Shown one piece after another: positions 1 through 64,000 of a stretch of 64,000 nt of DNA (within the stretch, counting starts at the first letter, position 1; every line of letters starts with the position of its first letter). The stretch is from Amycolatopsis endophytica (GTDB lineage Bacteria > Actinomycetota > Actinomycetes > Mycobacteriales > Pseudonocardiaceae). The position numbers and the translations under genes are program-made. Under the pieces are notes generated by a model. It did not search any database. It saw nothing but the letters and a program-made list of their open reading frames with translations, and was not told where the DNA came from. The stretch lies in NCBI RefSeq assembly GCF_013410405.1, contig NZ_JACCFK010000001.1:2666001-2730000 (forward strand), written 5' to 3'.

Positions 1-2
1 AC

Positions 3-719
3 ATCGGGTACGGCATCCTGCGCATCGACCCGGCGCAGAAGTGGCACCCGTACTACCTGGGCAATCCGGTGTACGCGACCGTGCTGGCGTTCATCTTCCA
101 GTGGGGCGTGATGCTGCACGACCTGGAGTTCGACCGGATCGTCCGCGGCGAGCGGAAGTGGTCGGACCCGGAGCTCAAGCAGATGCGCGCGCGGATGGCG
201 CCGAAGGCGGTGAAGCAGGTCGGCAAGGACTACGTGCTGTTCCCGCTGCTCACCGGCCCGCTCGCGCCGCTGACGTTCCTCGGCAACGCGACCGCGAACC
301 TGACCCGCAACCTGTGGGCGTTCGCGATCATCTTCTGCGGCCACTTCCCCTCCGACGTGGAGAGCTTCACCGAGGAGGAGACCGAGAACGAGTCGCGTGG
401 TCAGTGGTACCTGCGGCAGATCCTCGGCTCGGCCAACATCACCGGCGGGCCGCTGTTCCACATCCTGAGCGGGAACCTGTCGCACCAGATCGAGCACCAC
501 CTGTTCCCGGACATCCCGGCGCGGCGGTACCCGCAGATCGCGGCCGAAGTGCGTGCCATCTGCGAGAAGTACGGCTTGCCGTACAACACCGGCCCGTTGC
601 GCAAGCAGCTGTGGTCGGTGGCGAAGAAGATCGTCAAGTTCGCGTTGCCACCGAAGCCGCAGCGCAGCGCTCCCGAGCCCGATACGCTGGCGCGCGACAA
701 GGTTTCTCGAGCGGCGTGA
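3..719 (+). CDS. Fatty acid desaturase, membrane di-iron type (3' part)
   Basis: The gene runs in from before the window; 238 C-terminal residues are visible. They contain the third histidine box of membrane fatty acid desaturases, HQIEHH at about visible residue 161 in NLSHQIEHHLFPDIP, and an earlier GHFP histidine near residue 112. A hydrophobic stretch lies between them and a basic tail follows. Such enzymes use a di-iron centre at the membrane face to introduce a double bond into acyl chains, with electrons from a ferredoxin or a reductase. The region resembles the mycobacterial DesA3 family. The substrate cannot be read from this fragment. Confidence 0.9.
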   Translation: MGYGILRIDPAQKWHPYYLGNPVYATVLAFIFQWGVMLHDLEFDRIVRGERKWSDPELKQMRARMAPKAVKQVGKDYVLFPLLTGPLAPLTFLGNATANLTRNLWAFAIIFCGHFPSDVESFTEEETENESRGQWYLRQILGSANITGGPLFHILSGNLSHQIEHHLFPDIPARRYPQIAAEVRAICEKYGLPYNTGPLRKQLWSVAKKIVKFALPPKPQRSAPEPDTLARDKVSRAA

Positions 720-730
720 AGGGCTGAGTG

Positions 731-931
731 ATGGTCGACCCCATCGAGAGCGGGAAGGACACCGTCCAGGTGCTCACCGAATCGGCAGCCACCCACATCG
801 GCAACATCGCCACCATCCTCACCGGCGCGGTGCGCGACATCGCCCGCGAGACGGGCGACTGGATGAGCGACCTGTTCGAGATGCGCGAAGCAGCCCGCCG
901 CGCGAACGCCGACACGCGCCACGACGACTGA
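731..931 (+). CDS. Small conserved actinobacterial protein, unknown
   Basis: It encodes 66 residues with no cysteines and a charged C-terminus (ARRANADTRHDD). GAAGGG about 8 bases upstream supports the ATG at 731, although a GTG at 728 is in frame. It starts 12 bases after the desaturase stop, so the two are probably co-transcribed. The middle (IGNIATILTGAVRDIARETGDW) could form one amphipathic helix. I recognise no family and propose no function. Confidence 0.6.
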   Translation: MVDPIESGKDTVQVLTESAATHIGNIATILTGAVRDIARETGDWMSDLFEMREAARRANADTRHDD

Positions 932-1019
932 CCCGCCGCGAGTCCCCCGCTCCCGCGCGCGAGTCCCACGTTCCGGCGGGTGCCGCGACGGCGGATTGCC
1001 CGCGAGCGTGGAACTCGCC

Positions 1020-1061
1020 GTCGGGAGTGTGGGACTCGCGGTCGGGAGTGTGGGACTCGCG
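1020..1061. repeat. Two exact tandem copies of a 21-bp unit
   Basis: Bases 1020-1040 and 1041-1061 are identical and adjacent. Each holds the core GTGGGACTCGCG. A degenerate third copy precedes them (GTGGAACTCGCC near 1008), and inverted versions (CGAGTCCCACG) lie at about 960. The block sits between the small gene ending at 931 and the convergent gene ending at 1084. It looks like a dispersed intergenic module. Confidence 0.7.
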
Positions 1062-1083
1062 CGTGTGCCGGGCGCGGTCGGCG

Positions 1084-2121
1084 TCAGCGGTGGTGGCGCC
1101 CGTCGCGGTCGTGGTCCCAGTCGTGGCCCCAGTCGCGGTCGTGGCGGTTCCGGTCGTCCCAGTCGCCGTACCGCGGCGGGTCGAAGTGGGGCACCGTGTA
1201 CTGCGGGATGTCGAACCGCGGCATCTGCACGCGCGGCATCTGCCGCTGTTGCCGCGTCTGCTTCGGCGCGGCCTGCCGAGTCGTCTTCTTCGTGGTCGTG
1301 GGAGATGACGTCTTCGGTGCCTCGGTCTGCTGCGGCGCGGCGACCTGCTTCGTCTCGGCGACCGGGAGGATGCCGCTGAACCGGCCCTCGGTCGCGAGGA
1401 TCTCGGCCTGCTCACCCGGATCGCTGACCGTCGGCTCCTGCGGTGCGGCGTGCCCACCGGCGAGGCTGACCGGCTCCGGGGTGCCCGGCCCGGAGATCCA
1501 TCCGCCGACGAGCATCGCGCCGGCGAGGGTGAGCCCGGCGCCCGCGGTGGCCAGGACCAGCGGCCGGTGGCGCCGCTCCTTGGCAGGTGGCGTGTCGGCC
1601 TCGACGGACACGATCAACGGCTCGGCGGGCGAGTCCCCGGACGGCCCGTCGATGACCGCCGCGTCCGGCACGACGGCGTCGAAGACGATGGTCTCGGACG
1701 TCGAAGCCTCGACGGGCGCTGCGGGAGCCGCCGGCGGTGACGCCACCGGCGTGGTGGCCAGCGCGGCGGGCGTCGCCTCGCCGCTCATCCGGCCGGGCGC
1801 AGTCGTCCGCCCGGTGCGGTCGCCTTCGTCGCTGCCGCGCGACGTCGCCCCGACCGTGCCGGCCGAACCGAACGAACCGGTCCCGAACACCCGCATCCCG
1901 GCGGCGCCCGCGACGGGCGGGCGCTCCAGACGGCGCGGGGACTTCGAGTCGAGCACGGAGATCGCCGCGACCATGTTCGGCATCGTCATCTCGACCGGCG
2001 AGGGCTCGGGGACCCCGGCGCGGGAGTGACGCTGACGCACCGGGCGATCACTGCGAGCGAGCAGATCGGCGACGGTGGTCGTCCCGCTTCCGGCTCCCTT
2101 GCTGTGGGCACCCGTAGTCAC
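1084..2121 (-). CDS. One-pass membrane protein with long low-complexity ends, unknown
   Basis: The 345-residue protein starts at GTG (2119-2121), chosen because AGGAAGG lies about 10 bases upstream; a longer frame to 2274 has no such signal. The N-terminal ~200 residues are rich in Ala, Pro, Thr and Ser and probably cytosolic. One hydrophobic segment (PLVLATAGAGLTLAGAMLVG) follows. The C-terminal part is a basic, Gln/Arg-rich linker, then an unusual His/Asp/Arg tail (DRNRHDRDWGHDWDHD) that could bind metal. I know no family for it. The design suggests a cell-envelope or anti-sigma-like protein, but nothing proves that. Confidence 0.7.
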   Translation of the reverse strand: MTTGAHSKGAGSGTTTVADLLARSDRPVRQRHSRAGVPEPSPVEMTMPNMVAAISVLDSKSPRRLERPPVAGAAGMRVFGTGSFGSAGTVGATSRGSDEGDRTGRTTAPGRMSGEATPAALATTPVASPPAAPAAPVEASTSETIVFDAVVPDAAVIDGPSGDSPAEPLIVSVEADTPPAKERRHRPLVLATAGAGLTLAGAMLVGGWISGPGTPEPVSLAGGHAAPQEPTVSDPGEQAEILATEGRFSGILPVAETKQVAAPQQTEAPKTSSPTTTKKTTRQAAPKQTRQQRQMPRVQMPRFDIPQYTVPHFDPPRYGDWDDRNRHDRDWGHDWDHDRDGRHHR

Positions 2122-2321
2122 AGGGCGTACCTTCCTCGTCACTCGTTCAGTGTCGCGCTCGGGATGACCTGACGCGCCTTGTATCGCCCGGGCCTCCAGT
2201 ATCGGTACCACGGTGTGACGCAGGTCGCTCCATCGCGCGATCACAAACCCCTCAGGAGTGAAAGGGCACCACACTCCCGGGCCGCGCGCAAGCCCGGCCG
2301 AGGGCAGGTCCCTGTGGCAGG

Positions 2322-3416
2322 GTGAGGCCCGTGGCCACCCGCATTCGCTCCTGGCTGACCGACTGGACCATCCTCGCCCCTCTGGTGGCCATCGTCGCGC
2401 TGTTGTTCAGCTGGGGCCGGACGTTGCCGTTGCCGCTCGTCATCGTGGTCGCGCTGTGCCTGGCCGCGGCCGTGCTCGCCGCCGTCCACCACGCGGAGGT
2501 CGTCGCGCACCGGATCGGTGAGCCGTTCGGGTCACTCGTGCTGGCCGTCGCCGTCACGGTGATCGAAGTCGCCTTGATCGTCACTCTGATGGCTGACGGC
2601 GGTCCGAAAAGCGCCACTCTCGCGCGGGATACGGTGTTCGCCGCCGTGATGATCACCTGCAACGGCATCCTCGGTGTCTCACTGCTGGTCGGTGCGCTGC
2701 GGCACCGGGTCGCGGTGTTCAACGCCGAGGGCGCGGGTGCCGCGCTGGCGACCGTGGCGACGCTGGCCACGCTGAGCCTGGTCCTGCCTGCGTTCACGAC
2801 CAGCCGTCCCGGTCCGGAGTTCTCGCCGGCGCAACTGGCCTTCGCGGGCGTGGCGTCGCTCGTGCTGTACGGGTTGTTCGTCGCGATGCAGACCTACCGG
2901 CACCGCGACTACTTCCTCCCGGTCAAGCAGGGCGCCGACGAGCACGCCGAACCACCCAGCGCCGGCGCGGCCTGGACGAGCCTGGCCTTCCTGCTGATCG
3001 CGCTCGTGGCGGTGGTCGGTGACGCGAAGGCGGTGTCCCCGGCGATCGAACGCGGGGTGGACAGCGCCGGACTGCCGCACGCGGTGGTCGGCGTGGTGAT
3101 CGCGCTGCTCGTGCTGTTGCCGGAAACCCTCGCCGCGCTGCGGGCCGCCCTGCGCGACCGGATCCAGACCAGCCTCAACCTCGCGCTCGGTTCGGCGATG
3201 GCGAGCATCGGCCTGACCATTCCGGCCATCGCGCTCGCCTCGATCTGGCTGCCCGGCACGCTCGTGCTCGGCCTCGGCAGCACCCACCTGGTGCTCCTCG
3301 CGCTCACCGTGGTGACCGGCGTGCTGACCGTCGTGCCCGGCCGCGCGACCCCGCTGCAGGGCGGAGTGCACCTCGCGCTGCTGGCCGCGTTCATCTTCCT
3401 GGCGGTGAATCCCTAG
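2322..3416 (+). CDS. chaA: Ca2+/H+ antiporter, CaCA superfamily
   Basis: The 364-residue integral membrane protein has about eleven hydrophobic segments and both internal alpha repeats of cation/proton exchangers. The first is GEPFGSLVLAVAVTVIEV near residue 64 (core GEPxGS, acidic IE). The second, near residues 255-300, holds LLPETLAALRAALRDRIQ followed by ALGSAMASIGLT. The paired glutamates are the expected ion-coordinating residues. The family expels calcium, sodium or potassium in exchange for protons. The start may be GTG 2322 or GTG 2331. It stands alone and converges with the thiolase downstream. Confidence 0.92.
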   Translation: MRPVATRIRSWLTDWTILAPLVAIVALLFSWGRTLPLPLVIVVALCLAAAVLAAVHHAEVVAHRIGEPFGSLVLAVAVTVIEVALIVTLMADGGPKSATLARDTVFAAVMITCNGILGVSLLVGALRHRVAVFNAEGAGAALATVATLATLSLVLPAFTTSRPGPEFSPAQLAFAGVASLVLYGLFVAMQTYRHRDYFLPVKQGADEHAEPPSAGAAWTSLAFLLIALVAVVGDAKAVSPAIERGVDSAGLPHAVVGVVIALLVLLPETLAALRAALRDRIQTSLNLALGSAMASIGLTIPAIALASIWLPGTLVLGLGSTHLVLLALTVVTGVLTVVPGRATPLQGGVHLALLAAFIFLAVNP

Positions 3417-3445
3417 CCACGCCACCACGTCGTCCACCGTGCCTC

Positions 3446-4624
3446 CTAGGTCGCCAGGATCGTGACCACCATCGCCGCGGTATCGCGGCCCAGGAAACCG
3501 CCGCCGTTTTCGGCCAGCGCGACACGGGCGCCGGGGACCTGGCGCGGCCCGCACCGGCCGCGCAGCTGGTCGGTCAGCTCCACGAGCTGGCCGCACCCGG
3601 TGGCGCCGATGGGATGTCCCTTCGCGAGCAGCCCGCCGCTGGGGTTGACCACGCAGCTGCCGCCCAGCCGGGTCTGCCCGGACCGCAGCAGCGCCGCCCC
3701 CTGGCCCTCGCCGCAGAGCCCGAGATCCTCGTACACCATCAGCTCGGCCGGGGCCGCCGCGTCGTGGATCTCCAGCACGTCCAGGTCCTCCGGGCCCAGC
3801 CCGGCGGAGTTGAACGCCCGCGTCGCCGCGCGCTGCAGCGAGCCCTTTTCGCCGTCGCCGGACACCAGCGCGCAACCCCGCACCCGCACACCCGAAACGC
3901 CGAGCGCGCGGGCACGGGCGGCCGAGCACACGACGATCGCGGCGGCACCGTCACCGAGCGGCGAGCACATGAGCACGGTCAGCGGTTCGGACACCAGACG
4001 GCTCGCCAGCACCTCGCCCGCGGTGACGCGTTCCCGGTACTGCGCCTTCGGGTTCAGCGACGCGTGGTCGTGGCTCTTCACCGACACCTCGGCGAAGTCG
4101 GCCGCGGTCGCGCCGGTGCGCGCCATGTACGCGCGGGTCTGCGCGGCGTAGATGTCCATGAACAACGAGCCCCTGCCCGCGCACTCGGTGTCCGTCCACT
4201 GCCTCAGCTCACCCGGTTCCAGCTGGTCGACAGCCGTGGCGATGGCGGCGAACGACTTCGTCTTGTCGTGGTGGGTCAGCTTTTCCACGCCGACCGCGAG
4301 CGCGACGTCGACGGCGCCACCCGCCACCGCGGTCACGGCGAGGTGGAACGCGGTGGACGCCGACGCGCAGGCGTTCTCGACGTTGACGATCGGCGCGCCG
4401 AGCAGCCCGGTGTGCCGCAACGCGACCTGGCCGCGGATCATCTCCTGACCGGTCAGCATCCCGGCCGCGGCGTTGGCGAAGAACACCATGCCGACCTCGG
4501 CCGGGGTCAGTCCGGCGTCGGCCAGCGCGTCGGACACGGCCTCCTCGGACAGCGACCGGATCGTGCTGCCGCCGAACTTCCCGAACCGGGTCATCGCGGC
4601 GCCGGCGATCACGACATCGGTCAT
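3446..4624 (-). CDS. Thiolase / acetyl-CoA acetyltransferase, SCP-x type
   Basis: The 392-residue protein has the thiolase nucleophile Cys86 in NVENACASAS, the general-base histidine and second cysteine in GHPIGATGCGQ (336-346) and a C-terminal ENGGG motif. These residues perform thiolytic cleavage or condensation of acyl-CoA. The sequence type (TRFGKF start, HDAAAPAEL) is that of sterol-carrier-protein-X thiolases, used in side-chain or branched acyl breakdown. The ATG at 4622-4624 follows GAGGAGG closely. No other beta-oxidation gene adjoins it, so its pathway is open. Confidence 0.9.
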   Translation of the reverse strand: MTDVVIAGAAMTRFGKFGGSTIRSLSEEAVSDALADAGLTPAEVGMVFFANAAAGMLTGQEMIRGQVALRHTGLLGAPIVNVENACASASTAFHLAVTAVAGGAVDVALAVGVEKLTHHDKTKSFAAIATAVDQLEPGELRQWTDTECAGRGSLFMDIYAAQTRAYMARTGATAADFAEVSVKSHDHASLNPKAQYRERVTAGEVLASRLVSEPLTVLMCSPLGDGAAAIVVCSAARARALGVSGVRVRGCALVSGDGEKGSLQRAATRAFNSAGLGPEDLDVLEIHDAAAPAELMVYEDLGLCGEGQGAALLRSGQTRLGGSCVVNPSGGLLAKGHPIGATGCGQLVELTDQLRGRCGPRQVPGARVALAENGGGFLGRDTAAMVVTILAT

Positions 4625-4755
4625 GCTTGCCTCCTCTGCACGGACAGCGTCGCCCGTTCGCGGTCCCACGTCGAGAGGGTGTTGCCACGTGCGCGAAGAG
4701 CGGCGTACTGGTTGCGTCCAGTGGGAGCCTTGACCTGCCGTGGTTCAACGTTGGC

Positions 4756-5001
4756 ATGAACACCGGAAAGAATGTGAAACGTTTTCTGGCGGCCGGTGCG
4801 ATCACCGTGACCTCGCTCGGCGTCCTGCTGGGCACCGCGGGTACGGCGGCCGCCCAGGACCCGTACGGCAAGTACTCGACGAAGGCCAAGTGCGAGGCGG
4901 TCGGCAAGCCGCTGGTCTACGTCGGGGGCCACCGTGCTTACGAATGCGACTACCACGAATCGAGCCCGGCGAGCCAGCGGTGGTGGCTCTACGTCATCTG
5001 A
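4756..5001 (+). CDS. Small secreted protein with two cysteines
   Basis: The 81-residue product begins with a basic N-terminus (MNTGKNVKRF), a hydrophobic core and an Ala-rich cleavage site (TAAAQD), so about 48 residues would be exported. The mature part has two cysteines (KCEAVG and YECDY) that could form a disulfide, and an aromatic end (RWWLYVI). Many actinomycetes secrete similar tiny proteins of unknown role. Its last 13 bases overlap the end of the convergent LuxR-type gene. Confidence 0.7.
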   Translation: MNTGKNVKRFLAAGAITVTSLGVLLGTAGTAAAQDPYGKYSTKAKCEAVGKPLVYVGGHRAYECDYHESSPASQRWWLYVI

Positions 5002-7466
5002 CGGGCGGCGCTCGCCGCGGCCAGCTCGGTGCGGTTCGTGACGCCGAGCTTGGCGTAGATGTGGGACAGGTGCGTCTTGACCGTGCTGCGGCTCATGAAC
5101 AACCGGGTGCCGATCTCCGGGTTGCTGAGGCCCTGCACGGCCAGGCGCACCACACTCTCTTCGGTCGGGGTGAGGCTTTCCCAGCCGCTCGCCGGCCTGC
5201 CGCGCTTGCCACGGGGCCGCCGGGCGTAGGCGATCGCGTCCTGCAGTGACATGGCGGTGCTGGGCACGTCGCCGTGTGGCAGGCCCATCTCCCGTCGCGC
5301 GCGCTCGCATGCGTGCCGTAACGGTTCGTCGTGGGCGGAAAGTGCTTCCAGACTGCGCACGCAGGACAACCACAACCCGCGCTCGGCGCGGATCGCGAGC
5401 GCTTCGTGGTGCAGGTCGGCGGGATCGTCCGCGAGGTACGCCGACTGTTCGAGCGCGTCGGCGATCACCTTCGGCATGCCGGCCCGGCGGGCCGCGGTGA
5501 GGGCACGTGCACAGGCCGTGGCCGCCGCTTCGCGATCACCGGCCAGCCGGAGGGCCTCGGCGAGCCCGACCAGGGTGGGCGGAGTGAGGTGCTCGTCGTC
5601 GGCCTCGCGGCGGAACCACCCGATCGCCTCGGACGGCTCGCCCGACCACAGGTGCAGGTAGCCCTTCGCCCTGGCCAGACCCGGTACGAACGGCGGTGAC
5701 TCGGCGCCGTCGACGAGCCGGACCATCGGGTCGAGCACCGCGCGGGCCTCGTCGATCCGCCCCGCGGTGCCCTCGATCGTCGCAAGGACGCTCGTCGCGG
5801 AGCCGATGCGGTGGTAGTCCTCCAACGGCCTCGCCACCCGCACGCTTTCGGTGGCGAGCTCGCGGGCCCGCTCCATCTGTCCGATGTGGAGCGCGGTGCT
5901 CGCCAGGAAGGCGAGCGCGGTCGAGGCCACCCCGCGGTCGTTGCGCCGGAGCAGCCCGTCGATCGCGTTTTCCAGCAGGGGAACGGCCTTTTCGTGGTCG
6001 TCGCGCAGGTGGTGGATGATGCCCAGCAGCGCGGTGGCCCCATCGCGGACGAAACCGTCGTCGCTCGTGCGTGCCCGGCCGGCGAGCGCGGCGGCGGAGT
6101 CGAAGTCACGAACGAGTTCGCTGAGCGCGTGCAGGAGCGTGGCCAGTCCGTCGTCCGGGACGATGTCGAGCGCGGCCCGTGCCGCGTCGTGTTCCACCGG
6201 CTGGGTGGTGTCGGCGACGAGGGCGAGTCCGGTCAGCAGGCGCGCCTGCAGTGCGGTGCCGTCGGGGCCGCGGTCGATCGCGTGGCGCAACAGCGTCAGG
6301 CCCTCGTGGCCACGGCCGCCCAGGTGCCACAGCCACGCCAGCGACGCGGCCAGCCGCCGCCCGCGGTCCGGATCGTCCGCGGCCAGGCCGAACTCGATCG
6401 CCGCACGCAGGTTCTCCTGGTCGGCGGCCACGATCGCGCGCCGCGCGTCCTTGTCCTTGCCGAGCAGGGGTTCGGCTTCCTCGGCGAGCGCCAGGAACGT
6501 GCCGAGGTGCCGCTCACGGACGTCCTGCTCCTCCCCGGAGGACACCAGCTTCGCGAGGGCGTACTGGCGGACCGTTTCCAGCATCCGGTACCGCGTGGAG
6601 GACCCGGCGGTGTCCGCGACGACGAGCGACTTGTCGACCAGCCGCCCGAGTCCGGTGAGGACTTCCATCCGAGCCGGACCGCACACGCCGGTGGCGGTAC
6701 CGAGCGTGAAGCCGCCCCGGAACACGCCGAGCCGCCGGAACAACACGCGGTCGGGTTCGTCGAGCAGGTCGTGACTCCACGCCATGGACGCCGCGAGCGT
6801 CTGATGCCGTGCCGTCACCCCGCGCGGGCCGCGCACGAGCAGGGTGAACCGGTCGTCGAGGCCCCGCAGGATCTCGGGCACGGTGAGCGTGCCGGACCAG
6901 GCCGCGGCCAGCTCGATCGCCAGCGGAATCCCGTCCAGCCGCGCGCACAGCGTGCTCGTCGCGGTGTTCTCGCCGGTGCCCGAGCGGGCCCGGAAGAGCG
7001 CGACGGCGTCGGCGGCGCTGAGCGGGGGCACCCGCCAAACCCGTTCGCCCGGGATGCCGAGCGGTTCCCGGCTGGTGGCGAGGACGGTGACGTTCGGGCA
7101 GGCGGCGACCAGTTCGAGGGTGACTTCGGCGGCCGCGGCGAGCACGTGCTCGCAGTTGTCCAGGCACACCAGAACCCGGCGGTCGCCGATCTGCCGGGGC
7201 AGCGAGCCGTGGTCCGGGGTGAGCAGCGTTCCGGTCGCGGCGGCGAGCAGCTTCGGCACGACCGACGGATCCGCGGTGGCGGTGAGGTCGGCCCAGCACA
7301 CGTCGTCCTGCCGCGCGGCGACCCGCAGCGCCAGCCGCGTCTTGCCGCACCCGCCCGGCCCGGCCACGGTGACCAGGCGGTTGGCCGCGAGTTCCGCCGT
7401 GAGCGCGTCCGGTTCCGGACCGCGCCCGACGAACGGGGTGACCTGCGGCGGCAGGGTGGCTGACAT
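4989..7466 (-). CDS. Large ATP-binding LuxR-family transcriptional regulator
   Basis: The 825-residue protein has a P-loop ATPase domain with Walker A GPGGCGKT (36-43) and Walker B VLVCLDNCEHVL, a long Ala/Leu-rich helical repeat region of TPR type, and a C-terminal LuxR HTH (SLTPTEESVVRLAVQGLSN then STVKTHLSHIYAKL). This is the layout of STAND-class signal-integrating activators. It is divergent from the RibD/DHFR-like gene at 7575 across about 108 bp and may control it; that is inference. The ATG at 7464-7466 gives the usual MSATLPPQVTPFVGR start of this family. Confidence 0.92.
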   Translation of the reverse strand: MSATLPPQVTPFVGRGPEPDALTAELAANRLVTVAGPGGCGKTRLALRVAARQDDVCWADLTATADPSVVPKLLAAATGTLLTPDHGSLPRQIGDRRVLVCLDNCEHVLAAAAEVTLELVAACPNVTVLATSREPLGIPGERVWRVPPLSAADAVALFRARSGTGENTATSTLCARLDGIPLAIELAAAWSGTLTVPEILRGLDDRFTLLVRGPRGVTARHQTLAASMAWSHDLLDEPDRVLFRRLGVFRGGFTLGTATGVCGPARMEVLTGLGRLVDKSLVVADTAGSSTRYRMLETVRQYALAKLVSSGEEQDVRERHLGTFLALAEEAEPLLGKDKDARRAIVAADQENLRAAIEFGLAADDPDRGRRLAASLAWLWHLGGRGHEGLTLLRHAIDRGPDGTALQARLLTGLALVADTTQPVEHDAARAALDIVPDDGLATLLHALSELVRDFDSAAALAGRARTSDDGFVRDGATALLGIIHHLRDDHEKAVPLLENAIDGLLRRNDRGVASTALAFLASTALHIGQMERARELATESVRVARPLEDYHRIGSATSVLATIEGTAGRIDEARAVLDPMVRLVDGAESPPFVPGLARAKGYLHLWSGEPSEAIGWFRREADDEHLTPPTLVGLAEALRLAGDREAAATACARALTAARRAGMPKVIADALEQSAYLADDPADLHHEALAIRAERGLWLSCVRSLEALSAHDEPLRHACERARREMGLPHGDVPSTAMSLQDAIAYARRPRGKRGRPASGWESLTPTEESVVRLAVQGLSNPEIGTRLFMSRSTVKTHLSHIYAKLGVTNRTELAAASAARQMT

Positions 7467-7574
7467 CGCGGATCAGTCTGCCACCTCCGAACGTGGCCAG
7501 GTGGCCGATATTCCCGGCCCGTGATCCGGGCAGATTGGGGCATGTCCGGTTCACGAGACGAAGGAGAACGAGAA

Positions 7575-8156
7575 ATGAGCAAGGTCATCGCCAACATGTC
7601 CATGTCGCTCGACGGGTTCATCGCCGATCCCGGCGACGGCATCGACCTGCTGTTCGGCTGGATGGGCAACGGCGAGGTCGAGGTGCCGACCGCGGTGGAG
7701 TGGGCGACGTTCCGGATGTCGCCGTCGAGCGCCGAGTACATGAAGGCCGCGCTGGCGGGCGTCGGCGCGCTGATCGCCGGCCGCCACCTGTACGACATCA
7801 CCCAGGGCTGGGGCGGCAGACACCCGATGGGCGTCCCGGTCGTGGTGGTCACCCACGAACCGCCCGCGGACGGGCCGTCGGACTTCCGCTTCGTGTCCGG
7901 CGTCGAGGAGGCGGTGCGGGTGGCGACCGAGCTGGCGGGCGGGAAGAACGTGGTGGTCGCGAGCGCGAAGATCGCCCAGCAGGCGCTGGACGCCGGACTG
8001 CTGGACGGCATCCACGTCGACCAGGTGCCGGTCCTGCTCGGCGAAGGTGTGCGCTGGTTCGAGAACCTGGGGAAGGCGCCGGTGCGCCTGGGCAACCCGA
8101 CCGTCGTCGAGGGCAACGGGGTCACGCACCTGGCCTACGAGGTCACGCGGAGCTGA
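7575..8156 (+). CDS. RibD C-terminal/dihydrofolate reductase-like protein
   Basis: The 193-residue protein starts with a beta strand and the family signature MSMSLDGFIADP, and ends with VLLGEGVRWFENL and GNGVTHLAYEV. These are the NADPH- and substrate-binding elements of the RibD_C fold. In actinomycetes such proteins usually act as stand-alone reductases of unknown substrate rather than in riboflavin synthesis. AAGGAG 8 bases upstream fixes the ATG. It is one of three such proteins in this window (also 40111 and 51229) and lies divergent from a LuxR-type regulator. Confidence 0.85.
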   Translation: MSKVIANMSMSLDGFIADPGDGIDLLFGWMGNGEVEVPTAVEWATFRMSPSSAEYMKAALAGVGALIAGRHLYDITQGWGGRHPMGVPVVVVTHEPPADGPSDFRFVSGVEEAVRVATELAGGKNVVVASAKIAQQALDAGLLDGIHVDQVPVLLGEGVRWFENLGKAPVRLGNPTVVEGNGVTHLAYEVTRS

Positions 8157-8169
8157 GGGGCGCGACGCG

Positions 8170-8199
8170 AGACCCGGTGCACTAGTGCGCATCGGGTCT
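8170..8199. terminator. Hairpin after the RibD-like gene
   Basis: AGACCCG (8170-8176) pairs with CGGGTCT (8193-8199) and encloses the perfect palindrome GCACTAGTGC (8179-8188). It follows the stop at 8156 by 13 bases and precedes the GNAT gene. It may terminate transcription or act as an operator. Confidence 0.45.
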
Positions 8200-8281
8200 A
8201 CCTCAGGGATGGAGTGGGGTTTACCCCCGTTTTCGGTCGGTTTCCTTGCCAGGCTTCGCCTGCCATTCGTACGTTGTACGC

Positions 8282-8812
8282 ATGGCCATCACGCCGATCG
8301 AAGTCCTGACCGCGGCCTTCCGCGACGATCCGCTGGCGCACTGGTTGTTCCCTGACGACGAGATGCGCTCGCGGGCCATGCCGTTCGTCTTCGGCGACGC
8401 CGTCGAGCGCTCCGCCGCCACCGGCGAGCTGATGGTGGACGGACCGGGCGTCGCGGTCTGGCTGCGGCTGGCGGCCGGTGAGCCGCCGTTCGGCGAACCG
8501 GATCCCCGCGAGCCGCGGCTGGCCGCGTTCACCGAGCTGCTGCGAGCCCGCCACCCGCACGATCGCGAGCACCTGTACCTGCCGTTCCTCGGTGTCGCGG
8601 AACCCGGTCGCGGGATCGGTTCGGCGCTGCTGACCAGCCGGCTGTCCCGCGCGGACGCGGAGGGGCTGCCGGCGTACCTGGAAGCGAGTTCGCCGAGGAG
8701 CGTGCCGCTGTACCGGCGGCACGGCTTCGAGTTCCTCGGCGAGCCGGTCACCCTGCCCGACGGCCCGCGGCTGTGGCCGATGTGGCGCGAACCCCGAGGA
8801 GAGAACCCATGA
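8282..8812 (+). CDS. GNAT-family N-acetyltransferase
   Basis: The 176-residue protein carries the acetyl-CoA pyrophosphate loop VAEPGRGIGSALL near residue 118 and the motif B end YRRHGFEFLGE near the C-terminus, typical of GNAT enzymes that acetylate small amines. The acceptor is unknown. The ATG at 8282 is preferred over an in-frame ATG 36 bases earlier because homologues begin near a P(I/L)EVLTAAF stretch. Its TGA overlaps the ATG of the next gene in ATGA, so the two are translationally coupled. Confidence 0.85.
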   Translation: MAITPIEVLTAAFRDDPLAHWLFPDDEMRSRAMPFVFGDAVERSAATGELMVDGPGVAVWLRLAAGEPPFGEPDPREPRLAAFTELLRARHPHDREHLYLPFLGVAEPGRGIGSALLTSRLSRADAEGLPAYLEASSPRSVPLYRRHGFEFLGEPVTLPDGPRLWPMWREPRGENP

Positions 8813-9933
8813 CCGCGACCACGATCGCCGGCGGCCCCGGCGACTTCATGACCGTGCGGCTGCTGGAGCAGACCGGATCGCAGGAAGCGATCGGCGCCCG
8901 GCTGGCCGCGGAAGCCCGGACGGCCTACGGCTGGGCGCCGGTGGCGGCCGACCCGCGGATGGCTCGCGCGCGGTGCCGGTGGTTCGCCGAGCACTGGCCG
9001 CAGCACCACGCCCGGATCGCGGGCGCGGCCGATGCCCTCAGCGTCTCGGTGGAGACGCATCACCTGGACGGGCTCACCGGCGTGCCGCGGGGTTCAGCCT
9101 GCACGGTGACTTTCCTGCCGCCGTCGGTCACCAAGGAGGGGCATGGGCTGTTCGGCCGCAACTACGACTTCTTCACCACGAGCGCGACGGAGTTGTTCGC
9201 CCTGTTGTCGGGCGAGGCGGTCCGGTCCGGCGAGGCGCCGATGGCGTCGCGGCCGTACGTGCTCCGGACCCCCGGCGTGGTGGCGTTGACGATGAACGAA
9301 CTCGACGGCTGCATGGAGGGCGTGAACTCGGCCGGTGTGACCGTGGCCCTGCTGATCGCCGACGCCGAATCGGCGAGCGCGCCCGTGCCCGCGGGCCCGC
9401 AGGTCGGATTGAGCCCGGTCCAGCTGCCGCGGTTCGTGCTGGACACCTGTGGCAGCGCGGAGGAGGCGCGGACCGCCCTGTTGCACGCCAAGCAGTACGA
9501 CCTGGGCACCCCGTTGCACTACCTGATCGCCGACGCCTCGGGCGACGCGTTCGTGTGGGAGCGGGCGCCCGGCGGCGCCGAGTACATCCACGACCTCGCG
9601 GACGGCCCGCTGTGCCTGACCAACCACCCGCTCCACCGCTACCCGGCCGCCTCGGACCTGCCGCCGGACAACGAGGAAACGATGCGGACCTTCCACCGCT
9701 ACCGCACGATCGCCGAGGAGGTCGGCGAAGGGCTCCAGTCGGCCGAATCACTGCGCGAGGCGCTTTCGAAGGTCGCCATCACGGCCGCGACCGCCGACGG
9801 GCTCCCGGCTCGCACCCTGTGGCGCTCGGTCTTCGACGTGCCCACCGCGACCATGTCGACGCACTTCTACCTGGGCGACGCCGAGGACGGAATCCCGCGC
9901 TACAGCGAGGAGCTGAGTTTCCGGGCTGGCTGA
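8809..9933 (+). CDS. C45-family Ntn hydrolase / acyl-CoA:isopenicillin N acyltransferase-like
   Basis: The 374-residue protein matches the C45 autoproteolytic family. Cys98 in RGSACTVTF is the likely N-terminal nucleophile after self-cleavage, followed by the family hallmark GRNYDFF (116-122) and later GVNSAGVTV and LCLTNHP. Members hydrolyse or transfer linear amide bonds, as in penicillin acyl exchange and choloylglycine-type reactions. CGAGGAGAG precedes the ATG. Coupling to a GNAT acetyltransferase suggests the pair modifies one amine or amide substrate, which is inference; no beta-lactam genes are nearby. Confidence 0.85.
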   Translation: MTATTIAGGPGDFMTVRLLEQTGSQEAIGARLAAEARTAYGWAPVAADPRMARARCRWFAEHWPQHHARIAGAADALSVSVETHHLDGLTGVPRGSACTVTFLPPSVTKEGHGLFGRNYDFFTTSATELFALLSGEAVRSGEAPMASRPYVLRTPGVVALTMNELDGCMEGVNSAGVTVALLIADAESASAPVPAGPQVGLSPVQLPRFVLDTCGSAEEARTALLHAKQYDLGTPLHYLIADASGDAFVWERAPGGAEYIHDLADGPLCLTNHPLHRYPAASDLPPDNEETMRTFHRYRTIAEEVGEGLQSAESLREALSKVAITAATADGLPARTLWRSVFDVPTATMSTHFYLGDAEDGIPRYSEELSFRAG

Positions 9934-10097
9934 GGGGTCGGCCTGAGGCCGCTCGATCAACGGACAGTGCGCATCGTCTGAATCCCTGTACGCCCCGACC
10001 GTTTCCTGGTAGCGTTTTGTGCACTGGGGTATGTGTGACCGTCCGTGGGGACGGGTGGTCACGCATTGTTTTCTATCATTTTGGGGGAGTTGCACAC

Positions 10098-11582
10098 ATG
10101 TCGATTCAGCACGGCTATTTGTCCCGTGGTCTGTCCATTCCGCCCGGCTCACAGGGCACGGCGGGCGCGTTCGGCCGAATGTTCCCGACGTTGCAGGCCC
10201 GCAAGGCGACCGGTTTGGAGATGGCGAAGAAGTTCGGCCTTCCCGGTGGTCTGATGGACGGCGGGCAGACCACCGACGACCAGCAGAACCACGGTTTCCC
10301 TTCGGGTTTCACGTATTTCGGCCAGTTCATCGACCACGATCTGACGCTCGACGCGACGTCGTCGTTCGACCGCCACGCCCAGCCGGACGGTCTCGTCGAC
10401 TTCCGGTCGCCGCGGCTGGACATGGACAACGTGTACGGCACCGGCCCGGTGGTGAGTGCGCATTTGTACGATCCGGCCTCGTTTTCGACGAAGTTGGCGA
10501 TTTCGAAGGACGGCGTCGACCTCGCCCGCACCGCGGACGGGGTGGCGTTGATCGGGGATCCGCGCAACGACGAGAACATGCTGCTGGCGCAGCTGCACCT
10601 CACGTTGATGAAGTTCCACAACCGGGTCGTGGACCTGTTGCGGGACGGGAAGATCACGGACGCGCTCGGCGAGTTCGTCCCGCCGAAGCCTCCGGACGAG
10701 CCGGACCACGAGCAGCCGACGGCGACGCTCGACCAGTTGCTGGACGTGGAAAACTACTACAACGACGTGTTCGCGAGCGCCCAGCAGCTCGTGCGGTGGC
10801 ACTACCAGTGGATCATCGTGCACGAGTTCCTGCCGACGGTGGCGGACGAGAAGGTCGTCCGCGACATCGAGCGGCACGGCCCGCGGTTCTACCGTCCCGG
10901 CGACAGGCCGTTCATCCCGGCGGAGTTCGCGGTGGCGGCGTTCCGCATGGGCCACCCCACGATCCGTTCGAGCTACCGGGTGAACGAGAACTTCGCCGGC
11001 AAGATCTTCCCGGACGATCCCGAGGCCCCGACCGCGCCCCGCACGGACCTGCGAGGCGGCCCGGTCGACGCCGAGCACGCGGTCGACTGGCGTTTCTTCT
11101 TCGATGTCGGTCAGCGCGGCGACCTCCAGTTCGCCAAACGCCTCGACGCCACCCTCAACACGCAGCTGCTGGACCTCCCGGTCAGTGCCGTGCCCGGTGC
11201 GAAGGAAGGTGCCCTGGCCCGCCCGGTCGCCTCGCTCGTCGTGCGGAACCTGTTGCGCAGCGAAGCCCAGGGCCTCCCGTCGGGCCAGGACGTGGCCCGC
11301 AAGATCGGCGAGACGCCCCTGACGGACGAGCAGCTGGGCACCGACGGCCCGATCTATTTGTGGTACTACATCCTCAAGGAAGCCGAGGTGCTTGCCGACG
11401 GCCGTCACCTGGGCCCGGTGGGAAGCCGCCTGGTGGCCGAGGTCCTGATCGGACTCCTCGACGCCGACCCGACGTCCTACCGGTCTGCTTTCCCGGCCTG
11501 GCAACCCACCCTCGGACGCCGCGAGGGCTCGTTCGGTATCGCCGACCTGCTCCGGGTGGCGGGAGTGCTGGACGAGCACTGA
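10098..11582 (+). CDS. Animal-type heme peroxidase
   Basis: The 494-residue protein has the hallmarks of the myeloperoxidase/cyclooxygenase superfamily: distal histidine His80 in FGQFIDHDL, a KFHNRVVDL segment (172-180), and proximal heme histidine His286 in AFRMGHPTI. No signal peptide is visible, so it is probably cytosolic or exported by another route. These bacterial enzymes oxidise halides or organic substrates with hydrogen peroxide; the substrate is unknown. GGGGGAG 8 bases before ATG sets the start, though the frame is open far upstream. A strong hairpin follows the gene. Confidence 0.9.
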   Translation: MSIQHGYLSRGLSIPPGSQGTAGAFGRMFPTLQARKATGLEMAKKFGLPGGLMDGGQTTDDQQNHGFPSGFTYFGQFIDHDLTLDATSSFDRHAQPDGLVDFRSPRLDMDNVYGTGPVVSAHLYDPASFSTKLAISKDGVDLARTADGVALIGDPRNDENMLLAQLHLTLMKFHNRVVDLLRDGKITDALGEFVPPKPPDEPDHEQPTATLDQLLDVENYYNDVFASAQQLVRWHYQWIIVHEFLPTVADEKVVRDIERHGPRFYRPGDRPFIPAEFAVAAFRMGHPTIRSSYRVNENFAGKIFPDDPEAPTAPRTDLRGGPVDAEHAVDWRFFFDVGQRGDLQFAKRLDATLNTQLLDLPVSAVPGAKEGALARPVASLVVRNLLRSEAQGLPSGQDVARKIGETPLTDEQLGTDGPIYLWYYILKEAEVLADGRHLGPVGSRLVAEVLIGLLDADPTSYRSAFPAWQPTLGRREGSFGIADLLRVAGVLDEH

Positions 11583-11601
11583 GTCAGGCGCCGAATCCCG
11601 G

Positions 11602-11637
11602 AATCAGCCCCGGTCGCACCCGCGGCCGGGGCTGATT
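11602..11637 (+). terminator. Rho-independent-type terminator of the peroxidase gene
   Basis: AATCAGCCCCGG (11602-11613) and CCGGGGCTGATT (11626-11637) form a perfect 12-bp stem with a 12-base loop, 20 bases after the stop codon. The downstream U-tract is short. Confidence 0.75.
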
Positions 11638-12262
11638 TGCTGCCTGGGCGGTTCCGGTATCCACCGCTCCTGCCCTCGGTGTCCTCGCCGCGGTTCGTGA
11701 CGGTGATGGTGCGCTGCTCGGCCGGACTGCTCACGGCGGGACCGATGAGCGGCGGGGAGAATGGTGATCCGTGCTCGGCACAGTGCGGGCATGGCACACG
11801 AAATAGAAGCAAACGCTATGGCGACACGGCTTCGCCCCCGGCACCGACGGCAACCACCGCATCGACGGCGACGAGTTGACCTTCCACCCGCACACCCGGA
11901 AGAGCCCAGCGTGATGTGGCGCGAGATGTGCAAGCCCATGTCACTCTCCTTGACTTGAAATGGGTGGATATTGGGTCAGCCGGGCGGCGACTCGATCGGC
12001 GTCGCCAGGGCGGAACGCGGCACAGACGTAGCGGTCCGGCCGGACCAGGAGCAACAGCGGCTCGCCGTTCGCGGGGAACGGCAGCATCTCCTCGGTGTGT
12101 GCCGGTTCCCTAGTGCTCGAATCGGCGGTCCCCCTCGCAGACTGAAGCACTGGGATCGCGGCACTGATCGGTCACAGGAGTACGCAGCCACCTCGACTGG
12201 TGCAAAGGAAGCCGCCCGGACACTCAGTCACGATGCCCCAGCACGCGAGAACCGGCGGCGAC
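11638..12262. other. Gene-poor stretch with degraded coding remnants
   Basis: No intact gene is supported here. Bases 11819-11914 on the plus strand read as a short coding-like tail (WRHGFAPGTDGNHRIDGD, ending at TGA 11912-11914) without a start. On the minus strand 11941-12150 resembles the end of a flavin monooxygenase (listed separately). The stretch 11640-11800 shows nothing recognisable. Confidence 0.5.
11941..12150 (-). pseudogene. 3' remnant of an FAD-dependent aromatic monooxygenase
   Basis: Only about 70 codons remain. ANGEPLLLLVRPDRYVCAAF followed by RPGDADRVAARLTQY matches the conserved C-terminal end of PheA/TfdB-type FAD monooxygenases, in which a (V/L)RPDxYVA strand closes the protein. 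The FAD-binding N-terminal ~400 residues are absent. It lies just downstream of the AraC gene on the same strand and near a flavoenzyme gene, so it may be what is left of an aromatic-degradation operon. Confidence 0.5.
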
Positions 12263-13192
12263 TCACCGCGCGTCCGCAGACTCCGCCGAGACGCCGTCGG
12301 CGAGGCAGCTCGTCGCCGGCTGGAGGCGGAAGCGGCCAGGCGACACTCCGTACTCGCGGCGGAACGCGCCGGCGAACGCGAACTCGGTCGCGTACCCGAC
12401 CCGTCGGGCGATCGAAGCCAGTGGAGCGTCGGTGTCCCGCAGTAGCTGCGCACCACGGCTCAGCCGCCAGCTGATCAGGTAGCTCATCGGCGGTTGCCCG
12501 ACAGCAGCGGCAAAGCGCCTGCTGAACGCCGTTCGCGACAGTCCTGCGGTCTCGCTGAGCCGCTGCACGGTCCACGGCCGCTGTGGGTTGTCATGGATCG
12601 CTTGCAGAGCCGCGTCGATCCGCGGGTCGTCGGTCCGGGGCCACTCGCCCATGTCGTTCTGCTCAGACCATTCGCGCAACACGTGCACCAGGATCAGATC
12701 CAGCAATGCGGGCAGCGTCGCGCCGGTACCGGTCCGCGCGCCGGAAAGGTCTGCGCCGAGCAGGTCGACCAGTGCCCGCATCTCGGGGTGCCGGTCATAG
12801 TCCGGCGACACCACGATCAGGTCGGCCAACGCTCGCAGATACGGCGAGGACTGACCATGTTCGAGTCGATAGGCACCACACACGAACTCGAACGCATACG
12901 GTCCAGGCGGCGAGTCCGTACCCGGCACCAAGGCCGGCAGCGCGTCCAGCGCGCATGGGAAGGGACTGAGGCTGTGCTCCCCGCCGGACGACGTGAGTAC
13001 GACGTCGCCGGGCTTCAGAGCGACCGGTTCCTCGTTCTCCGTGATCAGCCAACAGTCACCGTGGAGAATGATGTGAAACCCGGTGCCCTTGAACGCGGGA
13101 AGCTTGATGCCGCTGGACATCGGCTGCTTGATCACGCGCCCGCTTGCGCTACCGACCCGGACGGTGCGGATCACAGCACTCAACAGGTCCAT
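12263..13192 (-). CDS. AraC-family transcriptional regulator with cupin-type sensor
   Basis: The 309-residue protein has an N-terminal beta-rich effector domain (AraC_binding_2/cupin_6 type, residues ~1-170, with LKPGDVVLTSSGGEHSL) and a C-terminal double HTH (RPWTVQRLSETAGLSRTAF and SIARRVGYATEFAFAGAF). Such regulators usually activate a neighbouring catabolic gene. It is divergent from the acyl-CoA dehydrogenase-like gene across about 80 bp, so that gene and itself are the probable targets. The ATG at 13190-13192 is chosen over an upstream in-frame ATG because the cupin domain begins there. Confidence 0.9.
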   Translation of the reverse strand: MDLLSAVIRTVRVGSASGRVIKQPMSSGIKLPAFKGTGFHIILHGDCWLITENEEPVALKPGDVVLTSSGGEHSLSPFPCALDALPALVPGTDSPPGPYAFEFVCGAYRLEHGQSSPYLRALADLIVVSPDYDRHPEMRALVDLLGADLSGARTGTGATLPALLDLILVHVLREWSEQNDMGEWPRTDDPRIDAALQAIHDNPQRPWTVQRLSETAGLSRTAFSRRFAAAVGQPPMSYLISWRLSRGAQLLRDTDAPLASIARRVGYATEFAFAGAFRREYGVSPGRFRLQPATSCLADGVSAESADAR

Positions 13193-13271
13193 ACAACCGA
13201 TGCTACCGACGCGCACAGGCTCGTATGAACGTGCGCGGGTCGCGTATGGCCCCCTTCACGAGGTCGCTGCT

Positions 13272-14354
13272 TTGATCGATGCCGTGATCGACTACTCCTC
13301 AGCCGACGAGATCGTCGGCGTTTTGCGCGCCCAGGCCGAGAAGACCGAACAGGGCGCCCGCCCGACCGTGGAGAGTCTGGCAGCCGTGCGCGAGAACAAG
13401 GCTCTGGCGCTGCGGACACCTCGGGAGTTGGGAGGCGTTTGGGCCGGCGCGGAGACCATGGCCACAACCCTGGCCAGCCTCGGCCGGGGCTGCCCGTCCA
13501 CGGCCTGGGTCGTCGGTACCTGCGTGACCGCCAAGAACATCGCCGCCAAGTGTTTCCCGGGCTCGCTGGCGAGCGAGGTCTTCGCCGACCCGGACGCGCT
13601 CTTCTGCGGATCAGGTATCCCCGCCGATGCCTCGCGGGTGCCCGAGGGCGTCCGCGTCACGGGCCGCTGGCCCAACGTGTCCGGATGCGAGGACTCGGCG
13701 TGGGCAGTGCTCGGTCTGCAGGTCGAAGGCACGCTCTGCTTCGCGCTGGTTCCCGTGGCGGAGTTGACCATCGAGCGCACCTGGCGTGTGGCCGGCATGC
13801 GAGGCACGGGCAGCCACACCCTCGTCGCCGACGACCTTCTGATCCCGGCCGCTCGGGTCGCGGCGACGGCGTCTTTCTCGCTTGCCGACCTACTGCTGCA
13901 CGCGCTCACAGTGCTCGGGCCGATAGTGGGCGCCGCCCGTGGCGCGCTCGACGCGATCGTCACGATGTTCGGCTCGGGCCGCAAGCCCTTCACGACCAGC
14001 TACACCAGGATGGGAGAGTCACCAGGAGCCCGGCACTGGCTCGCCGAGGCCGTCCACCTCGTCAACCGCGCCGAGACCACGATGCTCGCCGTCGCCAGGG
14101 CTGCGGACTCCGTCGAGCTGTCTGAGGCGGACCGATCGAGCCTGCACATGGACCTCGCCGACGCCGGCCGCGACTGCCGGTCCGCGGTCGAGCGAATGCT
14201 CGATCTCCACGGGATGAGCGGATTCCAGAACACGAACGCGCTCCAGCGGTACTGGCGCGACATCTCCGTCGGCAGCCGCCACCCCCACCTGAACCCGTAC
14301 CTCGCCGCCGAGAGGTTCGGCGTCACGATGGCCGGAGAAGACCTCCCGGCGTGA
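13272..14354 (+). CDS. Acyl-CoA dehydrogenase-like flavin monooxygenase (HsaA/DszC type)
   Basis: The ~360-residue protein follows the group D flavin monooxygenase branch of acyl-CoA dehydrogenases: an N-terminal helical region with PRELGG, a middle beta domain (GRWPNVSGCEDSAWAVLG and WRVAGMRGTGSHTLVADD) and a C-terminal helical bundle ending in RHPHLNPYLAAERFG. These enzymes use reduced flavin from a partner to hydroxylate aromatic or other substrates. No flavin reductase is adjacent. The start is uncertain: TTG 13272 has ACGAGG 8 bases upstream, and GTG 13284 is the alternative. Confidence 0.85.
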   Translation: MIDAVIDYSSADEIVGVLRAQAEKTEQGARPTVESLAAVRENKALALRTPRELGGVWAGAETMATTLASLGRGCPSTAWVVGTCVTAKNIAAKCFPGSLASEVFADPDALFCGSGIPADASRVPEGVRVTGRWPNVSGCEDSAWAVLGLQVEGTLCFALVPVAELTIERTWRVAGMRGTGSHTLVADDLLIPAARVAATASFSLADLLLHALTVLGPIVGAARGALDAIVTMFGSGRKPFTTSYTRMGESPGARHWLAEAVHLVNRAETTMLAVARAADSVELSEADRSSLHMDLADAGRDCRSAVERMLDLHGMSGFQNTNALQRYWRDISVGSRHPHLNPYLAAERFGVTMAGEDLPA

Positions 14355-14751
14355 CCGGCTGTCGCCGACAACGTCAAGCGCGATCGGCTCCCGACTGGGT
14401 CATGGACGGCGACATCGAGTGCTCAGTCTCACCTGAGTTGACACAGTTTGTGTCTCGGGGCTTGCGACACACCTGGTTGGGTGGTGGTGCGGGTTCTGTC
14501 GCCTGATTGGCGTTGTGGTTTTGGCCATGGCGCGGAAAGAGGCGATGATGCGGCTGATCGAGGCCCCCCACTCGTCCTCACCCACCACGAACACGGCCGC
14601 ATCACATAAAGTCGCTGAGATCACCTCGCTGTCACGAAAAGTAGTGGTTGTTTGATCACCCGGCGACGGTGAGGAGCGGAACTGCACGGTTACTGGGTCT
14701 GCGGCGTCCGTGGGTGGTGCCCAAAAAGGGCCACCACCCACGGGCGCTTAT
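14355..14751. other. Intergenic stretch without a supported gene
   Basis: The two flanking genes converge here. The minus-strand frame 14400-14741 lacks a ribosome site and recognisable motifs. The only clear structure is the terminator hairpin at 14709-14742. Confidence 0.5.
14709..14742 (-). terminator. Terminator hairpin downstream of the 333-residue gene
   Basis: CGTGGGTGGTGCCC (14709-14722) pairs with GGGCCACCACCCACG (14728-14742) with one bulged C and an AAAAA loop. It lies 10 bases past the stop of the minus-strand gene at 14752. Confidence 0.7.
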
Positions 14752-15753
14752 TCAGGCGTTGTGGTTGTAGCGCTTGGTGACAGCGAAAGCGGTATTGGCC
14801 AAAGTCTCGCCGACGGGGGTTCGCGTCCAAATCTCCAATTGCTCTTGACTCGTGGCGAGTTTGAGCAGTGCGACGACATCGGTGATGCTTGGTCGGTCGG
14901 TGAGCACGCAGCGGATGACCGGTTCGCCATGTGAGTCCGTGGGGTAGCCCTCGTCGTCCCTTTCGTCTGCCTCCCATCGGTCGATTGCCACGCCCCACTG
15001 CACTCGGTTGTATTTGCCGCTAGGCAGCGGAGCCTCTACGTTGAGGAAGAAGCCGTCAGGATTCTCCGGTTCCGCGATGATCGACAGATCGTCCAGCTGG
15101 AGTTGAAGGTCGCCGATGTCAAGCTGTGCGTAAACGTCAAGCAGCAGCCGCAGATCCACGATAGCGTCGTCGAGTTCTTGGCCGGTGGCGTCTGCTTCGA
15201 GACGGTCCAGGATTTCGCGGTCCCGGCGGCCGAGCCCGACCCATCCACCGTCGTAGGCGACGAACGGGTCCTCAAAGTGCCACACGCGCTGGGTTTCGTC
15301 GTCGGGAACCTCGACGCCCTCTCTGTATTCGGCCAGCGCGGCACGGAGCCAGCGGGCTTCGGTTTCCAGTTCCGCGTCTATGGCCATGCGGATCGGCGCC
15401 GGTACCGACACCGTTGCATCATCGAGGTCCGTCAAAGCCTCATGGAGAACCCACATCACCTGCTCGTACCACAGGCTGTGCGTGCCTTCGAGCAGGCTGG
15501 CGCGCGCATCTCGATCGGTCAGCGCGGCGAGGTGCCCCGTTGGGTAGTGGTTGAAGTCGCTGCCGCGCATGTCGTACACGCTCACCGGAACCGACGCGCA
15601 AGCAGAGATCTGGTTGAGGGCGTCCACGATCGGTGCCGCCGTCAGGGCGGAATCAACGCTGGTCACGGTTGACGACACCACACCGCACGGTGCGCGGTAG
15701 CAGGCCAAGATCTGAACCTTCCCCCGCTGGGGATGTTGAGAGTAGATGGTCAT
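14752..15753 (-). CDS. Unrecognised acidic protein, 333 residues
   Basis: The ATG at 15751-15753 follows GGAAGG at about 9 bases, so the frame is credible. The protein is acidic and soluble, with no signal peptide or membrane segment. The middle (residues 95-225) is helix-rich and Leu/Glu-rich (RWLRAALAEYREGVEVPDDE), and the end has alternating strands and an RYNHNA tail. I recognise no domain. It lies 350 bp outside the left end of the integrative element and has slightly lower GC than its neighbours, so it may be part of older accessory DNA. Confidence 0.7.
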   Translation of the reverse strand: MTIYSQHPQRGKVQILACYRAPCGVVSSTVTSVDSALTAAPIVDALNQISACASVPVSVYDMRGSDFNHYPTGHLAALTDRDARASLLEGTHSLWYEQVMWVLHEALTDLDDATVSVPAPIRMAIDAELETEARWLRAALAEYREGVEVPDDETQRVWHFEDPFVAYDGGWVGLGRRDREILDRLEADATGQELDDAIVDLRLLLDVYAQLDIGDLQLQLDDLSIIAEPENPDGFFLNVEAPLPSGKYNRVQWGVAIDRWEADERDDEGYPTDSHGEPVIRCVLTDRPSITDVVALLKLATSQEQLEIWTRTPVGETLANTAFAVTKRYNHNA

Positions 15754-16108
15754 CGTCGACGTGTCCTTCCGATCAACGTCCCCGCTGGACACGTTGACCT
15801 GCCGTGAGAGGGAAAAGGCTGGACAGCGGTAGCGCAGGCACGATCCCGCGCTCCTTGCTGCAGAGTGGAAGTCGGCGGTGGTTCAGGCGCAATCCCGAAC
15901 CCCTTGCCAGCATGTGACGGTACCCGAACCGCGGCGACCCGACAACTACCTGCGGTGGCTCGGCGACGTGACCACTTCGAACCTGTTCGACCGAGCTGAG
16001 CCGAAGTCGGCATTGAGCTGACGCCCTGGTCCACCGGACGCGAAGTAACGATCGAGTCATCATCGCTGGTCGTGCTGCAAAAGTTCGTGCAGTTCGAGCA
16101 CTGGCTCG
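15754..16108. other. Non-coding stretch up to the element's left end
   Basis: No supported gene lies here. The frames on both strands are short and have no ribosome sites. The stretch ends at the 42-bp attachment repeat. Confidence 0.5.
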
Positions 16109-16150
16109 TTTGTGCCCCCGGCAGGATTCGAACCTGCGACACCCGCTTTA
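16109..16150 (-). repeat. attL: attL: duplicated 3' half of tRNA-Arg
   Basis: These 42 bases are identical to 28198-28239. On the minus strand they read from the last anticodon base through the T-arm (GGTTCGAATCC) to the acceptor 3' side. The sequence diverges at once on both sides (T at 16151 against G at 28240), and the 5' half of a tRNA is missing, so this copy is not a functional tRNA. Confidence 0.93.
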
Positions 16151-16303
16151 TGGGGGAACGTCTGCTGTCGTTGCTGGTCAACTGCCGACAGCGTACGTGA
16201 TCTGGCCTGATCGCTTCTGCAAATCAGTATCGCTCGCCCTCGGGTGAGGTCATCTGCCGTTGATTGGCGAGGGTAAAGCGTGGGAGGCAGGGTCGTGCAG
16301 GCG

Positions 16304-16558
16304 CTAGCCGAACCAGGTCACGTTGAGCACGTCGACCCGGTCCTGATCCTCAAGGACGAGGTAGGTGAGGAAGCCGCGACCCTCGTGGAGGTCGAGGTGT
16401 CGCATCCACCCGTCGGGCTCGGCTGCGTTGTAGGGCCGGCCGTTCCACGGAGTCAGTTCGAGGACGCTCATCGCCTCGGCGATCATCGGCAGTGCCTCGG
16501 CGGGTAGGGCGCGGATCTGGTCACGGACGCGCGAGTCCGTCACGATGCGGTAGGCCAC
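16304..16558 (-). CDS. RelE/ParE-superfamily toxin
   Basis: The 84-residue protein starts at GTG (16556-16558) and has the compact RelE/ParE layout: an N-terminal strand (AYRIVTDSRV), a two-helix hairpin (RDQIRALPAEALPMIAEAMSV), then strands ending in RGFLTYLVLED and VDVLNVTWF. Family toxins cleave ribosome-bound mRNA or poison gyrase; which one applies here is not visible. It lies 7 bases after the DUF6247-type gene, the usual antitoxin-toxin order. The pair probably stabilises the element. Confidence 0.75.
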   Translation of the reverse strand: MAYRIVTDSRVRDQIRALPAEALPMIAEAMSVLELTPWNGRPYNAAEPDGWMRHLDLHEGRGFLTYLVLEDQDRVDVLNVTWFG

Positions 16559-16565
16559 GTGCGGG

Positions 16566-16892
16566 TCAGACGCCCAGCTCAGTCCGGAACTGGTTCCAGT
16601 CGACCGCGTCGTCGGGCAGCTGCCCGGTGCTTCGTGTCCGCTTCGCCTGCGCCAGCATCCTGCGGTGGCCGGCGGGGTCAGCCTGGGTCATCTGCGCGAT
16701 GCGCCGCCAACTCGACAGCGTGTGTTGCAGGGCCTCAAGGCTCAGGGTCTCCGAAGCCAGCTTGAGGGCCTGCTGGTACGCCGCATCGAAGGCACCGACC
16801 TCCTCGGGCAGCAACGCAGCCCGAATCTCCCGAGGCGAGTCGAAACGCCCCTGGTCGGGAGTGGGGCCGTGGTTCGCAGCAGCGGCAGTCAC
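16566..16892 (-). CDS. DUF6247-like antitoxin partner
   Basis: The 108-residue product from GTG (16890-16892) contains IRAALLPEEVGAFDAAYQQA and LQHTLSSWRRIA, matching the small helical proteins (DUF6247 as I recall) that precede RelE-like genes in actinobacteria. The N-terminal part is polar and may be disordered. It is read together with the downstream toxin gene. The role as antitoxin is inferred from position and family company. The start is uncertain because no clear ribosome site is visible. Confidence 0.65.
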   Translation of the reverse strand: MTAAAANHGPTPDQGRFDSPREIRAALLPEEVGAFDAAYQQALKLASETLSLEALQHTLSSWRRIAQMTQADPAGHRRMLAQAKRTRSTGQLPDDAVDWNQFRTELGV

Positions 16893-17193
16893 GTACACAG
16901 GGTACCCAGCAGGTGCCAGATGCTGAAGCGGAACGCTGGGGGACCTGGAAGAAGGCCCAGGCTGGCGGTATCTCACGACACTGATGAGGTGCACGTGTGA
17001 TCGCTGCTAGCGGTGAAGCGCAAAGCGCGGCCGGCTCAAATTGTCACAGGCGCGCAGTAGCCTGGTATTCGACCATGCACGCAGAGTGACTAACAGTTCG
17101 TGAGTGACTCACCGAATCGGGAGCAACGATGTCAAACGCTACTTCATACTTGACAAGTAGCCGAACGTATGTTCGACTCCTTGCGGATAACAG
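16893..17193. other. Intergenic region at the edge of the AT-richer cargo
   Basis: No gene is supported. Base composition falls from about position 17050, marking the start of the cargo segment. It should hold the promoters of the toxin-antitoxin pair (leftward) and of the cargo pair (rightward). Confidence 0.45.
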
Positions 17194-18234
17194 ATGGCGG
17201 CGGTGATCTTCTTGACGGGTTACCAGCAATTGCGAGACGCTCTTAGTCTGATCGACGCGACTGAGGGTGGAAAATTGACTGCGTATGGCTACAGAGTGAT
17301 GGAAGTTTACGCGACGCCACTTCGGAAGACTGACCGGATTGCGTTTACGGAGCCGGAATCTAAGGGCGGGCTTCGTGTGACGGTGCTTGAAGCGGCTGAA
17401 ACTGCTAAAGCTGCGGGGCAAAAAGATGAGAAGCGCGGACACTATACGCGAATCTCAGGAGTGCGAAGCAGTGCGTGGGGAGTCCTGCTTACAACCAAAG
17501 GCGGGGAATTCGGCGAACCTCGCGAGGTGATCGACGTCGATGCAGAAGATATTGAAGAGGCCCCGAGGCTGATAAAGCGTTCTGATGCTGTTCTTAGTGA
17601 TTTCTATATGCTTCTCATAATTCCGCCATATGGTGATCGAGGGCTCCTGATTTCAGAGATTAAGGGGCGCTCGCATCTGACCGCGCAGACTCTTCGGCAA
17701 ATCAACTTTCACTTGCAACCTTCTGGACTGAAGCTTCGGGTCACGTCGGATACTGTCGATGCTAATGCTTGGAACGAATTCCTCAGTGAAGACAATGTGA
17801 ATGTGACATCGATTGAGTTAGTCCAGTCAAATAAAGCTAATGACCGTACGCACTTTACGACGGAGAATTTCAAGCGTGCACGGCTGCAGATTGATCTGGT
17901 AGACAACTCTGAGCCGAAGAGAAAAATCACTAAGGTCTTGAAGGAGATCGCCAAAAATCCGTCACAGAGGCCGCGGCTTGCTGGAATAGTTGGCGTAATT
18001 TCACCGTTTGGTGACGATGACTTCGATGAAGAAAACATTGTTACCGTTAAAGATGGGCGAGAGAGAAAGCTGGAAGTCTCGTCGGGATGGCCGAAATTCA
18101 CCTACCCAATTGAGACTGATGAACGCCTGAGTGAAAGCGAGTTTGTCGACGAGGTCCTTCCTGTAGCGCATGACTCGCTGGTCTTGCTCAACGTGGACGT
18201 TGCTGCCGACTGGCGTCCAAAGATTGCCGATTAG
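17194..18234 (+). CDS. AICE cargo protein A, unrecognised, 346 residues
   Basis: The gene is clearly lower in GC than its neighbours and uses A/T-ending codons freely, a sign of recent acquisition. The protein is soluble and charged. Residues 1-70 form an alpha/beta start (TGYQQLRDALSLIDATEGGK). Residues 130-165 contain SDFYMLLIIPPYGDRGLLISEIKGRS, and the rest is rich in Glu/Lys and strands. I recognise no catalytic motif. It is followed 12 bases later by a four-helix membrane protein, and the two form a likely operon. That soluble-plus-membrane layout on a mobile element suggests an anti-phage or abortive-infection pair, which is inference only. Confidence 0.75.
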   Translation: MAAVIFLTGYQQLRDALSLIDATEGGKLTAYGYRVMEVYATPLRKTDRIAFTEPESKGGLRVTVLEAAETAKAAGQKDEKRGHYTRISGVRSSAWGVLLTTKGGEFGEPREVIDVDAEDIEEAPRLIKRSDAVLSDFYMLLIIPPYGDRGLLISEIKGRSHLTAQTLRQINFHLQPSGLKLRVTSDTVDANAWNEFLSEDNVNVTSIELVQSNKANDRTHFTTENFKRARLQIDLVDNSEPKRKITKVLKEIAKNPSQRPRLAGIVGVISPFGDDDFDEENIVTVKDGRERKLEVSSGWPKFTYPIETDERLSESEFVDEVLPVAHDSLVLLNVDVAADWRPKIAD

Positions 18235-18246
18235 GACTTACGCGAG

Positions 18247-18816
18247 ATGGATAAGCTGCAGCGTTTCAATCCATGGCCCATTTTTCTTTACAATAGCCGA
18301 GCGACTCATGGGCCTGACTCTCGTCGGTTGAATTGGGCAGAGCGCGGTCTTCTCTATGGATTTCCAACCGCAGCTTTGGTTACTTTCATTGCATTTCGAT
18401 TGCAACTCGGCGGTGTCCCGCAGCTTCTTGCTGCGACCTCCCTCCTTGTCGGAACCATGCTTAGCGCTTTCGTTTACCTTTCTAACCTCCGAATAAAGAT
18501 CCAGGAAACGGCTGACTATCGAACGCGTGTCAGGCTTAAGGAACTCGTGGCGTCATCCGCAGTTGGAGCTCTCCATGTTTGCGTCATCGCTATGGTGCTT
18601 GCTCTGATGCTTGCGCTGATGGCTTCCTGGCCGGAACTAACAAGCGATTCGGTCGTCGCGAACATCGCATCCGGAATCGCTGTTTGGCTACTGCTCCACC
18701 TGCTTGTTTCTTTCTCTTCTGTCTTGCGGAGACTTCTTGGAATTTACGTTGAATTGTTCATGTCTGACTTCATGGCGAAACCCGATTCGGAACCAGTTCC
18801 TCGCAGGCCCGCATAG
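18247..18816 (+). CDS. AICE cargo protein B, four-helix membrane protein
   Basis: The 189-residue protein has four hydrophobic segments at about residues 32-51, 55-77, 103-128 and 136-160, a cytosolic N-terminus (MDKLQRFNPWPIF), a basic loop between helices 2 and 3 (NLRIKIQETADYRTRVRLKE) and a short polar tail. It shares the low GC of the upstream gene and starts 12 bases after its stop. I recognise no family. Two-gene defence systems such as Kiwa also pair a four-helix membrane protein with a soluble one, but no sequence signature links these proteins to Kiwa. Confidence 0.72.
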   Translation: MDKLQRFNPWPIFLYNSRATHGPDSRRLNWAERGLLYGFPTAALVTFIAFRLQLGGVPQLLAATSLLVGTMLSAFVYLSNLRIKIQETADYRTRVRLKELVASSAVGALHVCVIAMVLALMLALMASWPELTSDSVVANIASGIAVWLLLHLLVSFSSVLRRLLGIYVELFMSDFMAKPDSEPVPRRPA

Positions 18817-18841
18817 TGCACTTAAGGCTCTTACAGAGATC

Positions 18842-18996
18842 GCGCTTGGTGGTCATCCCGTCGCCTGATGGCGTCTCGATCACGCCGTGTTGGGGCCGCA
18901 ACCTTCGTGCTCATCCGCCGGCCGAACTTGCCAACCTTGCGGCCCCAACGCGGCGTGATAGCCATCAGATCAGGCGACGGGATGACCACCAAGCGC
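18842..18996. repeat. Giant imperfect hairpin: 28-bp perfect outer stem, 22/23-bp inner stem
   Basis: Bases 18842-18869 are the exact reverse complement of 18969-18996. After a symmetric 9-base mismatch block, 18879-18901 pairs with 18937-18959 with a single mismatch. The loop is 35 bases. Read outward, both arms would encode the same peptide (VVIPSPD then ITP and WGR), differing only in the mismatch block. The block lies between cargo gene B and the phosphatase gene, outside any supported gene. Confidence 0.85.
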
Positions 18997-19282
18997 CCAC
19001 CCTGCCAGCGCAACGTGGCCTGCGGTCCCTGCTCATCCCGGAGCCTGCCTGCCCGGCGAGGGCATCTTGGTTTTTCCTCTTGCGGCGGCTGTGGGGCCGC
19101 CCGGCCTCCGTCGAACCGCCACGCGGGACCGGCGCCAGCCGCACGCCCGCGTCTGGCGGTTCGACAGGATGGGGGCCGGATCAGCGGCCCCGCAGGGGCC
19201 GCCTTGAACAAGTAAGGAAACTCTGAACACGCACGCCGTGGCCCAAGGCCGGGAAGCTCCGGGGGCTCCGTGGTCAACCGGC
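18997..19282. ncRNA. Candidate structured RNA or replication-origin block
   Basis: No gene is supported, but folding potential is high. CCGGCCTCC (19100-19108) can pair with GGGGGCCGG (19170-19178) with one mismatch. Inside, 19110-19127 pairs with 19146-19165 around a 2-base bulge. A perfect 8-bp hairpin follows (GCGGCCCC 19184-19191, GGGGCCGC 19195-19202), and an earlier GGGGCCGC near 19092 could pair with the same partner, giving two alternative folds. It could be a small RNA, or a single-strand origin for the rolling-circle Rep. Strand and ends are unknown. Confidence 0.4.
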
Positions 19283-20077
19283 TCAGGAACTCAGCCGCAC
19301 AGCAGCGATGGCCTTGTCGTCGTGCCGCTTGGCTCGGGGGAACTGGCGCGCATCGGGGTCCTGGTCCCGTTCCCACTGCTGGCAGCGTTCAAGGATGGCG
19401 GCAAGCTCGTCGGCGCTGCTCTGTGAGATCGCGGGCCAGTCGGTCACGCCAGTGTGGGTCATCGTGTTGAATGCGCCGTCAGTCGCGAGGACGGCCCAGG
19501 GCACAGCGGACGCCGGGTGATGCCTCACGAGGGCGTGCTGAGCGGCTTCCGGTGAGGCTTCCGCGATCCAGAACCCGCCGTCCTGGTTGCGGTACCTGCC
19601 CTGCTGGGTCTGTAGCTCTCGCAGCAGGGCCCGGTGCGTCTCGTCGTAACCCCCGCCGTCCGCCAGCCGCTGCCGGTACTCCCGCCGCGGAGTGAGGTCC
19701 AGGTCGTCCATCCGCTCGTCCGTCAGGACCCCCTGCGGCAGCACCGCCACGCTATCGCCCAGACGCAGCACATCGACCACACCGTTGGACTCACGGAGCA
19801 TCGTCACGGTGCTGGACGGTGACTTCCCCGGCTCCAGCTCAAGAGCCTTGGCGGACTGCTCAATGGCCTCGGCCAGCACCGCTCGGAGATCTGCCTCCGG
19901 GTGCGCGGTCAAGCAGGCGACGAGTTCGCGCCCGAGGCAGTCGGCGTAGGTCGAAGCTGGAACCGGCACCGGCACGAAAGCGGATGCGCCATCGAGCACG
20001 ATGACGGCGTTCGAGGTCGTGAAGATCTTGTCGTCGCTGTCCTCACTGGGTGGGAGCTGGGCCGTGGCTACTCGCAT
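19283..20077 (-). CDS. PP2C-family serine/threonine phosphatase
   Basis: The 264-residue protein keeps the metal-binding acidic motifs of PP2C phosphatases in order: VIVLDGAS (near 27), LRLGDSVAVL (near 105), WAVLATDGAFN (near 197) and a final KRHDDKAIAAV. The family removes phosphate from Ser/Thr using two Mn/Mg ions. There is no membrane or sensor domain. It begins at ATG 20077 (GTG 20080 is possible) directly after the TGA of the HTH regulator gene, so the two are one operon. The partner kinase is not in the window. Confidence 0.8.
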   Translation of the reverse strand: MRVATAQLPPSEDSDDKIFTTSNAVIVLDGASAFVPVPVPASTYADCLGRELVACLTAHPEADLRAVLAEAIEQSAKALELEPGKSPSSTVTMLRESNGVVDVLRLGDSVAVLPQGVLTDERMDDLDLTPRREYRQRLADGGGYDETHRALLRELQTQQGRYRNQDGGFWIAEASPEAAQHALVRHHPASAVPWAVLATDGAFNTMTHTGVTDWPAISQSSADELAAILERCQQWERDQDPDARQFPRAKRHDDKAIAAVRLSS

Positions 20078-20080
20078 CAC

Positions 20081-20908
20081 TCACCAGACGTAGGGACCGG
20101 CGGCAAGCTCGCTGCCGGTGATGGTCAGTCCTTCGTATGTCGCACGCACCGCCAGGGAACAGCTTTGGTCCCCCACCTGCGCGAACACCTCGGCCAGATG
20201 CGCGGTCAAGTAGTGCGTGGCCCCCAGGGAGCCAATCCCATGGATGCCCGCGATATGGACGATCACACGTTCCGCCTCGTGGTGGCGTGCCACATAAGCC
20301 ACATCCGCTGACCGCGGCTCCGGCTCGTCGCTCGGCGACCCGTACCGCTCCCCCGTCGGACGGTGCTCGATCCACCAGCGTCCATCCGCCTTGACCATCC
20401 CGAGCACCGGGTCCCGGGACATCAGGTCCGCGCCGACGGGTGCCGACTTGGGACCGCACACGACCACGGAGTCACCGGCCGGCGGCTCTTCCCGGTCCGG
20501 CTCGATCTGGTACCGGGTGACGGCGAGCGTCAAGCTGTCGAGCAGCCGTTCCAGCTCTTCGCCGGTCTGGGCATCCTCAGCAGCGATCAAGGGTCGCTCA
20601 CGGTCGGTCGTCTGGTAGCGGTACGGAACGCCAATGCTGACCGGGCCAACGCCGAAGAACGCTCGCTCGCGCGGAGGGGCACTGCTCCGAATCTGGGTAA
20701 CTCGCCCCTTGGTGATCCCGAGTGCTGCGGCGATCTCGGTGTAGCTCAGTCCGCGCTCACGGTGCGCCTCCTCGATCGCAGCCTTCCGCAGACGAGCCAG
20801 CTCCGTAGCGCGCTGTTGGTAAAGCATGAGCAGCGATGAGGCACGTTGACCTCGGCGAATCGGGTCGGGGTCCATGCGGACACTCTCGAACTCGCTCTCG
20901 CTGTCCAT
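20081..20908 (-). CDS. Sigma-region-4-like HTH regulator with C-terminal sensor-type domain
   Basis: The 275-residue protein has an HTH at residues 40-75 (ERGLSYTEIAAALGITKGRV). A linker is followed by a Rossmann-like domain with DSVVVCGPKSAPVGADLM (near 146) and a Gly/His-rich motif, IHGIGSLGATHYLTAHLAEV (near 225). Similar proteins occur in Streptomyces mobile DNA. The second domain looks nucleotide-binding, perhaps a ligand sensor. Its ATG lies 2 bases from an operator-like palindrome in the divergent promoter, so it probably represses itself and the transfer operon. It is co-transcribed with the PP2C gene. Confidence 0.72.
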   Translation of the reverse strand: MDSESEFESVRMDPDPIRRGQRASSLLMLYQQRATELARLRKAAIEEAHRERGLSYTEIAAALGITKGRVTQIRSSAPPRERAFFGVGPVSIGVPYRYQTTDRERPLIAAEDAQTGEELERLLDSLTLAVTRYQIEPDREEPPAGDSVVVCGPKSAPVGADLMSRDPVLGMVKADGRWWIEHRPTGERYGSPSDEPEPRSADVAYVARHHEAERVIVHIAGIHGIGSLGATHYLTAHLAEVFAQVGDQSCSLAVRATYEGLTITGSELAAGPYVW

Positions 20909-20910
20909 AG

Positions 20911-20972
20911 CGGGAGTTTAGACCCCCTTGACACCGAGCGCGAGGGTGCCTATCTTCGTGTTTAGACCCCCT
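20911..20972 (+). promoter_or_regulatory. Promoter of the transfer operon with two operator repeats
   Basis: TTGACA (20928-20933), a 17-base spacer and TATCTT (20951-20956) form a near-consensus sigma-70-type promoter pointing right. The 13-base repeat GTTTAGACCCCCT occurs at 20916-20928, touching the -35 box, and at 20960-20972, just past the -10 box. The first copy extends to the palindrome GGGAGTTTAGACCCCC (20912-20927), which abuts the start of the divergent HTH gene. A related GTTTAGGGGGACT lies at 21004-21016. Autorepression by the HTH protein is the natural reading. Confidence 0.75.
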
Positions 20973-21053
20973 CAACAACGACAGACGACTACCTGCCTCG
21001 GGAGTTTAGGGGGACTACACCGACCCGGGGTCAGCACTTGGAGGACGACAGCA

Positions 21054-21437
21054 ATGCAAGACATCTCGATCAACCTGGGCAACTACCGGCTGATGGTCAC
21101 GGAGGCCCCGACCATGAAAATGCGGGAGAACGCACAGACCGGCGAACTGGAGACGGTGACCAACCGCAAGGGCGAGGTCCAGTTCGTAGTGGTGCTGTTC
21201 GCCAAGCCGATCGCTCAGCCTGGCAAGCGTCCGGGCAAGGGTGAGGAGATCCGCGTCAACCTCGCCGCGGACCCGGGCGACGGGTTCGAAGAGGGCGGAT
21301 ACGTCGAGCTGATCAACCCCGTGCTCAACACCTACGAGATGCGGGACGACAACGGCCGCATCACCGCCTCGGGCCTGTGGTTCAAGGCGGACGGTCTCAA
21401 GCCTGCCGGGCAGCGCGGTCTGTCGTCCGCCGCGTAG
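21054..21437 (+). CDS. First gene of the AICE transfer operon, conserved, unknown
   Basis: The 127-residue soluble protein (QDISINLGNYRLMVTEAPTM start) appears beta-rich, with a FVVVLFAKPIAQPGKRPGKG segment. Related proteins sit at this position, just before the tra genes, in many pSAM2-like elements. GGAGGA stands 8 bases before the ATG. It is the first gene behind the strong operator-controlled promoter. I know no biochemical function; a role in preparing transfer or replication is inferred from place only. Confidence 0.75.
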   Translation: MQDISINLGNYRLMVTEAPTMKMRENAQTGELETVTNRKGEVQFVVVLFAKPIAQPGKRPGKGEEIRVNLAADPGDGFEEGGYVELINPVLNTYEMRDDNGRITASGLWFKADGLKPAGQRGLSSAA

Positions 21438-21673
21438 CCCGGCATAGACCGGCGGGCGTCCGGTCGCGATCGCACTCCAACGCCCTGGAGCGCTGCCCGT
21501 GTGTGCGGCTGCCCGTTCGAGTCGGGCCAGCGCACTTTTTCGTTGTTTGAGAATTACACAGTGGGCCGATCCATGCCAAAATTCGCGCCTTTTGTGGTGG
21601 CGCGCCTTGATTCCCGGCGTGTTCGTCCGGGGATCTTGGGGTTCTACCACGATATGAATCGAGGTATTGGAAT

Positions 21674-21781
21674 ATGCGGAATCGGGACTGGATCGACGGT
21701 GATGACTGGTACTGCCAGGAGGAGAGCAAGCCGGGTGGGCTGTCGACGTTCGACCCGCACGGGCCGCAGCGGGCGGCGTGA
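21674..21781 (+). CDS. Very small AICE protein, 35 residues
   Basis: ATG 21674 to TGA 21779-21781 encodes an acidic, Trp-containing peptide (RNRDWIDGDDWYCQEESKPG). It lies between the 127-residue gene and the cysteine-rich gene in the same direction. The upstream 240 bp have lower GC. The ribosome site is weak, so expression is uncertain. Confidence 0.4.
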   Translation: MRNRDWIDGDDWYCQEESKPGGLSTFDPHGPQRAA

Positions 21782-21788
21782 GCGCGCT

Positions 21789-22052
21789 GTGCTGGATGTG
21801 GACAACACGAGGGATTGCCCTTGTGCAGACCGGTGTTCTCATTGTGGTGGTGACGATGACCTCGCGGTCGCCACCTACTCAACCTTGGTCGGCGTCTTCT
21901 GCGCCACGGTCTGTCCGGCTTGTGTCGAGTACGGGCCGGACGCACTGACCTGGTTCAGCGCCGCGGAACTGGTTCTCGCGCATTGTGAACATCTCGGCTG
22001 CGATTTGGACGCGATGGCTGATGCGCTCGACATGGAAAGACGAAAGGAGTGA
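21789..22052 (+). CDS. Small cysteine-rich AICE protein, possible zinc binder
   Basis: About 87 residues from GTG 21789 (GTG 21798 is the alternative) carry two cysteine clusters, CPCADRCSHCGG and CPACVEYG, separated by about 25 residues, as in zinc-ribbon proteins. The helical tail AAELVLAHCEHLGCDLDAM ends in charged residues. Proteins of this type recur upstream of traSA in actinomycete elements. Function is unknown; nucleic-acid or protein contact through the ribbon is plausible. Confidence 0.65.
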   Translation: MLDVDNTRDCPCADRCSHCGGDDDLAVATYSTLVGVFCATVCPACVEYGPDALTWFSAAELVLAHCEHLGCDLDAMADALDMERRKE

Positions 22053-22057
22053 GGTGA

Positions 22058-22327
22058 ATGCAGATCCAGGCAATCAACAAACGGGCGCGGGAGCGTTACG
22101 GAAATTTCGTGACCGCGATGGACCTGGTGTTGGAAGCGCTGGAGGGCCTGACCGGGCTGATCGAGAAGGTCGACGACAAACACCAGGACGAGGGCTCCGG
22201 CTGGGCGGTGGCCACGCAGGACGAGCTGAAGGGGTTCCGCTCGCAGGCCACCGATGAGCTGGAGCGTCTGCGGACGGTGGCGAAGAAGTACGAGACCGAG
22301 CTCGTCTCCCGTGATTGGAGGGTCTGA
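22058..22327 (+). CDS. Small coiled-coil AICE protein
   Basis: The 89-residue protein starts at ATG 22058 behind AAGGAGTGAGG, a very strong ribosome site. It is helical and heptad-rich (MDLVLEALEGLTGLIEKVDD; ATDELERLRTVAKKYETEL), with no cysteine or membrane segment. It starts 5 bases after the previous stop. A structural or regulatory role in the transfer complex is conceivable; no family is recognised. Confidence 0.7.
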   Translation: MQIQAINKRARERYGNFVTAMDLVLEALEGLTGLIEKVDDKHQDEGSGWAVATQDELKGFRSQATDELERLRTVAKKYETELVSRDWRV

Positions 22328-22328
22328 G

Positions 22329-22514
22329 GTGGCAGGGCATCAGGTGGACCGGGCGCTCGATGCGGTGGATGCCGCGATGCGGCAGCTCCGGCAGGCGATC
22401 AAGGGCATTCCGGTGCGACGGGAGGGCTTCAAGGGCCACCACGACCGGATGGCCAAAGCCGTCGCCAAGCTGACCGTCGCACTGTCGGACTCCCGCGCCG
22501 CGATCAAGGACTAA
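22329..22514 (+). CDS. Small helical basic AICE protein
   Basis: The 61-residue product begins at GTG 22329, one base after the preceding stop and behind GGAGGG. The sequence (DRALDAVDAAMRQLRQAIKG, then AKAVAKLTVALSDSRAAIKD) is helical and net basic. It ends before the internal terminator at 22533, so this cluster of small genes can be expressed separately from traSA. Confidence 0.62.
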   Translation: MAGHQVDRALDAVDAAMRQLRQAIKGIPVRREGFKGHHDRMAKAVAKLTVALSDSRAAIKD

Positions 22515-22532
22515 CCACAACGACACAGCAGC

Positions 22533-22585
22533 AGGGACCGGCTCGACCACCAACAACCACGGGGGTGGCGGGCCGGTCCCTTTTT
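22533..22585 (+). terminator. Strong rho-independent terminator inside the transfer operon
   Basis: AGGGACCGGC (22533-22542) pairs perfectly with GCCGGTCCCT (22572-22581) and is followed by TTTTT (22581-22585). It lies between the small genes and traSA (ATG 22610), so traSA needs readthrough, antitermination or its own promoter. Confidence 0.85.
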
Positions 22586-22609
22586 GTCTCTGGAAGGGAC
22601 TTCACAGCA

Positions 22610-23974
22610 ATGGCTACGGAATTCTCCAAGCGCGCCAAGGGCGCGGAGGTCAAGGCAGTCGCGTGGATCGGCCGGCACCCGGGAAGCATCCTCACCCCGG
22701 CCGCGGTGACCGCCTCCGGTCTCGAACTCGGCTGGGCCACCACCGGCGGCATCCTCGGCGGCACCGCGGCCGGTCTGGGCGCCTGGTATCGAGCACACCC
22801 GGACACCTTCGACCGGTTCGCCGCACCGCGGATGCGGGCCTGGCGTCGCCGTTGGGTCACCTACCTCGGACGGCGCTGGCGCAACGCCCTGATCGCGTGC
22901 GACCTGTTCACCACCAACCGCAAGACCGGCGAACTGCACATCCCGCGCCTGGTTCGAATCCGCTCGTACAGCCCGAGCGTGGACACCCTCTACGTCAAGC
23001 TGCACCCGGGGCAGCACTTGCGCCAGTTCGAAGCCAAGCTGCCGGAGCTGACCGAGGCGCTCAAGGTCGAGCGGATCGCGATTGAGCGGGTCAAGCCGCT
23101 GCTGATCGCCCTGGTCGTCGAGCGCTCCGAGTCCTTCACTGAGGTGATCGAGGCACCCGAGATGCCCTACGACTCGGATGCGGTGGAGCTGACCAGCCTC
23201 TACGTCGGTGAGACCGAGTACGGCGTGGACTGGCGGCTCGCGACGTTGGGGCAGCACCTGTTCGTCGCGGGCACCACCGGGGCGGGCAAGAACTCCGTGG
23301 TCAACGCCCTGCTGCGGGGGCTGGCTCCGATGATCCGGGACGGGTCGGTGCGGCTGTGGATCTGCGACCCGAAGCAGATGGAGTTCGCGAAGCTCGCCGG
23401 GATCGCGCACCGCTACGCCACGGACGAAGGCGAGTGTGCCGCGCTGGTCGAGGAGTACGTGGAGGACATGCAGGCTACCCAGCGGAGCCTGGCCGAGCAG
23501 GGCAAACGCAAGATCACCCCGTCGCCGATCACGCCGCTGAACTTGCTGATCCTCGACGAGATGGGCGCTCTGCTGGCCTACGGTGACGGCGGCACCGCCC
23601 GCAGTCTCAAGCGTCAACTGGCCCTGGTCGGCTCCCAGGGACGGGCTACCGGGCACTCGATGATCGGGCTGGTGCAGGAACCGACCAAGGACACCGTGCC
23701 CGTGCGGGACCTGTTCACTACCAGGGTGTGCCTGCGGGTCACTTCGGCCGCGCACGTGGACATGGTGCTCGGTGAAAACGCTCGCCTCCGTGGCGCGCTG
23801 GCCGACGAGATCCCCAACGTCGCGGAGACCTCGGGCATCGGCTACGTCATCCGTCAGCGCTCCCGCGTTCCCATGCGCGTCCGGGCCGCCTACGTCGATG
23901 ACCGGGAGCTGGATGAGCTGGTGGAGTTCGTGCGGGCTGGTTGGCGCGGTGCTGACCTGCGGGTGGTGGCCTGA
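22610..23974 (+). CDS. traSA: FtsK/SpoIIIE-type DNA translocase, conjugative transfer protein
   Basis: The 454-residue protein has an N-terminal region with a likely membrane segment (about 35-60), then an FtsK-type motor with Walker A GTTGAGKNS (221-229) and Walker B LLILDEMG (312-319). In pSAM2-like elements the TraSA hexamer pumps double-stranded DNA between mycelia and suffices for transfer. The Walker A has GKN where GKS/T is standard; related AICE proteins also deviate here, so this need not inactivate it. GGAAGGG precedes the ATG. The stop overlaps the next start. Confidence 0.92.
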   Translation: MATEFSKRAKGAEVKAVAWIGRHPGSILTPAAVTASGLELGWATTGGILGGTAAGLGAWYRAHPDTFDRFAAPRMRAWRRRWVTYLGRRWRNALIACDLFTTNRKTGELHIPRLVRIRSYSPSVDTLYVKLHPGQHLRQFEAKLPELTEALKVERIAIERVKPLLIALVVERSESFTEVIEAPEMPYDSDAVELTSLYVGETEYGVDWRLATLGQHLFVAGTTGAGKNSVVNALLRGLAPMIRDGSVRLWICDPKQMEFAKLAGIAHRYATDEGECAALVEEYVEDMQATQRSLAEQGKRKITPSPITPLNLLILDEMGALLAYGDGGTARSLKRQLALVGSQGRATGHSMIGLVQEPTKDTVPVRDLFTTRVCLRVTSAAHVDMVLGENARLRGALADEIPNVAETSGIGYVIRQRSRVPMRVRAAYVDDRELDELVEFVRAGWRGADLRVVA

Positions 23975-24213
23975 TGCTGACCCTGCGGTTCCTGTGGTCC
24001 TGGACCAAAGTCACCGGCCTCGGCTTCCTGGCCTTGGTCATCGAACGGGCGGTGATCACCGGTTTCTGGGGCTTCACACTCGCCGCCGCGATCACGATCG
24101 GCGTCTGGGCTGTGATCACCGTGGGCCTGTACCGGGAGTGGAGAGCGCACGGCACCGGCTACCGGCACGAGGTCAACGAATGGGTCGCGGGCCGACCTGA
24201 CCGGCGGCCGTGA
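23974..24213 (+). CDS. Small two-helix membrane protein of the transfer operon
   Basis: The 79-residue protein has two hydrophobic segments (about 14-32 and 35-54) and a basic polar tail (YREWRAHGTGYRHEVNEWVA). It starts within the traSA stop (TGATG) and its own stop overlaps the next gene, so the three are coupled. Small membrane proteins here act as spread (Spd) proteins for plasmid movement within the mycelium; the specific role is inferred from location. Confidence 0.7.
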   Translation: MLTLRFLWSWTKVTGLGFLALVIERAVITGFWGFTLAAAITIGVWAVITVGLYREWRAHGTGYRHEVNEWVAGRPDRRP

Positions 24214-24608
24214 TGGTGAACGACCAGTTCGGCCTGTTCGCCCCGTCGACCACCGACACACCCGCACCGGCACGGCCGTCCCTGCCGCCGCGGCCCCGCA
24301 AGCGCACACGTTCCATGGTGAACCCGGGTGTTGCTCAGGATGTGCTGGCGGAGGTGCAGGACGGCCGGTACGGGCTGCTGGACGACTCCGATCGGGTCGT
24401 GCTGTTCGAGGACACCGACCGCGTGCGGATCGCCACCGACGAAGACGCGGTACACGCCCTCCTGGCGGGCCGCTATGTCGAACGTTGCCCCGCCCGCGAC
24501 ACCGTGTCCTGCCTCCACGGAGCCATCCGGCGGCCGGTCTCGCCGCTGCGGCTTACCAGGCAGGGCAGGAACCTGCTGTCGCGTTGGTCCGCGCTCAAAC
24601 CCTACTGA
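24213..24608 (+). CDS. AICE protein of unknown function, 131 residues
   Basis: The start ATG 24213 overlaps the previous TGA (GTG 24210 is also in frame). A Pro/Arg-rich N-terminal tail (ARPSLPPRPRKRTRSMVNPG) precedes a small alpha/beta domain with VLAEVQDGRYGLLDDSDRVV and a basic end (RLTRQGRNLLSRWSALKPY). It appears soluble. I recognise no family; its place inside the transfer/spread operon is the only clue. Confidence 0.65.
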   Translation: MVNDQFGLFAPSTTDTPAPARPSLPPRPRKRTRSMVNPGVAQDVLAEVQDGRYGLLDDSDRVVLFEDTDRVRIATDEDAVHALLAGRYVERCPARDTVSCLHGAIRRPVSPLRLTRQGRNLLSRWSALKPY

Positions 24609-24624
24609 CGGAAGGAGAATCACC

Positions 24625-25302
24625 GTGTCCAAGGCGGACACCCTGCGGGGCACCGGCACTCGGCTGGTGGAGGTGGTGCGGGTGCTGGTCACCGTCGTGC
24701 TCGGTGGGATCGGCGCGGCTGCCGGGTTCACCCACACCCACGACTGGGCCGTCCACCACGGACAAGCCGGGTGGCTCGCCTGGGCCGACGCCGTGGTCAT
24801 CGAAGGCATCGCCATCGTGGCCGGGTTCGAGGTCCGCCGTGACCACCAGCGCGGCAACACCCGGTTCCTCACCTTCCCGATGGTCGTCCTGGTGGCCGGG
24901 TTCGGGATTCAGATGACCGCCCAGGTCGCCCTGGCCGAACCGACCCCTGGCGGCTGGCTGCTCGCCGCGATGCCCGCTCTGGGATTCCTGGTGGTGGTGA
25001 AGCTCCTCATGCGTCGCGCACCCGCCGACACCGCACCTGAGCCCCCGGCGGCACCCGCACCGGCCACATCCACGGCACCGGCTCCGCCCTCGACACCTGC
25101 ACCGGTGCGGGGCTCGACGCTGGCGAAACTGCCGGCCGGAGTCCGCGACACCGTCACCCGCACCACCGAGGCCGCGCACGCCGCGGGACGCCCGGTCACC
25201 GCCGACGAGTTGTCCACCGCGGTGAAACTGCCCGACGCGATGCTCACCGCCCTGCTCGACGAGCTGAACACCCGCGTCAACCACCACCCCGTCACCACCT
25301 GA
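24625..25302 (+). CDS. spdB: Spread protein, DUF2637-like membrane protein
   Basis: The 225-residue protein has four hydrophobic segments in residues 15-130 (VVRVLVTVVLGGIGAAAGF; AVVIEGIAIVAGF; FPMVVLVAGFGIQMTAQV; LLAAMPALGFLVVVKLLM), then a Pro/Ala/Thr-rich linker and a C-terminal helical domain of HTH-like size (VTADELSTAVKLPDAMLTAL). DUF2637 proteins of this build sit between traSA and rep in AICEs and are called SpdB, helping DNA spread between hyphal compartments. GAAGGAG sets the GTG start. Confidence 0.78.
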   Translation: MSKADTLRGTGTRLVEVVRVLVTVVLGGIGAAAGFTHTHDWAVHHGQAGWLAWADAVVIEGIAIVAGFEVRRDHQRGNTRFLTFPMVVLVAGFGIQMTAQVALAEPTPGGWLLAAMPALGFLVVVKLLMRRAPADTAPEPPAAPAPATSTAPAPPSTPAPVRGSTLAKLPAGVRDTVTRTTEAAHAAGRPVTADELSTAVKLPDAMLTALLDELNTRVNHHPVTT

Positions 25303-25307
25303 CCAGG

Positions 25308-25435
25308 GGCTTCCGGGGGCGCGCTGTTTGGCCCCCGAAAGCCACAAGATCACTACCCCGTCCGCTCGGCGCTAACCGCGCCGCGCACCACGAAGGGCGG
25401 GCCACCGGCACCAACCGCCGCGCTGGCCCGCCCTT
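25308..25435. terminator. Two hairpins between spdB and rep
   Basis: GGCTTCCGGGGGC (25308-25320) pairs with GCCCCCGAAAGCC (25331-25343) with one mismatch. AAGGGCGGGCCA (25393-25404) pairs perfectly with TGGCCCGCCCTT (25424-25435). The first directly follows spdB and should end that operon. The second, 33 bp before rep, may be a terminator or part of the replication origin. Confidence 0.65.
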
Positions 25436-25467
25436 CCTCACGTCTGCACAACCTCTGGAGGCTGTCC

Positions 25468-26814
25468 ATGCCCCATGTATCCCTCAACCTCGACCTCGCC
25501 GCTCGGATCCAGCAGCGGCTCACCGCCCCGGACTACCGGCGCTGGCGGTCACGAGTCGAGGCCACCGGCGGGTGCCTCAAACCCGTCCACCTCTCCGGCT
25601 TCCGCAAGCTCATCGACCGCACCACCGGCACCGTGCTCGACCGGCTTGCCGGAACGATCTACGCCCCGTGCGGCAACCGCCGCGCCTCGGTCTGCCCGGC
25701 CTGCTCCGACCGCTACGCCGGAGACGCCTTCCAGCTCATCCGCGCCGGAGTCGCCGGAGGCAAGGCCATCCCCGCCGACGTAGCCGACAAGCCGCGGCTG
25801 TTCGTCACCCTCACGGCTCCGAGCTTCGGCGCGGTCCACACCCGGCCGACGACCCGGCACGGCAAGCCCCGTCCCTGCCCGTGCGGCAGGTTCCACCACG
25901 ACGACGACCCCGGACTGGGCACCGCGATCGCGCCGGACGCCTACGACTATCGCGGCGCGGTGCTGTGGCAGGGACACGCGGGGGAGTTGTGGCACCGCTT
26001 CACCATTCGCCTCCGCCGTGAGCTCGCCACCGCCGCCGGAATCCGCGTCAAGGACTTCCCGCAGCACGCCCGCCTGTCCTACGCCAAGGTCGCCGAGTAC
26101 CAGCGCCGCGGGCTCGTCCACTTCCACGCCGTCATCCGCCTCGACGGCCCGGAGGGACCCGACGACCTGGCACCGAACTGGGGCGACACAGACTCGCTCG
26201 AACACGCCGTGCGCGCCGCCGCGCAAACCGCGCAGGTCACCAAGACCCTCGACCTCGACGGGCAGACCGAAGAGCACACGTTCACCTGGGGCCAGCAGCT
26301 CGACATCCGCGTCATCCATCGCCCCGAGCAGGTCGAGGACGGGCACGGCAACCTGACGGACCAGGCGCTGGCGGGCTACATCGCCAAGTACGCCACCAAG
26401 GGCACCTCGACCAGCGAGACCCCCGACCGGCGGGTGCACTCCGAACGCCACATCGAGCACCTCAAGGTCCACCCGCACCACAAGCGCATGATCCGCACGG
26501 CCTGGCAGCTCGGCGGTAACGAAGACCTCGCGTTCCTGCGCCGCTGGGCACACATGCTCGGCTTTCGCGGTCACTTCCTCACCAAAAGCCAGCGCTACTC
26601 GCTGACCTTCACCCAGCTCCGCGGCGTCCGTCGCACCTTCCAGCACCACGCGGCGCTGGAAGCCCTCGGCGTCGAGCCCGGCTCCGTGGTCGTGATCAAC
26701 CACTGGAACTACACCGGCAACGGCCACGCCGACGACGCAGAACGTGAACTCGCCGAAGCCATCTACCAGCGCAAACGCGACAACCGTGTGACCAAGAAGG
26801 AGGACCAGCCATGA
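25468..26814 (+). CDS. repSA: Rolling-circle replication initiator, RepSA type (HUH)
   Basis: The 448-residue protein has the HUH endonuclease motifs in order: motif 1 LFVTLTAPSF (111-120), the metal-binding GLVHFHAVIRLDG with His218 and His220, and the catalytic tyrosine motif YIAKYATKG (Tyr304, Tyr308). A Cys-rich zinc element (CPACSDRY and CPCGRFHH) lies upstream. The protein nicks the element's origin and starts rolling-circle replication after excision, as in pSAM2. CTGGAGG precedes the ATG. The stop overlaps the xis start (ATGA), so rep, xis and int form one transcript. Confidence 0.92.
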   Translation: MPHVSLNLDLAARIQQRLTAPDYRRWRSRVEATGGCLKPVHLSGFRKLIDRTTGTVLDRLAGTIYAPCGNRRASVCPACSDRYAGDAFQLIRAGVAGGKAIPADVADKPRLFVTLTAPSFGAVHTRPTTRHGKPRPCPCGRFHHDDDPGLGTAIAPDAYDYRGAVLWQGHAGELWHRFTIRLRRELATAAGIRVKDFPQHARLSYAKVAEYQRRGLVHFHAVIRLDGPEGPDDLAPNWGDTDSLEHAVRAAAQTAQVTKTLDLDGQTEEHTFTWGQQLDIRVIHRPEQVEDGHGNLTDQALAGYIAKYATKGTSTSETPDRRVHSERHIEHLKVHPHHKRMIRTAWQLGGNEDLAFLRRWAHMLGFRGHFLTKSQRYSLTFTQLRGVRRTFQHHAALEALGVEPGSVVVINHWNYTGNGHADDAERELAEAIYQRKRDNRVTKKEDQP

Positions 26815-26987
26815 CCCGCAAACTGCTGTCCATTGAGGACGTCGCCGCATACCTCGGAGTCCCCAAAGGCACGCTCTACCAGTGGCGCACCAAGGGCTAC
26901 GGGCCGCAAGGCCGGCGGATCGGCAAGTACGTGCGCTACCGCCAGGAGGACGTGGACGCCTGGGTCGATGAACAGGGGGCGGCCTGA
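26811..26987 (+). CDS. xis: Excisionase, winged-HTH of MerR/Xis type
   Basis: The 58-residue protein is a single DNA-binding domain: LLSIEDVAAYLGVPKGTLYQ, then the wing GPQGRRIGKYVRYRQEDVDA. This is the usual actinomycete excisionase, which bends the att DNA and directs the integrase towards excision. Its start overlaps the rep stop and its stop overlaps the integrase start by one base (TGATG), so expression is coupled. Confidence 0.88.
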   Translation: MTRKLLSIEDVAAYLGVPKGTLYQWRTKGYGPQGRRIGKYVRYRQEDVDAWVDEQGAA

Positions 26988-28147
26988 TGGGCAGGCCACC
27001 GCTGCCGCTCGGCACCTGGGGCAAGATCCGTGCGTACAAGATTTCGGACCGCACCTGGCGCGCCATCGCCAACTACAAGGACTTCGACGGCGTGACCCGC
27101 CCGGTCGAAAGGGTCGGCGAGACCAAGGCGAAGGCCGCGAACAACCTCCTGGAGGCGCTGCGCGATCGAGCGCGCCGCTCCTCGGACGGCGAGATCAAGC
27201 CCGAGACCAAGGTCGCGGTCGCTGCCGACATGTGGCTCAGGGATGTTGACGAGTCGGATAAGGCCGCCCGGACGAAGCGGGAGTACCGGGACACGTGGAA
27301 TCGCTATCTCCGGGATGCCGTTGGCCAGTTGCGGGTGAACGACGTCCGGGTCTCGACGATCAACCGGATCATCACGACCGTTCGTGACCGGCACGGCAGG
27401 GGAGCGGCATCCCACACCAAGGTCGTCCTGTCGGGGATCTTCGCGCTCGTGGTCCGACACGATGCCCTGGACAAGAACCCCGTGCGGGAGATCGAGAGCC
27501 TGGGCAAGAAGAACCGCAAGAAGGAACGCTTGGTCAACGACAAGACCATCAACCGCGTGCTCGGTGTCTTCCACGCTTCCGAGGAGGCGCAACGCTGGGA
27601 TCTCGTGGACATCGTCGACGTCCTGTCCGGTCTCGGCTGCCGGATAGGCGAGCTGCTGGCGCTCGATTGGAGGACGTCGATCGACTTCGAGGCCGGCACC
27701 GTTCGCTTCCACGGCACGGTCATCCGTGTGACCGGCAAGGGGTTGTTCGTCCAAGACCACACCAAGAGCCGGGCAGGCATGCGGACCGTCCGCCCGCCGA
27801 CTTGGGTCCTCGACATCCTCAAGCGGCGCTACGCGGAGTCGGATTCGCCCTGGGTGTTTCCCTCGGCGACCGGCACACTGCGGGACCCGGACAACACCCG
27901 ATCTCGGATCCGTGCCGTAGTGGCAGGGACGCCGTTCAAGGGGCTGCACCCGCACGACTTCCGGCACTACGTGGCGGGCGTGCTCGACTCGGCGGGCCTG
28001 ACCGCGCGAGAGATCGCCGACTACCTCGGCCATGAGCGGATCAGCACGACCCAGGAGGACTACATGGAGCGCGGAGTCGTGGGGGAGAGCGCTGGCCCCG
28101 CGTTGGCGGTTCGTCCCCCTGCCGAGAAGCCGAAAAGCGAGGGTTAA
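26987..28147 (+). CDS. int: Tyrosine recombinase, site-specific integrase
   Basis: The 386-residue protein has an N-terminal arm-binding region, a SAM-like core-binding domain (about 75-165) and a catalytic domain with all expected residues: Arg219 (GCRIGELLAL), Lys260 (HTKSRAG), His323 and Arg326 (HPHDFRH), His349 (YLGHERI) and Tyr359 (QEDYMERG). It inserts the circular element at the 3' end of the tRNA-Arg gene. Its stop is only about 50 bases from the right attachment repeat, the standard AICE arrangement. Confidence 0.95.
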   Translation: MGRPPLPLGTWGKIRAYKISDRTWRAIANYKDFDGVTRPVERVGETKAKAANNLLEALRDRARRSSDGEIKPETKVAVAADMWLRDVDESDKAARTKREYRDTWNRYLRDAVGQLRVNDVRVSTINRIITTVRDRHGRGAASHTKVVLSGIFALVVRHDALDKNPVREIESLGKKNRKKERLVNDKTINRVLGVFHASEEAQRWDLVDIVDVLSGLGCRIGELLALDWRTSIDFEAGTVRFHGTVIRVTGKGLFVQDHTKSRAGMRTVRPPTWVLDILKRRYAESDSPWVFPSATGTLRDPDNTRSRIRAVVAGTPFKGLHPHDFRHYVAGVLDSAGLTAREIADYLGHERISTTQEDYMERGVVGESAGPALAVRPPAEKPKSEG

Positions 28148-28163
28148 GCATGGGGAGGAACAG

Positions 28164-28203
28164 CACAAAGCCCCTGGTCAACGGAACTACCAGGGGCTTT
28201 GTG
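28164..28203. terminator. Bidirectional terminator overlapping the attachment core
   Basis: CACAAAGCCCCTGGT (28164-28178) pairs perfectly with ACCAGGGGCTTTGTG (28189-28203), a 15-bp stem with a 10-base loop. It serves the integrase on the plus strand and the tRNA on the minus strand. Its right arm runs 6 bases into the 42-bp attachment repeat. Confidence 0.85.
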
Positions 28204-28239
28204 CCCCCGGCAGGATTCGAACCTGCGACACCCGCTTTA
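28198..28239 (-). repeat. attR: attR: 42-bp repeat within tRNA-Arg
   Basis: Identical to 16109-16150. It spans the tRNA 3' half from the last anticodon base onward, so integration keeps the tRNA gene intact using element-borne sequence. Confidence 0.93.
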
Positions 28240-28274
28240 GGAGAGCGGTGCTCTATCCCCTGAGCTACGAGGGC
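28202..28274 (-). tRNA. tRNA-Arg (anticodon CCT)
   Basis: The 73 bases fold as a full cloverleaf: acceptor GCCCTCG with CGGGGGC (one G-U pair), D-arm GCTCAGGGGATAGAGC, anticodon stem CCGCT/AGCGG with loop CTCCTAA (anticodon CCT, codon AGG) and T-arm GCAGGTTCGAATCCTGC. The CCA end is not encoded. It is the integration target of the AICE. Confidence 0.97.
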
Positions 28275-28474
28275 TGGCCGACCCAGCGTAGCGGGTCCCG
28301 CCGCTGCCCATGAGCGTGACCTTCGCCTCCGCGGCGGGCAACAGTCGCGGGCGGTCCGACGAAAGGCACAACCGGCCTGGGTGATCAGCGTATCGACTCC
28401 CGCGCTACCACTGGGTAACCTTCCGTGACCGGGATGCGGACACCCCCGCTCCACCGACCGTTCGGAGGGCTTAG

Positions 28475-29128
28475 TTGATCAAGCTCATGTTCGCCGACGA
28501 CGAGGATCTCGTGCGGGCCAGCCTGAGGGGCATGATGGCGGGTGCGCCGGACATCGAGGTGGTCGGTGAGGCGAACGACGGGCGATCCGCGGTGGAGACA
28601 GCCCGGCGCCTGCATCCGGACGTCGTGCTGCTCGACATCAAGATGCGGGCGCCCGACGACGGGATCCGGGCGCTCCGCGCGATTCTCGAACTGCCCAACC
28701 CGCCGAGCGCGGCGATGTTGACCACCTTCGACATGGACGAGTATGTCAGCCTGGCCCTGCGGCTGGGCGCGAACGGGTTCCTCCTCAAGGATATCGAGCC
28801 CGCCGCGCTGCTCAGGGCGATCCGCGACCTCGCCAAGGGAGGCGCCGTCCTCGATCCGGGCGTCGCGGCGCGCATGGTGCGCGCGCATCGCGAGGGGCAG
28901 CGTGCCGCGCAGCCCGCGCGCAAGTTACTTGCCTCACTTTCCGAGCGGGAGCGTGAAGTCGTCAGCCTGATCGGGCAGGGCCTGTCCAACGCCGAGATCG
29001 GCGGCAAGCTCCACCTGTCCGAGGCCACGGTCAAGGGCTACGTGTCGGCCGTCCTGTCGAAGATCGGCGCCGCGAACCGGGTCCAGGCCGCGCTCCTCGC
29101 CTACCGCGGCGGGCTGCTGGACCAGTAG
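28475..29128 (+). CDS. NarL/LuxR-type response regulator, orphan
   Basis: The 217-residue protein has a receiver domain (phospho-acceptor Asp in VVLLDIKM near 54, acidic pair DDED near 9, Lys in LLKDIEP near 107) and a C-terminal LuxR HTH ([20 protein letters not shown] and [19 protein letters not shown]). It starts at TTG 28475 behind CGGAGGG. No NarX-type kinase is adjacent; the next genes are a separate OmpR-type system. It binds promoter DNA as a dimer when phosphorylated. The regulon is unknown. Confidence 0.9.
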
Positions 29129-29131
29129 CTT

Positions 29132-29147
29132 CTCAGGCGGGTCTCAG
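29132..29147 (+). promoter_or_regulatory. Putative MprA box before mprA
   Basis: CTCAG occurs at 29132-29136 and 29143-29147, exactly 11 bp apart, 23 bp before the mprA start. Published MprA boxes are 8-bp direct repeats with a 3-bp gap, which gives the same period. Autoregulation is inferred. Confidence 0.6.
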
Positions 29148-29169
29148 CACCGTCCGCAACACTGTCCAC

Positions 29170-29862
29170 ATGCGCATTCTCGTTGTCGACGACGACCGGG
29201 CCGTCCGGGAGTCCCTGCGGCGGTCGCTGGAGTTCAACGGCTACCAGGTGGAACTCGCCGGCGACGGCGCGCAGGCACTCGAACGCGTCATCGCCGACCG
29301 GCCGGACGCCATGATCCTCGACGTCATGATGCCCCGCCTCGACGGGCTGGAGGTGGCCCGGCGCCTGCGCAGCACCGGGGACGACCTGCCGATCCTCGTG
29401 CTCACCGCACGTGACACGGTGTCCGACCGCGTGTCCGGCCTGGACGCCGGCGCCGACGACTACCTGCCGAAGCCGTTCGCGCTGGAGGAACTCCTCGCCC
29501 GCCTCCGCGCGCTCCTGCGCCGCGCCTCCCGAGAGGCCCAGACGCCGCCGGACGCCGAGAAGCTCACCTTCGCGGACCTGACGCTCGACCCGGGTACCCG
29601 CGAGGTCCGCCGCGGCGACCGCGACATCAGCCTCACCCGCACCGAGTTCGCGCTGCTCGAACTGTTCATGTCGTACCCGAAACACGTGCTCACGCGCGGC
29701 CGCATCCTCGAGGAGGTGTGGGGCTACGACTTCCCGACCTCGGGCAACGCCCTCGAGGTCTACGTCGGCTACCTGCGCCGCAAGACCGAAGCCGGTGGTG
29801 AGCCGCGGCTGATCCACACCGTCCGCGGCGTCGGCTACGTCCTGCGGGAAACGCCACCGTGA
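29170..29862 (+). CDS. mprA: Stress two-component response regulator MprA
   Basis: The 230-residue OmpR-family regulator has a receiver (acidic DDD near residue 8, phospho-acceptor Asp in [12 protein letters not shown] near 51, Lys in [11 protein letters not shown] near 101) and a winged-helix domain ending in [14 protein letters not shown]. Identity as MprA rests on sequence type and on its place before mprB and pepD, as in mycobacteria, where it governs envelope-stress and persistence genes. The TGA overlaps the mprB GTG. A candidate autoregulatory box lies upstream. Confidence 0.88.
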
Positions 29863-31289
29863 GCCAAGCCGTGGCCGAGCCGGTGCCCGTGATCCGCGTC
29901 GACCAGGAGACGCAGCCGGCCCCGCGGCGGATGTCGCTGCGAGCGCGTGTCTCGCTCCTGGCGGCCGCGTGCGTCGCGGGCGTGCTCGCGCTGGTGTCGA
30001 TGGGTGCCTACATCACCGTCTACAACAACCTCTACCAGCAGGTCGACGACGGGCTGGTGCAGCAGGCGAACAGCGTCATCAACGATCCGCAGGTGGTGCA
30101 GACCGGCGGCCTGCGCATCCCCACCTACATCACCCGCCTGGTCGACGTGCGCTTCGACCTGATCGTCGCCGACGGCTCGTCGGCGTTCGAGTCGGCGCCG
30201 TCCATGCGGCCACCGGTCAGCGGTGACGAGCGGGAGGTCGCCAGCGGCCAGCGGGCGTCGTCGTTCCGGACCGACCAGGCCACCGACTCGCGGGTCCTCG
30301 CCGTGCCCTACCGCTACCAGCCGGGCGTCGCGCTCGTGTTGTCGCAACCACTCGACGCGACCAAGCAGACCCTGCGCGAGCTGGCGGTGGTGCTCGCGCT
30401 GATCGGCGGCGGCGGGATCGTGGTCGCCGCGCTCGCCGGCACGGCCGTGGCGCGCACGGGACTGCGGCCAGTCGAACGGCTGACTTCGGCGACCGAGCAC
30501 ATCGCACGCACGGGTGATCTGCGCCCGATCCCGATCAGCGGCGACGACGAACTGGCCCGGCTCACGCACAGCTTCAACGTGATGCTCGGCGCCGTCGCCG
30601 ATTCCCAGGAGCGTCAGAGACAGCTGGTCGCCGACGCCGGCCATGAGCTGCGCACCCCGCTGACGTCCTTGCGCACCAATCTGGAGCTGCTGCTGTCGGC
30701 GAGCCGCTCGGGCGCGCCGTCGCTGTCGGAGAAGGACCGCGCCGACATCGAGGCCGACATCAAGGCCCAGCTGGACGAACTGACCCAGCTCATCGGCGAC
30801 CTCGTCGAGCTGGCCCGCCAGGACGAGCCGCGCACCGCGTTCGAGCGCGTCGAGCTGGTCGAGGTCGTCGAACGCGCCCTCGACCGGGCCCGTCGTCGCG
30901 CCGGCGAGATCGAGTTCGACGTGGCGCTGCAGCCGTGGAACGTCATCGGCGACGCCGGTGCGCTGGAACGAGCGGTGCTGAACCTGCTGGACAACGCGGT
31001 GAAGTTCTCGCCGGACGGTTCGCGCGTTCGCGTGCGGATGTATCCGCTGGGCGACGGGACGGCCGTCATCGAGATCGCCGACTCCGGCCCCGGCATCGCC
31101 GACGAGGATCTGCCGCGTGTGTTCGACCGCTTCTACCGCTCGTCGGAGGCTCGCACGCTGCCCGGTTCCGGTCTGGGACTGGCGATCGTCAAGCAGGCGG
31201 CCGAACGGCACGGCGGAGTGGCCTACGCCGGCCGCGCGCCCGAGGGCGGTGCGCTGCTGAGCCTGCGGCTGCCCGGCACACCCGGCTGA
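29859..31289 (+). CDS. mprB: Envelope-stress sensor histidine kinase MprB
   Basis: The 476-residue membrane kinase has helix 1 at about 31-52, an extracytoplasmic sensor (53-172), helix 2 at about 175-197, HAMP (198-252), a dimerisation/phospho-acceptor domain with His262 in [14 protein letters not shown], and an ATPase domain ([29 protein letters not shown]). It phosphorylates MprA in response to envelope damage. It starts at GTG 29859 inside the mprA stop. In M. tuberculosis pepD follows directly; here deoR and galT intervene. Confidence 0.9.
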
Positions 31290-31316
31290 CCCCCGAACAC
31301 CACCCACGCCACACGT

Positions 31317-31341
31317 GTTGATTCGTGTAGGATTTTGTGTA
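31317..31341 (+). promoter_or_regulatory. Possible promoter/operator of the deoR-galT operon
   Basis: TTGATT (31319-31324) and two GTGTAG repeats with a spacer of about 6 bases (near 31326 and 31337) lie 25-50 bp before the GTG start of the DeoR gene. The AT-richness stands out from the flanks. A TTGATT -35 element with a TAG-type -10 is plausible but not certain. Confidence 0.35.
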
Positions 31342-31366
31342 GTTGATGGGGCGATGGGAGTGACGG

Positions 31367-32161
31367 GTGCTGGCGCGGCAGCGGCAGGCGATGATCCTCG
31401 AAGAGGCTCGGCGGACCGGCGCTGTCCGGGTGAGTGACCTGGTCAGCAGGCTCGGCGTGTCCGATATGACCATCCGCCGCGATCTGGACGTGCTCGCCGG
31501 GCGCGGTTTGGTGGAAAAGGTCTACGGCGGCGCGACCGCCGTGGTCGGCCCGAGCACCGACGAGCCGGGGTTCGAGGCCAAGTCCGTGCGGCAGCGGGCC
31601 CAGAAGGAGGCCATCGCGACCGCCGCGGCTGAACTGGTCCGGCCCGGCACGGCGATCGGCCTGTCCGCGGGCACCACCACATGGACCCTCGCCCGCGCTC
31701 TCGGGGACGTGCCGGGACTGACGATCGTCACGAACTCGATCCAGGTCGCCGACGTGCTCCGCGCGTCGACCGCGCCGGATCGCACCGTCGTGCTCACCGG
31801 TGGCGTCCGCACGCCCTCCGACGCGCTGGTCGGCCCGGTCGCGGTGCACAGCCTGCGCCGCCTGCACCTGGACCTGGTCTTCCTCGGCGTGCACGGGGTG
31901 GCCGAGGGCCCGGGGTTCACGACGCCGAACCTGACCGAGAGCGAGACCGACCGGGCGCTCGTGGAGGCCGGGCGCCGGCTCGTCGTGCTGGCCGACTCCT
32001 CCAAATGGGGGGTCGTCGGCATCTCCACCATCGCCGAACTGGATGAGGCGCACGTCGTGGTGACCGACGACGGCCTCGGAGAGGCGGCGCGTGACGTCTT
32101 GGCCGAGCATGTGGGTGAACTGAAGGTCGCACCCGTCAACGAGGACACGGAGGAAGAGTGA
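31367..32161 (+). CDS. DeoR/GlpR-family sugar-phosphate-responsive repressor
   Basis: The 264-residue protein has an N-terminal DeoR HTH (VRVSDLVSRLGVSDMTIRRD) and a C-terminal DeoR sensor domain of isomerase fold with SAGTTTWTLARAL, VVLTGGVR and VLADSSKWG. Family members bind phosphorylated sugars. Its stop overlaps the galT start by four bases, so it most likely controls galactose metabolism and itself. It has no counterpart in the mycobacterial mpr locus. The GTG start begins the usual MLARQRQAMILEE. Confidence 0.9.
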   Translation: MLARQRQAMILEEARRTGAVRVSDLVSRLGVSDMTIRRDLDVLAGRGLVEKVYGGATAVVGPSTDEPGFEAKSVRQRAQKEAIATAAAELVRPGTAIGLSAGTTTWTLARALGDVPGLTIVTNSIQVADVLRASTAPDRTVVLTGGVRTPSDALVGPVAVHSLRRLHLDLVFLGVHGVAEGPGFTTPNLTESETDRALVEAGRRLVVLADSSKWGVVGISTIAELDEAHVVVTDDGLGEAARDVLAEHVGELKVAPVNEDTEEE

Positions 32162-33243
32162 AGCGGACGCTTCGCCACCTTGCCGACGGCAGGGAGATCA
32201 TCTACTTCGACGAGGGCGAGGACACCGCGCCGCGGACCGCCGAGGACACGCGTGACCTGCCCGCGGTGGCCGCCAGCTCGGAGATCCGCCTCGACCCGCT
32301 GACCGGCGAGTGGGTCGCGATGGCCGCGCACCGGCAGACCCGCACCTACAAGCCGCCCGCCGACCTGTGCCCGCTGTGCCCGAGCAAGCCCGGCAAGCCC
32401 AGCGAGATCCCCGAGCCCGACTACGACGTGGTCGTGTTCGAGAACCGCTTCCCCTCGTTCGAGGAGGGTGCGAGCGGTCCTCAGTCCACACTGGACGATC
32501 TCGGTCTGGTGCGGACCGCGCCGGGCAAGGGGCGCTGCGAGGTCGTCTGCTTCACCAGTGACCACAATGGATCGTTCGCGGGCCTGAGCGCGTCGCGGGT
32601 GCGGACCGTCGTCGACGCGTGGGCCGACCGCACGGCGGCGCTGTCCGGGATCGACGGCCTCGAACAGGTCTTCCCGTTCGAGAACCGGGGCGAGGAGATC
32701 GGTGTCACGCTGAGCCACCCGCACGGGCAGATCTACGGCTATCCGTTCGTCACCCCGAAGACCCGGCGCATGCTCGACGTGGCCCGCGCCTACTCGGAGG
32801 AGCACGGCCGTCATGTCCTCGGCGACGTCCTCGCCGCGGAACGCCAGGTGGGCACGCGCGTGATCGCGGAGGGCAGGCACTGGACCGCGTTCGTCCCGCC
32901 GGCCGCGCGGTGGCCGGTGCACGTGCAGATCGTGCCGCACCGGCAGGTTCCGGACATCCCCGCGCTGACCGGCGCCGAGCGCGACGACTTCGCCGAGGTC
33001 TACCTCGACGTCCTGCGCCGCTGCGAAAAGCTCTACGACCGCCCCCTGCCCTACATCGCCGGATGGCACCAGGCGCCGGTCCGGATCGACCGCGAGCTGG
33101 GCTGGCTGCACTTCGAGCTGTTCTCGATCCTGCGTGCGCCGGACAAGCTGAAGTACCTGGCGGGGTCGGAATCGGGCGAAGCGGTCTGGATCAACGACGC
33201 CACGCCGGAGCAGATCGCGCAACGCCTCCGCGCGGCGGGCTGA
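32158..33243 (+). CDS. galT: Galactose-1-phosphate uridylyltransferase
   Basis: The 361-residue HIT-superfamily enzyme has the catalytic HPHGQ motif (187-191), in which the second histidine is uridylylated, and a zinc site with CPLCPSKPGK near residue 71. It swaps UDP-glucose and galactose-1-phosphate in the Leloir pathway. It is translationally coupled to the DeoR-type repressor. The other Leloir genes galK and galE are not adjacent, though galU lies 12 kb away. Confidence 0.93.
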   Translation: MKRTLRHLADGREIIYFDEGEDTAPRTAEDTRDLPAVAASSEIRLDPLTGEWVAMAAHRQTRTYKPPADLCPLCPSKPGKPSEIPEPDYDVVVFENRFPSFEEGASGPQSTLDDLGLVRTAPGKGRCEVVCFTSDHNGSFAGLSASRVRTVVDAWADRTAALSGIDGLEQVFPFENRGEEIGVTLSHPHGQIYGYPFVTPKTRRMLDVARAYSEEHGRHVLGDVLAAERQVGTRVIAEGRHWTAFVPPAARWPVHVQIVPHRQVPDIPALTGAERDDFAEVYLDVLRRCEKLYDRPLPYIAGWHQAPVRIDRELGWLHFELFSILRAPDKLKYLAGSESGEAVWINDATPEQIAQRLRAAG

Positions 33244-33269
33244 ATCCGGCGGCATACTCATGCGTGACC

Positions 33270-33296
33270 CTCAGGCTGGGCTCAGCCCCCTCTCAG
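33270..33296 (+). promoter_or_regulatory. Putative triple MprA box before pepD
   Basis: CTCAG occurs three times with exact 11-bp spacing (33270-33274, 33281-33285, 33292-33296), 23 bp before the pepD start. This matches the arrangement before mprA. It supports control of pepD by MprA although deoR and galT separate them. Confidence 0.65.
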
Positions 33297-33318
33297 GACC
33301 GACACGCATGGTAGGGAC

Positions 33319-34734
33319 ATGACCGAGAACGACCCCAGCGCACCGCACGACGGCGGTGCCCAGCGGGACCCCGGCACGCCGCAGTCGCCGGAGGACGCGA
33401 AGACGCCGCCGCGCGGAACGCCGCTCGGCTCCGGACTACAGCAGCAGCCGAGCCCGTGGTCGGCGCAGGGTGCCGCGCAGCAGGCCGCCCAGCCCACGCC
33501 GTACCAGGCCGGTGGGCAGCACCAGACGGGCGAGTCCGCCGGGCAGCAGACCGGCGGTTATCCGTGGGCGCCACCGGGTTCGCCGCAGCAGTCGCACTCG
33601 CCGTACGCGACCGCGGCGATGACGGCGCCGTCGGTTCCGCAGCAGCGTCGCGGGCCGGGCAAGCTCGTGGCCGGTGTCGCGGCGCTCGCGTTGCTGGTCG
33701 GCGGTGGGGCAGGTGCCGCCGGGGGGTACCTGACCGCGCAGAACAGCGGCGGCGGCTCGTCGTACAACGCGCTCGACCAGCCCGCGCCGGCACAGCAGAC
33801 GACGACGGCGCAGGCCGGTTCGGTCGAGGCGGTGGCGCAGAAGTTGTCGCCGAGCGTTGTCGAGCTGCAGGTTTCGGGACAGGGCGCCCAGGGCGAGGGG
33901 TCCGGGTTCGTGCTGTCGACGGACGGCTACATCCTGACGAACAACCACGTCGTCGAGGTCGCCGCGGACGGCGGGTCGATCCAGGCGGTGTTCCAGGACG
34001 GCACCAAGGCGAACGCGTCGATCGTGGGCCGCGACCCGACCACGGACATCGCCGTGGTGAAGGTCAGCGGAGTGCGGAACCTGACGCCGGTGACCCTGGG
34101 CAATTCGGACAACATGAGCGTCGGGCAGCCGGTGGTGGCGATCGGTTCGCCGTTCGAGCTGGCCGGGACGGTCACGTCGGGCATCGTGAGCGCGCTGCAC
34201 CGGCCGGTGCAGGCCGGCGGCAGCGAGGACGACCAGACGACGGTGATGAGCGCGATCCAGACCGACGCGGCGATCAACCCCGGTAACTCGGGAGGCCCGC
34301 TGGCGAACCTGCAGGGCCAGGTCATCGGCATCAACTCGGCCATCTACAGCCCGCAGTCGTCCAGCGGAATGGGCCAGACCGAGGCGACGAACGCCGGTAT
34401 CGGTTTCGCGATCCCGATCAACCAGGCGAGGCGCACGGCCCAGGAGATCATCGACACCGGCAAGGCGACGCAGACCTACATCGGCGCGAGCGTCAGCGAT
34501 GCCCAGCAGGGCGGCGCGCAGATCGCGGGCGTGCAGTCGGGCAGCCCGTCCGAGCAGGCGGGCCTGAAACAGGGCGACGTGGTGACGAAGGTGGAAGACC
34601 TCGTCATCAAGGACGCGGACGGCCTCATCGCGGCGGTGCGGACCCGCGCCCCCGGCGACAAGGTGACGTTCACGCTGAGCGACGGGCGGACGGTCCAGGT
34701 GACCCTGGGCGGTCAGGCGGTGCCGACCAACTGA
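33319..34734 (+). CDS. pepD: HtrA-family serine protease with PDZ domain (PepD)
   Basis: The 471-residue protein has a Pro/Gln-rich cytosolic tail (1-112), one membrane helix (about 115-138), an extracytoplasmic trypsin-like domain with His210 (TNNHVVE), Asp243 (PTTDIAVV) and Ser324 (NPGNSGGPL), and a C-terminal PDZ domain (GVQSGSPSEQAGLKQGDVV). It degrades or refolds damaged envelope proteins. In mycobacteria PepD is a target of MprAB and feeds back on it. Three CTCAG repeats upstream fit that control. Confidence 0.93.
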   Translation: MTENDPSAPHDGGAQRDPGTPQSPEDAKTPPRGTPLGSGLQQQPSPWSAQGAAQQAAQPTPYQAGGQHQTGESAGQQTGGYPWAPPGSPQQSHSPYATAAMTAPSVPQQRRGPGKLVAGVAALALLVGGGAGAAGGYLTAQNSGGGSSYNALDQPAPAQQTTTAQAGSVEAVAQKLSPSVVELQVSGQGAQGEGSGFVLSTDGYILTNNHVVEVAADGGSIQAVFQDGTKANASIVGRDPTTDIAVVKVSGVRNLTPVTLGNSDNMSVGQPVVAIGSPFELAGTVTSGIVSALHRPVQAGGSEDDQTTVMSAIQTDAAINPGNSGGPLANLQGQVIGINSAIYSPQSSSGMGQTEATNAGIGFAIPINQARRTAQEIIDTGKATQTYIGASVSDAQQGGAQIAGVQSGSPSEQAGLKQGDVVTKVEDLVIKDADGLIAAVRTRAPGDKVTFTLSDGRTVQVTLGGQAVPTN

Positions 34735-34783
34735 GGCCGGGGAGTTTCCGGCCGCGGGGTGGCCGGAGGGGAATGATGAGGCG

Positions 34784-34806
34784 CTCGGCCGCTCGGGGCG
34801 GCCGAG
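34784..34806 (+). terminator. Terminator hairpin after pepD
   Basis: CTCGGCCG (34784-34791) pairs with CGGCCGAG (34799-34806) with a 7-base loop, 50 bases after the pepD stop and before the convergent methyltransferase gene. Confidence 0.55.
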
Positions 34807-34908
34807 ACCACTTGACCGGCTTCACGGGGACGAGCCGGTAACCGGACCGCGTGCGACTGGCTTTCAGGCCGGTCGCGCGCGGTTTTCTCGTGGCCGGGGC
34901 CGCATCCC

Positions 34909-35514
34909 TCAGGCCCGCATCAGTTCCGCGAAATGACGTCGGCCGTGGGCGGCTGTCCAGGTGAGCCGCAACCCTGCCGCGAGCGCGACCCCGGTGAGCG
35001 CGTCCACCCCCAGCCACGCCCACGGGAACCACGGGCTGCCGTCGATCCGCACGCGTTCCCGTCGCACGGTGCGGCCGGGCGGGTCGACCTCCACCAGTGC
35101 CCGGCCGCCCGGGCCGAGCACCTCGAACACCCGCCGCAGCAGGGAAACCGGTTCGCCGCCGATGCCGATGTTGCCGTCGGCCAGCAGGGCGTGCCGCCAG
35201 CGTCCCTCGCCGGGGAGGCGCTCGAACACGTTCCGCCGCAGCGCCACCCCGCCGCGCTGCCGGGTCAGCCGCACGGCGGTGCCCGAAACGTCGATGCCCA
35301 GCGACGGGACGCCCCGCTGTGCCAGCGCGGCGGTCAGACGCCCCGGGCCGCACCCGATGTCGAGCGTCGGGCCGGAGCAGCGGGTCAGCAGCAGCTCGTC
35401 GCCCTCGCCGGGATCCCGGATCCAGCGCTGGATGGGCAGGTCGACATGTCCGCCGTCGGCCAGTTCGAGGCGGCAGTGCCTGCCCAGCAGCCCCGCGTCG
35501 AACGGACCGTTCAT
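34909..35514 (-). CDS. Class I SAM-dependent methyltransferase
   Basis: The 201-residue protein carries the SAM-binding glycine loop TLDIGCGPGRLTAAL near residue 50, the acidic strand end GIDVSG, and a later GGRALVEVDPPG strand. The acceptor is unknown. It is the last gene of a three-gene run with a TIGR04282/DUF2064 protein and a family-2 glycosyltransferase, joined by ATGA overlaps. The set recurs in actinobacteria and may modify a lipid-linked sugar or small glycoside, which is inference. Confidence 0.85.
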   Translation of the reverse strand: MNGPFDAGLLGRHCRLELADGGHVDLPIQRWIRDPGEGDELLLTRCSGPTLDIGCGPGRLTAALAQRGVPSLGIDVSGTAVRLTRQRGGVALRRNVFERLPGEGRWRHALLADGNIGIGGEPVSLLRRVFEVLGPGGRALVEVDPPGRTVRRERVRIDGSPWFPWAWLGVDALTGVALAAGLRLTWTAAHGRRHFAELMRA

Positions 35515-36173
35515 CGGCCCACCGCCGCGACCGCGCGCGGGAACCGGCCCCCGCACTGGCGCGCGACCCGCCGCGCGTCGGACATCGTGTCCACATCGGA
35601 CAGAACGCGCAGCGGGGCGGGTGCGAGACCGGCGCCGGCCAGCGCGGCGTGCGTCCGGTCGCCCGTGTCCGGCCGGGACATCGGCACGTCGGCGAGCACG
35701 CGGGCCTTGCACGGGTCACGCAGGCCCAGCGCCCACCAGCCGCCGTCCTCGGCGCGCCCCAGTACCGCGTCCCGTCCCAGCAGCCCCCGCGCGGAAGCCG
35801 TCAGCAGTTCGGCCGTGACCTGCGGTGTGTCCATCCCGATCTGCAGCACCGGCAGGCCGGGACAAGCCGCCGCCGCGTCGGCATGAGCGTTCGCCAGCCG
35901 CTCGCCGAACGAGTCACCGCGCTGCTGGAGGACCCGCATCTCCGACAGCGACCGGTCCAGCTGATCGTTGTGCGCCGCACGGGTGAAATCGCCGGTCGAC
36001 GCGACCACCGGAACGGCTCCCGGGGTGGCGGCGACCGCGTCGAGCGTGTCCAGCAGCGCGGCCGCGGCGATCTCGGCGGCCTGCCGCGGCGTGGCCGGCG
36101 GGCACAGCCGCGTCTTCGCGAACCCGGGAACCGGCGCCTTGGCCACCACGAGCACGCAGAACGCCTCCGTCAT
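35511..36173 (-). CDS. TIGR04282/DUF2064 nucleotidyl- or glycosyltransferase-like protein
   Basis: The 220-residue protein has the GT-A-like start CVLVVAKAPVPGFAKTRLCP and the motifs LQIGMDTPQ and EDGGWWALGL that mark DUF2064/TIGR04282, a family related to sugar-nucleotide transferases and linked to arsenosugar genes in some bacteria. No arsenic genes are nearby. Its start overlaps the glycosyltransferase stop and its stop overlaps the methyltransferase start, so all three are translated in step. Confidence 0.82.
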   Translation of the reverse strand: MTEAFCVLVVAKAPVPGFAKTRLCPPATPRQAAEIAAAALLDTLDAVAATPGAVPVVASTGDFTRAAHNDQLDRSLSEMRVLQQRGDSFGERLANAHADAAAACPGLPVLQIGMDTPQVTAELLTASARGLLGRDAVLGRAEDGGWWALGLRDPCKARVLADVPMSRPDTGDRTHAALAGAGLAPAPLRVLSDVDTMSDARRVARQCGGRFPRAVAAVGR

Positions 36174-36829
36174 CCGCGCAGCACCCGCCCCATGTCGCGC
36201 GCCGCGCGCAGCGTGCCCCGCACCGAACCGGACACTTTCGACTTCCCCGCCGTCCGCGGCCGGTAGGTCACGTCCACCTCGCGCACGGACCAGCCTGCCC
36301 GGCCGGCGCGCACCAGAAGCTCCAGGGGGTACCCGAACGCGCGATCCCGCACGCCGAGGTCGAGCAGCGCCCGCCGCCTGGCCACCCGCATCGGCGCGAT
36401 GTCGTGCACCGGCAGCCCCTGTCGCCGCAGCAGAGCCGCGAGCAGGGCGTTTCCCGCCCGCGCGTGCCACGGCCACGCGCCCGGCACCGGACGGCGGCGT
36501 CCCGCGGCGAGATCGGCCCCCCGCGACACCTCCGCCTGCAGCTCCGTCAGCTGCGCGGGGTCGAGCGACCCGTCGGCGTCCAGGAACGCGACGAGATCCG
36601 ACGTCGCGTGCTCCAGTCCGGTGTGCACGGCCGCGCCGTACCCTCGGCGCGGCTCGAAGACGACCTTCGCGCCCGACGCGGCGGCGACCTCGGCTGAACC
36701 GTCGGTCGACCCGTTGTCGACCACGATCGCCCGGGAACCGGATGGCAGTGCGGCCAGCACGCCGGGCAGCGCGCCCGACTCGTTCAGGCAGGGCAGGATG
36801 ACGTCCACGAACACGGACGGTAAGTCCAC
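36170..36829 (-). CDS. Family 2 glycosyltransferase
   Basis: The 219-residue GT-A enzyme has VDVILPCLNESGALPGVL at the start, a VVDNGSTDGS strand-turn near 37-46, and the metal-binding AFLDADGSLDP near 80-90. The C-terminal RTAGKSKVSGSVRGTLRA segment is typical of dolichol-phosphate-mannose-synthase-like transferases. It probably moves a sugar from a nucleotide donor to a polyprenyl phosphate. The GTG start at 36829 leaves about 150 bp to the divergent membrane protein gene. Confidence 0.88.
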   Translation of the reverse strand: MDLPSVFVDVILPCLNESGALPGVLAALPSGSRAIVVDNGSTDGSAEVAAASGAKVVFEPRRGYGAAVHTGLEHATSDLVAFLDADGSLDPAQLTELQAEVSRGADLAAGRRRPVPGAWPWHARAGNALLAALLRRQGLPVHDIAPMRVARRRALLDLGVRDRAFGYPLELLVRAGRAGWSVREVDVTYRPRTAGKSKVSGSVRGTLRAARDMGRVLRG

Positions 36830-36977
36830 CGTGGACGAAGAGAAAGCCTTTCGGGCCTTACCAAAGAATGACGGACCATCAAATCTTACCTACTGGTGAC
36901 GAACCCCGGTTCCGGCTTTCCCCCTCGATCGGCTGCCGTTATCGTGCGCGGGGTCGGTGAGAGACAAGGGGGCGTGC

Positions 36978-38357
36978 ATGCAACTCGGGACCCTTCGCGC
37001 TCCGGACCGCATCCGGCGCCCGAAGCGTTCCTGGGACGTGGTGGCCGTCGTGGCGGCCGGTGTCGTGGTCGCCGCCGCGGTCGCCGTCGGCGCCTATCTG
37101 AACCGGCCCGGGTCCGGCGTCAACCTGCTGGCCCCGGCCGCTCCGCTGTTCGGCCACTGGCTGCCGCACACCGGTCCGGGAACGGTGTTCGCACTGGTGA
37201 TCGCGCTGGTAGTGGTCGGAGGGGGACCACCGCTGGCGCGCTCGATGCGGTGGTGGCCGCTGCTCGGGCTCGGCTACCTGACCGCGGTCGCCTGGACGTT
37301 CGCGCTCGCGATGGTCGACGGCTGGCAGCGCGGCCTCGCCGATCGCCTCACCAACCCCAACGAATACCTGCGCGAGGTCCCGGGGATCACCGACATCCCG
37401 GCCATGGTGCGCGGGTTCTCGTCCCGGATCCTCGACTTCCAGCCCGACTCGTGGACCACCCACGTGTCCGGTCACCCGCCGGGCGCGACGCTGGTGTTCG
37501 TCTGGCTCGACCGCATCGGGTTGTCCGGCGGCGGCTGGGCGGCCGTCGTCTGCGTACTCGTCGGCTGTCTCGCGGCCGTCGCCGTGCCGCTGACGTTGTC
37601 CGCGCTGCACCAGTGCGACGCCGCGCGCGCGACCGTGCCGTTCGCCGTGCTGTTCCCCGGCGCGGTGTGGGTCGGGGCGTCCGCCGACGGCCTGTTCGCC
37701 GGGCTCACCGCGGTCGGCGTCGCCGTGCTGGCCTACGCGACGCACGGCTTCCGCACCGGACGCTGGTTCGCGGTCCCGTACTCGCTGCTGGGCGGCGCCC
37801 TGCTCGGGTTCGGGATCTTCCTGTCCTACGGGCTCGTGCTGCTGGGCGTCGTCGGGATCGCCGTGATCGTCGCCGGTCGCGGCCTCACCAGGGTGCTGCC
37901 GCTGGCGATCGCCGGCGCGCTCGTGCCCGTCGTGGCCTTCGCGCTGGGCGGCTTCTGGTGGCTCGACGGCTACCACCTCGTCGTCGAACGCTACTACCAG
38001 GGCATCGCGACGGAACGGCCGTACGCGTACTGGGTATGGGCCAACCTCGCGTGTCTGGCCCTGTCCGCCGGGCCCGCGGTGATCGCCGGAGTGCGCCGGA
38101 GCATGACCGACACCTTCCTGGCCAAGGGCCGGATCCGCGCCGAGCCGGCGCTGCTCCTGGTCGGGGCAGCGGTGGTCGCGATACTGATGGCTGACCTTTC
38201 CGGGCTGTCCAAGGCCGAAACCGAGCGGATTTGGCTACCGTTCACGGTGTGGTTGGTGCCCGCGGTGTCGTTGCTGCCGGGCGGGCGTCGTGGATGGCTC
38301 GCCGCCCAGGCGGTGCTGGCGCTCGCGGTGAATCACCTCGTGCTGACCTACTGGTAG
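36978..38357 (+). CDS. Polytopic membrane protein, probable GT-C-type glycosyltransferase
   Basis: The 459-residue protein has about eleven hydrophobic segments with one large loop after helix 3 (DGWQRGLADRLTNPNEYLRE to TTHVSGHPPGATLVF). The end LSKAETERIWLPF, before the last two helices, is typical of actinobacterial polyprenyl-phosphate-sugar transferases. It is divergent from the family 2 glycosyltransferase, which could supply its lipid-linked donor; that link is inferred. The ATG is preferred over GTG 36957 because AAGGGGG precedes it. It is followed 6 bases later by a two-component system. Confidence 0.75.
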   Translation: MQLGTLRAPDRIRRPKRSWDVVAVVAAGVVVAAAVAVGAYLNRPGSGVNLLAPAAPLFGHWLPHTGPGTVFALVIALVVVGGGPPLARSMRWWPLLGLGYLTAVAWTFALAMVDGWQRGLADRLTNPNEYLREVPGITDIPAMVRGFSSRILDFQPDSWTTHVSGHPPGATLVFVWLDRIGLSGGGWAAVVCVLVGCLAAVAVPLTLSALHQCDAARATVPFAVLFPGAVWVGASADGLFAGLTAVGVAVLAYATHGFRTGRWFAVPYSLLGGALLGFGIFLSYGLVLLGVVGIAVIVAGRGLTRVLPLAIAGALVPVVAFALGGFWWLDGYHLVVERYYQGIATERPYAYWVWANLACLALSAGPAVIAGVRRSMTDTFLAKGRIRAEPALLLVGAAVVAILMADLSGLSKAETERIWLPFTVWLVPAVSLLPGGRRGWLAAQAVLALAVNHLVLTYW

Positions 38358-38363
38358 GGCGAA

Positions 38364-39062
38364 GTGTCTGAAAATGGCCGGATCCTCGTGGTCGACGACG
38401 ACGAGACGGTCCGTGACGTGGTGCGGCGGTACCTGGAGGCGGGCGGGTTCAGCGTCGAACTGGCCGGTGACGGCGTCGACGGGTTGCGCCGCTTCGGCGA
38501 ACGCGAGCCGGACCTCGTGGTGCTCGACGTGATGATGCCCGGGCTCGGCGGACTCGAGGTGTGCCGCCGGATGCGGGAGACCAGCCAGGTCCCGGTGGTC
38601 CTGCTGACCGCGCTCGGCGAGGAGGAGGACCGGATCGCGGGGTTGCGGCTCGGTGCGGACGACTACGTGACCAAGCCGTTCAGCCCGCGCGAGCTGGCGT
38701 TGCGGGTGTCCTCGGTGCTGCGGCGCGCCCGGCTGCCGGCGCGGGAGCCGGTGGGGAGCGTGCTCGTCGACGGTGGGTTGCGGCTGATGCCGGACGCGCA
38801 CCAGGCGGTGCTCGACGGGCGGGTCCTGCCGCTGACCACCCGCGAATTCGACCTGCTGGCGTACTTCCTGGCGCATCCCGGGACGGCGTTCTCCCGCGAG
38901 GAGCTGCTGGAGAAGGTCTGGGGCTGGAGCTTCGGCGACCAGTCCACCGTGACCGTCCACGTGCGACGGCTACGGGAGAAGATCGAGACCGACCCGGCGA
39001 AACCGGCGCGCATCGCGACGGTGTGGGGCGTCGGCTACCGCTACGACCCGGTGCAGCCGTGA
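38364..39062 (+). CDS. OmpR-family response regulator
   Basis: The 232-residue protein has a receiver (DDDE near 11, phospho-acceptor Asp in [13 protein letters not shown] near 54, Lys in [11 protein letters not shown] near 104) and a winged-helix domain ([34 protein letters not shown]). It starts at GTG 38364 behind TAGGGCGAA and overlaps its kinase gene by four bases. Transcription with the upstream membrane glycosyltransferase gene suggests control of a surface-sugar function, which is inference. Confidence 0.92.
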
Positions 39063-40105
39063 TCGAACCGAGTGAATCGTTCCCGGACATGCTGACGCAT
39101 GCCTGGCACATCCTGCCCTTCGCGATGCTGTTCGCGCTGCCGGTCGTCGTCGCGGGTGGCGTGGTGCTGTACTTCCTGCGGCGTGGTTCACCGGCGACCA
39201 CGTTGACGGTGCTGGTGCTGATCCCGGTGTTGTCGACGCTGGCCGGCGTGCTCGGTGTCAGCGGGTTCATGTTCACCCCGGCGCTGACGACGATGCTGCT
39301 GGTCTGCCTGCTGGTCGGCGTGTGGACGGTGCCCACGGCGATCGTGCTGGGCCGCGCCATCGGGCGGCGGACGGTGTGGGAGCGGGAGGCGCGTGAGCGG
39401 GAACGCGCGGCCGAGGCCGCGCGACGGGACCTGGTCGCGTGGATCAGCCACGACCTGCGCAGCCCGCTGGCCGGGATCCGGGCGATGGCCGAGGCGCTGG
39501 CCGACGGGATCGTGTCCGAGCAGCGCGAGGTCGCCGACTACGCGCAGCGGATCAGCGGCGAGAGCGAGCGGTTGTCCGGGATGGTGAACGACCTGTTCGA
39601 GCTGTCCCGGATCACCGCGGGAGCCCTGCGGTTGTCGCTGTCGGCGGTGCCGCTGCGCGACGTCGTCAGCGACGCGTTGGCCACGCAGGCGCCGCTGGCG
39701 CAGCAGAAGCAGGTGCGGGTGCGGGCGGAGGCGGACGCGTGGCCGGTGGTGTCCGGCAGTGATCCGGAGCTGGCGCGGATCGTGCAGAACCTCGTGTCGA
39801 ACGCCATCCGGCACACCCCGCCGGACGGCACGGTGGCCGTGCGGGTGGCCGTGGAGGGCGACGACGCCCTGCTCGCGGTGGACGACTGCTGCGGCGGCAT
39901 CCCGGAGGACGAGATCACCCGCGTGTTCGACGTGGCCTTCCGTGGCACGGCGGCACGCACGCCGGACCGTTCGGGCACCGCAGGCGGCGGACTGGGGCTG
40001 GCGATCGCGAAGGGCCTGGTGGAGGCCCATCACGGGCACATCGGGGTGCGCAACCACGGTGAGGGTTGCCGCTTCGAGGTGCGGTTGCCGCTGGCCGCGG
40101 GGTGA
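39059..40105 (+). CDS. Sensor histidine kinase
   Basis: The 348-residue kinase has two membrane helices (about 20-41 and 48-95, the second possibly double) with almost no extracytoplasmic loop, so it probably senses a membrane or intracellular signal. A coiled coil rich in Arg/Glu (107-123) follows, then the phospho-acceptor His131 in [14 protein letters not shown] and an ATPase domain ([33 protein letters not shown]). It pairs with the regulator whose stop it overlaps. It starts at GTG 39059. Confidence 0.9.
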
Positions 40106-40110
40106 GTGCC

Positions 40111-40677
40111 TCACCGGAGGACTTGATAGCGCAGGTGCGTGACCCCCTGGCCCTCGATGCTCCGGACGAGCCGCAGCTCGGCGGTCTCGGCCCCGAAGAG
40201 GCGGCGGCCCCCACCGAGCAGGACCGGGACGAGGTGGACCTCCAGCTCATCGAGCTGACCGGCCGCCAGCAACGCTTGCGCGGCGCCCGCGCCGTGCACC
40301 ATGACGGCGCGTCCGCCCGCCGCGGCCCGTGCGTCGGTGGCGGCCGCGACGACGTCGGTGTAGAACTTCGCGCTGCCCGGCGGCTCGTCGGCGGGGTCGA
40401 TGTGGTGGGTCAGCACGTGGATCGGGACGCCGTCGTGGTGGTCGCCCTGCCAGCGGCCAGCCAGTTCGAACGTGCGCCGCCCGGAAATGAGCGCGCCGGT
40501 GGCCAGCGCCTCGCTGAATATCTGCCCGTCCGGGCCGGGGTCCAGCCGGTGGTCGAGCCAGTCGAACAGACGGCCGCCGCCGCGTCCGAGTTCCTGCCCG
40601 GGGCGGTCATCGGGCCCGGCGATGTAGCCGTCCAGCGACATCGACATGTACAGGCGGATCGGTGTGCTCTGTGCCAT
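40111..40677 (-). CDS. RibD C-terminal/dihydrofolate reductase-like protein
   Basis: The 188-residue protein has the family start IRLYMSMSLDGYIAGPDDRP, the middle ISGRRTFELAGRW and the end VLLGGGRRLFGAETAELRL. It is a second NADPH-dependent reductase-like paralog in this window (also 7575 and 51229). It converges with the kinase gene with a 5-base gap and stands alone, downstream of no obvious partner. The substrate is unknown. Confidence 0.85.
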   Translation of the reverse strand: MAQSTPIRLYMSMSLDGYIAGPDDRPGQELGRGGGRLFDWLDHRLDPGPDGQIFSEALATGALISGRRTFELAGRWQGDHHDGVPIHVLTHHIDPADEPPGSAKFYTDVVAAATDARAAAGGRAVMVHGAGAAQALLAAGQLDELEVHLVPVLLGGGRRLFGAETAELRLVRSIEGQGVTHLRYQVLR

Positions 40678-40741
40678 GAGCGGAGTCCCTTCGGTCCGGT
40701 GTCTCACCACCACGTCGGACGAAGGGGCCGCCGTTCGACAG

Positions 40742-41791
40742 TCAGACGCGCAGCGGTGCCGCGGCGAAGCTCGTGATGCCCTCGTCGAAGGGGATCCGCG
40801 CGGTGAAGCCCAGCAGCTCGCGGGCGCGGGCGGGATCGGCGACCACGTGGCGGACGTCGGCGGAGCGGGCGCCGCCCGCGACGACCGGTGCCGGTCCGCC
40901 ATATGCGCGGGCCAGCTCGGTGGCCAGCTCGCCGACGGTGTGGGGTGTACCGGAACAGACGTTGACCGGCGTCAGCTCTCCCGGCTGCCCTGGCGTCTTG
41001 AGGGCGAGCAGATTCGCCTCGGCGACGTCCTCCACGTGCACGAAGTCGCGGCGCTGGCGGCCGTCCTCCAGCACGGTCGGCGGCTCGCCCCGCTCGAGTG
41101 CCGAGCGGAAGAGCGCGGCGACCCCCGCGTAGGGCGTGTTCCGGGGCATGCGCGGCCCGTACACGTTGTGGTAGCGCAGCGCCCACACGTGCCCGCCGGT
41201 CTGCCGTGCCCAGGCGCCCGCCAGGTGCTCCTGCGCCAGCTTCGTGGCGGCGTAGGTGCTGCGCGGCTCCAGTGGTGCGTCCTCGGGCACGAGGAGCGGT
41301 TCGAGGTCGGCGCCGCACCGGGGGCACGGAGGTTCGAACCTCCCGTTCTCGATGGCGGACGGGGGACGGGCCGCGGGCGCGACGACGCCGTGTTCGGGAC
41401 AGCGGTAGCGGCCCTCGCCGTAGACGACCATCGACGACGCCAGCACGAGCCGGGTCAGCCCGGCCGCGTACATCCCGGCCAGCAGCACCGCCGTGCCGTA
41501 GTCGTTGTGCAGGGCGTAGGTGGGCGCGTCGGCGGGATCGAGGCCGTGCCCGACCACCGCCGCCTGGTGGCAGACGACGTCCACTTCGGACAACAGCTCG
41601 CGCAGCAGCGCCGCGTCGGTGACGGCGCCTCGCACGAACCGGTGAGCCGTGGTGTAGCCGGGTACCTCCTCGCCGCCGTGGGCCTGGGGCAGGAGGTCGT
41701 CGAGCACCACGACGTCCCAGCCGGAGGCGTTCAGGAGGTCGGCGACATGGGAACCGATGAACCCGGCTCCGCCCGTGACGAGTACGCGCAC
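40742..41791 (-). CDS. NAD-dependent nucleotide-sugar epimerase/dehydratase, extended SDR
   Basis: The 349-residue protein starts at GTG 41791 with the NAD-binding VRVLVTGGAGFIGSHVADLL, has the catalytic YAATK motif (in RSTYAATKLAQEHL, near 190), and an unusual inserted zinc-ribbon-like loop (CPEHG to PPCPRCGADLEP, about 135-165) seen in actinobacterial relatives. Such enzymes convert UDP- or GDP-sugars. With the GT2, TIGR04282 and GT-C genes it completes a probable surface-sugar set. The product sugar is unknown. Confidence 0.85.
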   Translation of the reverse strand: MRVLVTGGAGFIGSHVADLLNASGWDVVVLDDLLPQAHGGEEVPGYTTAHRFVRGAVTDAALLRELLSEVDVVCHQAAVVGHGLDPADAPTYALHNDYGTAVLLAGMYAAGLTRLVLASSMVVYGEGRYRCPEHGVVAPAARPPSAIENGRFEPPCPRCGADLEPLLVPEDAPLEPRSTYAATKLAQEHLAGAWARQTGGHVWALRYHNVYGPRMPRNTPYAGVAALFRSALERGEPPTVLEDGRQRRDFVHVEDVAEANLLALKTPGQPGELTPVNVCSGTPHTVGELATELARAYGGPAPVVAGGARSADVRHVVADPARARELLGFTARIPFDEGITSFAAAPLRV

Positions 41792-41878
41792 GCCGGTCAC
41801 GCTACGGCTGCCGCGGCTGGCACGCAGTAGTGGCGACGTGCCCGTCAGACTTCGGTAACAACCGGATACCGTGTGCTC

Positions 41879-42379
41879 ATGGAACGCAGTGCACAGCGGC
41901 TGGGCCGCGCGCTCGTGGTGATCGTGGACGACCGCGCGGCGCACGGCGAGCATGAGGACACCTCGGGCCCCCTGGTTCAGGAGCTGCTGGAGGAAGCCGG
42001 CTTCATCGTGGACGGCGTGGTGCTCGTGCACGCCGACACCGTGGCGATCCGCAACGCGCTCAACACCGCCGTGATCGGTGGCGTGGACCTCGTCATCACG
42101 GTCGGCGGCACGGGCGTGTCGCCGCGCGACGTCACCCCGGACGCGACGGTCGGTGTGCTGGACCGCCCCATTCCCGGAGTCGGTGAGGCGCTGCGCTCCT
42201 CCGGGCTGGCCGCCGGTGCGGTGGACGCGGGCATCTCCCGCGGCCTGGTGGGCGTCTCGGGCAGCACGCTCGTGGTCAATCTCGCCGGCTCACGCGCCGC
42301 GGTGCGCGACGGCATGGCGACGCTGTCCTCGCTCGTGCCCTACGTGATCGACCAGCTCTCCGGGCTCGACGAGTCCTGA
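41879..42379 (+). CDS. moaB2: MogA/MoaB-family molybdopterin protein (MoaB2)
   Basis: The 166-residue protein has the MoCF-type motif ITVGGTGVSPRDVTPDAT (near 76-93) and the LVVNLAGSRAAVRDGM segment. In molybdenum cofactor synthesis such proteins adenylylate molybdopterin, although MoaB2 paralogs may have other roles. Its position between pepD and mscL matches Rv0984 in M. tuberculosis. Its TGA overlaps the ATG of the next small gene. Confidence 0.88.
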   Translation: MERSAQRLGRALVVIVDDRAAHGEHEDTSGPLVQELLEEAGFIVDGVVLVHADTVAIRNALNTAVIGGVDLVITVGGTGVSPRDVTPDATVGVLDRPIPGVGEALRSSGLAAGAVDAGISRGLVGVSGSTLVVNLAGSRAAVRDGMATLSSLVPYVIDQLSGLDES

Positions 42380-42555
42380 TGCCGGCGGACGACCGGGAGC
42401 GCAGGACTCCCCGTGACCGCGACCGGCGCAAGCTGGACGAGGTCTTCGGGGAGGTCCTCCCGGACACCACGTCCGACGAGCGGGAGCCGGAGCGCCCCAC
42501 GCGCGATGACGACGCCTGGTACCGCGAGAACCGGCCCCCGCACCACGGCGGCTAG
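42379..42555 (+). CDS. Small charged protein coupled to moaB2
   Basis: ATG 42379 overlaps the moaB2 stop (TGATG), and the frame runs to TAG 42553-42555, giving 58 residues. It is extremely charged (DDRERRTPRDRDRRKLDEVF; EPERPTRDDDAWYRENRPP) and probably unstructured. The coupling and clean frame argue that it is real. Similar short Asp/Arg-rich proteins occur in actinobacteria; function is unknown. Confidence 0.6.
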   Translation: MPADDRERRTPRDRDRRKLDEVFGEVLPDTTSDEREPERPTRDDDAWYRENRPPHHGG

Positions 42556-42896
42556 AGACTGTTTCGGACGTGGCTTGCGTGGCGGCGCGGGCCCTGTTCA
42601 AGGCGGCCCCTGGCTGTGGGATCGCCTCCTCATGAACTCCCGCCCGCCAGCCCGACCACTTCCCTGAACGGACGCGCTCCGCGCGACCCGCCGAGTCAAA
42701 CCCGCGGCGGGGCCAGCGCACGGCCCACAGCAAGCGGCTCCGCCGCTGATGAAACGGGCGCTGGCGCCACCGTCCGCCCAGCACCACTGTCGCCCGGCGT
42801 TGGCAGGACGGCGGCCGGGGTGGCCCGGCGCGGTGCGGGAACGGCGAGGTCTCGAGATTCCCGGGCTCCCGGGGCCGGACCCCGGGAGCGCCGACA
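42556..42896. other. GC-rich intergenic block, possible dispersed repeat
   Basis: No gene is supported. It contains several short self-complementary GC-rich segments (for example GGACGCGCTCCGCGCGACC near 42668 and AAGCGGCTCCGCCGCTGA near 42733), in a style that recurs between genes in this group of bacteria. It ends with the mscL terminator at 42865-42889. Confidence 0.4.
42865..42889 (-). terminator. Terminator hairpin of mscL
   Basis: GCTCCCGGGG (42865-42874) and CCCCGGGAGC (42880-42889) form a perfect 10-bp stem with a 5-base loop, 7 bases after the mscL stop. Confidence 0.75.
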
Positions 42897-43355
42897 TCAC
42901 TCGCGGTTCTCGACCTTGGTGGCGGTGCTGCCGCCGACCTCGGTGTCGACCTGACCGTTGGAGCCGTTCCGCTGGCGCAGGAGATCCCGGATCTCCGTCA
43001 GCAGCTCGACGTCCGTCGGCTCGGACGGGCCCGCTTCCTGCCCGCGCTTGCGGCGCTCCTGGATCTTCTTCATCGGCAGCACCAGCAGGAAGTACACCAC
43101 CGCGGCGACGATCAGGAAGTTGATCGCCGCGTTGATGACACCGCCGAAGTCGAGGAACGTGGAGTCGTTGGCGCTCAGGACGTTGAACCCCAGCCCCTTG
43201 GCGGCCTCGGTGCCACCGATCGCGTTGATCAGCGGCTTGATGAGCCCGTTGGTGAACGCCGTGACGATCGCGGTGAACGCCGTTCCGATGACGACCGCGA
43301 CCGCCAGCTCGATGACGTTGCCGCGCATCAGAAAGTCTTTGAAGCCCTTGAACAT
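42897..43355 (-). CDS. mscL: Large-conductance mechanosensitive channel
   Basis: The 152-residue protein opens with the MscL signature MFKGFKDFLMRGNVIELAVA, has two membrane helices (about 15-45 and 70-95) joined by a periplasmic loop, and ends in a charged helical bundle (KKIQERRKRGQEAG; ELLTEIRDLLRQRN). It forms a pentameric pore that vents solutes on osmotic down-shock. ATG 43353-43355 follows GAGGAG. It faces the moaB2 pair, the same orientation as Rv0985c. Confidence 0.95.
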   Translation of the reverse strand: MFKGFKDFLMRGNVIELAVAVVIGTAFTAIVTAFTNGLIKPLINAIGGTEAAKGLGFNVLSANDSTFLDFGGVINAAINFLIVAAVVYFLLVLPMKKIQERRKRGQEAGPSEPTDVELLTEIRDLLRQRNGSNGQVDTEVGGSTATKVENRE

Positions 43356-43380
43356 GTGCACTCCTCTCACCCGGAAACGG

Positions 43381-43857
43381 CTAACGGAGGGTAACCGCTA
43401 CCGGATTGCGGAGTGACAGGGCGGCCACCTCCCTCGCCGTGTCCTCGGGCAGCGACAGCACGACGAGCGGACCGTCTCGTGCCGCGGCCAGGCGCCCGCC
43501 GGACGTCGGCGGCGGACGCACGGTCAGGACGGTGGCCATGCTGGCCAGCACCTTCCGGATCTGTTCCGACTCGTCGAAGGTGACCACGTCGACGCGCATA
43601 CCGGGACTGAGCAGGTCGGCGACACCGGTGTCCGCGAGCCGGACGGGCACCGCGGCGAGGGCAAGATCACCCGTGAAGGGGACCGGTGCGGACGGGGGAG
43701 GCGGCGCGGCACGTGGTTCGGGCGCGTCCGGGCGCGCGGCCATCACCGCCGCGGCGATCAACAGTGCCGTGGCGACCAGCTTGCGCAGCCGGTTCCAGCG
43801 GCGTCCACCGAAGCGGGGCCGCAGGCGGTTCCAGTGGGCGCGCGGATCGAAGCGCAT
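43381..43857 (-). CDS. SAF/CpaB-like (RcpC-type) membrane-anchored protein
   Basis: The 158-residue protein has a basic N-terminus with many Arg/Trp, one hydrophobic segment (LRKLVATALLIAAAVMAARP, about 25-44), a Pro-rich linker and a C-terminal domain with DLALAAVPVRLADTG and LSPGMRVDVVT. These resemble the SAF/RcpC region of CpaB, the Flp-pilus usher-associated protein. No other pilus gene is near. It is divergent from nothing: two DnaA-box sequences lie upstream of its start. Confidence 0.7.
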   Translation of the reverse strand: MRFDPRAHWNRLRPRFGGRRWNRLRKLVATALLIAAAVMAARPDAPEPRAAPPPPSAPVPFTGDLALAAVPVRLADTGVADLLSPGMRVDVVTFDESEQIRKVLASMATVLTVRPPPTSGGRLAAARDGPLVVLSLPEDTAREVAALSLRNPVAVTLR

Positions 43858-43958
43858 GGCGGAGCACCCCCAGTCGTCGAGTGCGACGGCGGTCTGCCGT
43901 CGACGAGATCGACGCTAGGGGTGCCGTCAGCCGGCAGAACAGATGCGGATCCGGCAGC

Positions 43959-43985
43959 TGTGGATAACTGGGTACTTGTGGATAA
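43959..43985 (-). promoter_or_regulatory. Two perfect DnaA boxes
   Basis: TGTGGATAA, the reverse complement of TTATCCACA, occurs at 43959-43967 and 43977-43985 in the same orientation, 18 bp apart. They lie between the CpaB-like gene start (43857) and the Ruc/FmdB-like stop (43994), in a position to affect transcription of the CpaB-like gene. Confidence 0.6.
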
Positions 43986-43993
43986 CTCGGCGG

Positions 43994-44308
43994 TCAGGAG
44001 GCCGCGGCGGCGGTAGTTGTCGTACCCCCGGAGGAGGATGAGGAACCGGAGTCCGAGCTGCTGCTCTTGCTCTCGCTGGAAGTGCTCGACGAGTTGGAAG
44101 AGGACGAGGAGGACGACGTCGATGACGACGAAGAGCGCGAGTCGTTCCGGTAGAAGCCGGAGCCCTTGAAGATCACGCCGACCGCTCCGTAGAGCTTGCG
44201 CAGCGGGCCGGTGCACTCCGGGCACTCGGTCAGGCTGGCTTCGGAGAACGACTGCACGGCCTCGAAACGGTGGCCGCACTCCTTGCAGGCGTACTGGTAC
44301 GTGGGCAC
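43994..44308 (-). CDS. ruc: FmdB-type zinc-ribbon protein with serine tail, Ruc-like chaperone
   Basis: The 104-residue protein from GTG 44308 begins with the zinc-ribbon PTYQYACKECGHRFE and TECPECTGPLRKLYG (four cysteines). A linker is followed by a tail of about 50 residues made mostly of Ser with Asp/Glu. This architecture and its place before the 5-FCL gene match M. tuberculosis Rv0991c (Ruc), a redox-regulated chaperone that becomes active when its cysteines are oxidised. GAAGGAG precedes the start. Function is transferred by family and synteny. Confidence 0.8.
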   Translation of the reverse strand: MPTYQYACKECGHRFEAVQSFSEASLTECPECTGPLRKLYGAVGVIFKGSGFYRNDSRSSSSSTSSSSSSSNSSSTSSESKSSSSDSGSSSSSGGTTTTAAAAS

Positions 44309-44397
44309 AGGTGCTCCTTCGCGCATTGGCACTCGATCCGCAAGAGTGCTAACGCAATTGTGCTGGACACCATTCCCCCAGTGCAAACAAGGGTTGG

Positions 44398-44991
44398 TCA
44401 CAGTGGCAGTCGCACGTGCCCGCGGCCAGGGGTGAGGGCCCCGGTCACGAGCACGTCGTGGTCCTCCGCGGGCAGGTGTTCGACCAGCTCAGCGTCCCGG
44501 ACGACGGCCACCAGGCCGGTCCCGGGCGCGGCGTGCGCCAGCGACCGGTCGTAGTGCCCGGCGCCCCGCCCCAGGCGCACGCCGCGGTGGTCGACCGCCA
44601 TGGCGGGCAGCAGGACCAGTCCGGCGCCGGCCAGGGCGGCCGGACCCAGCCGCGGTCCGGTGGGTTCGGGGATGCGGCGGAACCTGCCCGGGGCGAGGCT
44701 CGCGCTGCCGGTGTACTCCGCCCAGTCCAGCGGCCCGGGGCCGGCGGGAATCGCCGGGAGCAGCACCCGCGCGCCGCGCTCGCGCAGCACGTCGAGCAGG
44801 CCGATCGAGCCCGGTTCGGTGTCGAACGGGACGTAGCAGCAGACGGTGTCCGGCAATGGCATCGCGGACACCGCGCGGGTCAGCGCGCCGGCCTCGGCGA
44901 CCCGTTGCTGCACCGAGAGGGCGGCACGGGCGGCGGACAGTTCCGTGCGCCACTCCGCCTTCGTCACCTCGTCATTGCGCTGCGCACACAT
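44398..44991 (-). CDS. 5-formyltetrahydrofolate cyclo-ligase family protein
   Basis: The 197-residue protein has the substrate- and ATP-binding features of the family: basic start EWRTELSAARAALSVQQR, middle CCYVPFDTEPGSIGLLDVL, and the phosphate loop VRLGRGAGHYDRSLA (canonical GxGxGYYD with His for the first Tyr). The enzyme makes 5,10-methenyl-THF from folinate using ATP. It lies divergent from galU with 24 bp between starts, as in Rv0992c/Rv0993. Confidence 0.9.
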   Translation of the reverse strand: MCAQRNDEVTKAEWRTELSAARAALSVQQRVAEAGALTRAVSAMPLPDTVCCYVPFDTEPGSIGLLDVLRERGARVLLPAIPAGPGPLDWAEYTGSASLAPGRFRRIPEPTGPRLGPAALAGAGLVLLPAMAVDHRGVRLGRGAGHYDRSLAHAAPGTGLVAVVRDAELVEHLPAEDHDVLVTGALTPGRGHVRLPL

Positions 44992-45015
44992 GTACGCAGG
45001 TTAGGCTTGGCGCCT

Positions 45016-45918
45016 ATGACGGGCGCCTTCGACAACCACTCGTTCCGAACCGCGATCGTGCCGGCCGCCGGGCTGGGCACGCGGTTCCTGCCGACGACCA
45101 AGGCCGTTCCCAAGGAACTGCTTCCCGTGGTGGACACCCCGGGCATCGAGATCGTCGCGAGCGAGGCAGCGCAAGCCGGGGCGAAGCGGCTGGTGATCGT
45201 CACTTCGCCGGGCAAGGAGTCGGTCGTCAGCTACTTCCGTCCCGCACCGGAGCTGGAGGCGAACCTCGAACGCAAGGGCAAGTCCGGCCTGCTGGAGAAG
45301 GTCCGGCGCGGTCCGGAACTGATCGACGTCGAGGTCGCGATCCAAGAGGAGGCGCTGGGCCTCGGGCACGCGGTGGCGCAGGCCGAGCCGAACCTGACCG
45401 ACGAGGACGAGGCCGTCGCGGTGCTGCTGCCCGACGACCTGGTGCTGCCCGCGGGCGTGCTCTCGAAGATGGCCGAAGTGCGGTCGAAGCACGGCGGCAG
45501 CGTGCTGTGCGCGTTCGACATCCCGAAGGAGCAGATCTCGCCCTACGGCGTGTTCGACGTCACGGACACCGCGGACGCCGACGTCAAGCAGGTCCACGGC
45601 ATGGTCGAGAAGCCCTCCCCCGAGGAAGCGCCCTCCACCTACGCCGCCGCCGGCCGCTACCTCCTCGACCGGGCGATCTTCGACGCCCTGCGTCGCATCG
45701 AGCCCGGAGCGGGTGGTGAACTGCAGCTCACCGATGCCGTCGCGCTGCTGATCGAGGAGGACCACCCCGTGCACATCGTCGTCCACCACGGCGGACGGCA
45801 CGACCTGGGCAACCCCGGCGGCTTCCTCAAGGCGGCCGTGGACTTCGCCCTCGACGATCCGGACTACGGTCCCGAGCTGCGGACCTGGTTGACCGAACGA
45901 CTCGGGACCGAAAGCTGA
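45016..45918 (+). CDS. galU: UTP-glucose-1-phosphate uridylyltransferase
   Basis: The 300-residue enzyme has the nucleotidyltransferase start VPAAGLGTRFLPTTKAVPKE (17-36), the KGKSGLLEKV insertion and a later VLLPDDLVL with metal-binding Asp pair. It makes UDP-glucose for glycogen, trehalose, envelope sugars and the Leloir pathway, and so links to galT upstream. The stop overlaps the start of the MoeA-like gene. The order galU-moeA-rimJ-glpR is conserved in mycobacteria. Confidence 0.95.
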   Translation: MTGAFDNHSFRTAIVPAAGLGTRFLPTTKAVPKELLPVVDTPGIEIVASEAAQAGAKRLVIVTSPGKESVVSYFRPAPELEANLERKGKSGLLEKVRRGPELIDVEVAIQEEALGLGHAVAQAEPNLTDEDEAVAVLLPDDLVLPAGVLSKMAEVRSKHGGSVLCAFDIPKEQISPYGVFDVTDTADADVKQVHGMVEKPSPEEAPSTYAAAGRYLLDRAIFDALRRIEPGAGGELQLTDAVALLIEEDHPVHIVVHHGGRHDLGNPGGFLKAAVDFALDDPDYGPELRTWLTERLGTES

Positions 45919-47183
45919 TGACCGAACCCACCCCGGAGCTCGACCAGGCCGAGCAGGACCTCCGCTCGGTCGACGAGCAGATCGCCCGCGTCCTGCAGGC
46001 CGCGGTGCGCCCGCGCCCCGTCCGCGTCGCGATCTCCGAAGCGCAGGGCCTGCTCTGCGCCGAAGAGGTCGTGGCCGAGCACGCGCTGCCCGGTTTCGAC
46101 CAGGCCGCCGTAGACGGCTACGCGGTGCGCAGCGTCGACGTGCGCGCCGAGGGCGACGAACCCGTGCAGCTCCCGGTGGTGGGGGAGATTCCGGCCGGGT
46201 CGCGGCAACCCCGGAGGCTGCAGCCCGGGCAGGCCGTCCGGGTCGCCACCGGCGCACCGCTGCCGACACTCGCCGACGCGGTCGTGCCGACGGCCTTCAC
46301 CGACGGCCACCCGGCCAAGGTGACGGTCCACCGCTCGGTGCCCTCGGCGGGCTACGTGCGGCGCACCGGAGAGGACGTGCAGATCGGCGACGTGGCCGTC
46401 CGGCAGGGCGACACGATCGGCGCGGCGCAGGTCGGCCTGCTCGCGGCGGTCGGGCGGTCGAAGGTGCTGGTCTACCCGCGGCCGCGGGTGTCCATCGTGT
46501 CGGTGGGCGATGAGCTGGTCGACGTCGACCGCACCCCGTCCACCGGCCAGGTCTACGACGTCAACTCCTATGCCCTCGCCGCCGCGGCACGCGACGCCGG
46601 TGCCGAGGTCAGCCGTGTCGGGATCGTGCCGAGTGATCCGAAGCGGCTGCGTGAGACCGTCGAAGGACGGCTGCTGATGTCCGAGGTCGTGGTGGTCGCC
46701 GGTGGCGCGGGTGGCAGCGCGGGCGACGAGGTGCAGGCCGCGCTGGCCGACCTCGGTCGCATCGACATGGCCCGGGTCGGCATGCACCCCGGCTCCGCCC
46801 AGGGGTTCGGGCGGCTCGGTCCGGACTCGGTGCCGACGTTCCTGATCCCGGCCAACCCGATGAGCGCGCTGGTCGTGTTCGAGGTCCTGATCAGGCCACT
46901 GATCCGGGCGGCGCGTGGCACCCGCAACCCGCACCGCCGGACGGTCAGCGCGCGACTGCTGTCGCCGGTGTCGTCGACCAAGGGGCGCCGAGGCTTCCTG
47001 CGCGGGCAGTTGCTGCGGGACGAAAGCACCGGCGAGTACCTGGTGCAGCCCCTCGGCACCTCCGGCGCGCACCTGCTCGCCTCCCTGGCCGAAGCCAACT
47101 GTCTGGTCAACGTCGACGAGGACATGACCGAGGTGCCCGCCGGTGAGCAGGTCAAGGTGACCTTCCTGGCTCAGCGGGGCTAG
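45918..47183 (+). CDS. glp: MoeA/gephyrin-like protein (Glp), cell-division partner or molybdotransferase
   Basis: The 421-residue protein has the full MoeA layout: VDGYAVRSVDV in domain 1-2, the MoCF-binding VSIVSVGDELVD region, GGAGGSAGDEVQ, MARVGMHPG and FLIPANPMSAL, then a C-terminal beta domain. MoeA inserts molybdenum into molybdopterin. The paralog at this locus (Rv0994, corynebacterial Glp) binds FtsZ and works with the membrane protein GlpR encoded two genes on. GGAGGSAGD here departs from the canonical GGxSxGxxD, consistent with a Glp-type protein rather than a strict enzyme. Confidence 0.88.
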   Translation: MTEPTPELDQAEQDLRSVDEQIARVLQAAVRPRPVRVAISEAQGLLCAEEVVAEHALPGFDQAAVDGYAVRSVDVRAEGDEPVQLPVVGEIPAGSRQPRRLQPGQAVRVATGAPLPTLADAVVPTAFTDGHPAKVTVHRSVPSAGYVRRTGEDVQIGDVAVRQGDTIGAAQVGLLAAVGRSKVLVYPRPRVSIVSVGDELVDVDRTPSTGQVYDVNSYALAAAARDAGAEVSRVGIVPSDPKRLRETVEGRLLMSEVVVVAGGAGGSAGDEVQAALADLGRIDMARVGMHPGSAQGFGRLGPDSVPTFLIPANPMSALVVFEVLIRPLIRAARGTRNPHRRTVSARLLSPVSSTKGRRGFLRGQLLRDESTGEYLVQPLGTSGAHLLASLAEANCLVNVDEDMTEVPAGEQVKVTFLAQRG

Positions 47184-47192
47184 AACTGACGG

Positions 47193-47852
47193 GTGCAGCC
47201 AGCAGCGTATGACCTGGAGTCCCGCCACCCAGGGTGGCCGGCCCGGCTGGGACCGCTTCGCGTGGCCGCCGGTGACCTCGCGATCCGGCCGATCCGCCTG
47301 CGCGACGCCGGTGATTGGAGCCGCATCCGGCTGCGTGACCAGGAACACCTCGAACCGTGGGAGCCCACCGGTCCCGGTCCGTGGCGCGATCGCAACAGCT
47401 TCTGGTCGTGGCCGCCGCAGTGGACCGCGTTGCGCTCACTGGCCAGGCGGGGACAGTGTCTTCCGTTCACGATCATGGTCGACGGGGAGTTCGCCGGGCA
47501 GATCACGATCGGTAACGTGATTCGCGCCTCACTGCGCTCCGCGTGGGTCGGGTACTGGGTGTCCTCGTCGATGGTCAAGGGCGGGGTCGCGACGGGCGCC
47601 GTGGCGCTCGTCGTCGATCACGCGTTCGCCGTGGCCGGCTTGCACCGCATCGAGGCGACGGTGCGACCGGAGAACGCGCCGAGCATCAAGGTCCTCACCA
47701 AGGCGGGGTTCCGGCAGGAAGGCCTGTTCAGGCGGTACTTGGACGTGGCGGGCGACTGGCGGGACCACTACAGCTACGCCGTCACCGCCGAGGAAACCGG
47801 GCCGGGCCTCGTCGCCCGCCTCGTCGCCACCGGACGCGCCGAATATCGGTGA
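47193..47852 (+). CDS. rimJ: RimJ/RimL-type N-acetyltransferase
   Basis: The 219-residue GNAT protein has the RimJ-like features: RPIRLRDAGDWSRIRLRDQ near the start, IGYWV-like WVGYWVSSSMVKGGVATGAV in the acetyl-CoA loop region and LHRIEATVRPENAPSIKVLT, which positions the acceptor. RimJ/RimL acetylate protein N-termini. It starts at GTG 47193, 9 bases after the glp stop. It matches Rv0995, keeping the mycobacterial order. Confidence 0.9.
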   Translation: MQPAAYDLESRHPGWPARLGPLRVAAGDLAIRPIRLRDAGDWSRIRLRDQEHLEPWEPTGPGPWRDRNSFWSWPPQWTALRSLARRGQCLPFTIMVDGEFAGQITIGNVIRASLRSAWVGYWVSSSMVKGGVATGAVALVVDHAFAVAGLHRIEATVRPENAPSIKVLTKAGFRQEGLFRRYLDVAGDWRDHYSYAVTAEETGPGLVARLVATGRAEYR

Positions 47853-47871
47853 CGGGATTCGTTACCTAACC

Positions 47872-47907
47872 GCGAGTTTTTCACTGGATCCGGTGACCCT
47901 TTTTCTG
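47872..47907. terminator. Possible bidirectional terminator between rimJ and glpR
   Basis: GAGTTTTTCAC and GGTGACCCTTTTTC flank GGATCC, giving a short stem (TCAC/GTGA) with T- and A-rich arms, 20 bases after the rimJ stop. The stem is only about 7 bp with a mismatch, so it is weak. Confidence 0.35.
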
Positions 47908-47994
47908 ATCGCAGACGGCGTGGCTCCGTCCCATCTGTTACTCCTGTGACTAGCGTGACGACATGTAGCAGTGAACGGGGGAGGTGAGAGGGGA

Positions 47995-48774
47995 TTGCCC
48001 AGCTCGCTGATCATCGTCGCCTTGGCCGCGGCCTGGCTCGTCGTGCTCGTGCCCATGGTCGCCCGCAAGCGCCAGGCCGTCACACGGACAGCCGATGCCG
48101 AACTGGCCGCCCGAGTGGTCCGCAGTGGGGGCGGCGCAGACGACGCGGAGGAGGAGTTCGCGATGTCCGAGTCCACCCAGCAGGTCACCGAGGCCGACGA
48201 CCGCGACCACGACGACCGGGCCGAGTACGACGACGTCGAAGAGTTCGAGGACTTCGAGGAAGAGACGCCACGCGTGGCGCGCGAGTCCGCGTCGGAACGC
48301 CGCTACCGCCCGGGCCGCGGAGGGTTCGACCCGGAGGCCGCCGAAATCGCCGCGCGCGCCAAGTACGCGTTCCGCCAGCGGGTCGTCCTCTGCCTGTTCC
48401 TCGTCGCGATCGTCACGGCCGCGGGTGCGGGTTTCCTGACCTCGTCCCTGTGGTGGCTGCACGGGGCCGTCGACCTCACCCTCGTCGGGTACCTCGCCTA
48501 CCTCCGACGGCAGGTGCGCATCGAGGCCGAGATCCGTCAGCGCCGCATGGCCCGGCTCGGTTCCCGTCCGGCCGGCCGCCCCGTGCGGCGCGAGCGCCCG
48601 GTCGAGGACGTCGTCGAGCCGCCACGCGAGATCCCCGGTGTCGAACGCAGGCCGTCGCCCGCCATGCGACTGCGCGGATCGGCGGTCGTCGTCGACCTCG
48701 AAGACGAGGACCCCGCGTTCCACGACCTGGACGACCCGGACCAGCTCCCGTTCCGGCGCGCGGTCGGCGAGTAG
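47995..48774 (+). CDS. glpR: GlpR/SepX-family divisome membrane protein
   Basis: The 259-residue protein starts at TTG 47995, chosen because AGAGGGGA precedes it and homologues begin PSSLIIV. It has an N-terminal membrane helix (about 3-21), a long acidic cytosolic region (DREHDDRAEYDDVEEFEDFE-like, 45-100) and two further helices (about 125-165). A basic then acidic C-terminal tail follows. Corynebacterial GlpR anchors the MoeA-like Glp at the division site, and Streptomyces SepX stabilises FtsZ and ladders. The glp gene two positions upstream supports this identity. Confidence 0.85.
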   Translation: MPSSLIIVALAAAWLVVLVPMVARKRQAVTRTADAELAARVVRSGGGADDAEEEFAMSESTQQVTEADDRDHDDRAEYDDVEEFEDFEEETPRVARESASERRYRPGRGGFDPEAAEIAARAKYAFRQRVVLCLFLVAIVTAAGAGFLTSSLWWLHGAVDLTLVGYLAYLRRQVRIEAEIRQRRMARLGSRPAGRPVRRERPVEDVVEPPREIPGVERRPSPAMRLRGSAVVVDLEDEDPAFHDLDDPDQLPFRRAVGE

Positions 48775-48840
48775 ACCCCCTCGCAGACCGCCTCCGGACG
48801 GTTGCTATGCTTCTGGAGCTTCCTTCGGGAAGTCCAGTAA

Positions 48841-48913
48841 GGGGCTGTAGCGCAGTTGGTAGCGCGTCTCGTTCGCATCGAGAAGGTCAGGGGTTCGATT
48901 CCCCTCAGCTCCA
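48841..48913 (+). tRNA. tRNA-Ala (anticodon CGC)
   Basis: The 73 bases fold fully: acceptor GGGGCTG with CAGCTCC (one G-U), D-arm GCGCAGTTGGTAGCGC, anticodon stem TCTCG/CGAGA with loop TTCGCAT (anticodon CGC, codon GCG), and T-arm AGGGGTTCGATTCCCCT. CCA is not encoded. The serine recombinase remnant ends at its 3' edge, so this was probably an integration site. Confidence 0.97.
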
Positions 48914-50026
48914 CCCTAGGGTTCTTAGTAGAACAAGTGCCTGAATGATGGCCATGAAGTAGGACCGTGACGCCTGACGGCGAGCAAGGACCACCCGCAC
49001 TGTGGGTGGTCCTTTTGTTTGTGCTACCCGCGCTCGTTGCTGCGGTCCGCAGATCTTGGATGGCGTGGAGTTCGCCGAAGGCTCATGAAGTTCACCGTCT
49101 GTGGTCTTGTCGTGCTCGATGTAGAGGGCTTGGAAGATCGCCTGGTTGAGGAGGCGGTGCTGGTGGTCGTTGCAGCGTCGGTACAGCTGGTCGGGCTGTT
49201 CGAGGAGGGCAAGGCGGGAGTTGACGAGCTGGGCGCTGTTGGTGAGGTCGGCGTTGGCTGTGTCGAGGTGCTCCTCCAGTCGGCGGCGCTCGTGGGCGAT
49301 GTCGCGTAGCTTCTCCTTGACCTTGGTCTGCGGCAGTGCGCTGTCGGCGGCGAGGTCGATCAAGTTCTCCTCCTTCGTGTCGAGTTCCTTGAGCTGGGCG
49401 GTGATTTGCCTGCGCAGCAGGCGCGCGGATTTTTCCTGCTCGCCGAGCACGGCATCGATCTGGTCGCGCATGTCAGCGATGAATGGCTGGCTGAAGCGAA
49501 TCGCCGCGTAGCGGCGTTCGACGGCGTCCTCGACGAGCGTGACGTTGACATAGGGCGCTTGGCACGCCTCCTTCTGCCGGCCACGGCAGAAGAAGTACAG
49601 GTACTCGGCGCCTTTGGAGTTGATGGTCCGTTGGATGATCATCCGCCGTTTGGTGCCGTCGCGTTGGCAGCGTCCACAGAAGAGCGATCCCTTGAGGTAG
49701 TGGTGGTGGACGCGACGGCGTTCTTGTGCTGTCGTGCGGGATTCGAGGATCTCCTGGACGGTGTCGAAGAGGTCCTCGTCGATGAGGGGTTCGCGCCGCC
49801 CTTGGATTTCTTCGCCGTCGTACTCGACGTATCCGAGGTAGTAGCGATCGCGCAGCATTTGCGAAATCTTGTTCTCGGAGACCTTCTTCCGGACTTGCCC
49901 GGTCGAGGACACGCGCGGGTAGATCACTGCGCGAGTGCCGGGGGCAAGATCGTCCATCGGCGGCTGGATAGGGAGGGTGACGTCCGGCTGCAGTTCATCG
50001 ATGAAGTCGGCATAAGCGCTGGTCAT
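48905..50026 (-). pseudogene. Large serine recombinase, catalytic domain deleted and 3' frameshifted
   Basis: The open frame starts at ATG 50026 behind AAGGAGG and reads normally into the catalytic start AVIYPRVSSTGQV, where the catalytic serine is present. It then jumps directly to SENKISQMLRDRYYLGYVEY of the recombinase DNA-binding domain. About 200 residues of the nuclease core and hinge, including all its arginines, are missing in frame. The zinc ribbon (SLFCGRCQRD; FFCRGRQKEAC) and coiled coil remain. Near 49080 one T appears lost: the other frame restores FGELHAIQDLRTAAT, so the last 70 codons are out of frame. It cannot recombine DNA. Confidence 0.85.
48986..49014 (+). terminator. Terminator downstream of tRNA-Ala
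   Basis: AAGGACCACCC (48986-48996) pairs perfectly with GGGTGGTCCTT (49004-49014), with a 7-base loop and a following TTGTTT. It lies 73 bases past the tRNA and inside the out-of-frame tail of the recombinase remnant. Confidence 0.75.
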
Positions 50027-50650
50027 GACGCCTCCTTCTGAGGGCGGCCTGGACGGCGTACCGAAGTGCGAGTTTCGCGTTCCCGAGCACGTCATTCGCC
50101 ATCCGGACCCTGGGGCCCAACCCGTGAACCCGCGCCGACGCGAACGGGCCACTCACCGCGAGCCTCGTCCCCAGGAACGCGAATGACGCGCTCCGGACCA
50201 CCCGATCGCACCCCGCGCCCCCGGACTTTGCCGGGGCACTGACGTACGACGTGGCGAAGGTGGCCTTCCCGAGCTTCCGGCCGTACACCCGCCGTCTTCG
50301 CGTTCAGGTGCTCCGCGGGCCGGTGCCCGCCCACATCGGCAACCAGCGCTGGGCGGGCCAACAGGGGTTCGACGACGTCGGCACGGCGCATCGCCGAGGC
50401 GCCGAGCACATCGAGCGGCCGGTGGCGTGATGCGAGTACCTCGGTGTCGGCAACCTCACCATCGGCTACGGGAGCAGGGGGAACTGGTCGACGCCGTCCG
50501 CGACCTGCTTCTGGAACAGGGCGCGGCCGGATGGTCCCTGGCCGAGATCGCCGAGTCGGTCACGCCCGACGCCATCGCGGCCATCTCTGCGCCAGGTTAA
50601 TAAATGAACGTTCCTTTACAAACTCTCTGGGGGTACGTACCCTCGGCGAC
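50027..50650. other. Degraded accessory stretch with inverted repeats and a gene tail
   Basis: No intact gene. GTCATTCGC (50091-50099) is inverted as GCGAATGAC (50179-50187) within wider GCGTTCC-type repeats. Bases 50451-50600 read as a coherent C-terminal coding remnant (ELVDAVRDLLLEQGAAGWSL, then AEIAESVTPDAIAA, stop 50598) without a start; the family is not clear. The promoter region of the TetR gene begins at about 50600. Confidence 0.5.
50602..50642. promoter_or_regulatory. Probable TetR operator region
   Basis: AAATGAACGTTCCTTT (50602-50617) is an imperfect palindrome centred on GAACGTTC, and GGGTACGTACCC (50631-50642) is a perfect 12-bp palindrome 9 bp before the TetR start. Either or both may be bound by the TetR protein that follows. 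Confidence 0.55.
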
Positions 50651-51232
50651 GTGCCACGACCGAGGACGACCAGCGACGAGGCGATTCTGCACGCCGCGGG
50701 GCGAACGATCGCCGAACACGGCCCCGCCGGCCTGACTCTGGCGGCCGTCGCGCGCGAGGCAGGGCTCTCGCCGCCGACGCTGGTCCAGCGCTTCGGCTCC
50801 AAGCGCGGCCTACTGCTGGCGGTGGCCGAACGGGCCACTCGGTACACCGGTGAGCTGTTCGACCGGGTCCGCGGCGAACACCCTTCGCCACTGACCGCAC
50901 TGCACGCGGCGCTCGGCGAGCTGGCCGACGTCGTCGAAGCACCTCACCACCTCGCCAACAGCCTCGCCTTCCTGCAGCTCGACCTGACCGACCCCGACTT
51001 CCGCGCACACGCTGCCGCCCAGGCGGACCGGATGCGCGCGGAGATCACGGCGTTGCTCACCGAGGCGGTCCGCGTGGGCGAGCTGACCGGCGACCCGGCG
51101 CGAATGGCCCGTTCGGTCCACATCGCCTACAACGGCGTCGTGATCGTGTGGGCGCTGCACGGCGACGGCCCGCTCGCCGACGCCCTCCGCGACGAAATCG
51201 ACCAGCTTCTGACCGATCGGAGTCCCACATGA
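50651..51232 (+). CDS. TetR-family transcriptional repressor
   Basis: The 193-residue protein starts at GTG 50651 and has the TetR HTH (AEHGPAGLTLAAVAREAGLS, then PTLVQRFGSKRGLL) and an all-helical ligand domain. Its TGA overlaps the start of the RibD-like gene by four bases, so it probably controls that gene and itself through the palindromes upstream. The ligand is unknown. Confidence 0.9.
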   Translation: MPRPRTTSDEAILHAAGRTIAEHGPAGLTLAAVAREAGLSPPTLVQRFGSKRGLLLAVAERATRYTGELFDRVRGEHPSPLTALHAALGELADVVEAPHHLANSLAFLQLDLTDPDFRAHAAAQADRMRAEITALLTEAVRVGELTGDPARMARSVHIAYNGVVIVWALHGDGPLADALRDEIDQLLTDRSPT

Positions 51233-51759
51233 CGTTCACAGCCGCGGCGTTCATCGCCACCAGCCTCGACGGCTTCATCGCCCGCCCGGACGGCGACCTC
51301 GAATGGCTCACCAGTCGCAATGAACAGGCAGGCGACACGGGGTACGAGAAGTTCACCGCGGGCATCGACACGGTCGTCCTCGGCAGGGCCAGCTACGAGG
51401 CGGTCCTCGGCTTCGGGACCGACGTCTGGCCCTACGCGGGCAAGCACGTCGCCGTTCTGAGCACCCGGTTGGCCACCGACGCCGACCCGCGCATTTCCGT
51501 CCACCGCGATCTCGACGAACTCGTCGCGCACCTGACCGATCGCGGCGCGAAACACGTGTACGCCGACGGCGGCCAGGTTGTCCAAAGCTTCCTGCGGGCG
51601 GGCTTGCTGACCGAGCTGACCATCACCACCGCGCCCGTGCTGCTGGGCGCCGGACTGCCGTTGTTCGGCGAGCTGTCCGCCGACATCGAACTCATCCACG
51701 AGTCGACGACCACCTACGACGCCGGTTACGTCCAAACCACCTACACCGTCCGCAAGTGA
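51229..51759 (+). CDS. RibD C-terminal/dihydrofolate reductase-like protein
   Basis: The 176-residue protein has AAFIATSLDGFIARPDGDLE at the start, VLGRASYEAVLGFG, and the end VLLGAGLPLFGELSADIEL. It is the third such reductase-like protein in this window and is translationally coupled to the TetR gene. In this arrangement the reductase is usually induced by the TetR ligand; the substrate is unknown. Confidence 0.87.
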   Translation: MTFTAAAFIATSLDGFIARPDGDLEWLTSRNEQAGDTGYEKFTAGIDTVVLGRASYEAVLGFGTDVWPYAGKHVAVLSTRLATDADPRISVHRDLDELVAHLTDRGAKHVYADGGQVVQSFLRAGLLTELTITTAPVLLGAGLPLFGELSADIELIHESTTTYDAGYVQTTYTVRK

Positions 51760-51843
51760 TCGGCGTCGGACAAATTTTTGTATGCGTATGGCTCGAAAAT
51801 TTTCCTAGCATCGCGTCCGGAATCGACAGTTCTGGAGGATCCG

Positions 51844-51882
51844 ATGATCCCGCAATGGTTCGACGACGCGAAGTTCGGCATG
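51844..51882 (+). pseudogene. First 13 codons of an alpha-L-fucosidase (GH29) gene
   Basis: MIPQWFDDAKFGM behind CTGGAGG exactly matches the conserved N-terminus of family GH29 fucosidases, which continue FxHWGxYSVP. Here the similarity ends abruptly at 51882 and the rest of the gene is gone. An AT-rich region resembling a promoter lies upstream (51765-51815). The break marks the edge of inserted or rearranged DNA. Confidence 0.7.
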
Positions 51883-51943
51883 ACGGCCTTGACGATGGTG
51901 GCTCCGTCCAAACCTGATCGAGTTGACATTGCTGGGGGCCGGG

Positions 51944-52403
51944 TCATCGGTGGTCACCTGCGTCGACGCGCGGACTCCCGTGGGTGTCTCGTGTGGGGAT
52001 GCCGCGTTCGCGCAGCTTGTTGAGCACGGTGGTGTGGTTGACGCCCAGGTGTTCGCCGACTCGTGCCAGGGACCAGCCGAGGTTGTACAGGTGGATGGCG
52101 TCGTTGACCTGGTCGTCCGAGAGGCCGCGGCGGCGCATCGGGACGCCGTGCCGATGGAGGATGGTGCTGACCGTTCGCCGTTCGATGTTGAACCGGTCAC
52201 CGAGTTGGTACACCGTCGCGCCGGACTGGTAGTCGGAGATCAGTTGCTCGACTTGATCGGGGCCCGAGTTGTCGGGCGTGGCCGGGGCGGTCGCGCTTGA
52301 TCGCCGGGGGCTCGGGTGTATCGAGGCTGGGAAGCTTCTCGCAGAGCTCTTCCAGTGCTCTGACCTGGTCTTCTATGTTCGAGTAAGGTCCCCCAACGTC
52401 CAC
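51944..52403 (-). pseudogene. Frameshifted HTH protein, serine-recombinase-associated
   Basis: From ATG 52403 the frame reads [20 protein letters not shown] and on to [10 protein letters not shown]. At about 52265 one extra base shifts it; in the next frame the sequence continues [40 protein letters not shown] and [20 protein letters not shown]. Two HTH units are thus split between frames. Proteins of this kind (about 140 residues) lie next to large serine recombinases in actinomycetes, and one such remnant is 2 kb away. Confidence 0.75.
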
Positions 52404-52529
52404 GCATCGGTGGCCCGTGCCCGCGGAGGGCGCGGGCCTTTTGCGTTTCGCGTGTCTCGTGGGGGCGCAGCCCCCACACCCCGCTCGGGGGCGAGCCCCC
52501 GAACCCCCGTCGTGGTTGCGTTGTTCGGG
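52404..52529. other. Short non-coding stretch
   Basis: GGGGGCGCAGCCCCC and GGGGGCGAGCCCCCGAACCCCC (near 52470-52510) are simple GC-rich self-complementary runs between two pseudogenes. They may end transcription leftward. Confidence 0.4.
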
Positions 52530-52962
52530 TCAGGTTCCTGAGCCTCCACGTGTTGGTGGGCTGTGCCGGTGGCCGCGGAAACGGTGTAGCAACTCCATCC
52601 GCACCCGCGCCGCCTCACCCTGCACTACCCGTGTCAGGAGCCGGTCCTTCTCGGAGACCAGCAGGCCGGCCACCCAAGCGGCGAGGCCATCGGAATCGTC
52701 TGCCGTCTCGGCCAGCGCTGGAGACGCCTGTGCCGCGATCGCGATCAGGTCGCCGTCGAGGCGCAGGAATTCCGCCAGTACCCGCTGAGCCGCAGTGAGC
52801 GCGCCCAGAGCAGGAGGCACCGGTGGTTCGACGTGGCCATCGAAGTCGGACTCACCGGGGTCGTCTTCGCCGGTGACGTCGAGCACGATGTACTCGGCCG
52901 TTCTCGATTTCGTCGGGGCCTACTGCGTCGGCGACCAGCTCTTGAAGTCGCCCCAGTGGCAT
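52530..52962 (-). pseudogene. Frameshifted hypothetical protein of a mobile region
   Basis: ATG 52962 reads PLGRLQELVADAVGPDEIEN. Near 52898 one extra base shifts it; the next frame continues EYIVLDVTGEDDPGESDFDG, LRLDGDLIAIAAQASPALAE and KDRLLTRVVQGEAARVRMEL to the stop at 52530. The restored product is about 143 residues, acidic then helical. It lies 4 bases after the preceding gene. The family recurs near actinomycete recombinases; function is unknown. Confidence 0.6.
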
Positions 52963-52966
52963 TCGC

Positions 52967-53299
52967 TCACTGCCCATCCACTCGGCCGGCACCGGTGAAG
53001 GGCTCTGCCCGCAACGTCGAGTCGTCGCCCAGGTGGAAGAACAAGTGGCCCTCGATCTTCTCGTCTTCGACGAGAACCGCCCAGCCGCGTCCGCCGACCT
53101 GATCGCCCTCGTCGACACCCTCCCGGGTGAACTCGACCGCGGGCCGTCCGTCCCGTTCGGCCGGGCGGCAGTCCAGCCGGCCACTGACGGCGATGAAAGC
53201 TGGTTCGACCGAGTCGATGGCATCGCGGTCCCAGTTGCTCATCTCCACGATCCGCCACCGTCCGGCCATCCGCGCCATGGACTTCGGAGACTTGGCCAT
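52967..53299 (-). CDS. Small hypothetical protein of the WRI(V/T)EM type
   Basis: The 110-residue protein from ATG 53299 contains MAGRWRIVEMSNWDRDAIDS, DEGDQVGGRGWAVLVEDEKI and GHLFFHLGDDSTLRAEPF, the pattern of small soluble proteins common in bacterial gene cassettes and mobile DNA. Compared with relatives a few residues seem to be missing after EPAFIAVSG. It is divergent from the LLM oxidoreductase gene. Function is unknown. Confidence 0.6.
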   Translation of the reverse strand: MAKSPKSMARMAGRWRIVEMSNWDRDAIDSVEPAFIAVSGRLDCRPAERDGRPAVEFTREGVDEGDQVGGRGWAVLVEDEKIEGHLFFHLGDDSTLRAEPFTGAGRVDGQ

Positions 53300-53343
53300 G
53301 GGGTCAGAGTAGTCAACCGAAATGCACGAAAGGCACATCGATC

Positions 53344-54195
53344 ATGCCTGACACGTCCAGTGCCACCGACACCGCCGCGTCCGAGGGCCGGCCGCACCGC
53401 GTGCGCGTCGGCGTCCAGCTGTGGCCCGGTGGCACGCCGGACTACGCGACCTGGCGCCGAGCGGTGCCGCACGCCGAGGAACTGGGCGCCGACGTCGTCT
53501 TCGGCTACGACCACCTCCACAAACCCTTCATCGACATGGTCGACGGTGTCCCGCGACTGCGCGACGAGCAGCCGGATGTCAACAACTTCGAAGGGTGGAC
53601 CGCTCTGGCGTCCTGGGGTGAGATCACCAGCAGGCCGGAAATCGGGCTCCTGGTGTCGGCCGTGGCCTTCCGCAACCCGGACCTGCTCGCCGACATGGCA
53701 CGCACGGTCGACCACATCAGTGGGGGCCGGCTCATCCTCGGCCCTGGCGCCGGCTGGTACCAGAAGGACTTCGAGGTCTACCAGTACGACTTCGGCACGA
53801 TGAAATCGCGCTTCGACCATTTCGAGGAAAGCCTGGAGCGGATCAAGAACCGGCTGCGGCAGCTGACTCCGCCCCCGGTGCGTGACATTCCCATCCTCAT
53901 CGGCGGTGGCGTCGAGCGCCGTACCCTGCCGATCGTGGCGCGCTACGCCGACATCTGGCACAGCTTCGAAACCATCGAGGAGTTCCGCCGCAAGAACGAC
54001 CTGCTCAAGGGGCTCGACGAAGAGGCCGGACGCGACGAGGCGGCCATCGAACGCGGAATCGACTGGACCGACGAGGTCACCGCTGACGCCTTCGTCGCCG
54101 AGGGGGCCACCCTGTTCACCACGGAGATCCACCCCGACGAGAACGGGTACGACTTCTCCGAACTGGAGAAGATGCTCGCGTGGCGGGGCCGCTGA
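53344..54195 (+). CDS. LLM-class (luciferase-like) F420- or flavin-dependent oxidoreductase
   Basis: The 283-residue TIM-barrel enzyme has the start VRVGVQLWPGGTPDYATWRR, EELGADVVFGYDH, a central SGGRLILGPGAGWYQKDFEV and IPILIGGGVERRTLPIVARY, all typical of LLM enzymes using F420 or FMN. The C-terminal insertions differ from luciferase. The substrate is unknown. It stands at the right border of the decayed island. A downstream HxlR gene is broken. Confidence 0.88.
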   Translation: MPDTSSATDTAASEGRPHRVRVGVQLWPGGTPDYATWRRAVPHAEELGADVVFGYDHLHKPFIDMVDGVPRLRDEQPDVNNFEGWTALASWGEITSRPEIGLLVSAVAFRNPDLLADMARTVDHISGGRLILGPGAGWYQKDFEVYQYDFGTMKSRFDHFEESLERIKNRLRQLTPPPVRDIPILIGGGVERRTLPIVARYADIWHSFETIEEFRRKNDLLKGLDEEAGRDEAAIERGIDWTDEVTADAFVAEGATLFTTEIHPDENGYDFSELEKMLAWRGR

Positions 54196-54300
54196 CCGCT
54201 TCCGGCGGCCGTCCGTTCATCGTCCAGTGCTTCACTGGTGGGGGCAAGCACGGCCGGATGCCCACCGGTTCCGTGGTGGCTGATGGAAAGTGATGCCCGG

Positions 54301-54650
54301 ATGACTGAGCGCGGATTCTACTGTGGACTGGACGCCGCACTGTCCGTCGTCGGGGGCAGGTGGAAGTTCCTGGTGCTGTGGCAGCTCGCCGTGCACGGTC
54401 CGCAGCGGTTCGGCCGGCTGCGCCGTCTCGTCGACGGGGTCACCGAGAAAATGCTGATCAGCGCGCTCAAAGACCTCGAGGCAGCCACGTAGTCGTCCGC
54501 AAGGACTTCCAGGAGCTTCCCCCGCACGTCGAATACTCCCTGACACCGTACGGCTCGGGGCTCACGGAAGCGCTGCGCCCGCTGGGCGAATGGGGATACG
54601 CCCGCAGGGACCGGCTCGGGGCGCCGGGGAGCCAACCCGTCGGGGCCTGA
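54301..54650 (+). pseudogene. HxlR-family regulator with a one-base deletion
   Basis: The first frame gives TERGFYCGLDAALSVVGGRW, KFLVLWQLAVHGPQRFGRLR and EKMLISALKDLEA, the HxlR winged helix, but stops at TAG 54490. In the next frame it resumes as HVVVRKDFQELPPHVEYSLT and EALRPLGEWGYARRDRL to 54650. Loss of one base near 54485 explains this. It would have been a homodimeric redox or electrophile-sensing regulator. A sequencing error is possible but less likely among so many broken neighbours. Confidence 0.8.
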
Positions 54651-54652
54651 CG

Positions 54653-54689
54653 GGCCTCGTCGCCATCGGCCGGCGATGGCGACGAGGCC
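54653..54689. terminator. Strong bidirectional terminator
   Basis: GGCCTCGTCGCCATCG (54653-54668) and CGATGGCGACGAGGCC (54674-54689) form a perfect 16-bp stem with loop GCCGG. It separates the HxlR remnant from the convergent glutamate dehydrogenase gene (stop 54698). Confidence 0.85.
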
Positions 54690-54697
54690 GGGGTGTC

Positions 54698-56071
<1,374 letters not shown>

Positions 56072-56209
56072 CTACGCCGGATCCGGCGTAGCGGAACCGG
56101 CCGGATCCGCGGGACGGTCGCTGTGGTGGCGTGTCTCGTCGAGCCCGCGAACGCGCGTGATTGCCATCACCTGTCCCGGAAGTTCTCGGGGCGGCGCGAA
56201 GGCACGCTG

Positions 56210-56944
56210 TCAGACCTGGCCGATCCCGCCGTCGACGGGCAGGTCGATTCCGCTCACGAAGCTGGAGTCCGCGGACGCGAGGAACAGCGCCGCGGTGGCG
56301 ATTTCGCGTTCGGCGCCGAGACGGCCGAGGGGCACCAGCGTGGCGATCTGATCGCGAAATCCGGGTGGGAGGTCCGCGAACGCCGGAGTGTCGATCGCGG
56401 CGGGGCTGAGGACGTTGACCCGGATTCCCCGCTCCTTCAGGTCGGTGGTCCAGGTGCGGGCGAACGACCGCAGCGCGGCCTTGCTCGCCGCGTAGATCGT
56501 GGTTCCCGGATCGCCCTTCTCGGCGGCACCCGAGCCGACCAGCACGATCGAGGCGCCATCGGACAGCAGCGGCAGGAGTTTCTGCACGGTGAAGAACGTG
56601 CCGCGCACGTTCACGCCGAACACGGCGTCGAACGACTCCTCGGTCACGTCGCCGATGTGCTCGTTCCAGTTCCAGACCCCGGCGCTCGCGACGAGGACGT
56701 CGACCCGGCCCAGTTGGGCCGCCACGACGTCGGCGAGGCGGACCACGTCGGCGATCTCACCGACGTCACCGACCACGCCGGTCACGTCGTGGCCGATCGC
56801 GGCCGCCGCGGCGTCCAGCCGGTCCTGGCGCCGACCGGTGATGACCACGTGCGCGCCCTCCGCGACGAACAGCTTCGCCGTCGCCAGTGCCAGTCCCGAG
56901 GTCGCGCCGGTGATCACCGCGACCTTCCCGTCAAGTTTCGCCAT
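56210..56944 (-). CDS. Short-chain dehydrogenase/reductase
   Basis: The 244-residue SDR has the cofactor motif AVITGATSGLALATA (10-24), ASAGVW, catalytic Ser in IVLVGSGAAEKG, YAASK (Tyr and Lys near 152-156) and IRVNVLSPAAIDTPAF. It lacks the usual third glycine spacing (SGLALA rather than SGIGxA) but keeps the fold. GGAGGAG precedes ATG 56944. It is divergent from a TetR gene with shared operators, so that protein most likely represses it. The substrate is unknown. Confidence 0.9.
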   Translation of the reverse strand: MAKLDGKVAVITGATSGLALATAKLFVAEGAHVVITGRRQDRLDAAAAAIGHDVTGVVGDVGEIADVVRLADVVAAQLGRVDVLVASAGVWNWNEHIGDVTEESFDAVFGVNVRGTFFTVQKLLPLLSDGASIVLVGSGAAEKGDPGTTIYAASKAALRSFARTWTTDLKERGIRVNVLSPAAIDTPAFADLPPGFRDQIATLVPLGRLGAEREIATAALFLASADSSFVSGIDLPVDGGIGQV

Positions 56945-56959
56945 GCCGGTCTCCTCCAT

Positions 56960-57020
56960 AAAATGAGTGTGTTCTCATTTTCGACGCGAGAGCAAGCTAG
57001 CAAAGATGAGACAATGCTCA
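56960..57020. promoter_or_regulatory. Two TGAG-N6-CTCA operators between SDR and TetR genes
   Basis: AAAATGAG (56960-56967) and CTCATTTT (56974-56981) are a perfect inverted repeat with a 6-base gap. A second TGAG-N6-CTCA lies at 57007-57020. Both sit in the 113-bp divergent promoter region, the expected binding site of the TetR product. Confidence 0.75.
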
Positions 57021-57057
57021 AAGTTGAGGCATATCACACTTTTGCTACGGTGACCTC

Positions 57058-57726
57058 ATGTCCTCCCGTGACGCTCCGCCGTCCGCGCGCAGGGATGCGC
57101 ACCGCAACCGTCAGCGGCTTCTCGAATGCGCCCGTCGCGCGTTCGCCGAACGAGGTGCGGAAGCCGCGCTCGACGGCATCGCCAGGGAGGCGGGCTTGGT
57201 GGTCGGCACCCTCTACCGGCACTTCCCCACGCGCCTGGAACTCCTGTGGACCGTGCTCGAACCGAAGCTGCGCCGCGTGATCGACGAGATGACGGCCTCG
57301 CTCGGCCAGGAGGACCCGTGGGAGGCGTTTCGCGGTCTGCTGGAAGTGCTGTGTACGGCGCAGGCCGGAGATCGGGCGTTCGCCGACTTCCTGGCGCGCC
57401 GGTTCCCCGGCGACAACCGCACCGAGGTCGCGCACAACGAGATCTGCGGGCTCGCGCACCAGGTTCTGCTGCGCGCGCAGGAGGCGGGCGCGGTACGTCC
57501 CGACGTCACGGGCGCCGACCTGCTCGTGTTGCTGTGGGCGAGTGGCTGTGTCTCCGAGACCACGCAGCACGTCGCACCGTCGATGTGGCGCAGGCACCTG
57601 CACCTGGCGATGGACGGGTTGCGGGCGTCGAACCGGTCCGACCTGCGGGAACCCGCGTGGGATCTGGAGTTGCTGAGCCGGGCGCTCCCGGGTCGGCAGG
57701 CGGTCTCTCGCTCAGCGTCCGGTTGA
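57058..57726 (+). CDS. TetR-family repressor
   Basis: The 222-residue protein has the HTH RAFAERGAEAALDGIAREAG and VGTLYRHFPTRLELLW, then a helical ligand domain with a TetR_C-type end (DVTGADLLVLLWASGCVSET). It is divergent from the SDR gene and faces two matching palindromes, so it probably regulates that gene in response to the SDR substrate. The stop lies inside the end of the next, decayed TetR gene. Confidence 0.9.
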   Translation: MSSRDAPPSARRDAHRNRQRLLECARRAFAERGAEAALDGIAREAGLVVGTLYRHFPTRLELLWTVLEPKLRRVIDEMTASLGQEDPWEAFRGLLEVLCTAQAGDRAFADFLARRFPGDNRTEVAHNEICGLAHQVLLRAQEAGAVRPDVTGADLLVLLWASGCVSETTQHVAPSMWRRHLHLAMDGLRASNRSDLREPAWDLELLSRALPGRQAVSRSASG

Positions 57727-58200
57727 GTCGTCCAGTCCCGCGAAGACTCCGGCGACGCCCTGGATCGCGATGTCGACGGCCGCGTCGAGTCGGGCGGTGA
57801 AGGCGCCCGGCGGGGCGGGGGCGTCGCGCATCCAGCGCCAGAGCACTCCCGGGTAGACGTCGTAGAGGATCTCAGCGGCGAGCTCGGACCTGGCGGTGGC
57901 CCCGGTCGGTCCGTGGCCGGCCAGCCCTCCCCGCAGCTCCTGGGCCATCGGCGTGCGGTTCAGGACCGGTCCGCCGGCGCGCAGGTAGCCGAAGAGCATC
58001 TCCCGGGTTTCGGCCGGCCGGCGCCTCGGTGATGGTGGCGAGCTCGTGGAAGTAGGCGCGAAGGCGGTCGAGCACACCGCCGCCCTGCGCCATCGTCGCC
58101 TTGGCGGCGTCCGACGCCTGCGCACGTCGGCGAGAGCCCATTCGACCGCGACGTCGCTCTTCGTCGCGAAGTGGTTGAACGCGGTGCGCGCCCGTCGGTG
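57712..58200 (-). pseudogene. Decayed TetR-family regulator
   Basis: Pieces of one protein lie in two frames. TAFNHFATKSDVAVEWALAD (end of the HTH) is in one frame, ASDAAKATMAQGGGVLDRLR and AYFHELATITEAP in the next, and ETREMLFGYLRAGGPVLNRT to FAGLDDSTGR back in the first. At least two frameshifts (near 58120 and 58020) and a missing HTH N-terminus make it dead. Its operator sites upstream still look intact. Confidence 0.75.
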
Positions 58201-58235
58201 GTGCCCGTCGTGACCACTCCAGCCGCCTGGACATT

Positions 58236-58283
58236 TTGCACACCAGTGCAACAGCGACGAGGACACTATCCGCACTTGAGTGC
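58236..58283. promoter_or_regulatory. Two GCAC-N4-GTGC operators
   Basis: TTGCAC-ACCA-GTGCAA (58236-58251) is a perfect palindrome. GCAC-TTGA-GTGC (58272-58283) repeats its core, 32 bp further on. Both lie between the divergent TetR and reductase pseudogenes and outlast the genes they served. Confidence 0.65.
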
Positions 58284-58312
58284 AAAGACCGCTCGGAGAA
58301 CAGGATGACGAC

Positions 58313-58629
58313 GTGAGCCGCTTCGACGAGACCAACACGAAGGTCATCGCCGAGTTCCGGCGGAGCGGTGGCAGGGCGGGCGGTGCAGTCGACGGCGTGC
58401 CGCTGTTGTTGCTGCACCACGTCGGCGCGAAATCGGGTGCACGGCGAACCACTCCGCTCGTGCCGTTGGTGGAGGCCGGCCGGATCTACGTCTGGTCGCC
58501 CGGCCGGTCACCGGCGCCGAGCGTGACCGCCTCTACGCGAAGCTGGCCGCCACGCTGCCCCAGTTCGACTACCAGCACAGAACCAGCCGGGTCATCCCGG
58601 TGCTCGAACTCCGGCGAGTGGACGCCTGA
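58313..58629 (+). pseudogene. F420-dependent nitroreductase (DDN) family remnant
   Basis: GTG 58313 starts SRFDETNTKVIAEFRRSGGR and LLLLHHVGAKSGARRTTPLV, the conserved DDN front. After about residue 62 some 40 residues are missing and the frame changes. The remaining end, PVTGAERDRLYAKLAATLPQ and TSRVIPVLELRRVDA, continues in the next frame to TGA 58627-58629. The F420-binding middle is lost, so it is inactive. Confidence 0.8.
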
Positions 58630-58633
58630 CCGG

Positions 58634-58673
58634 CGACGGGCCCGTGCTCCTGCGGGGAAACCCGGGCCCGTCG
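58634..58673 (-). terminator. Terminator hairpin of the hydrolase gene
   Basis: CGACGGGCCCG (58634-58644) pairs perfectly with CGGGCCCGTCG (58663-58673); the loop is 18 bases. It directly follows the stop at 58676. Confidence 0.65.
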
Positions 58674-58675
58674 GA

Positions 58676-59575
58676 CTATTCCGCGGCCGCGGCGGTGACG
58701 CGCTGGATGGCCTGGACGGCGACGTCGGGCTGGTCGACGTAGATGTAGTGGCCGCTGGCCGACGCGGTGGAGGGCTCGCTGCGGCTGGACAGATCGAGCC
58801 ACTTGTCCTGGCCCTCGGCCCACGCCCGTTCCAGCGCGTCCCCGTACTCGGGGATCTCGGCGAGGTAGTGCTGCCCGTGCTGGATCACTTCCACCGGGAT
58901 GTCCCCGGCGTAGCCCACCTCACCGTCCTCGATGGTCAGCTGCTCCGGGTTCTGCCCGCCGTACACCGCGAGGCTCTGCGCCCGCAGCTCGGCCGCCGGA
59001 CCGGTGGCCGATTCGGGGATCGCGGCGGTGGTGTCGGCGAGGATGGTCGAGGGGGTGGCGTCCATCAGCACCAGTCCCGCGACCCGGTCCTGGTGGCCGG
59101 GGGCGTAGCGGGCGGCGATCAGCCCGCCCAGGGAGTGCCCGGCCAGCACGACCGGTTCGTCACCGGCGACGCGGTCGAGCACCCCGGTGAGGATGGCGCC
59201 GGAACTGTCGAAGGTCTGCACGCCCCCGGGCTGGTCGCTCGCGCCTTCGCCGAGCCGGTCGTAGGAACAGGCCCGGCCCTTCTCGCTCAGCGTCTGCTGC
59301 AGGCCCGCCATCTTGTCCAGGCCGTCCCCGAGCCCGGCCATCAGGACCACGACCGGCGTGCCGTCGACCGGAGTACCCGAACAGGACACGTTCACCGACC
59401 GGCCGGCGACGGTGATCTTCGTCGTCCCGGAGATCGGCTCTCCAGCGGTGTCACCGGCCGCGCTCACCGGCGCCGGGGCATCGGCCTCCGAAGCCTCGTC
59501 GCACGCTGTCAGCGCCGACCCGGTCAGTGCGCAGAACAGTGCGGCGACAGCGGTTGACTTGGCGTTGCGGAACAT
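58676..59575 (-). CDS. Lipoprotein alpha/beta hydrolase
   Basis: The 299-residue protein has a signal peptide ending in the lipobox LTGSALTAC (Cys25), so it is probably anchored outside the membrane. The fold elements are VVVLMAGLGDGLDK, the nucleophile Ser in VLAGHSLGGLIAAR (near 147), the acid in LVLMDATPS and a C-terminal His in ASGHYIYVDQPD. Such enzymes hydrolyse esters or amides; the substrate is unknown. It stands alone with its own terminator. Confidence 0.88.
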   Translation of the reverse strand: MFRNAKSTAVAALFCALTGSALTACDEASEADAPAPVSAAGDTAGEPISGTTKITVAGRSVNVSCSGTPVDGTPVVVLMAGLGDGLDKMAGLQQTLSEKGRACSYDRLGEGASDQPGGVQTFDSSGAILTGVLDRVAGDEPVVLAGHSLGGLIAARYAPGHQDRVAGLVLMDATPSTILADTTAAIPESATGPAAELRAQSLAVYGGQNPEQLTIEDGEVGYAGDIPVEVIQHGQHYLAEIPEYGDALERAWAEGQDKWLDLSSRSEPSTASASGHYIYVDQPDVAVQAIQRVTAAAAE

Positions 59576-59733
59576 CAGTACTCCACGAGTGGGTCGGTGA
59601 ACGTGCGTTGGTTCCCAGCGGCAGCCTGAGCGCTGCGGTTGCCCGAAACGCTAGGGAAAACCACGGCCCGGGTCGTCACCGCGCGGTGGACACTTCGCTG
59701 TAGCTCGCACGGGGGACGCCACCTGCCGGGTCG

Positions 59734-60768
59734 CTAGGCGTCGTTCAGCCGGAACAGGTGCTCCGCGTTGCGGTGGGTGATCTTCTCCCGTTCCCCGGCC
59801 GTGAGGTCGAGGTCGTCGAGGAACTCGCGCGTGCCGTCGAGGTGGAGGAAGGGGTAGTCGACCGACCAGATCAGCCGGTCGAGTCCCAGCACCGTGCGGA
59901 TGAAGTCGAACTGGGGCCGGTGGAACATCCCGCTCGGGGTGACCCACACGTTCGAGCGGTAGGTCTCGGTGATCGTCCGCGACAGCCCGGTGTCGCCCGG
60001 GGACAGGACGTCGTCGAGGCGGCTGAGGTAGAAGGGGACCATCTCGCCCCAGTGCCCACTGATGACCTGCAGGTGGGGGAGGCGTTCGAAGACGCCCGCG
60101 AGGATGAGCCGCAGGACGTGGATCCCCGCCTCGTGGTGCCAGCCCCATCCGCCCAGCGAGAGTTCCGCGCTCACCTTGTCGGCGAAGCCCGCGTAGTACG
60201 CCTGCTGGACCTGCGGAACCGGGTAGAACGGGTGCACGTAGAGCGGCACCCGCAGCGCGGCGATGCGGTCCAGGACGGGCTGGTACACCGGATCGTCGAG
60301 GAAGCCGGTGCCGGGGCGTCCCAGGATCAGGACGCCGCGCAGGCCGAGGTCGGTCACGGCGCGGTCGAGCTCGTCGACCGCGGCGGTGGGCTGTTGCCAC
60401 GGCAGGGCCGCCAGCCCCTGGAGCCGGCCGGGGCGCGCGGCGACGGCCTTCGAGAGTCTGTCGTTGGCCGCTCGGCACAGGCCGATCGCCTGGTCGCCGG
60501 GAACCAGCTGGATCGGGCTGGTCCAGGAGACGATCTGCATGTCGATGCCGTGCTCGTCCATCCGGTCGATGCGTTCCTGCCCCAGGTCGGTGCCGAGGCG
60601 GATCGCTTCCGGCATGTCGACGGCGGTGCGACGGCCTGGCCCCGGCCGCACGGGGGAGGAGCTGGAGCTCTGCATGCGCAGGTACGGCGCTTCACGGGCG
60701 AGGACGGGGCCGGCCGCGTCGGCGATCGGCTGGTCGATCGCGTGCTCTTCGATGCAGATCAGTGTCAT
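59734..60768 (-). CDS. Metal-dependent amidohydrolase, ACMSD/gamma-resorcylate decarboxylase type
   Basis: The 344-residue TIM-barrel protein starts LICIEEHAID (replacing the usual HxH metal pair with EEH), has PLYVHPFYPVP, a central ISGHWGEMVPF and the catalytic Asp in LIWSVDYPF. These match the ACMSD-like decarboxylase/hydrolase group that acts on aromatic acids. The TetR gene 140 bp away in the opposite direction probably regulates it. The substrate is unknown. Confidence 0.88.
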   Translation of the reverse strand: MTLICIEEHAIDQPIADAAGPVLAREAPYLRMQSSSSSPVRPGPGRRTAVDMPEAIRLGTDLGQERIDRMDEHGIDMQIVSWTSPIQLVPGDQAIGLCRAANDRLSKAVAARPGRLQGLAALPWQQPTAAVDELDRAVTDLGLRGVLILGRPGTGFLDDPVYQPVLDRIAALRVPLYVHPFYPVPQVQQAYYAGFADKVSAELSLGGWGWHHEAGIHVLRLILAGVFERLPHLQVISGHWGEMVPFYLSRLDDVLSPGDTGLSRTITETYRSNVWVTPSGMFHRPQFDFIRTVLGLDRLIWSVDYPFLHLDGTREFLDDLDLTAGEREKITHRNAEHLFRLNDA

Positions 60769-60867
60769 CGGTCGTCCCTGGGTGGAGTGGTGGCGCGTTC
60801 GCCCGCGATCTGCCCGGTGGGGCCGCTAATCGCAATCATGGATGATGACTCCCGTCAGCACTGGAAC

Positions 60868-60903
60868 CGAGGTAAACTCGACTGTACCGTATACTTGAGG
60901 TGG
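60868..60903. promoter_or_regulatory. Imperfect palindrome before the TetR gene
   Basis: ACTCGACTGTAC and GTATACTTGAGG (near 60876-60900) are reverse complements at about 8 of 12 positions around one base. The site is a candidate operator for the TetR protein, shared with the divergent amidohydrolase gene. Confidence 0.4.
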
Positions 60904-60908
60904 ATGTC

Positions 60909-61529
60909 ATGGCCCGACGCGGGGAAGCGCTGCGCGAGCACATCCTCGACACGGCGAAGCTCGCGTTCCTGGAGGACGGCTTCGAGCGGACCTCCATGGA
61001 CGCGCTCGCGGCACGCGCGGAAACGTCGAAGCGTTCCCTGTACGCGCACTTCCCGACCAAGGACGCGCTGTTCCTCGCCGTCGTCGAGCGCATCCGTGTC
61101 CTGTTCGGAGCGCGGATGGGGGCGCCCGCCGAGTACTCCGCGCATCCACCGGAAGCGGTCGTGCGGTACTGCGGGCGCTTCGTCCAGCTGTTGCGGTGGT
61201 CCTCGGTCGCCCGGATGCTCCGTCTCGGCATCGCCGAGGCGGACCGGCTGCCAGACCTGGCGGCGGGCCTCCATGACGCGGTTTTCGGGGCCACGGCCGA
61301 CGCTCTCGCGTCACACCTGGTGGCGAGCTCGGGTCTCCCGGCCGACCAGGCGGAGGTCGCGGCGAACGAACTGATCGGCCTCGCCATCCACCCGACGCTC
61401 CCCCGCCTGCTGTTCGGCATCGAACCCCTCGTGGACGAGATGCCGGAGGAGAACCGGCTGGAGACCGACGTCGACCTCGACCGGATCCGGCGGCTCCTCC
61501 ACACCGTCATGCCGCCGACGGCAGCGTGA
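60909..61529 (+). CDS. TetR-family repressor
   Basis: The 206-residue protein has the HTH EDGFERTSMDALAARAETSK and RSLYAHFPTKDALFLAVVER, then a helical domain of the TetR_C_7 kind. ATG 60909 follows TTGAGG at 8 bases; GTG 60900 is possible. It is divergent from the amidohydrolase gene, its likely target. It ends 16 bp before the Wadjet remnant. Confidence 0.9.
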   Translation: MARRGEALREHILDTAKLAFLEDGFERTSMDALAARAETSKRSLYAHFPTKDALFLAVVERIRVLFGARMGAPAEYSAHPPEAVVRYCGRFVQLLRWSSVARMLRLGIAEADRLPDLAAGLHDAVFGATADALASHLVASSGLPADQAEVAANELIGLAIHPTLPRLLFGIEPLVDEMPEENRLETDVDLDRIRRLLHTVMPPTAA

Positions 61530-61545
61530 CGCGGGCCGGGGAAAC

Positions 61546-62397
61546 ATGGAGTTCGACGAACTCGACTTCCTGCGCCGCAACGATCCGGCGTGGCGGTTGA
61601 CCCGGGTCGATTCTCTTCGGGCACGGTCGTTCGTCGGCACCGAATCCCGGCTGAACAATCTTCGAACCGAACGCACCCAGGCGACGGCGCGGTTGCTGTC
61701 GGAACAGCTGCGCACGTTCCTCGACGACCAGGTGTGGCTGGAAAAACCGCCGCGTGATGGACATCCTGTCCCCCATCGAGTCGTCCGCCCCGCCCCGGCG
61801 CTCACCTTCGAATTCGACGGCACGGCGCCGTGCTCGGGGTGCGGCGGGACGTGCGGACCGGAGGAGCGCGTCGAGCACAGCAGACCGCCGTCCGATTTCG
61901 CGGGCCGGTACCGCTTCCGCCAGAAGCCCGCCTGCGTCCGGTTTTGCCGCCTGTCCGGCGGTGAACTCGCCGTCCGGGTGGCGGAACCGGCCGTCACGCC
62001 GCCGGCGGCGCGCACCGTGTTCGTCGTCGAGAACGAGAACACCCATGTGGCTTCCCCGCCCGTCGAGGACGCTGTGATCTTCGGCGAGGCTATGCGGCGT
62101 CCCGGCCGCGGCCGGCCGGCCGTGACATCGACACGCACGGGGTTCGCGATCATGAACAGCGTGCACCGCACCTCGAGGGGCCGCTCCATGCTCATGGACC
62201 GCGCGACGCTGCTCGCCCACGAAGGTCAATGGGTGAACGAGCCCAACCCGACGAACGAGCACCTCGAAGCGCTCCTCCCGGACGAGGCCGACCTCTACAC
62301 AGACCTGGTGGAGGGTGCCCTGGGCAGCTCCGTCCGGCTGGAGCAGGAACGCATCTCGTACGCCGCCATCCGGGAAGCCACCCGCCGGTACCACTGA
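61546..62397 (+). pseudogene. Fused remnant of a Wadjet defence operon (jetA start to jetD end)
   Basis: The single open frame is a mosaic. Its start (EFDELDFLRRNDPAWRL, SFVGTESRLNNLRTE, TQATARLLSEQLRTFLDDQV) has JetA/DUF3375 segments in the right order, each separated by missing stretches. At 61745 an extra A in a run shifts the frame; the other frame continues NRRVMDILSPIESSA. The second half (RTVFVVENENTHVASPPVED, SMLMDRATLLAHEGQWVNEP, DEADLYTDLVEGALGSSVRL) is the JetD/DUF2220 Toprim end, with a further shift around GDIDTHG near 62125. JetB and the SMC ATPase JetC are gone. The order A to D and the missing middle match the jetABCD order. Confidence 0.82.
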
Positions 62398-62477
62398 GCC
62401 GGCCGGCCTCCTCCGTGTCAGCGGCCGTGTCAGGGTCGTGGCGGTCCCCTGTCAGCGCGGGCGCCGATGGTGGTCGC

Positions 62478-63419
62478 ATGAACACTCCAGCGATCGCGGT
62501 CTCCGGACTGCGCAAGACGTTCGGGGACAAGGTCGTGCTCGACGGCATCGATTTCGAGGTCCGCGCGGGCTCGGTCTTCTCCCTGCTCGGCCCCAACGGG
62601 GCGGGCAAGACGACAACGGTCAACGTGCTGACCACGTTGACGAAAGCCGACGGCGGGACGGTCCGCGTCGCCGGGCACGACATCGCCACCGAGGCCACGG
62701 CGGTGCGCGCGGCGATCGGGGTCACCGGCCAGTTCGCTGCCGTGGACGAGCTGCTGACGGGTCAGGAGAACCTGCAGCTGATGGCCGACCTCAACCGCGC
62801 CGTCACGGGCAGGGGCGATCGGATGGTCGCCGATCTGCTGGAACGCTTCGACCTGGTGGACTCGGCGCGCAAGCCCGCGTCGACGTACTCCGGTGGCATG
62901 CGGCGGAAGCTCGACCTGGCGATGACGCTCGTCGGCCACCCGCGGATCATCTTTCTCGACGAGCCGACGACCGGGCTGGACCCCCGCAGTCGCCGCACCA
63001 TGTGGACGATCATCCGTGAGCTGGTGGCCGACGGCGTCACCATCTTCCTCACCACCCAGTACCTCGACGAGGCCGACCAGCTCGCCGACCGGATCGCGGT
63101 GCTGGACAAGGGCAGGCTCGTCGCCCAGGGGACCCCGGACGACCTGAAACGGCAGGTCCCCGGGACGCACGTCCGGCTCCGCTTCACCACCGTGGCCGAA
63201 CTCGACGCGGCCGCGCTGGCCTTCGCCGGCGCCACCCGCGACGACGAGGCACTGGCCCTGCGGGTGCCCAGCGACGGCGGATCGCAGTCGCTGCGTGCCT
63301 TGCTGGACAGGCTCGACGAGCACGCGATCAGCGCCGAGGAGTTCTCCGTCCACACCCCCGACCTCGATGACGTTTTCCTCGCCCTGACGGGCCACGACAC
63401 GGAGGCAGTCGCGCCATGA
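62478..63419 (+). CDS. drrA: ABC transporter ATP-binding protein, DrrA type
   Basis: The 313-residue ATPase has Walker A GPNGAGKTTT (36-45), the Q-loop VTGQFAAVDE, signature YSGGMRRKLDLAM (near 137), Walker B IIFLDEPTTGLD (near 158) and a DrrA-type C-terminal domain (TPDLDDVFLALTGHD). Family members export daunorubicin-like drugs or lipids with a separate membrane subunit. Its TGA overlaps the permease ATG. It is the first intact gene after the Wadjet remnant. Confidence 0.93.
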   Translation: MNTPAIAVSGLRKTFGDKVVLDGIDFEVRAGSVFSLLGPNGAGKTTTVNVLTTLTKADGGTVRVAGHDIATEATAVRAAIGVTGQFAAVDELLTGQENLQLMADLNRAVTGRGDRMVADLLERFDLVDSARKPASTYSGGMRRKLDLAMTLVGHPRIIFLDEPTTGLDPRSRRTMWTIIRELVADGVTIFLTTQYLDEADQLADRIAVLDKGRLVAQGTPDDLKRQVPGTHVRLRFTTVAELDAAALAFAGATRDDEALALRVPSDGGSQSLRALLDRLDEHAISAEEFSVHTPDLDDVFLALTGHDTEAVAP

Positions 63420-64000
63420 GCACCCAGTCCCACTCCCTGGTGATGTTGCGCCGCAACTTCAAGCACCTCGCCCGCAACCCGACCTCGGTGTTCAACGCGG
63501 TCCTGATGCCGATCGTGGTCATGCTGATGTTCGTGTACATGCTCGGCGACGCGTTCAGCGTCGGCGTCGACTACGTCGACTACGCGACACCGGGCCTCAT
63601 GCTGATGGCCGTCTGCTACGGGCTCGGCGGCGTGGCAACGTCGGTGAACTCCGATATGACGAAGGGGATCATCAACCGGTTCAAGGTCATGGACGTCTCC
63701 CGCGGCGCGGTCCTGACCGGGCACGCCGTCGCCAGTCTGCTGACCAACCTGATCGCCATCGTCGCGCTCGTGGGGGTGGCGTTGCTGCTGGGATTCAGCC
63801 CCGCGGCGGGTTTCCTCGACTGGCTCGGCGTGGCCGGGATGGTCGTGCTGCTCGGCCTCGCGGCCGGCTGGTTCACCATCGCGCTGGGCCTGGCGGCGAA
63901 GACCCCCGAAACCGCGGGCATGGCCGCCGTGCCGCTGGTGCTGCTGCCGTTCTTCAGCAGCGCGATCGTGCCGGCGGAGAAGATGGGGCCGGGTCTCCGG
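63416..64000 (+). CDS. drrB: ABC-2 type permease, DrrB type (5' part)
   Basis: The gene runs out of the window; 195 residues are visible. They contain the DrrB-like amphipathic start (SLVMLRRNFKHLARNPTSVF), a first helix (VLMPIVVMLMFVYMLG), a loop with DYATPGLMLMAVCYG and further helices, with the exporter-family segment RFKVMDVSRGAVLTGHAVA. It pairs with DrrA, whose stop overlaps its start (ATGA), to form an efflux pump for a hydrophobic compound. Confidence 0.9.
   Translation, partial: MSTQSHSLVMLRRNFKHLARNPTSVFNAVLMPIVVMLMFVYMLGDAFSVGVDYVDYATPGLMLMAVCYGLGGVATSVNSDMTKGIINRFKVMDVSRGAVLTGHAVASLLTNLIAIVALVGVALLLGFSPAAGFLDWLGVAGMVVLLGLAAGWFTIALGLAAKTPETAGMAAVPLVLLPFFSSAIVPAEKMGPGLR

Follow-up and report, generated by a model that had tools for sequence, protein, structure and literature searches.

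Type I Wadjet, JetABCD, is an MksBEFG-like SMC anti-plasmid system, and a working copy needs all four genes at one locus. The cases given in the PADLOC paper (PMC9252829) include a Wadjet locus whose jetC is frameshifted, and inactivated defence remnants are presented there as worth study. Where they treat disrupted bacterial genes, Kuo and Ochman 2010 (PMC2916853) have these removed by deletion, and argue that the removal is selected and fast. No collapsed Wadjet stubs were found in the titles and abstract openings of the open-licence literature on Wadjet pseudogenes or remnants, Wadjet in Amycolatopsis, and the decay of defence systems.

Here we describe a locus of Amycolatopsis endophytica in a window of 64,000 nucleotides, by which we mean the whole stretch of DNA that was analysed; it has 69% G+C and lies in contig 1 (5.2 Mb) of the 7.2-Mb genome. 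The locus, hereafter the fossil, is very probably a dead type I Wadjet operon that serial internal deletions have shrunk into a jetA-jetD stub. It resembles type I Wadjet in its gene order, from jetA to jetD, and in matching the PADLOC models JetA1 and JetD1. Unlike that system, it has no jetB or jetC, has lost the greater part of jetA and roughly half of jetD, and appears not to be functional. Compared with the Wadjet pseudogene as presented in the PADLOC paper (PMC9252829), it has decayed further, into a two-ended stub that lies in a single frame and is taken by gene callers for one protein. In comparison with the treatment of disrupted genes by Kuo and Ochman 2010 (PMC2916853), several stages in the collapse of one operon coexist here in one family.

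Remains of the operon

Blastn comparisons were made with four intact type I operons, among which that of genome G390 is the best proxy. The fossil aligns as four collinear pieces in operon order, three of jetA and then the end of jetD (Table 1). About 275 bp have been lost between jetA pieces 1 and 2 and about 480 bp between pieces 2 and 3, and about 5 kb are gone ahead of the jetD remnant, comprising the end of jetA, jetB, jetC and the start of jetD. The ~30 nucleotides at 61831-61860 have as their sole match a weak one, 27 nucleotides of jetD in one operon (E=0.008). In all, ~0.85 kb of a 6.64-kb operon remains (13%), and at the DNA level the fossil matches eight intact operons of type I Wadjet.

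Table 1. Features of the window, with the corresponding positions on the G390 stretch for the pieces of the operon
Feature	Position	Strand	Position on G390 stretch	Remarks
tRNA-Ala(CGC)	48841..48915	+		left border of variable region
Serine recombinase remnant	48905..50152	-		beside tRNA gene; frame open; Pfam Recombinase and Zn_ribbon_recom only
Broken HTH gene Y	51947..52427	-		two frames in tblastn; elsewhere adjoins X or Wadjet remnants
Decayed copy of gene X with its upstream region	52572..53317	-		link to jet fossil presumed
TetR-family regulator	60900..61529	+		intact; ends 16 nt ahead of fossil; Pfam TetR_N; 77% protein identity in congener G015
Open frame encoding P0001	61546..62397	+		283 codons; ATG start; covers all jet pieces
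jetA piece 1	61546..61599	+	126-179	first 18 codons, own start codon; 88.9-92.6% DNA, three of four intact operons (G390 92.6%); no blastn match listed in the fourth, G180
jetA piece 2	61598..61665	+	454-523	80-86% DNA, four intact operons (G390 84.3%)
jetA piece 3	61667..61830	+	1003-1184	includes out-of-frame patch; 76-82% DNA (G390 81.5%)
jetD 3' remnant	61861..62397	+	6178-6762	roughly the latter half of jetD, with its own stop codon; 71-75% DNA (G390 74.6%); PADLOC JetD; Pfam JetD_C
drrA-type ABC ATPase gene	62478..63419	+		right neighbour; TIGR01188 323 bits, cut-off 312
ABC-2 permease gene (drrB-like)	63416..64000	+		continues past window end; Pfam ABC2_membrane

Tblastn queries for jetB and jetC matched nothing at E<=1e-3 in the surrounding 19 kb, and the same queries recover both genes in two intact control loci. 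At the DNA level these genes have short matches only, the strongest being 28 nucleotides on the jetB side (E=0.002) that lie beneath the much better match of jetA piece 1 and are taken to be a probable chance match. An earlier reading, made by a model from the letters without database searches (the sequence-only reading), had claimed that both genes are absent, and tblastn and the DNA alignment bear this out. Its proposal of a jetABCD operon brought down by serial deletions to a single open frame is likewise supported by the alignments.

The predicted protein of this frame, P0001, matches the PADLOC models for JetD (PDLC00530, E=1.7e-33) and JetA (PDLC00457, E=1.9e-10); its first 68 codons by themselves match JetA at E=4.8e-13. 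The placing of JetA at the start and JetD at the end of one 283-codon frame was therefore right, to the exact coordinates, by PADLOC and by DNA alignment. In Pfam, JetD_C (PF09983) scores 71.9 bits against a cut-off of 22, and DUF3375 (PF11855) scores 15.0 bits, under its cut-off of 28.6, so that the JetA part is supported instead by PADLOC, DNA alignment and tblastn. NCBIfam profiles give no match to P0001 at E<=0.001. The homology of the fossil to Wadjet is far above chance level. As was also foreseen, annotation has rendered the locus as a single hypothetical protein: P0001 is catalogued in the protein database as one predicted protein, with JetD_C the sole domain marked.

Several observations bear on function. 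The SMC ATPase JetC is missing from the fossil locus by both blastn and tblastn, pieces of jetA and jetD being all that remains of the four genes, and DUF3375 has no match at E<=0.001 in the genome, which is 96.6% complete. The JetD glutamate (VENE) is retained, and the JetD DxD (DID) stretch is out of frame, so the motif is not intact; we take glutamate and DxD to form the Toprim motif, and both are invariant in 10 relatives. Among alignment columns invariant in intact relatives, changes at codon positions 1 and 2 number 18/400 in the fossil and 55/3090 in leave-one-out controls, which are phylogenetically non-independent (Fisher p=0.0012), and those at position 3 number 7/72 and 45/583 (p=0.49). 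Constraint thus appears relaxed relative to intact copies, with modest numbers and non-independent controls. With no SMC motor, no complete JetA and DxD out of frame, the fused frame would encode no working Wadjet protein. The fossil is significantly homologous to more than one of the jet genes, with operon order and orientation kept, and we class it as a pseudogene.

The course of events was probably as follows. A jetA-jetB-jetC-jetD operon in a variable region by a tRNA-Ala gene would have lost function, after which three or more large deletions and a number of small ones would have cut it to 13% of its length. The start of jetA and the end of jetD would have outlived the middle and would now abut, because deletions would be tolerated inside the dead operon only.

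The TetR-drrAB site and the wider region

The TetR gene, the fossil and drrAB all point the same way, separated by 16 and 80 nucleotides. On the left, homology to congener G015 takes in an amidohydrolase gene and the TetR gene, breaking off at 61516, within the end of the latter, and homology to drrAB loci on the right begins at 62404-62450 in the eight loci compared; the fossil therefore fills a break in synteny. The sequence-only reading had looked to an intact Wadjet locus in a relative, placed as here between TetR and drrAB. None was found: among the 30 best DrrA loci, only that of the window has this TetR gene within 1.5 kb upstream, and in G015, the only congener whose TetR is close (77%), other genes come after it.

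An intact Wadjet relative is present in the same wider region, beside tRNA-Ala(CGC). At this locus (L048) an identical tRNA-Ala gene lies at L048:2058-2131, the left flank is similar (66-71%), and jetA is 2.8 kb rightward. Bare 3' ends resembling tRNA-Ala (30-33 nucleotides, 93-97%), where no tRNA gene is called, occur near two intact loci (L132:12925-12957 and L050:2050-2079) and one remnant (L057:5463-5492), a comparison made without a background control. The tRNA-Ala gene and the bare 3' ends that lie next to Wadjet loci resemble att sites of integrative elements, and this suggests that type I Wadjet here may travel with elements that integrate at tRNA-Ala. To the right of the fossil, no att repeat was found, there being no stretch with at least 17/24 matches in window positions 50000-64000 or in L058. 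Pfam found no resolvase catalytic domain in the serine recombinase remnant, and the other loci compared have no gene that matches it.

Gene X adjoins jetA divergently in three of nine intact loci (G194, G216, G281) and in 3/11 remnants (G146, G168, G172). In the window, X and jetA have the same divergent orientation at a distance of 8.2 kb, and the genes between them lie at separate places in congeners; the two may well have been adjacent formerly. The product of X is 388 amino acids long, with gene copies at L051:12906-14066 and at L049:1091-2254 and 3549-4727. It has no match in Pfam, NCBIfam or PADLOC, and X is possibly an accessory gene or a marker of the island.

Positions 53318-61545 hold a patchwork of accessory genes, including those for TetR, a hydrolase and an amidohydrolase, whose matches are scattered in congeners. 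From their translations, other genes there presumably encode an LLM-type oxidoreductase, a glutamate dehydrogenase and an SDR protein. Some match at E<=1e-30 was found in 16/19 genomes (this one included), and no contiguous copy is listed outside this genome. That the 8.2-kb block is one mobile unit is unsupported, since its genes match separate places in congeners.

The same genome carries a type III Wadjet near 5.16 Mb (L250:3430-11277), in which PADLOC recognises JetA3, JetC3 and JetD3 and does not recognise JetB3.

Remnants in other genomes and the survival of operon ends

An initial scan of genome contigs with P0001 found no relative. When 390 genomes of the family were searched with JetD and JetA, and 397 genomes of the order with JetD (some genomes being in both sets), 11 remnant loci, that of the window included, were found against nine close relatives that are full-length in both proteins (G390, G216, G180, G194, G256, G067, G147, G246 and G281; JetD 61-85% and JetA 73-100% to the queries). 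Like the window, G146 keeps the start of jetA and the end of jetD, with two stops, and G206 keeps ~200 bp in which the start of jetA adjoins the end of jetD, not in one frame. jetD alone remains in G168, G586 and G015, and jetA alone in G133, G172, G352 (the weakest) and a second locus of G147; G344 has the end of jetC and the start of jetD. All remnants except G586 (10/11) are inside the family. The count leaves out G233 (an incomplete match), G148 and G135 (full-length, JetA 44-54%), the broken near-complete loci G562 and G539, and more distant JetA and JetD matches. The three two-ended stubs (window, G146, G206) have different break points, and are therefore taken as independent. The recurrent collapse of the Wadjet operon is what is new here; the fossil itself is clear but fairly ordinary.

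The JetD remnant of congener G015 is at another site (L011:1343-1984), and another contig of that genome has a different, full-length DUF3375 gene.

All seven remnants with jetA pieces start within 20 nucleotides of the jetA start position, and five of the seven with jetD pieces end within 30 nucleotides of the stop, the exceptions being G168 and G344. By tblastn, jetB is kept in 0/11 remnant loci and part of jetC in 1/11 (G344), in a set found with JetA and JetD only, so that stubs of jetB or jetC alone would be missed and JetA matches could fall anywhere in JetA. When random deletions confined to the 6.64-kb operon were simulated, both ends survived to 15% of the original length in 72-89% of runs and to 3% in 36-52%. 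Since such a deletion model keeps the ends, an end-to-end fusion is what late decay would be expected to produce if the neighbours have to stay intact, and this edge effect may be the cause of the pattern. Eight of the 11 remnants retain one end or neither, which counts against a strong form of the effect.

The open frame and rival explanations

The single open frame stands as the sequence-only reading had it, with the correction that it is mostly the native JetA and JetD frame and not an arbitrary one: of the aligned bases, 85% keep to it. Two main patches, at 61743-61788 and 62091-62144, are out of frame, and the frameshifts claimed near 61745 and 62125 fall in or beside them; there are two shorter patches besides. 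The native frame resumes after every disturbance and is found in 8/10 blocks of at least 20 nucleotides after the first block (binomial p=0.003; block table hand-copied, one overlapping edge trimmed and two 3-nucleotide blocks left out), a figure that is biased because the fossil was chosen for being open. Pooled over five fossils, large junctions are in frame in 7/9 cases (p=0.008), or 6/9 by a strict count (p=0.04), in a hand-counted, post hoc tally; minus the window copy, 4/6 are in frame (p=0.10). All three large junctions of G146 are in frame, yet it has two stops, and frames are mixed in G133, the second G147 locus, G206 and G586. Frame preservation exceeds the expectation of plain decay, and this is a weak anomaly.

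The frame's openness is unremarkable and partly due to chance in DNA of this G+C content, where there are 64 ORFs of at least 283 amino acids in the window, at most 29 of them retained when overlaps of more than 30% are disallowed. With the blocks framed at random, 6.6% of cases run open as far as the native stop, frame 1 stays open in 38/2000 dinucleotide shuffles, and the antisense frame across the fossil is open too.

Because plain decay would be expected to scramble the frame more, we keep an explanation in which selection holds it open for translation within a TetR-fossil-drrAB transcription unit. Ribosomes that cross a stretch protect downstream genes from Rho-type polarity, so that frame-restoring changes would be favoured; the sequence would no longer matter, and openness would. 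The closely spaced, co-directional genes, the return to the native frame after each disturbance and the small fractions of random framings and shuffles that stay open all favour this, and if true it would account for frame-restoring changes in a non-functional protein. However, 6.6% is not rare for a fossil selected as open, and the abundance of long spurious frames in the window, with the antisense frame among the open ones, also weighs against it; we consider it unlikely. A new functional JetA-JetD fusion protein would run from the JetA start to the JetD stop in just such a single, largely native frame, but both of its parts are fragmentary, its DxD is out of frame, and the similar stubs of G146 and G206 have stops or a change of frame. 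An intact homologue of the same fused length, which the sequence-only reading had named as evidence against itself, was not found among the best 120 of 1738 homologues, nor was any second fusion of this kind. Besides P0001, 118/119 of these have both JetD domains and one (P0096, 215 amino acids) has JetD_C only; the short homologues P0096, P0081 and P0006 are JetD along their entire length. A functional fusion is therefore rejected as very improbable. Equally hard to credit is an intact operon garbled by an assembly or sequencing error; nothing direct speaks for this, although single-base shifts could stem from homopolymer errors. The fossil is internal to a 5.2-Mb contig, losses on the kilobase scale together with spread point changes are unlike read errors, and analogous fossils exist elsewhere, four of them in single-contig assemblies (G146, G168, G172, G206).

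Read as the stub of a dead type I Wadjet operon that may have arrived with an integrative element, the fossil is a defence operon near the end of its life, and related genomes seem to have undergone the collapse independently. Tallies of defence systems overlook such stubs when they require all four genes, and gene callers render them as single proteins with a JetD domain. The edge effect serves as a warning that an apparent jetA-jetD fusion is not necessarily a new protein. From the range of copies, intact, half-lost or almost erased, one could gauge the turnover of this anti-plasmid system.
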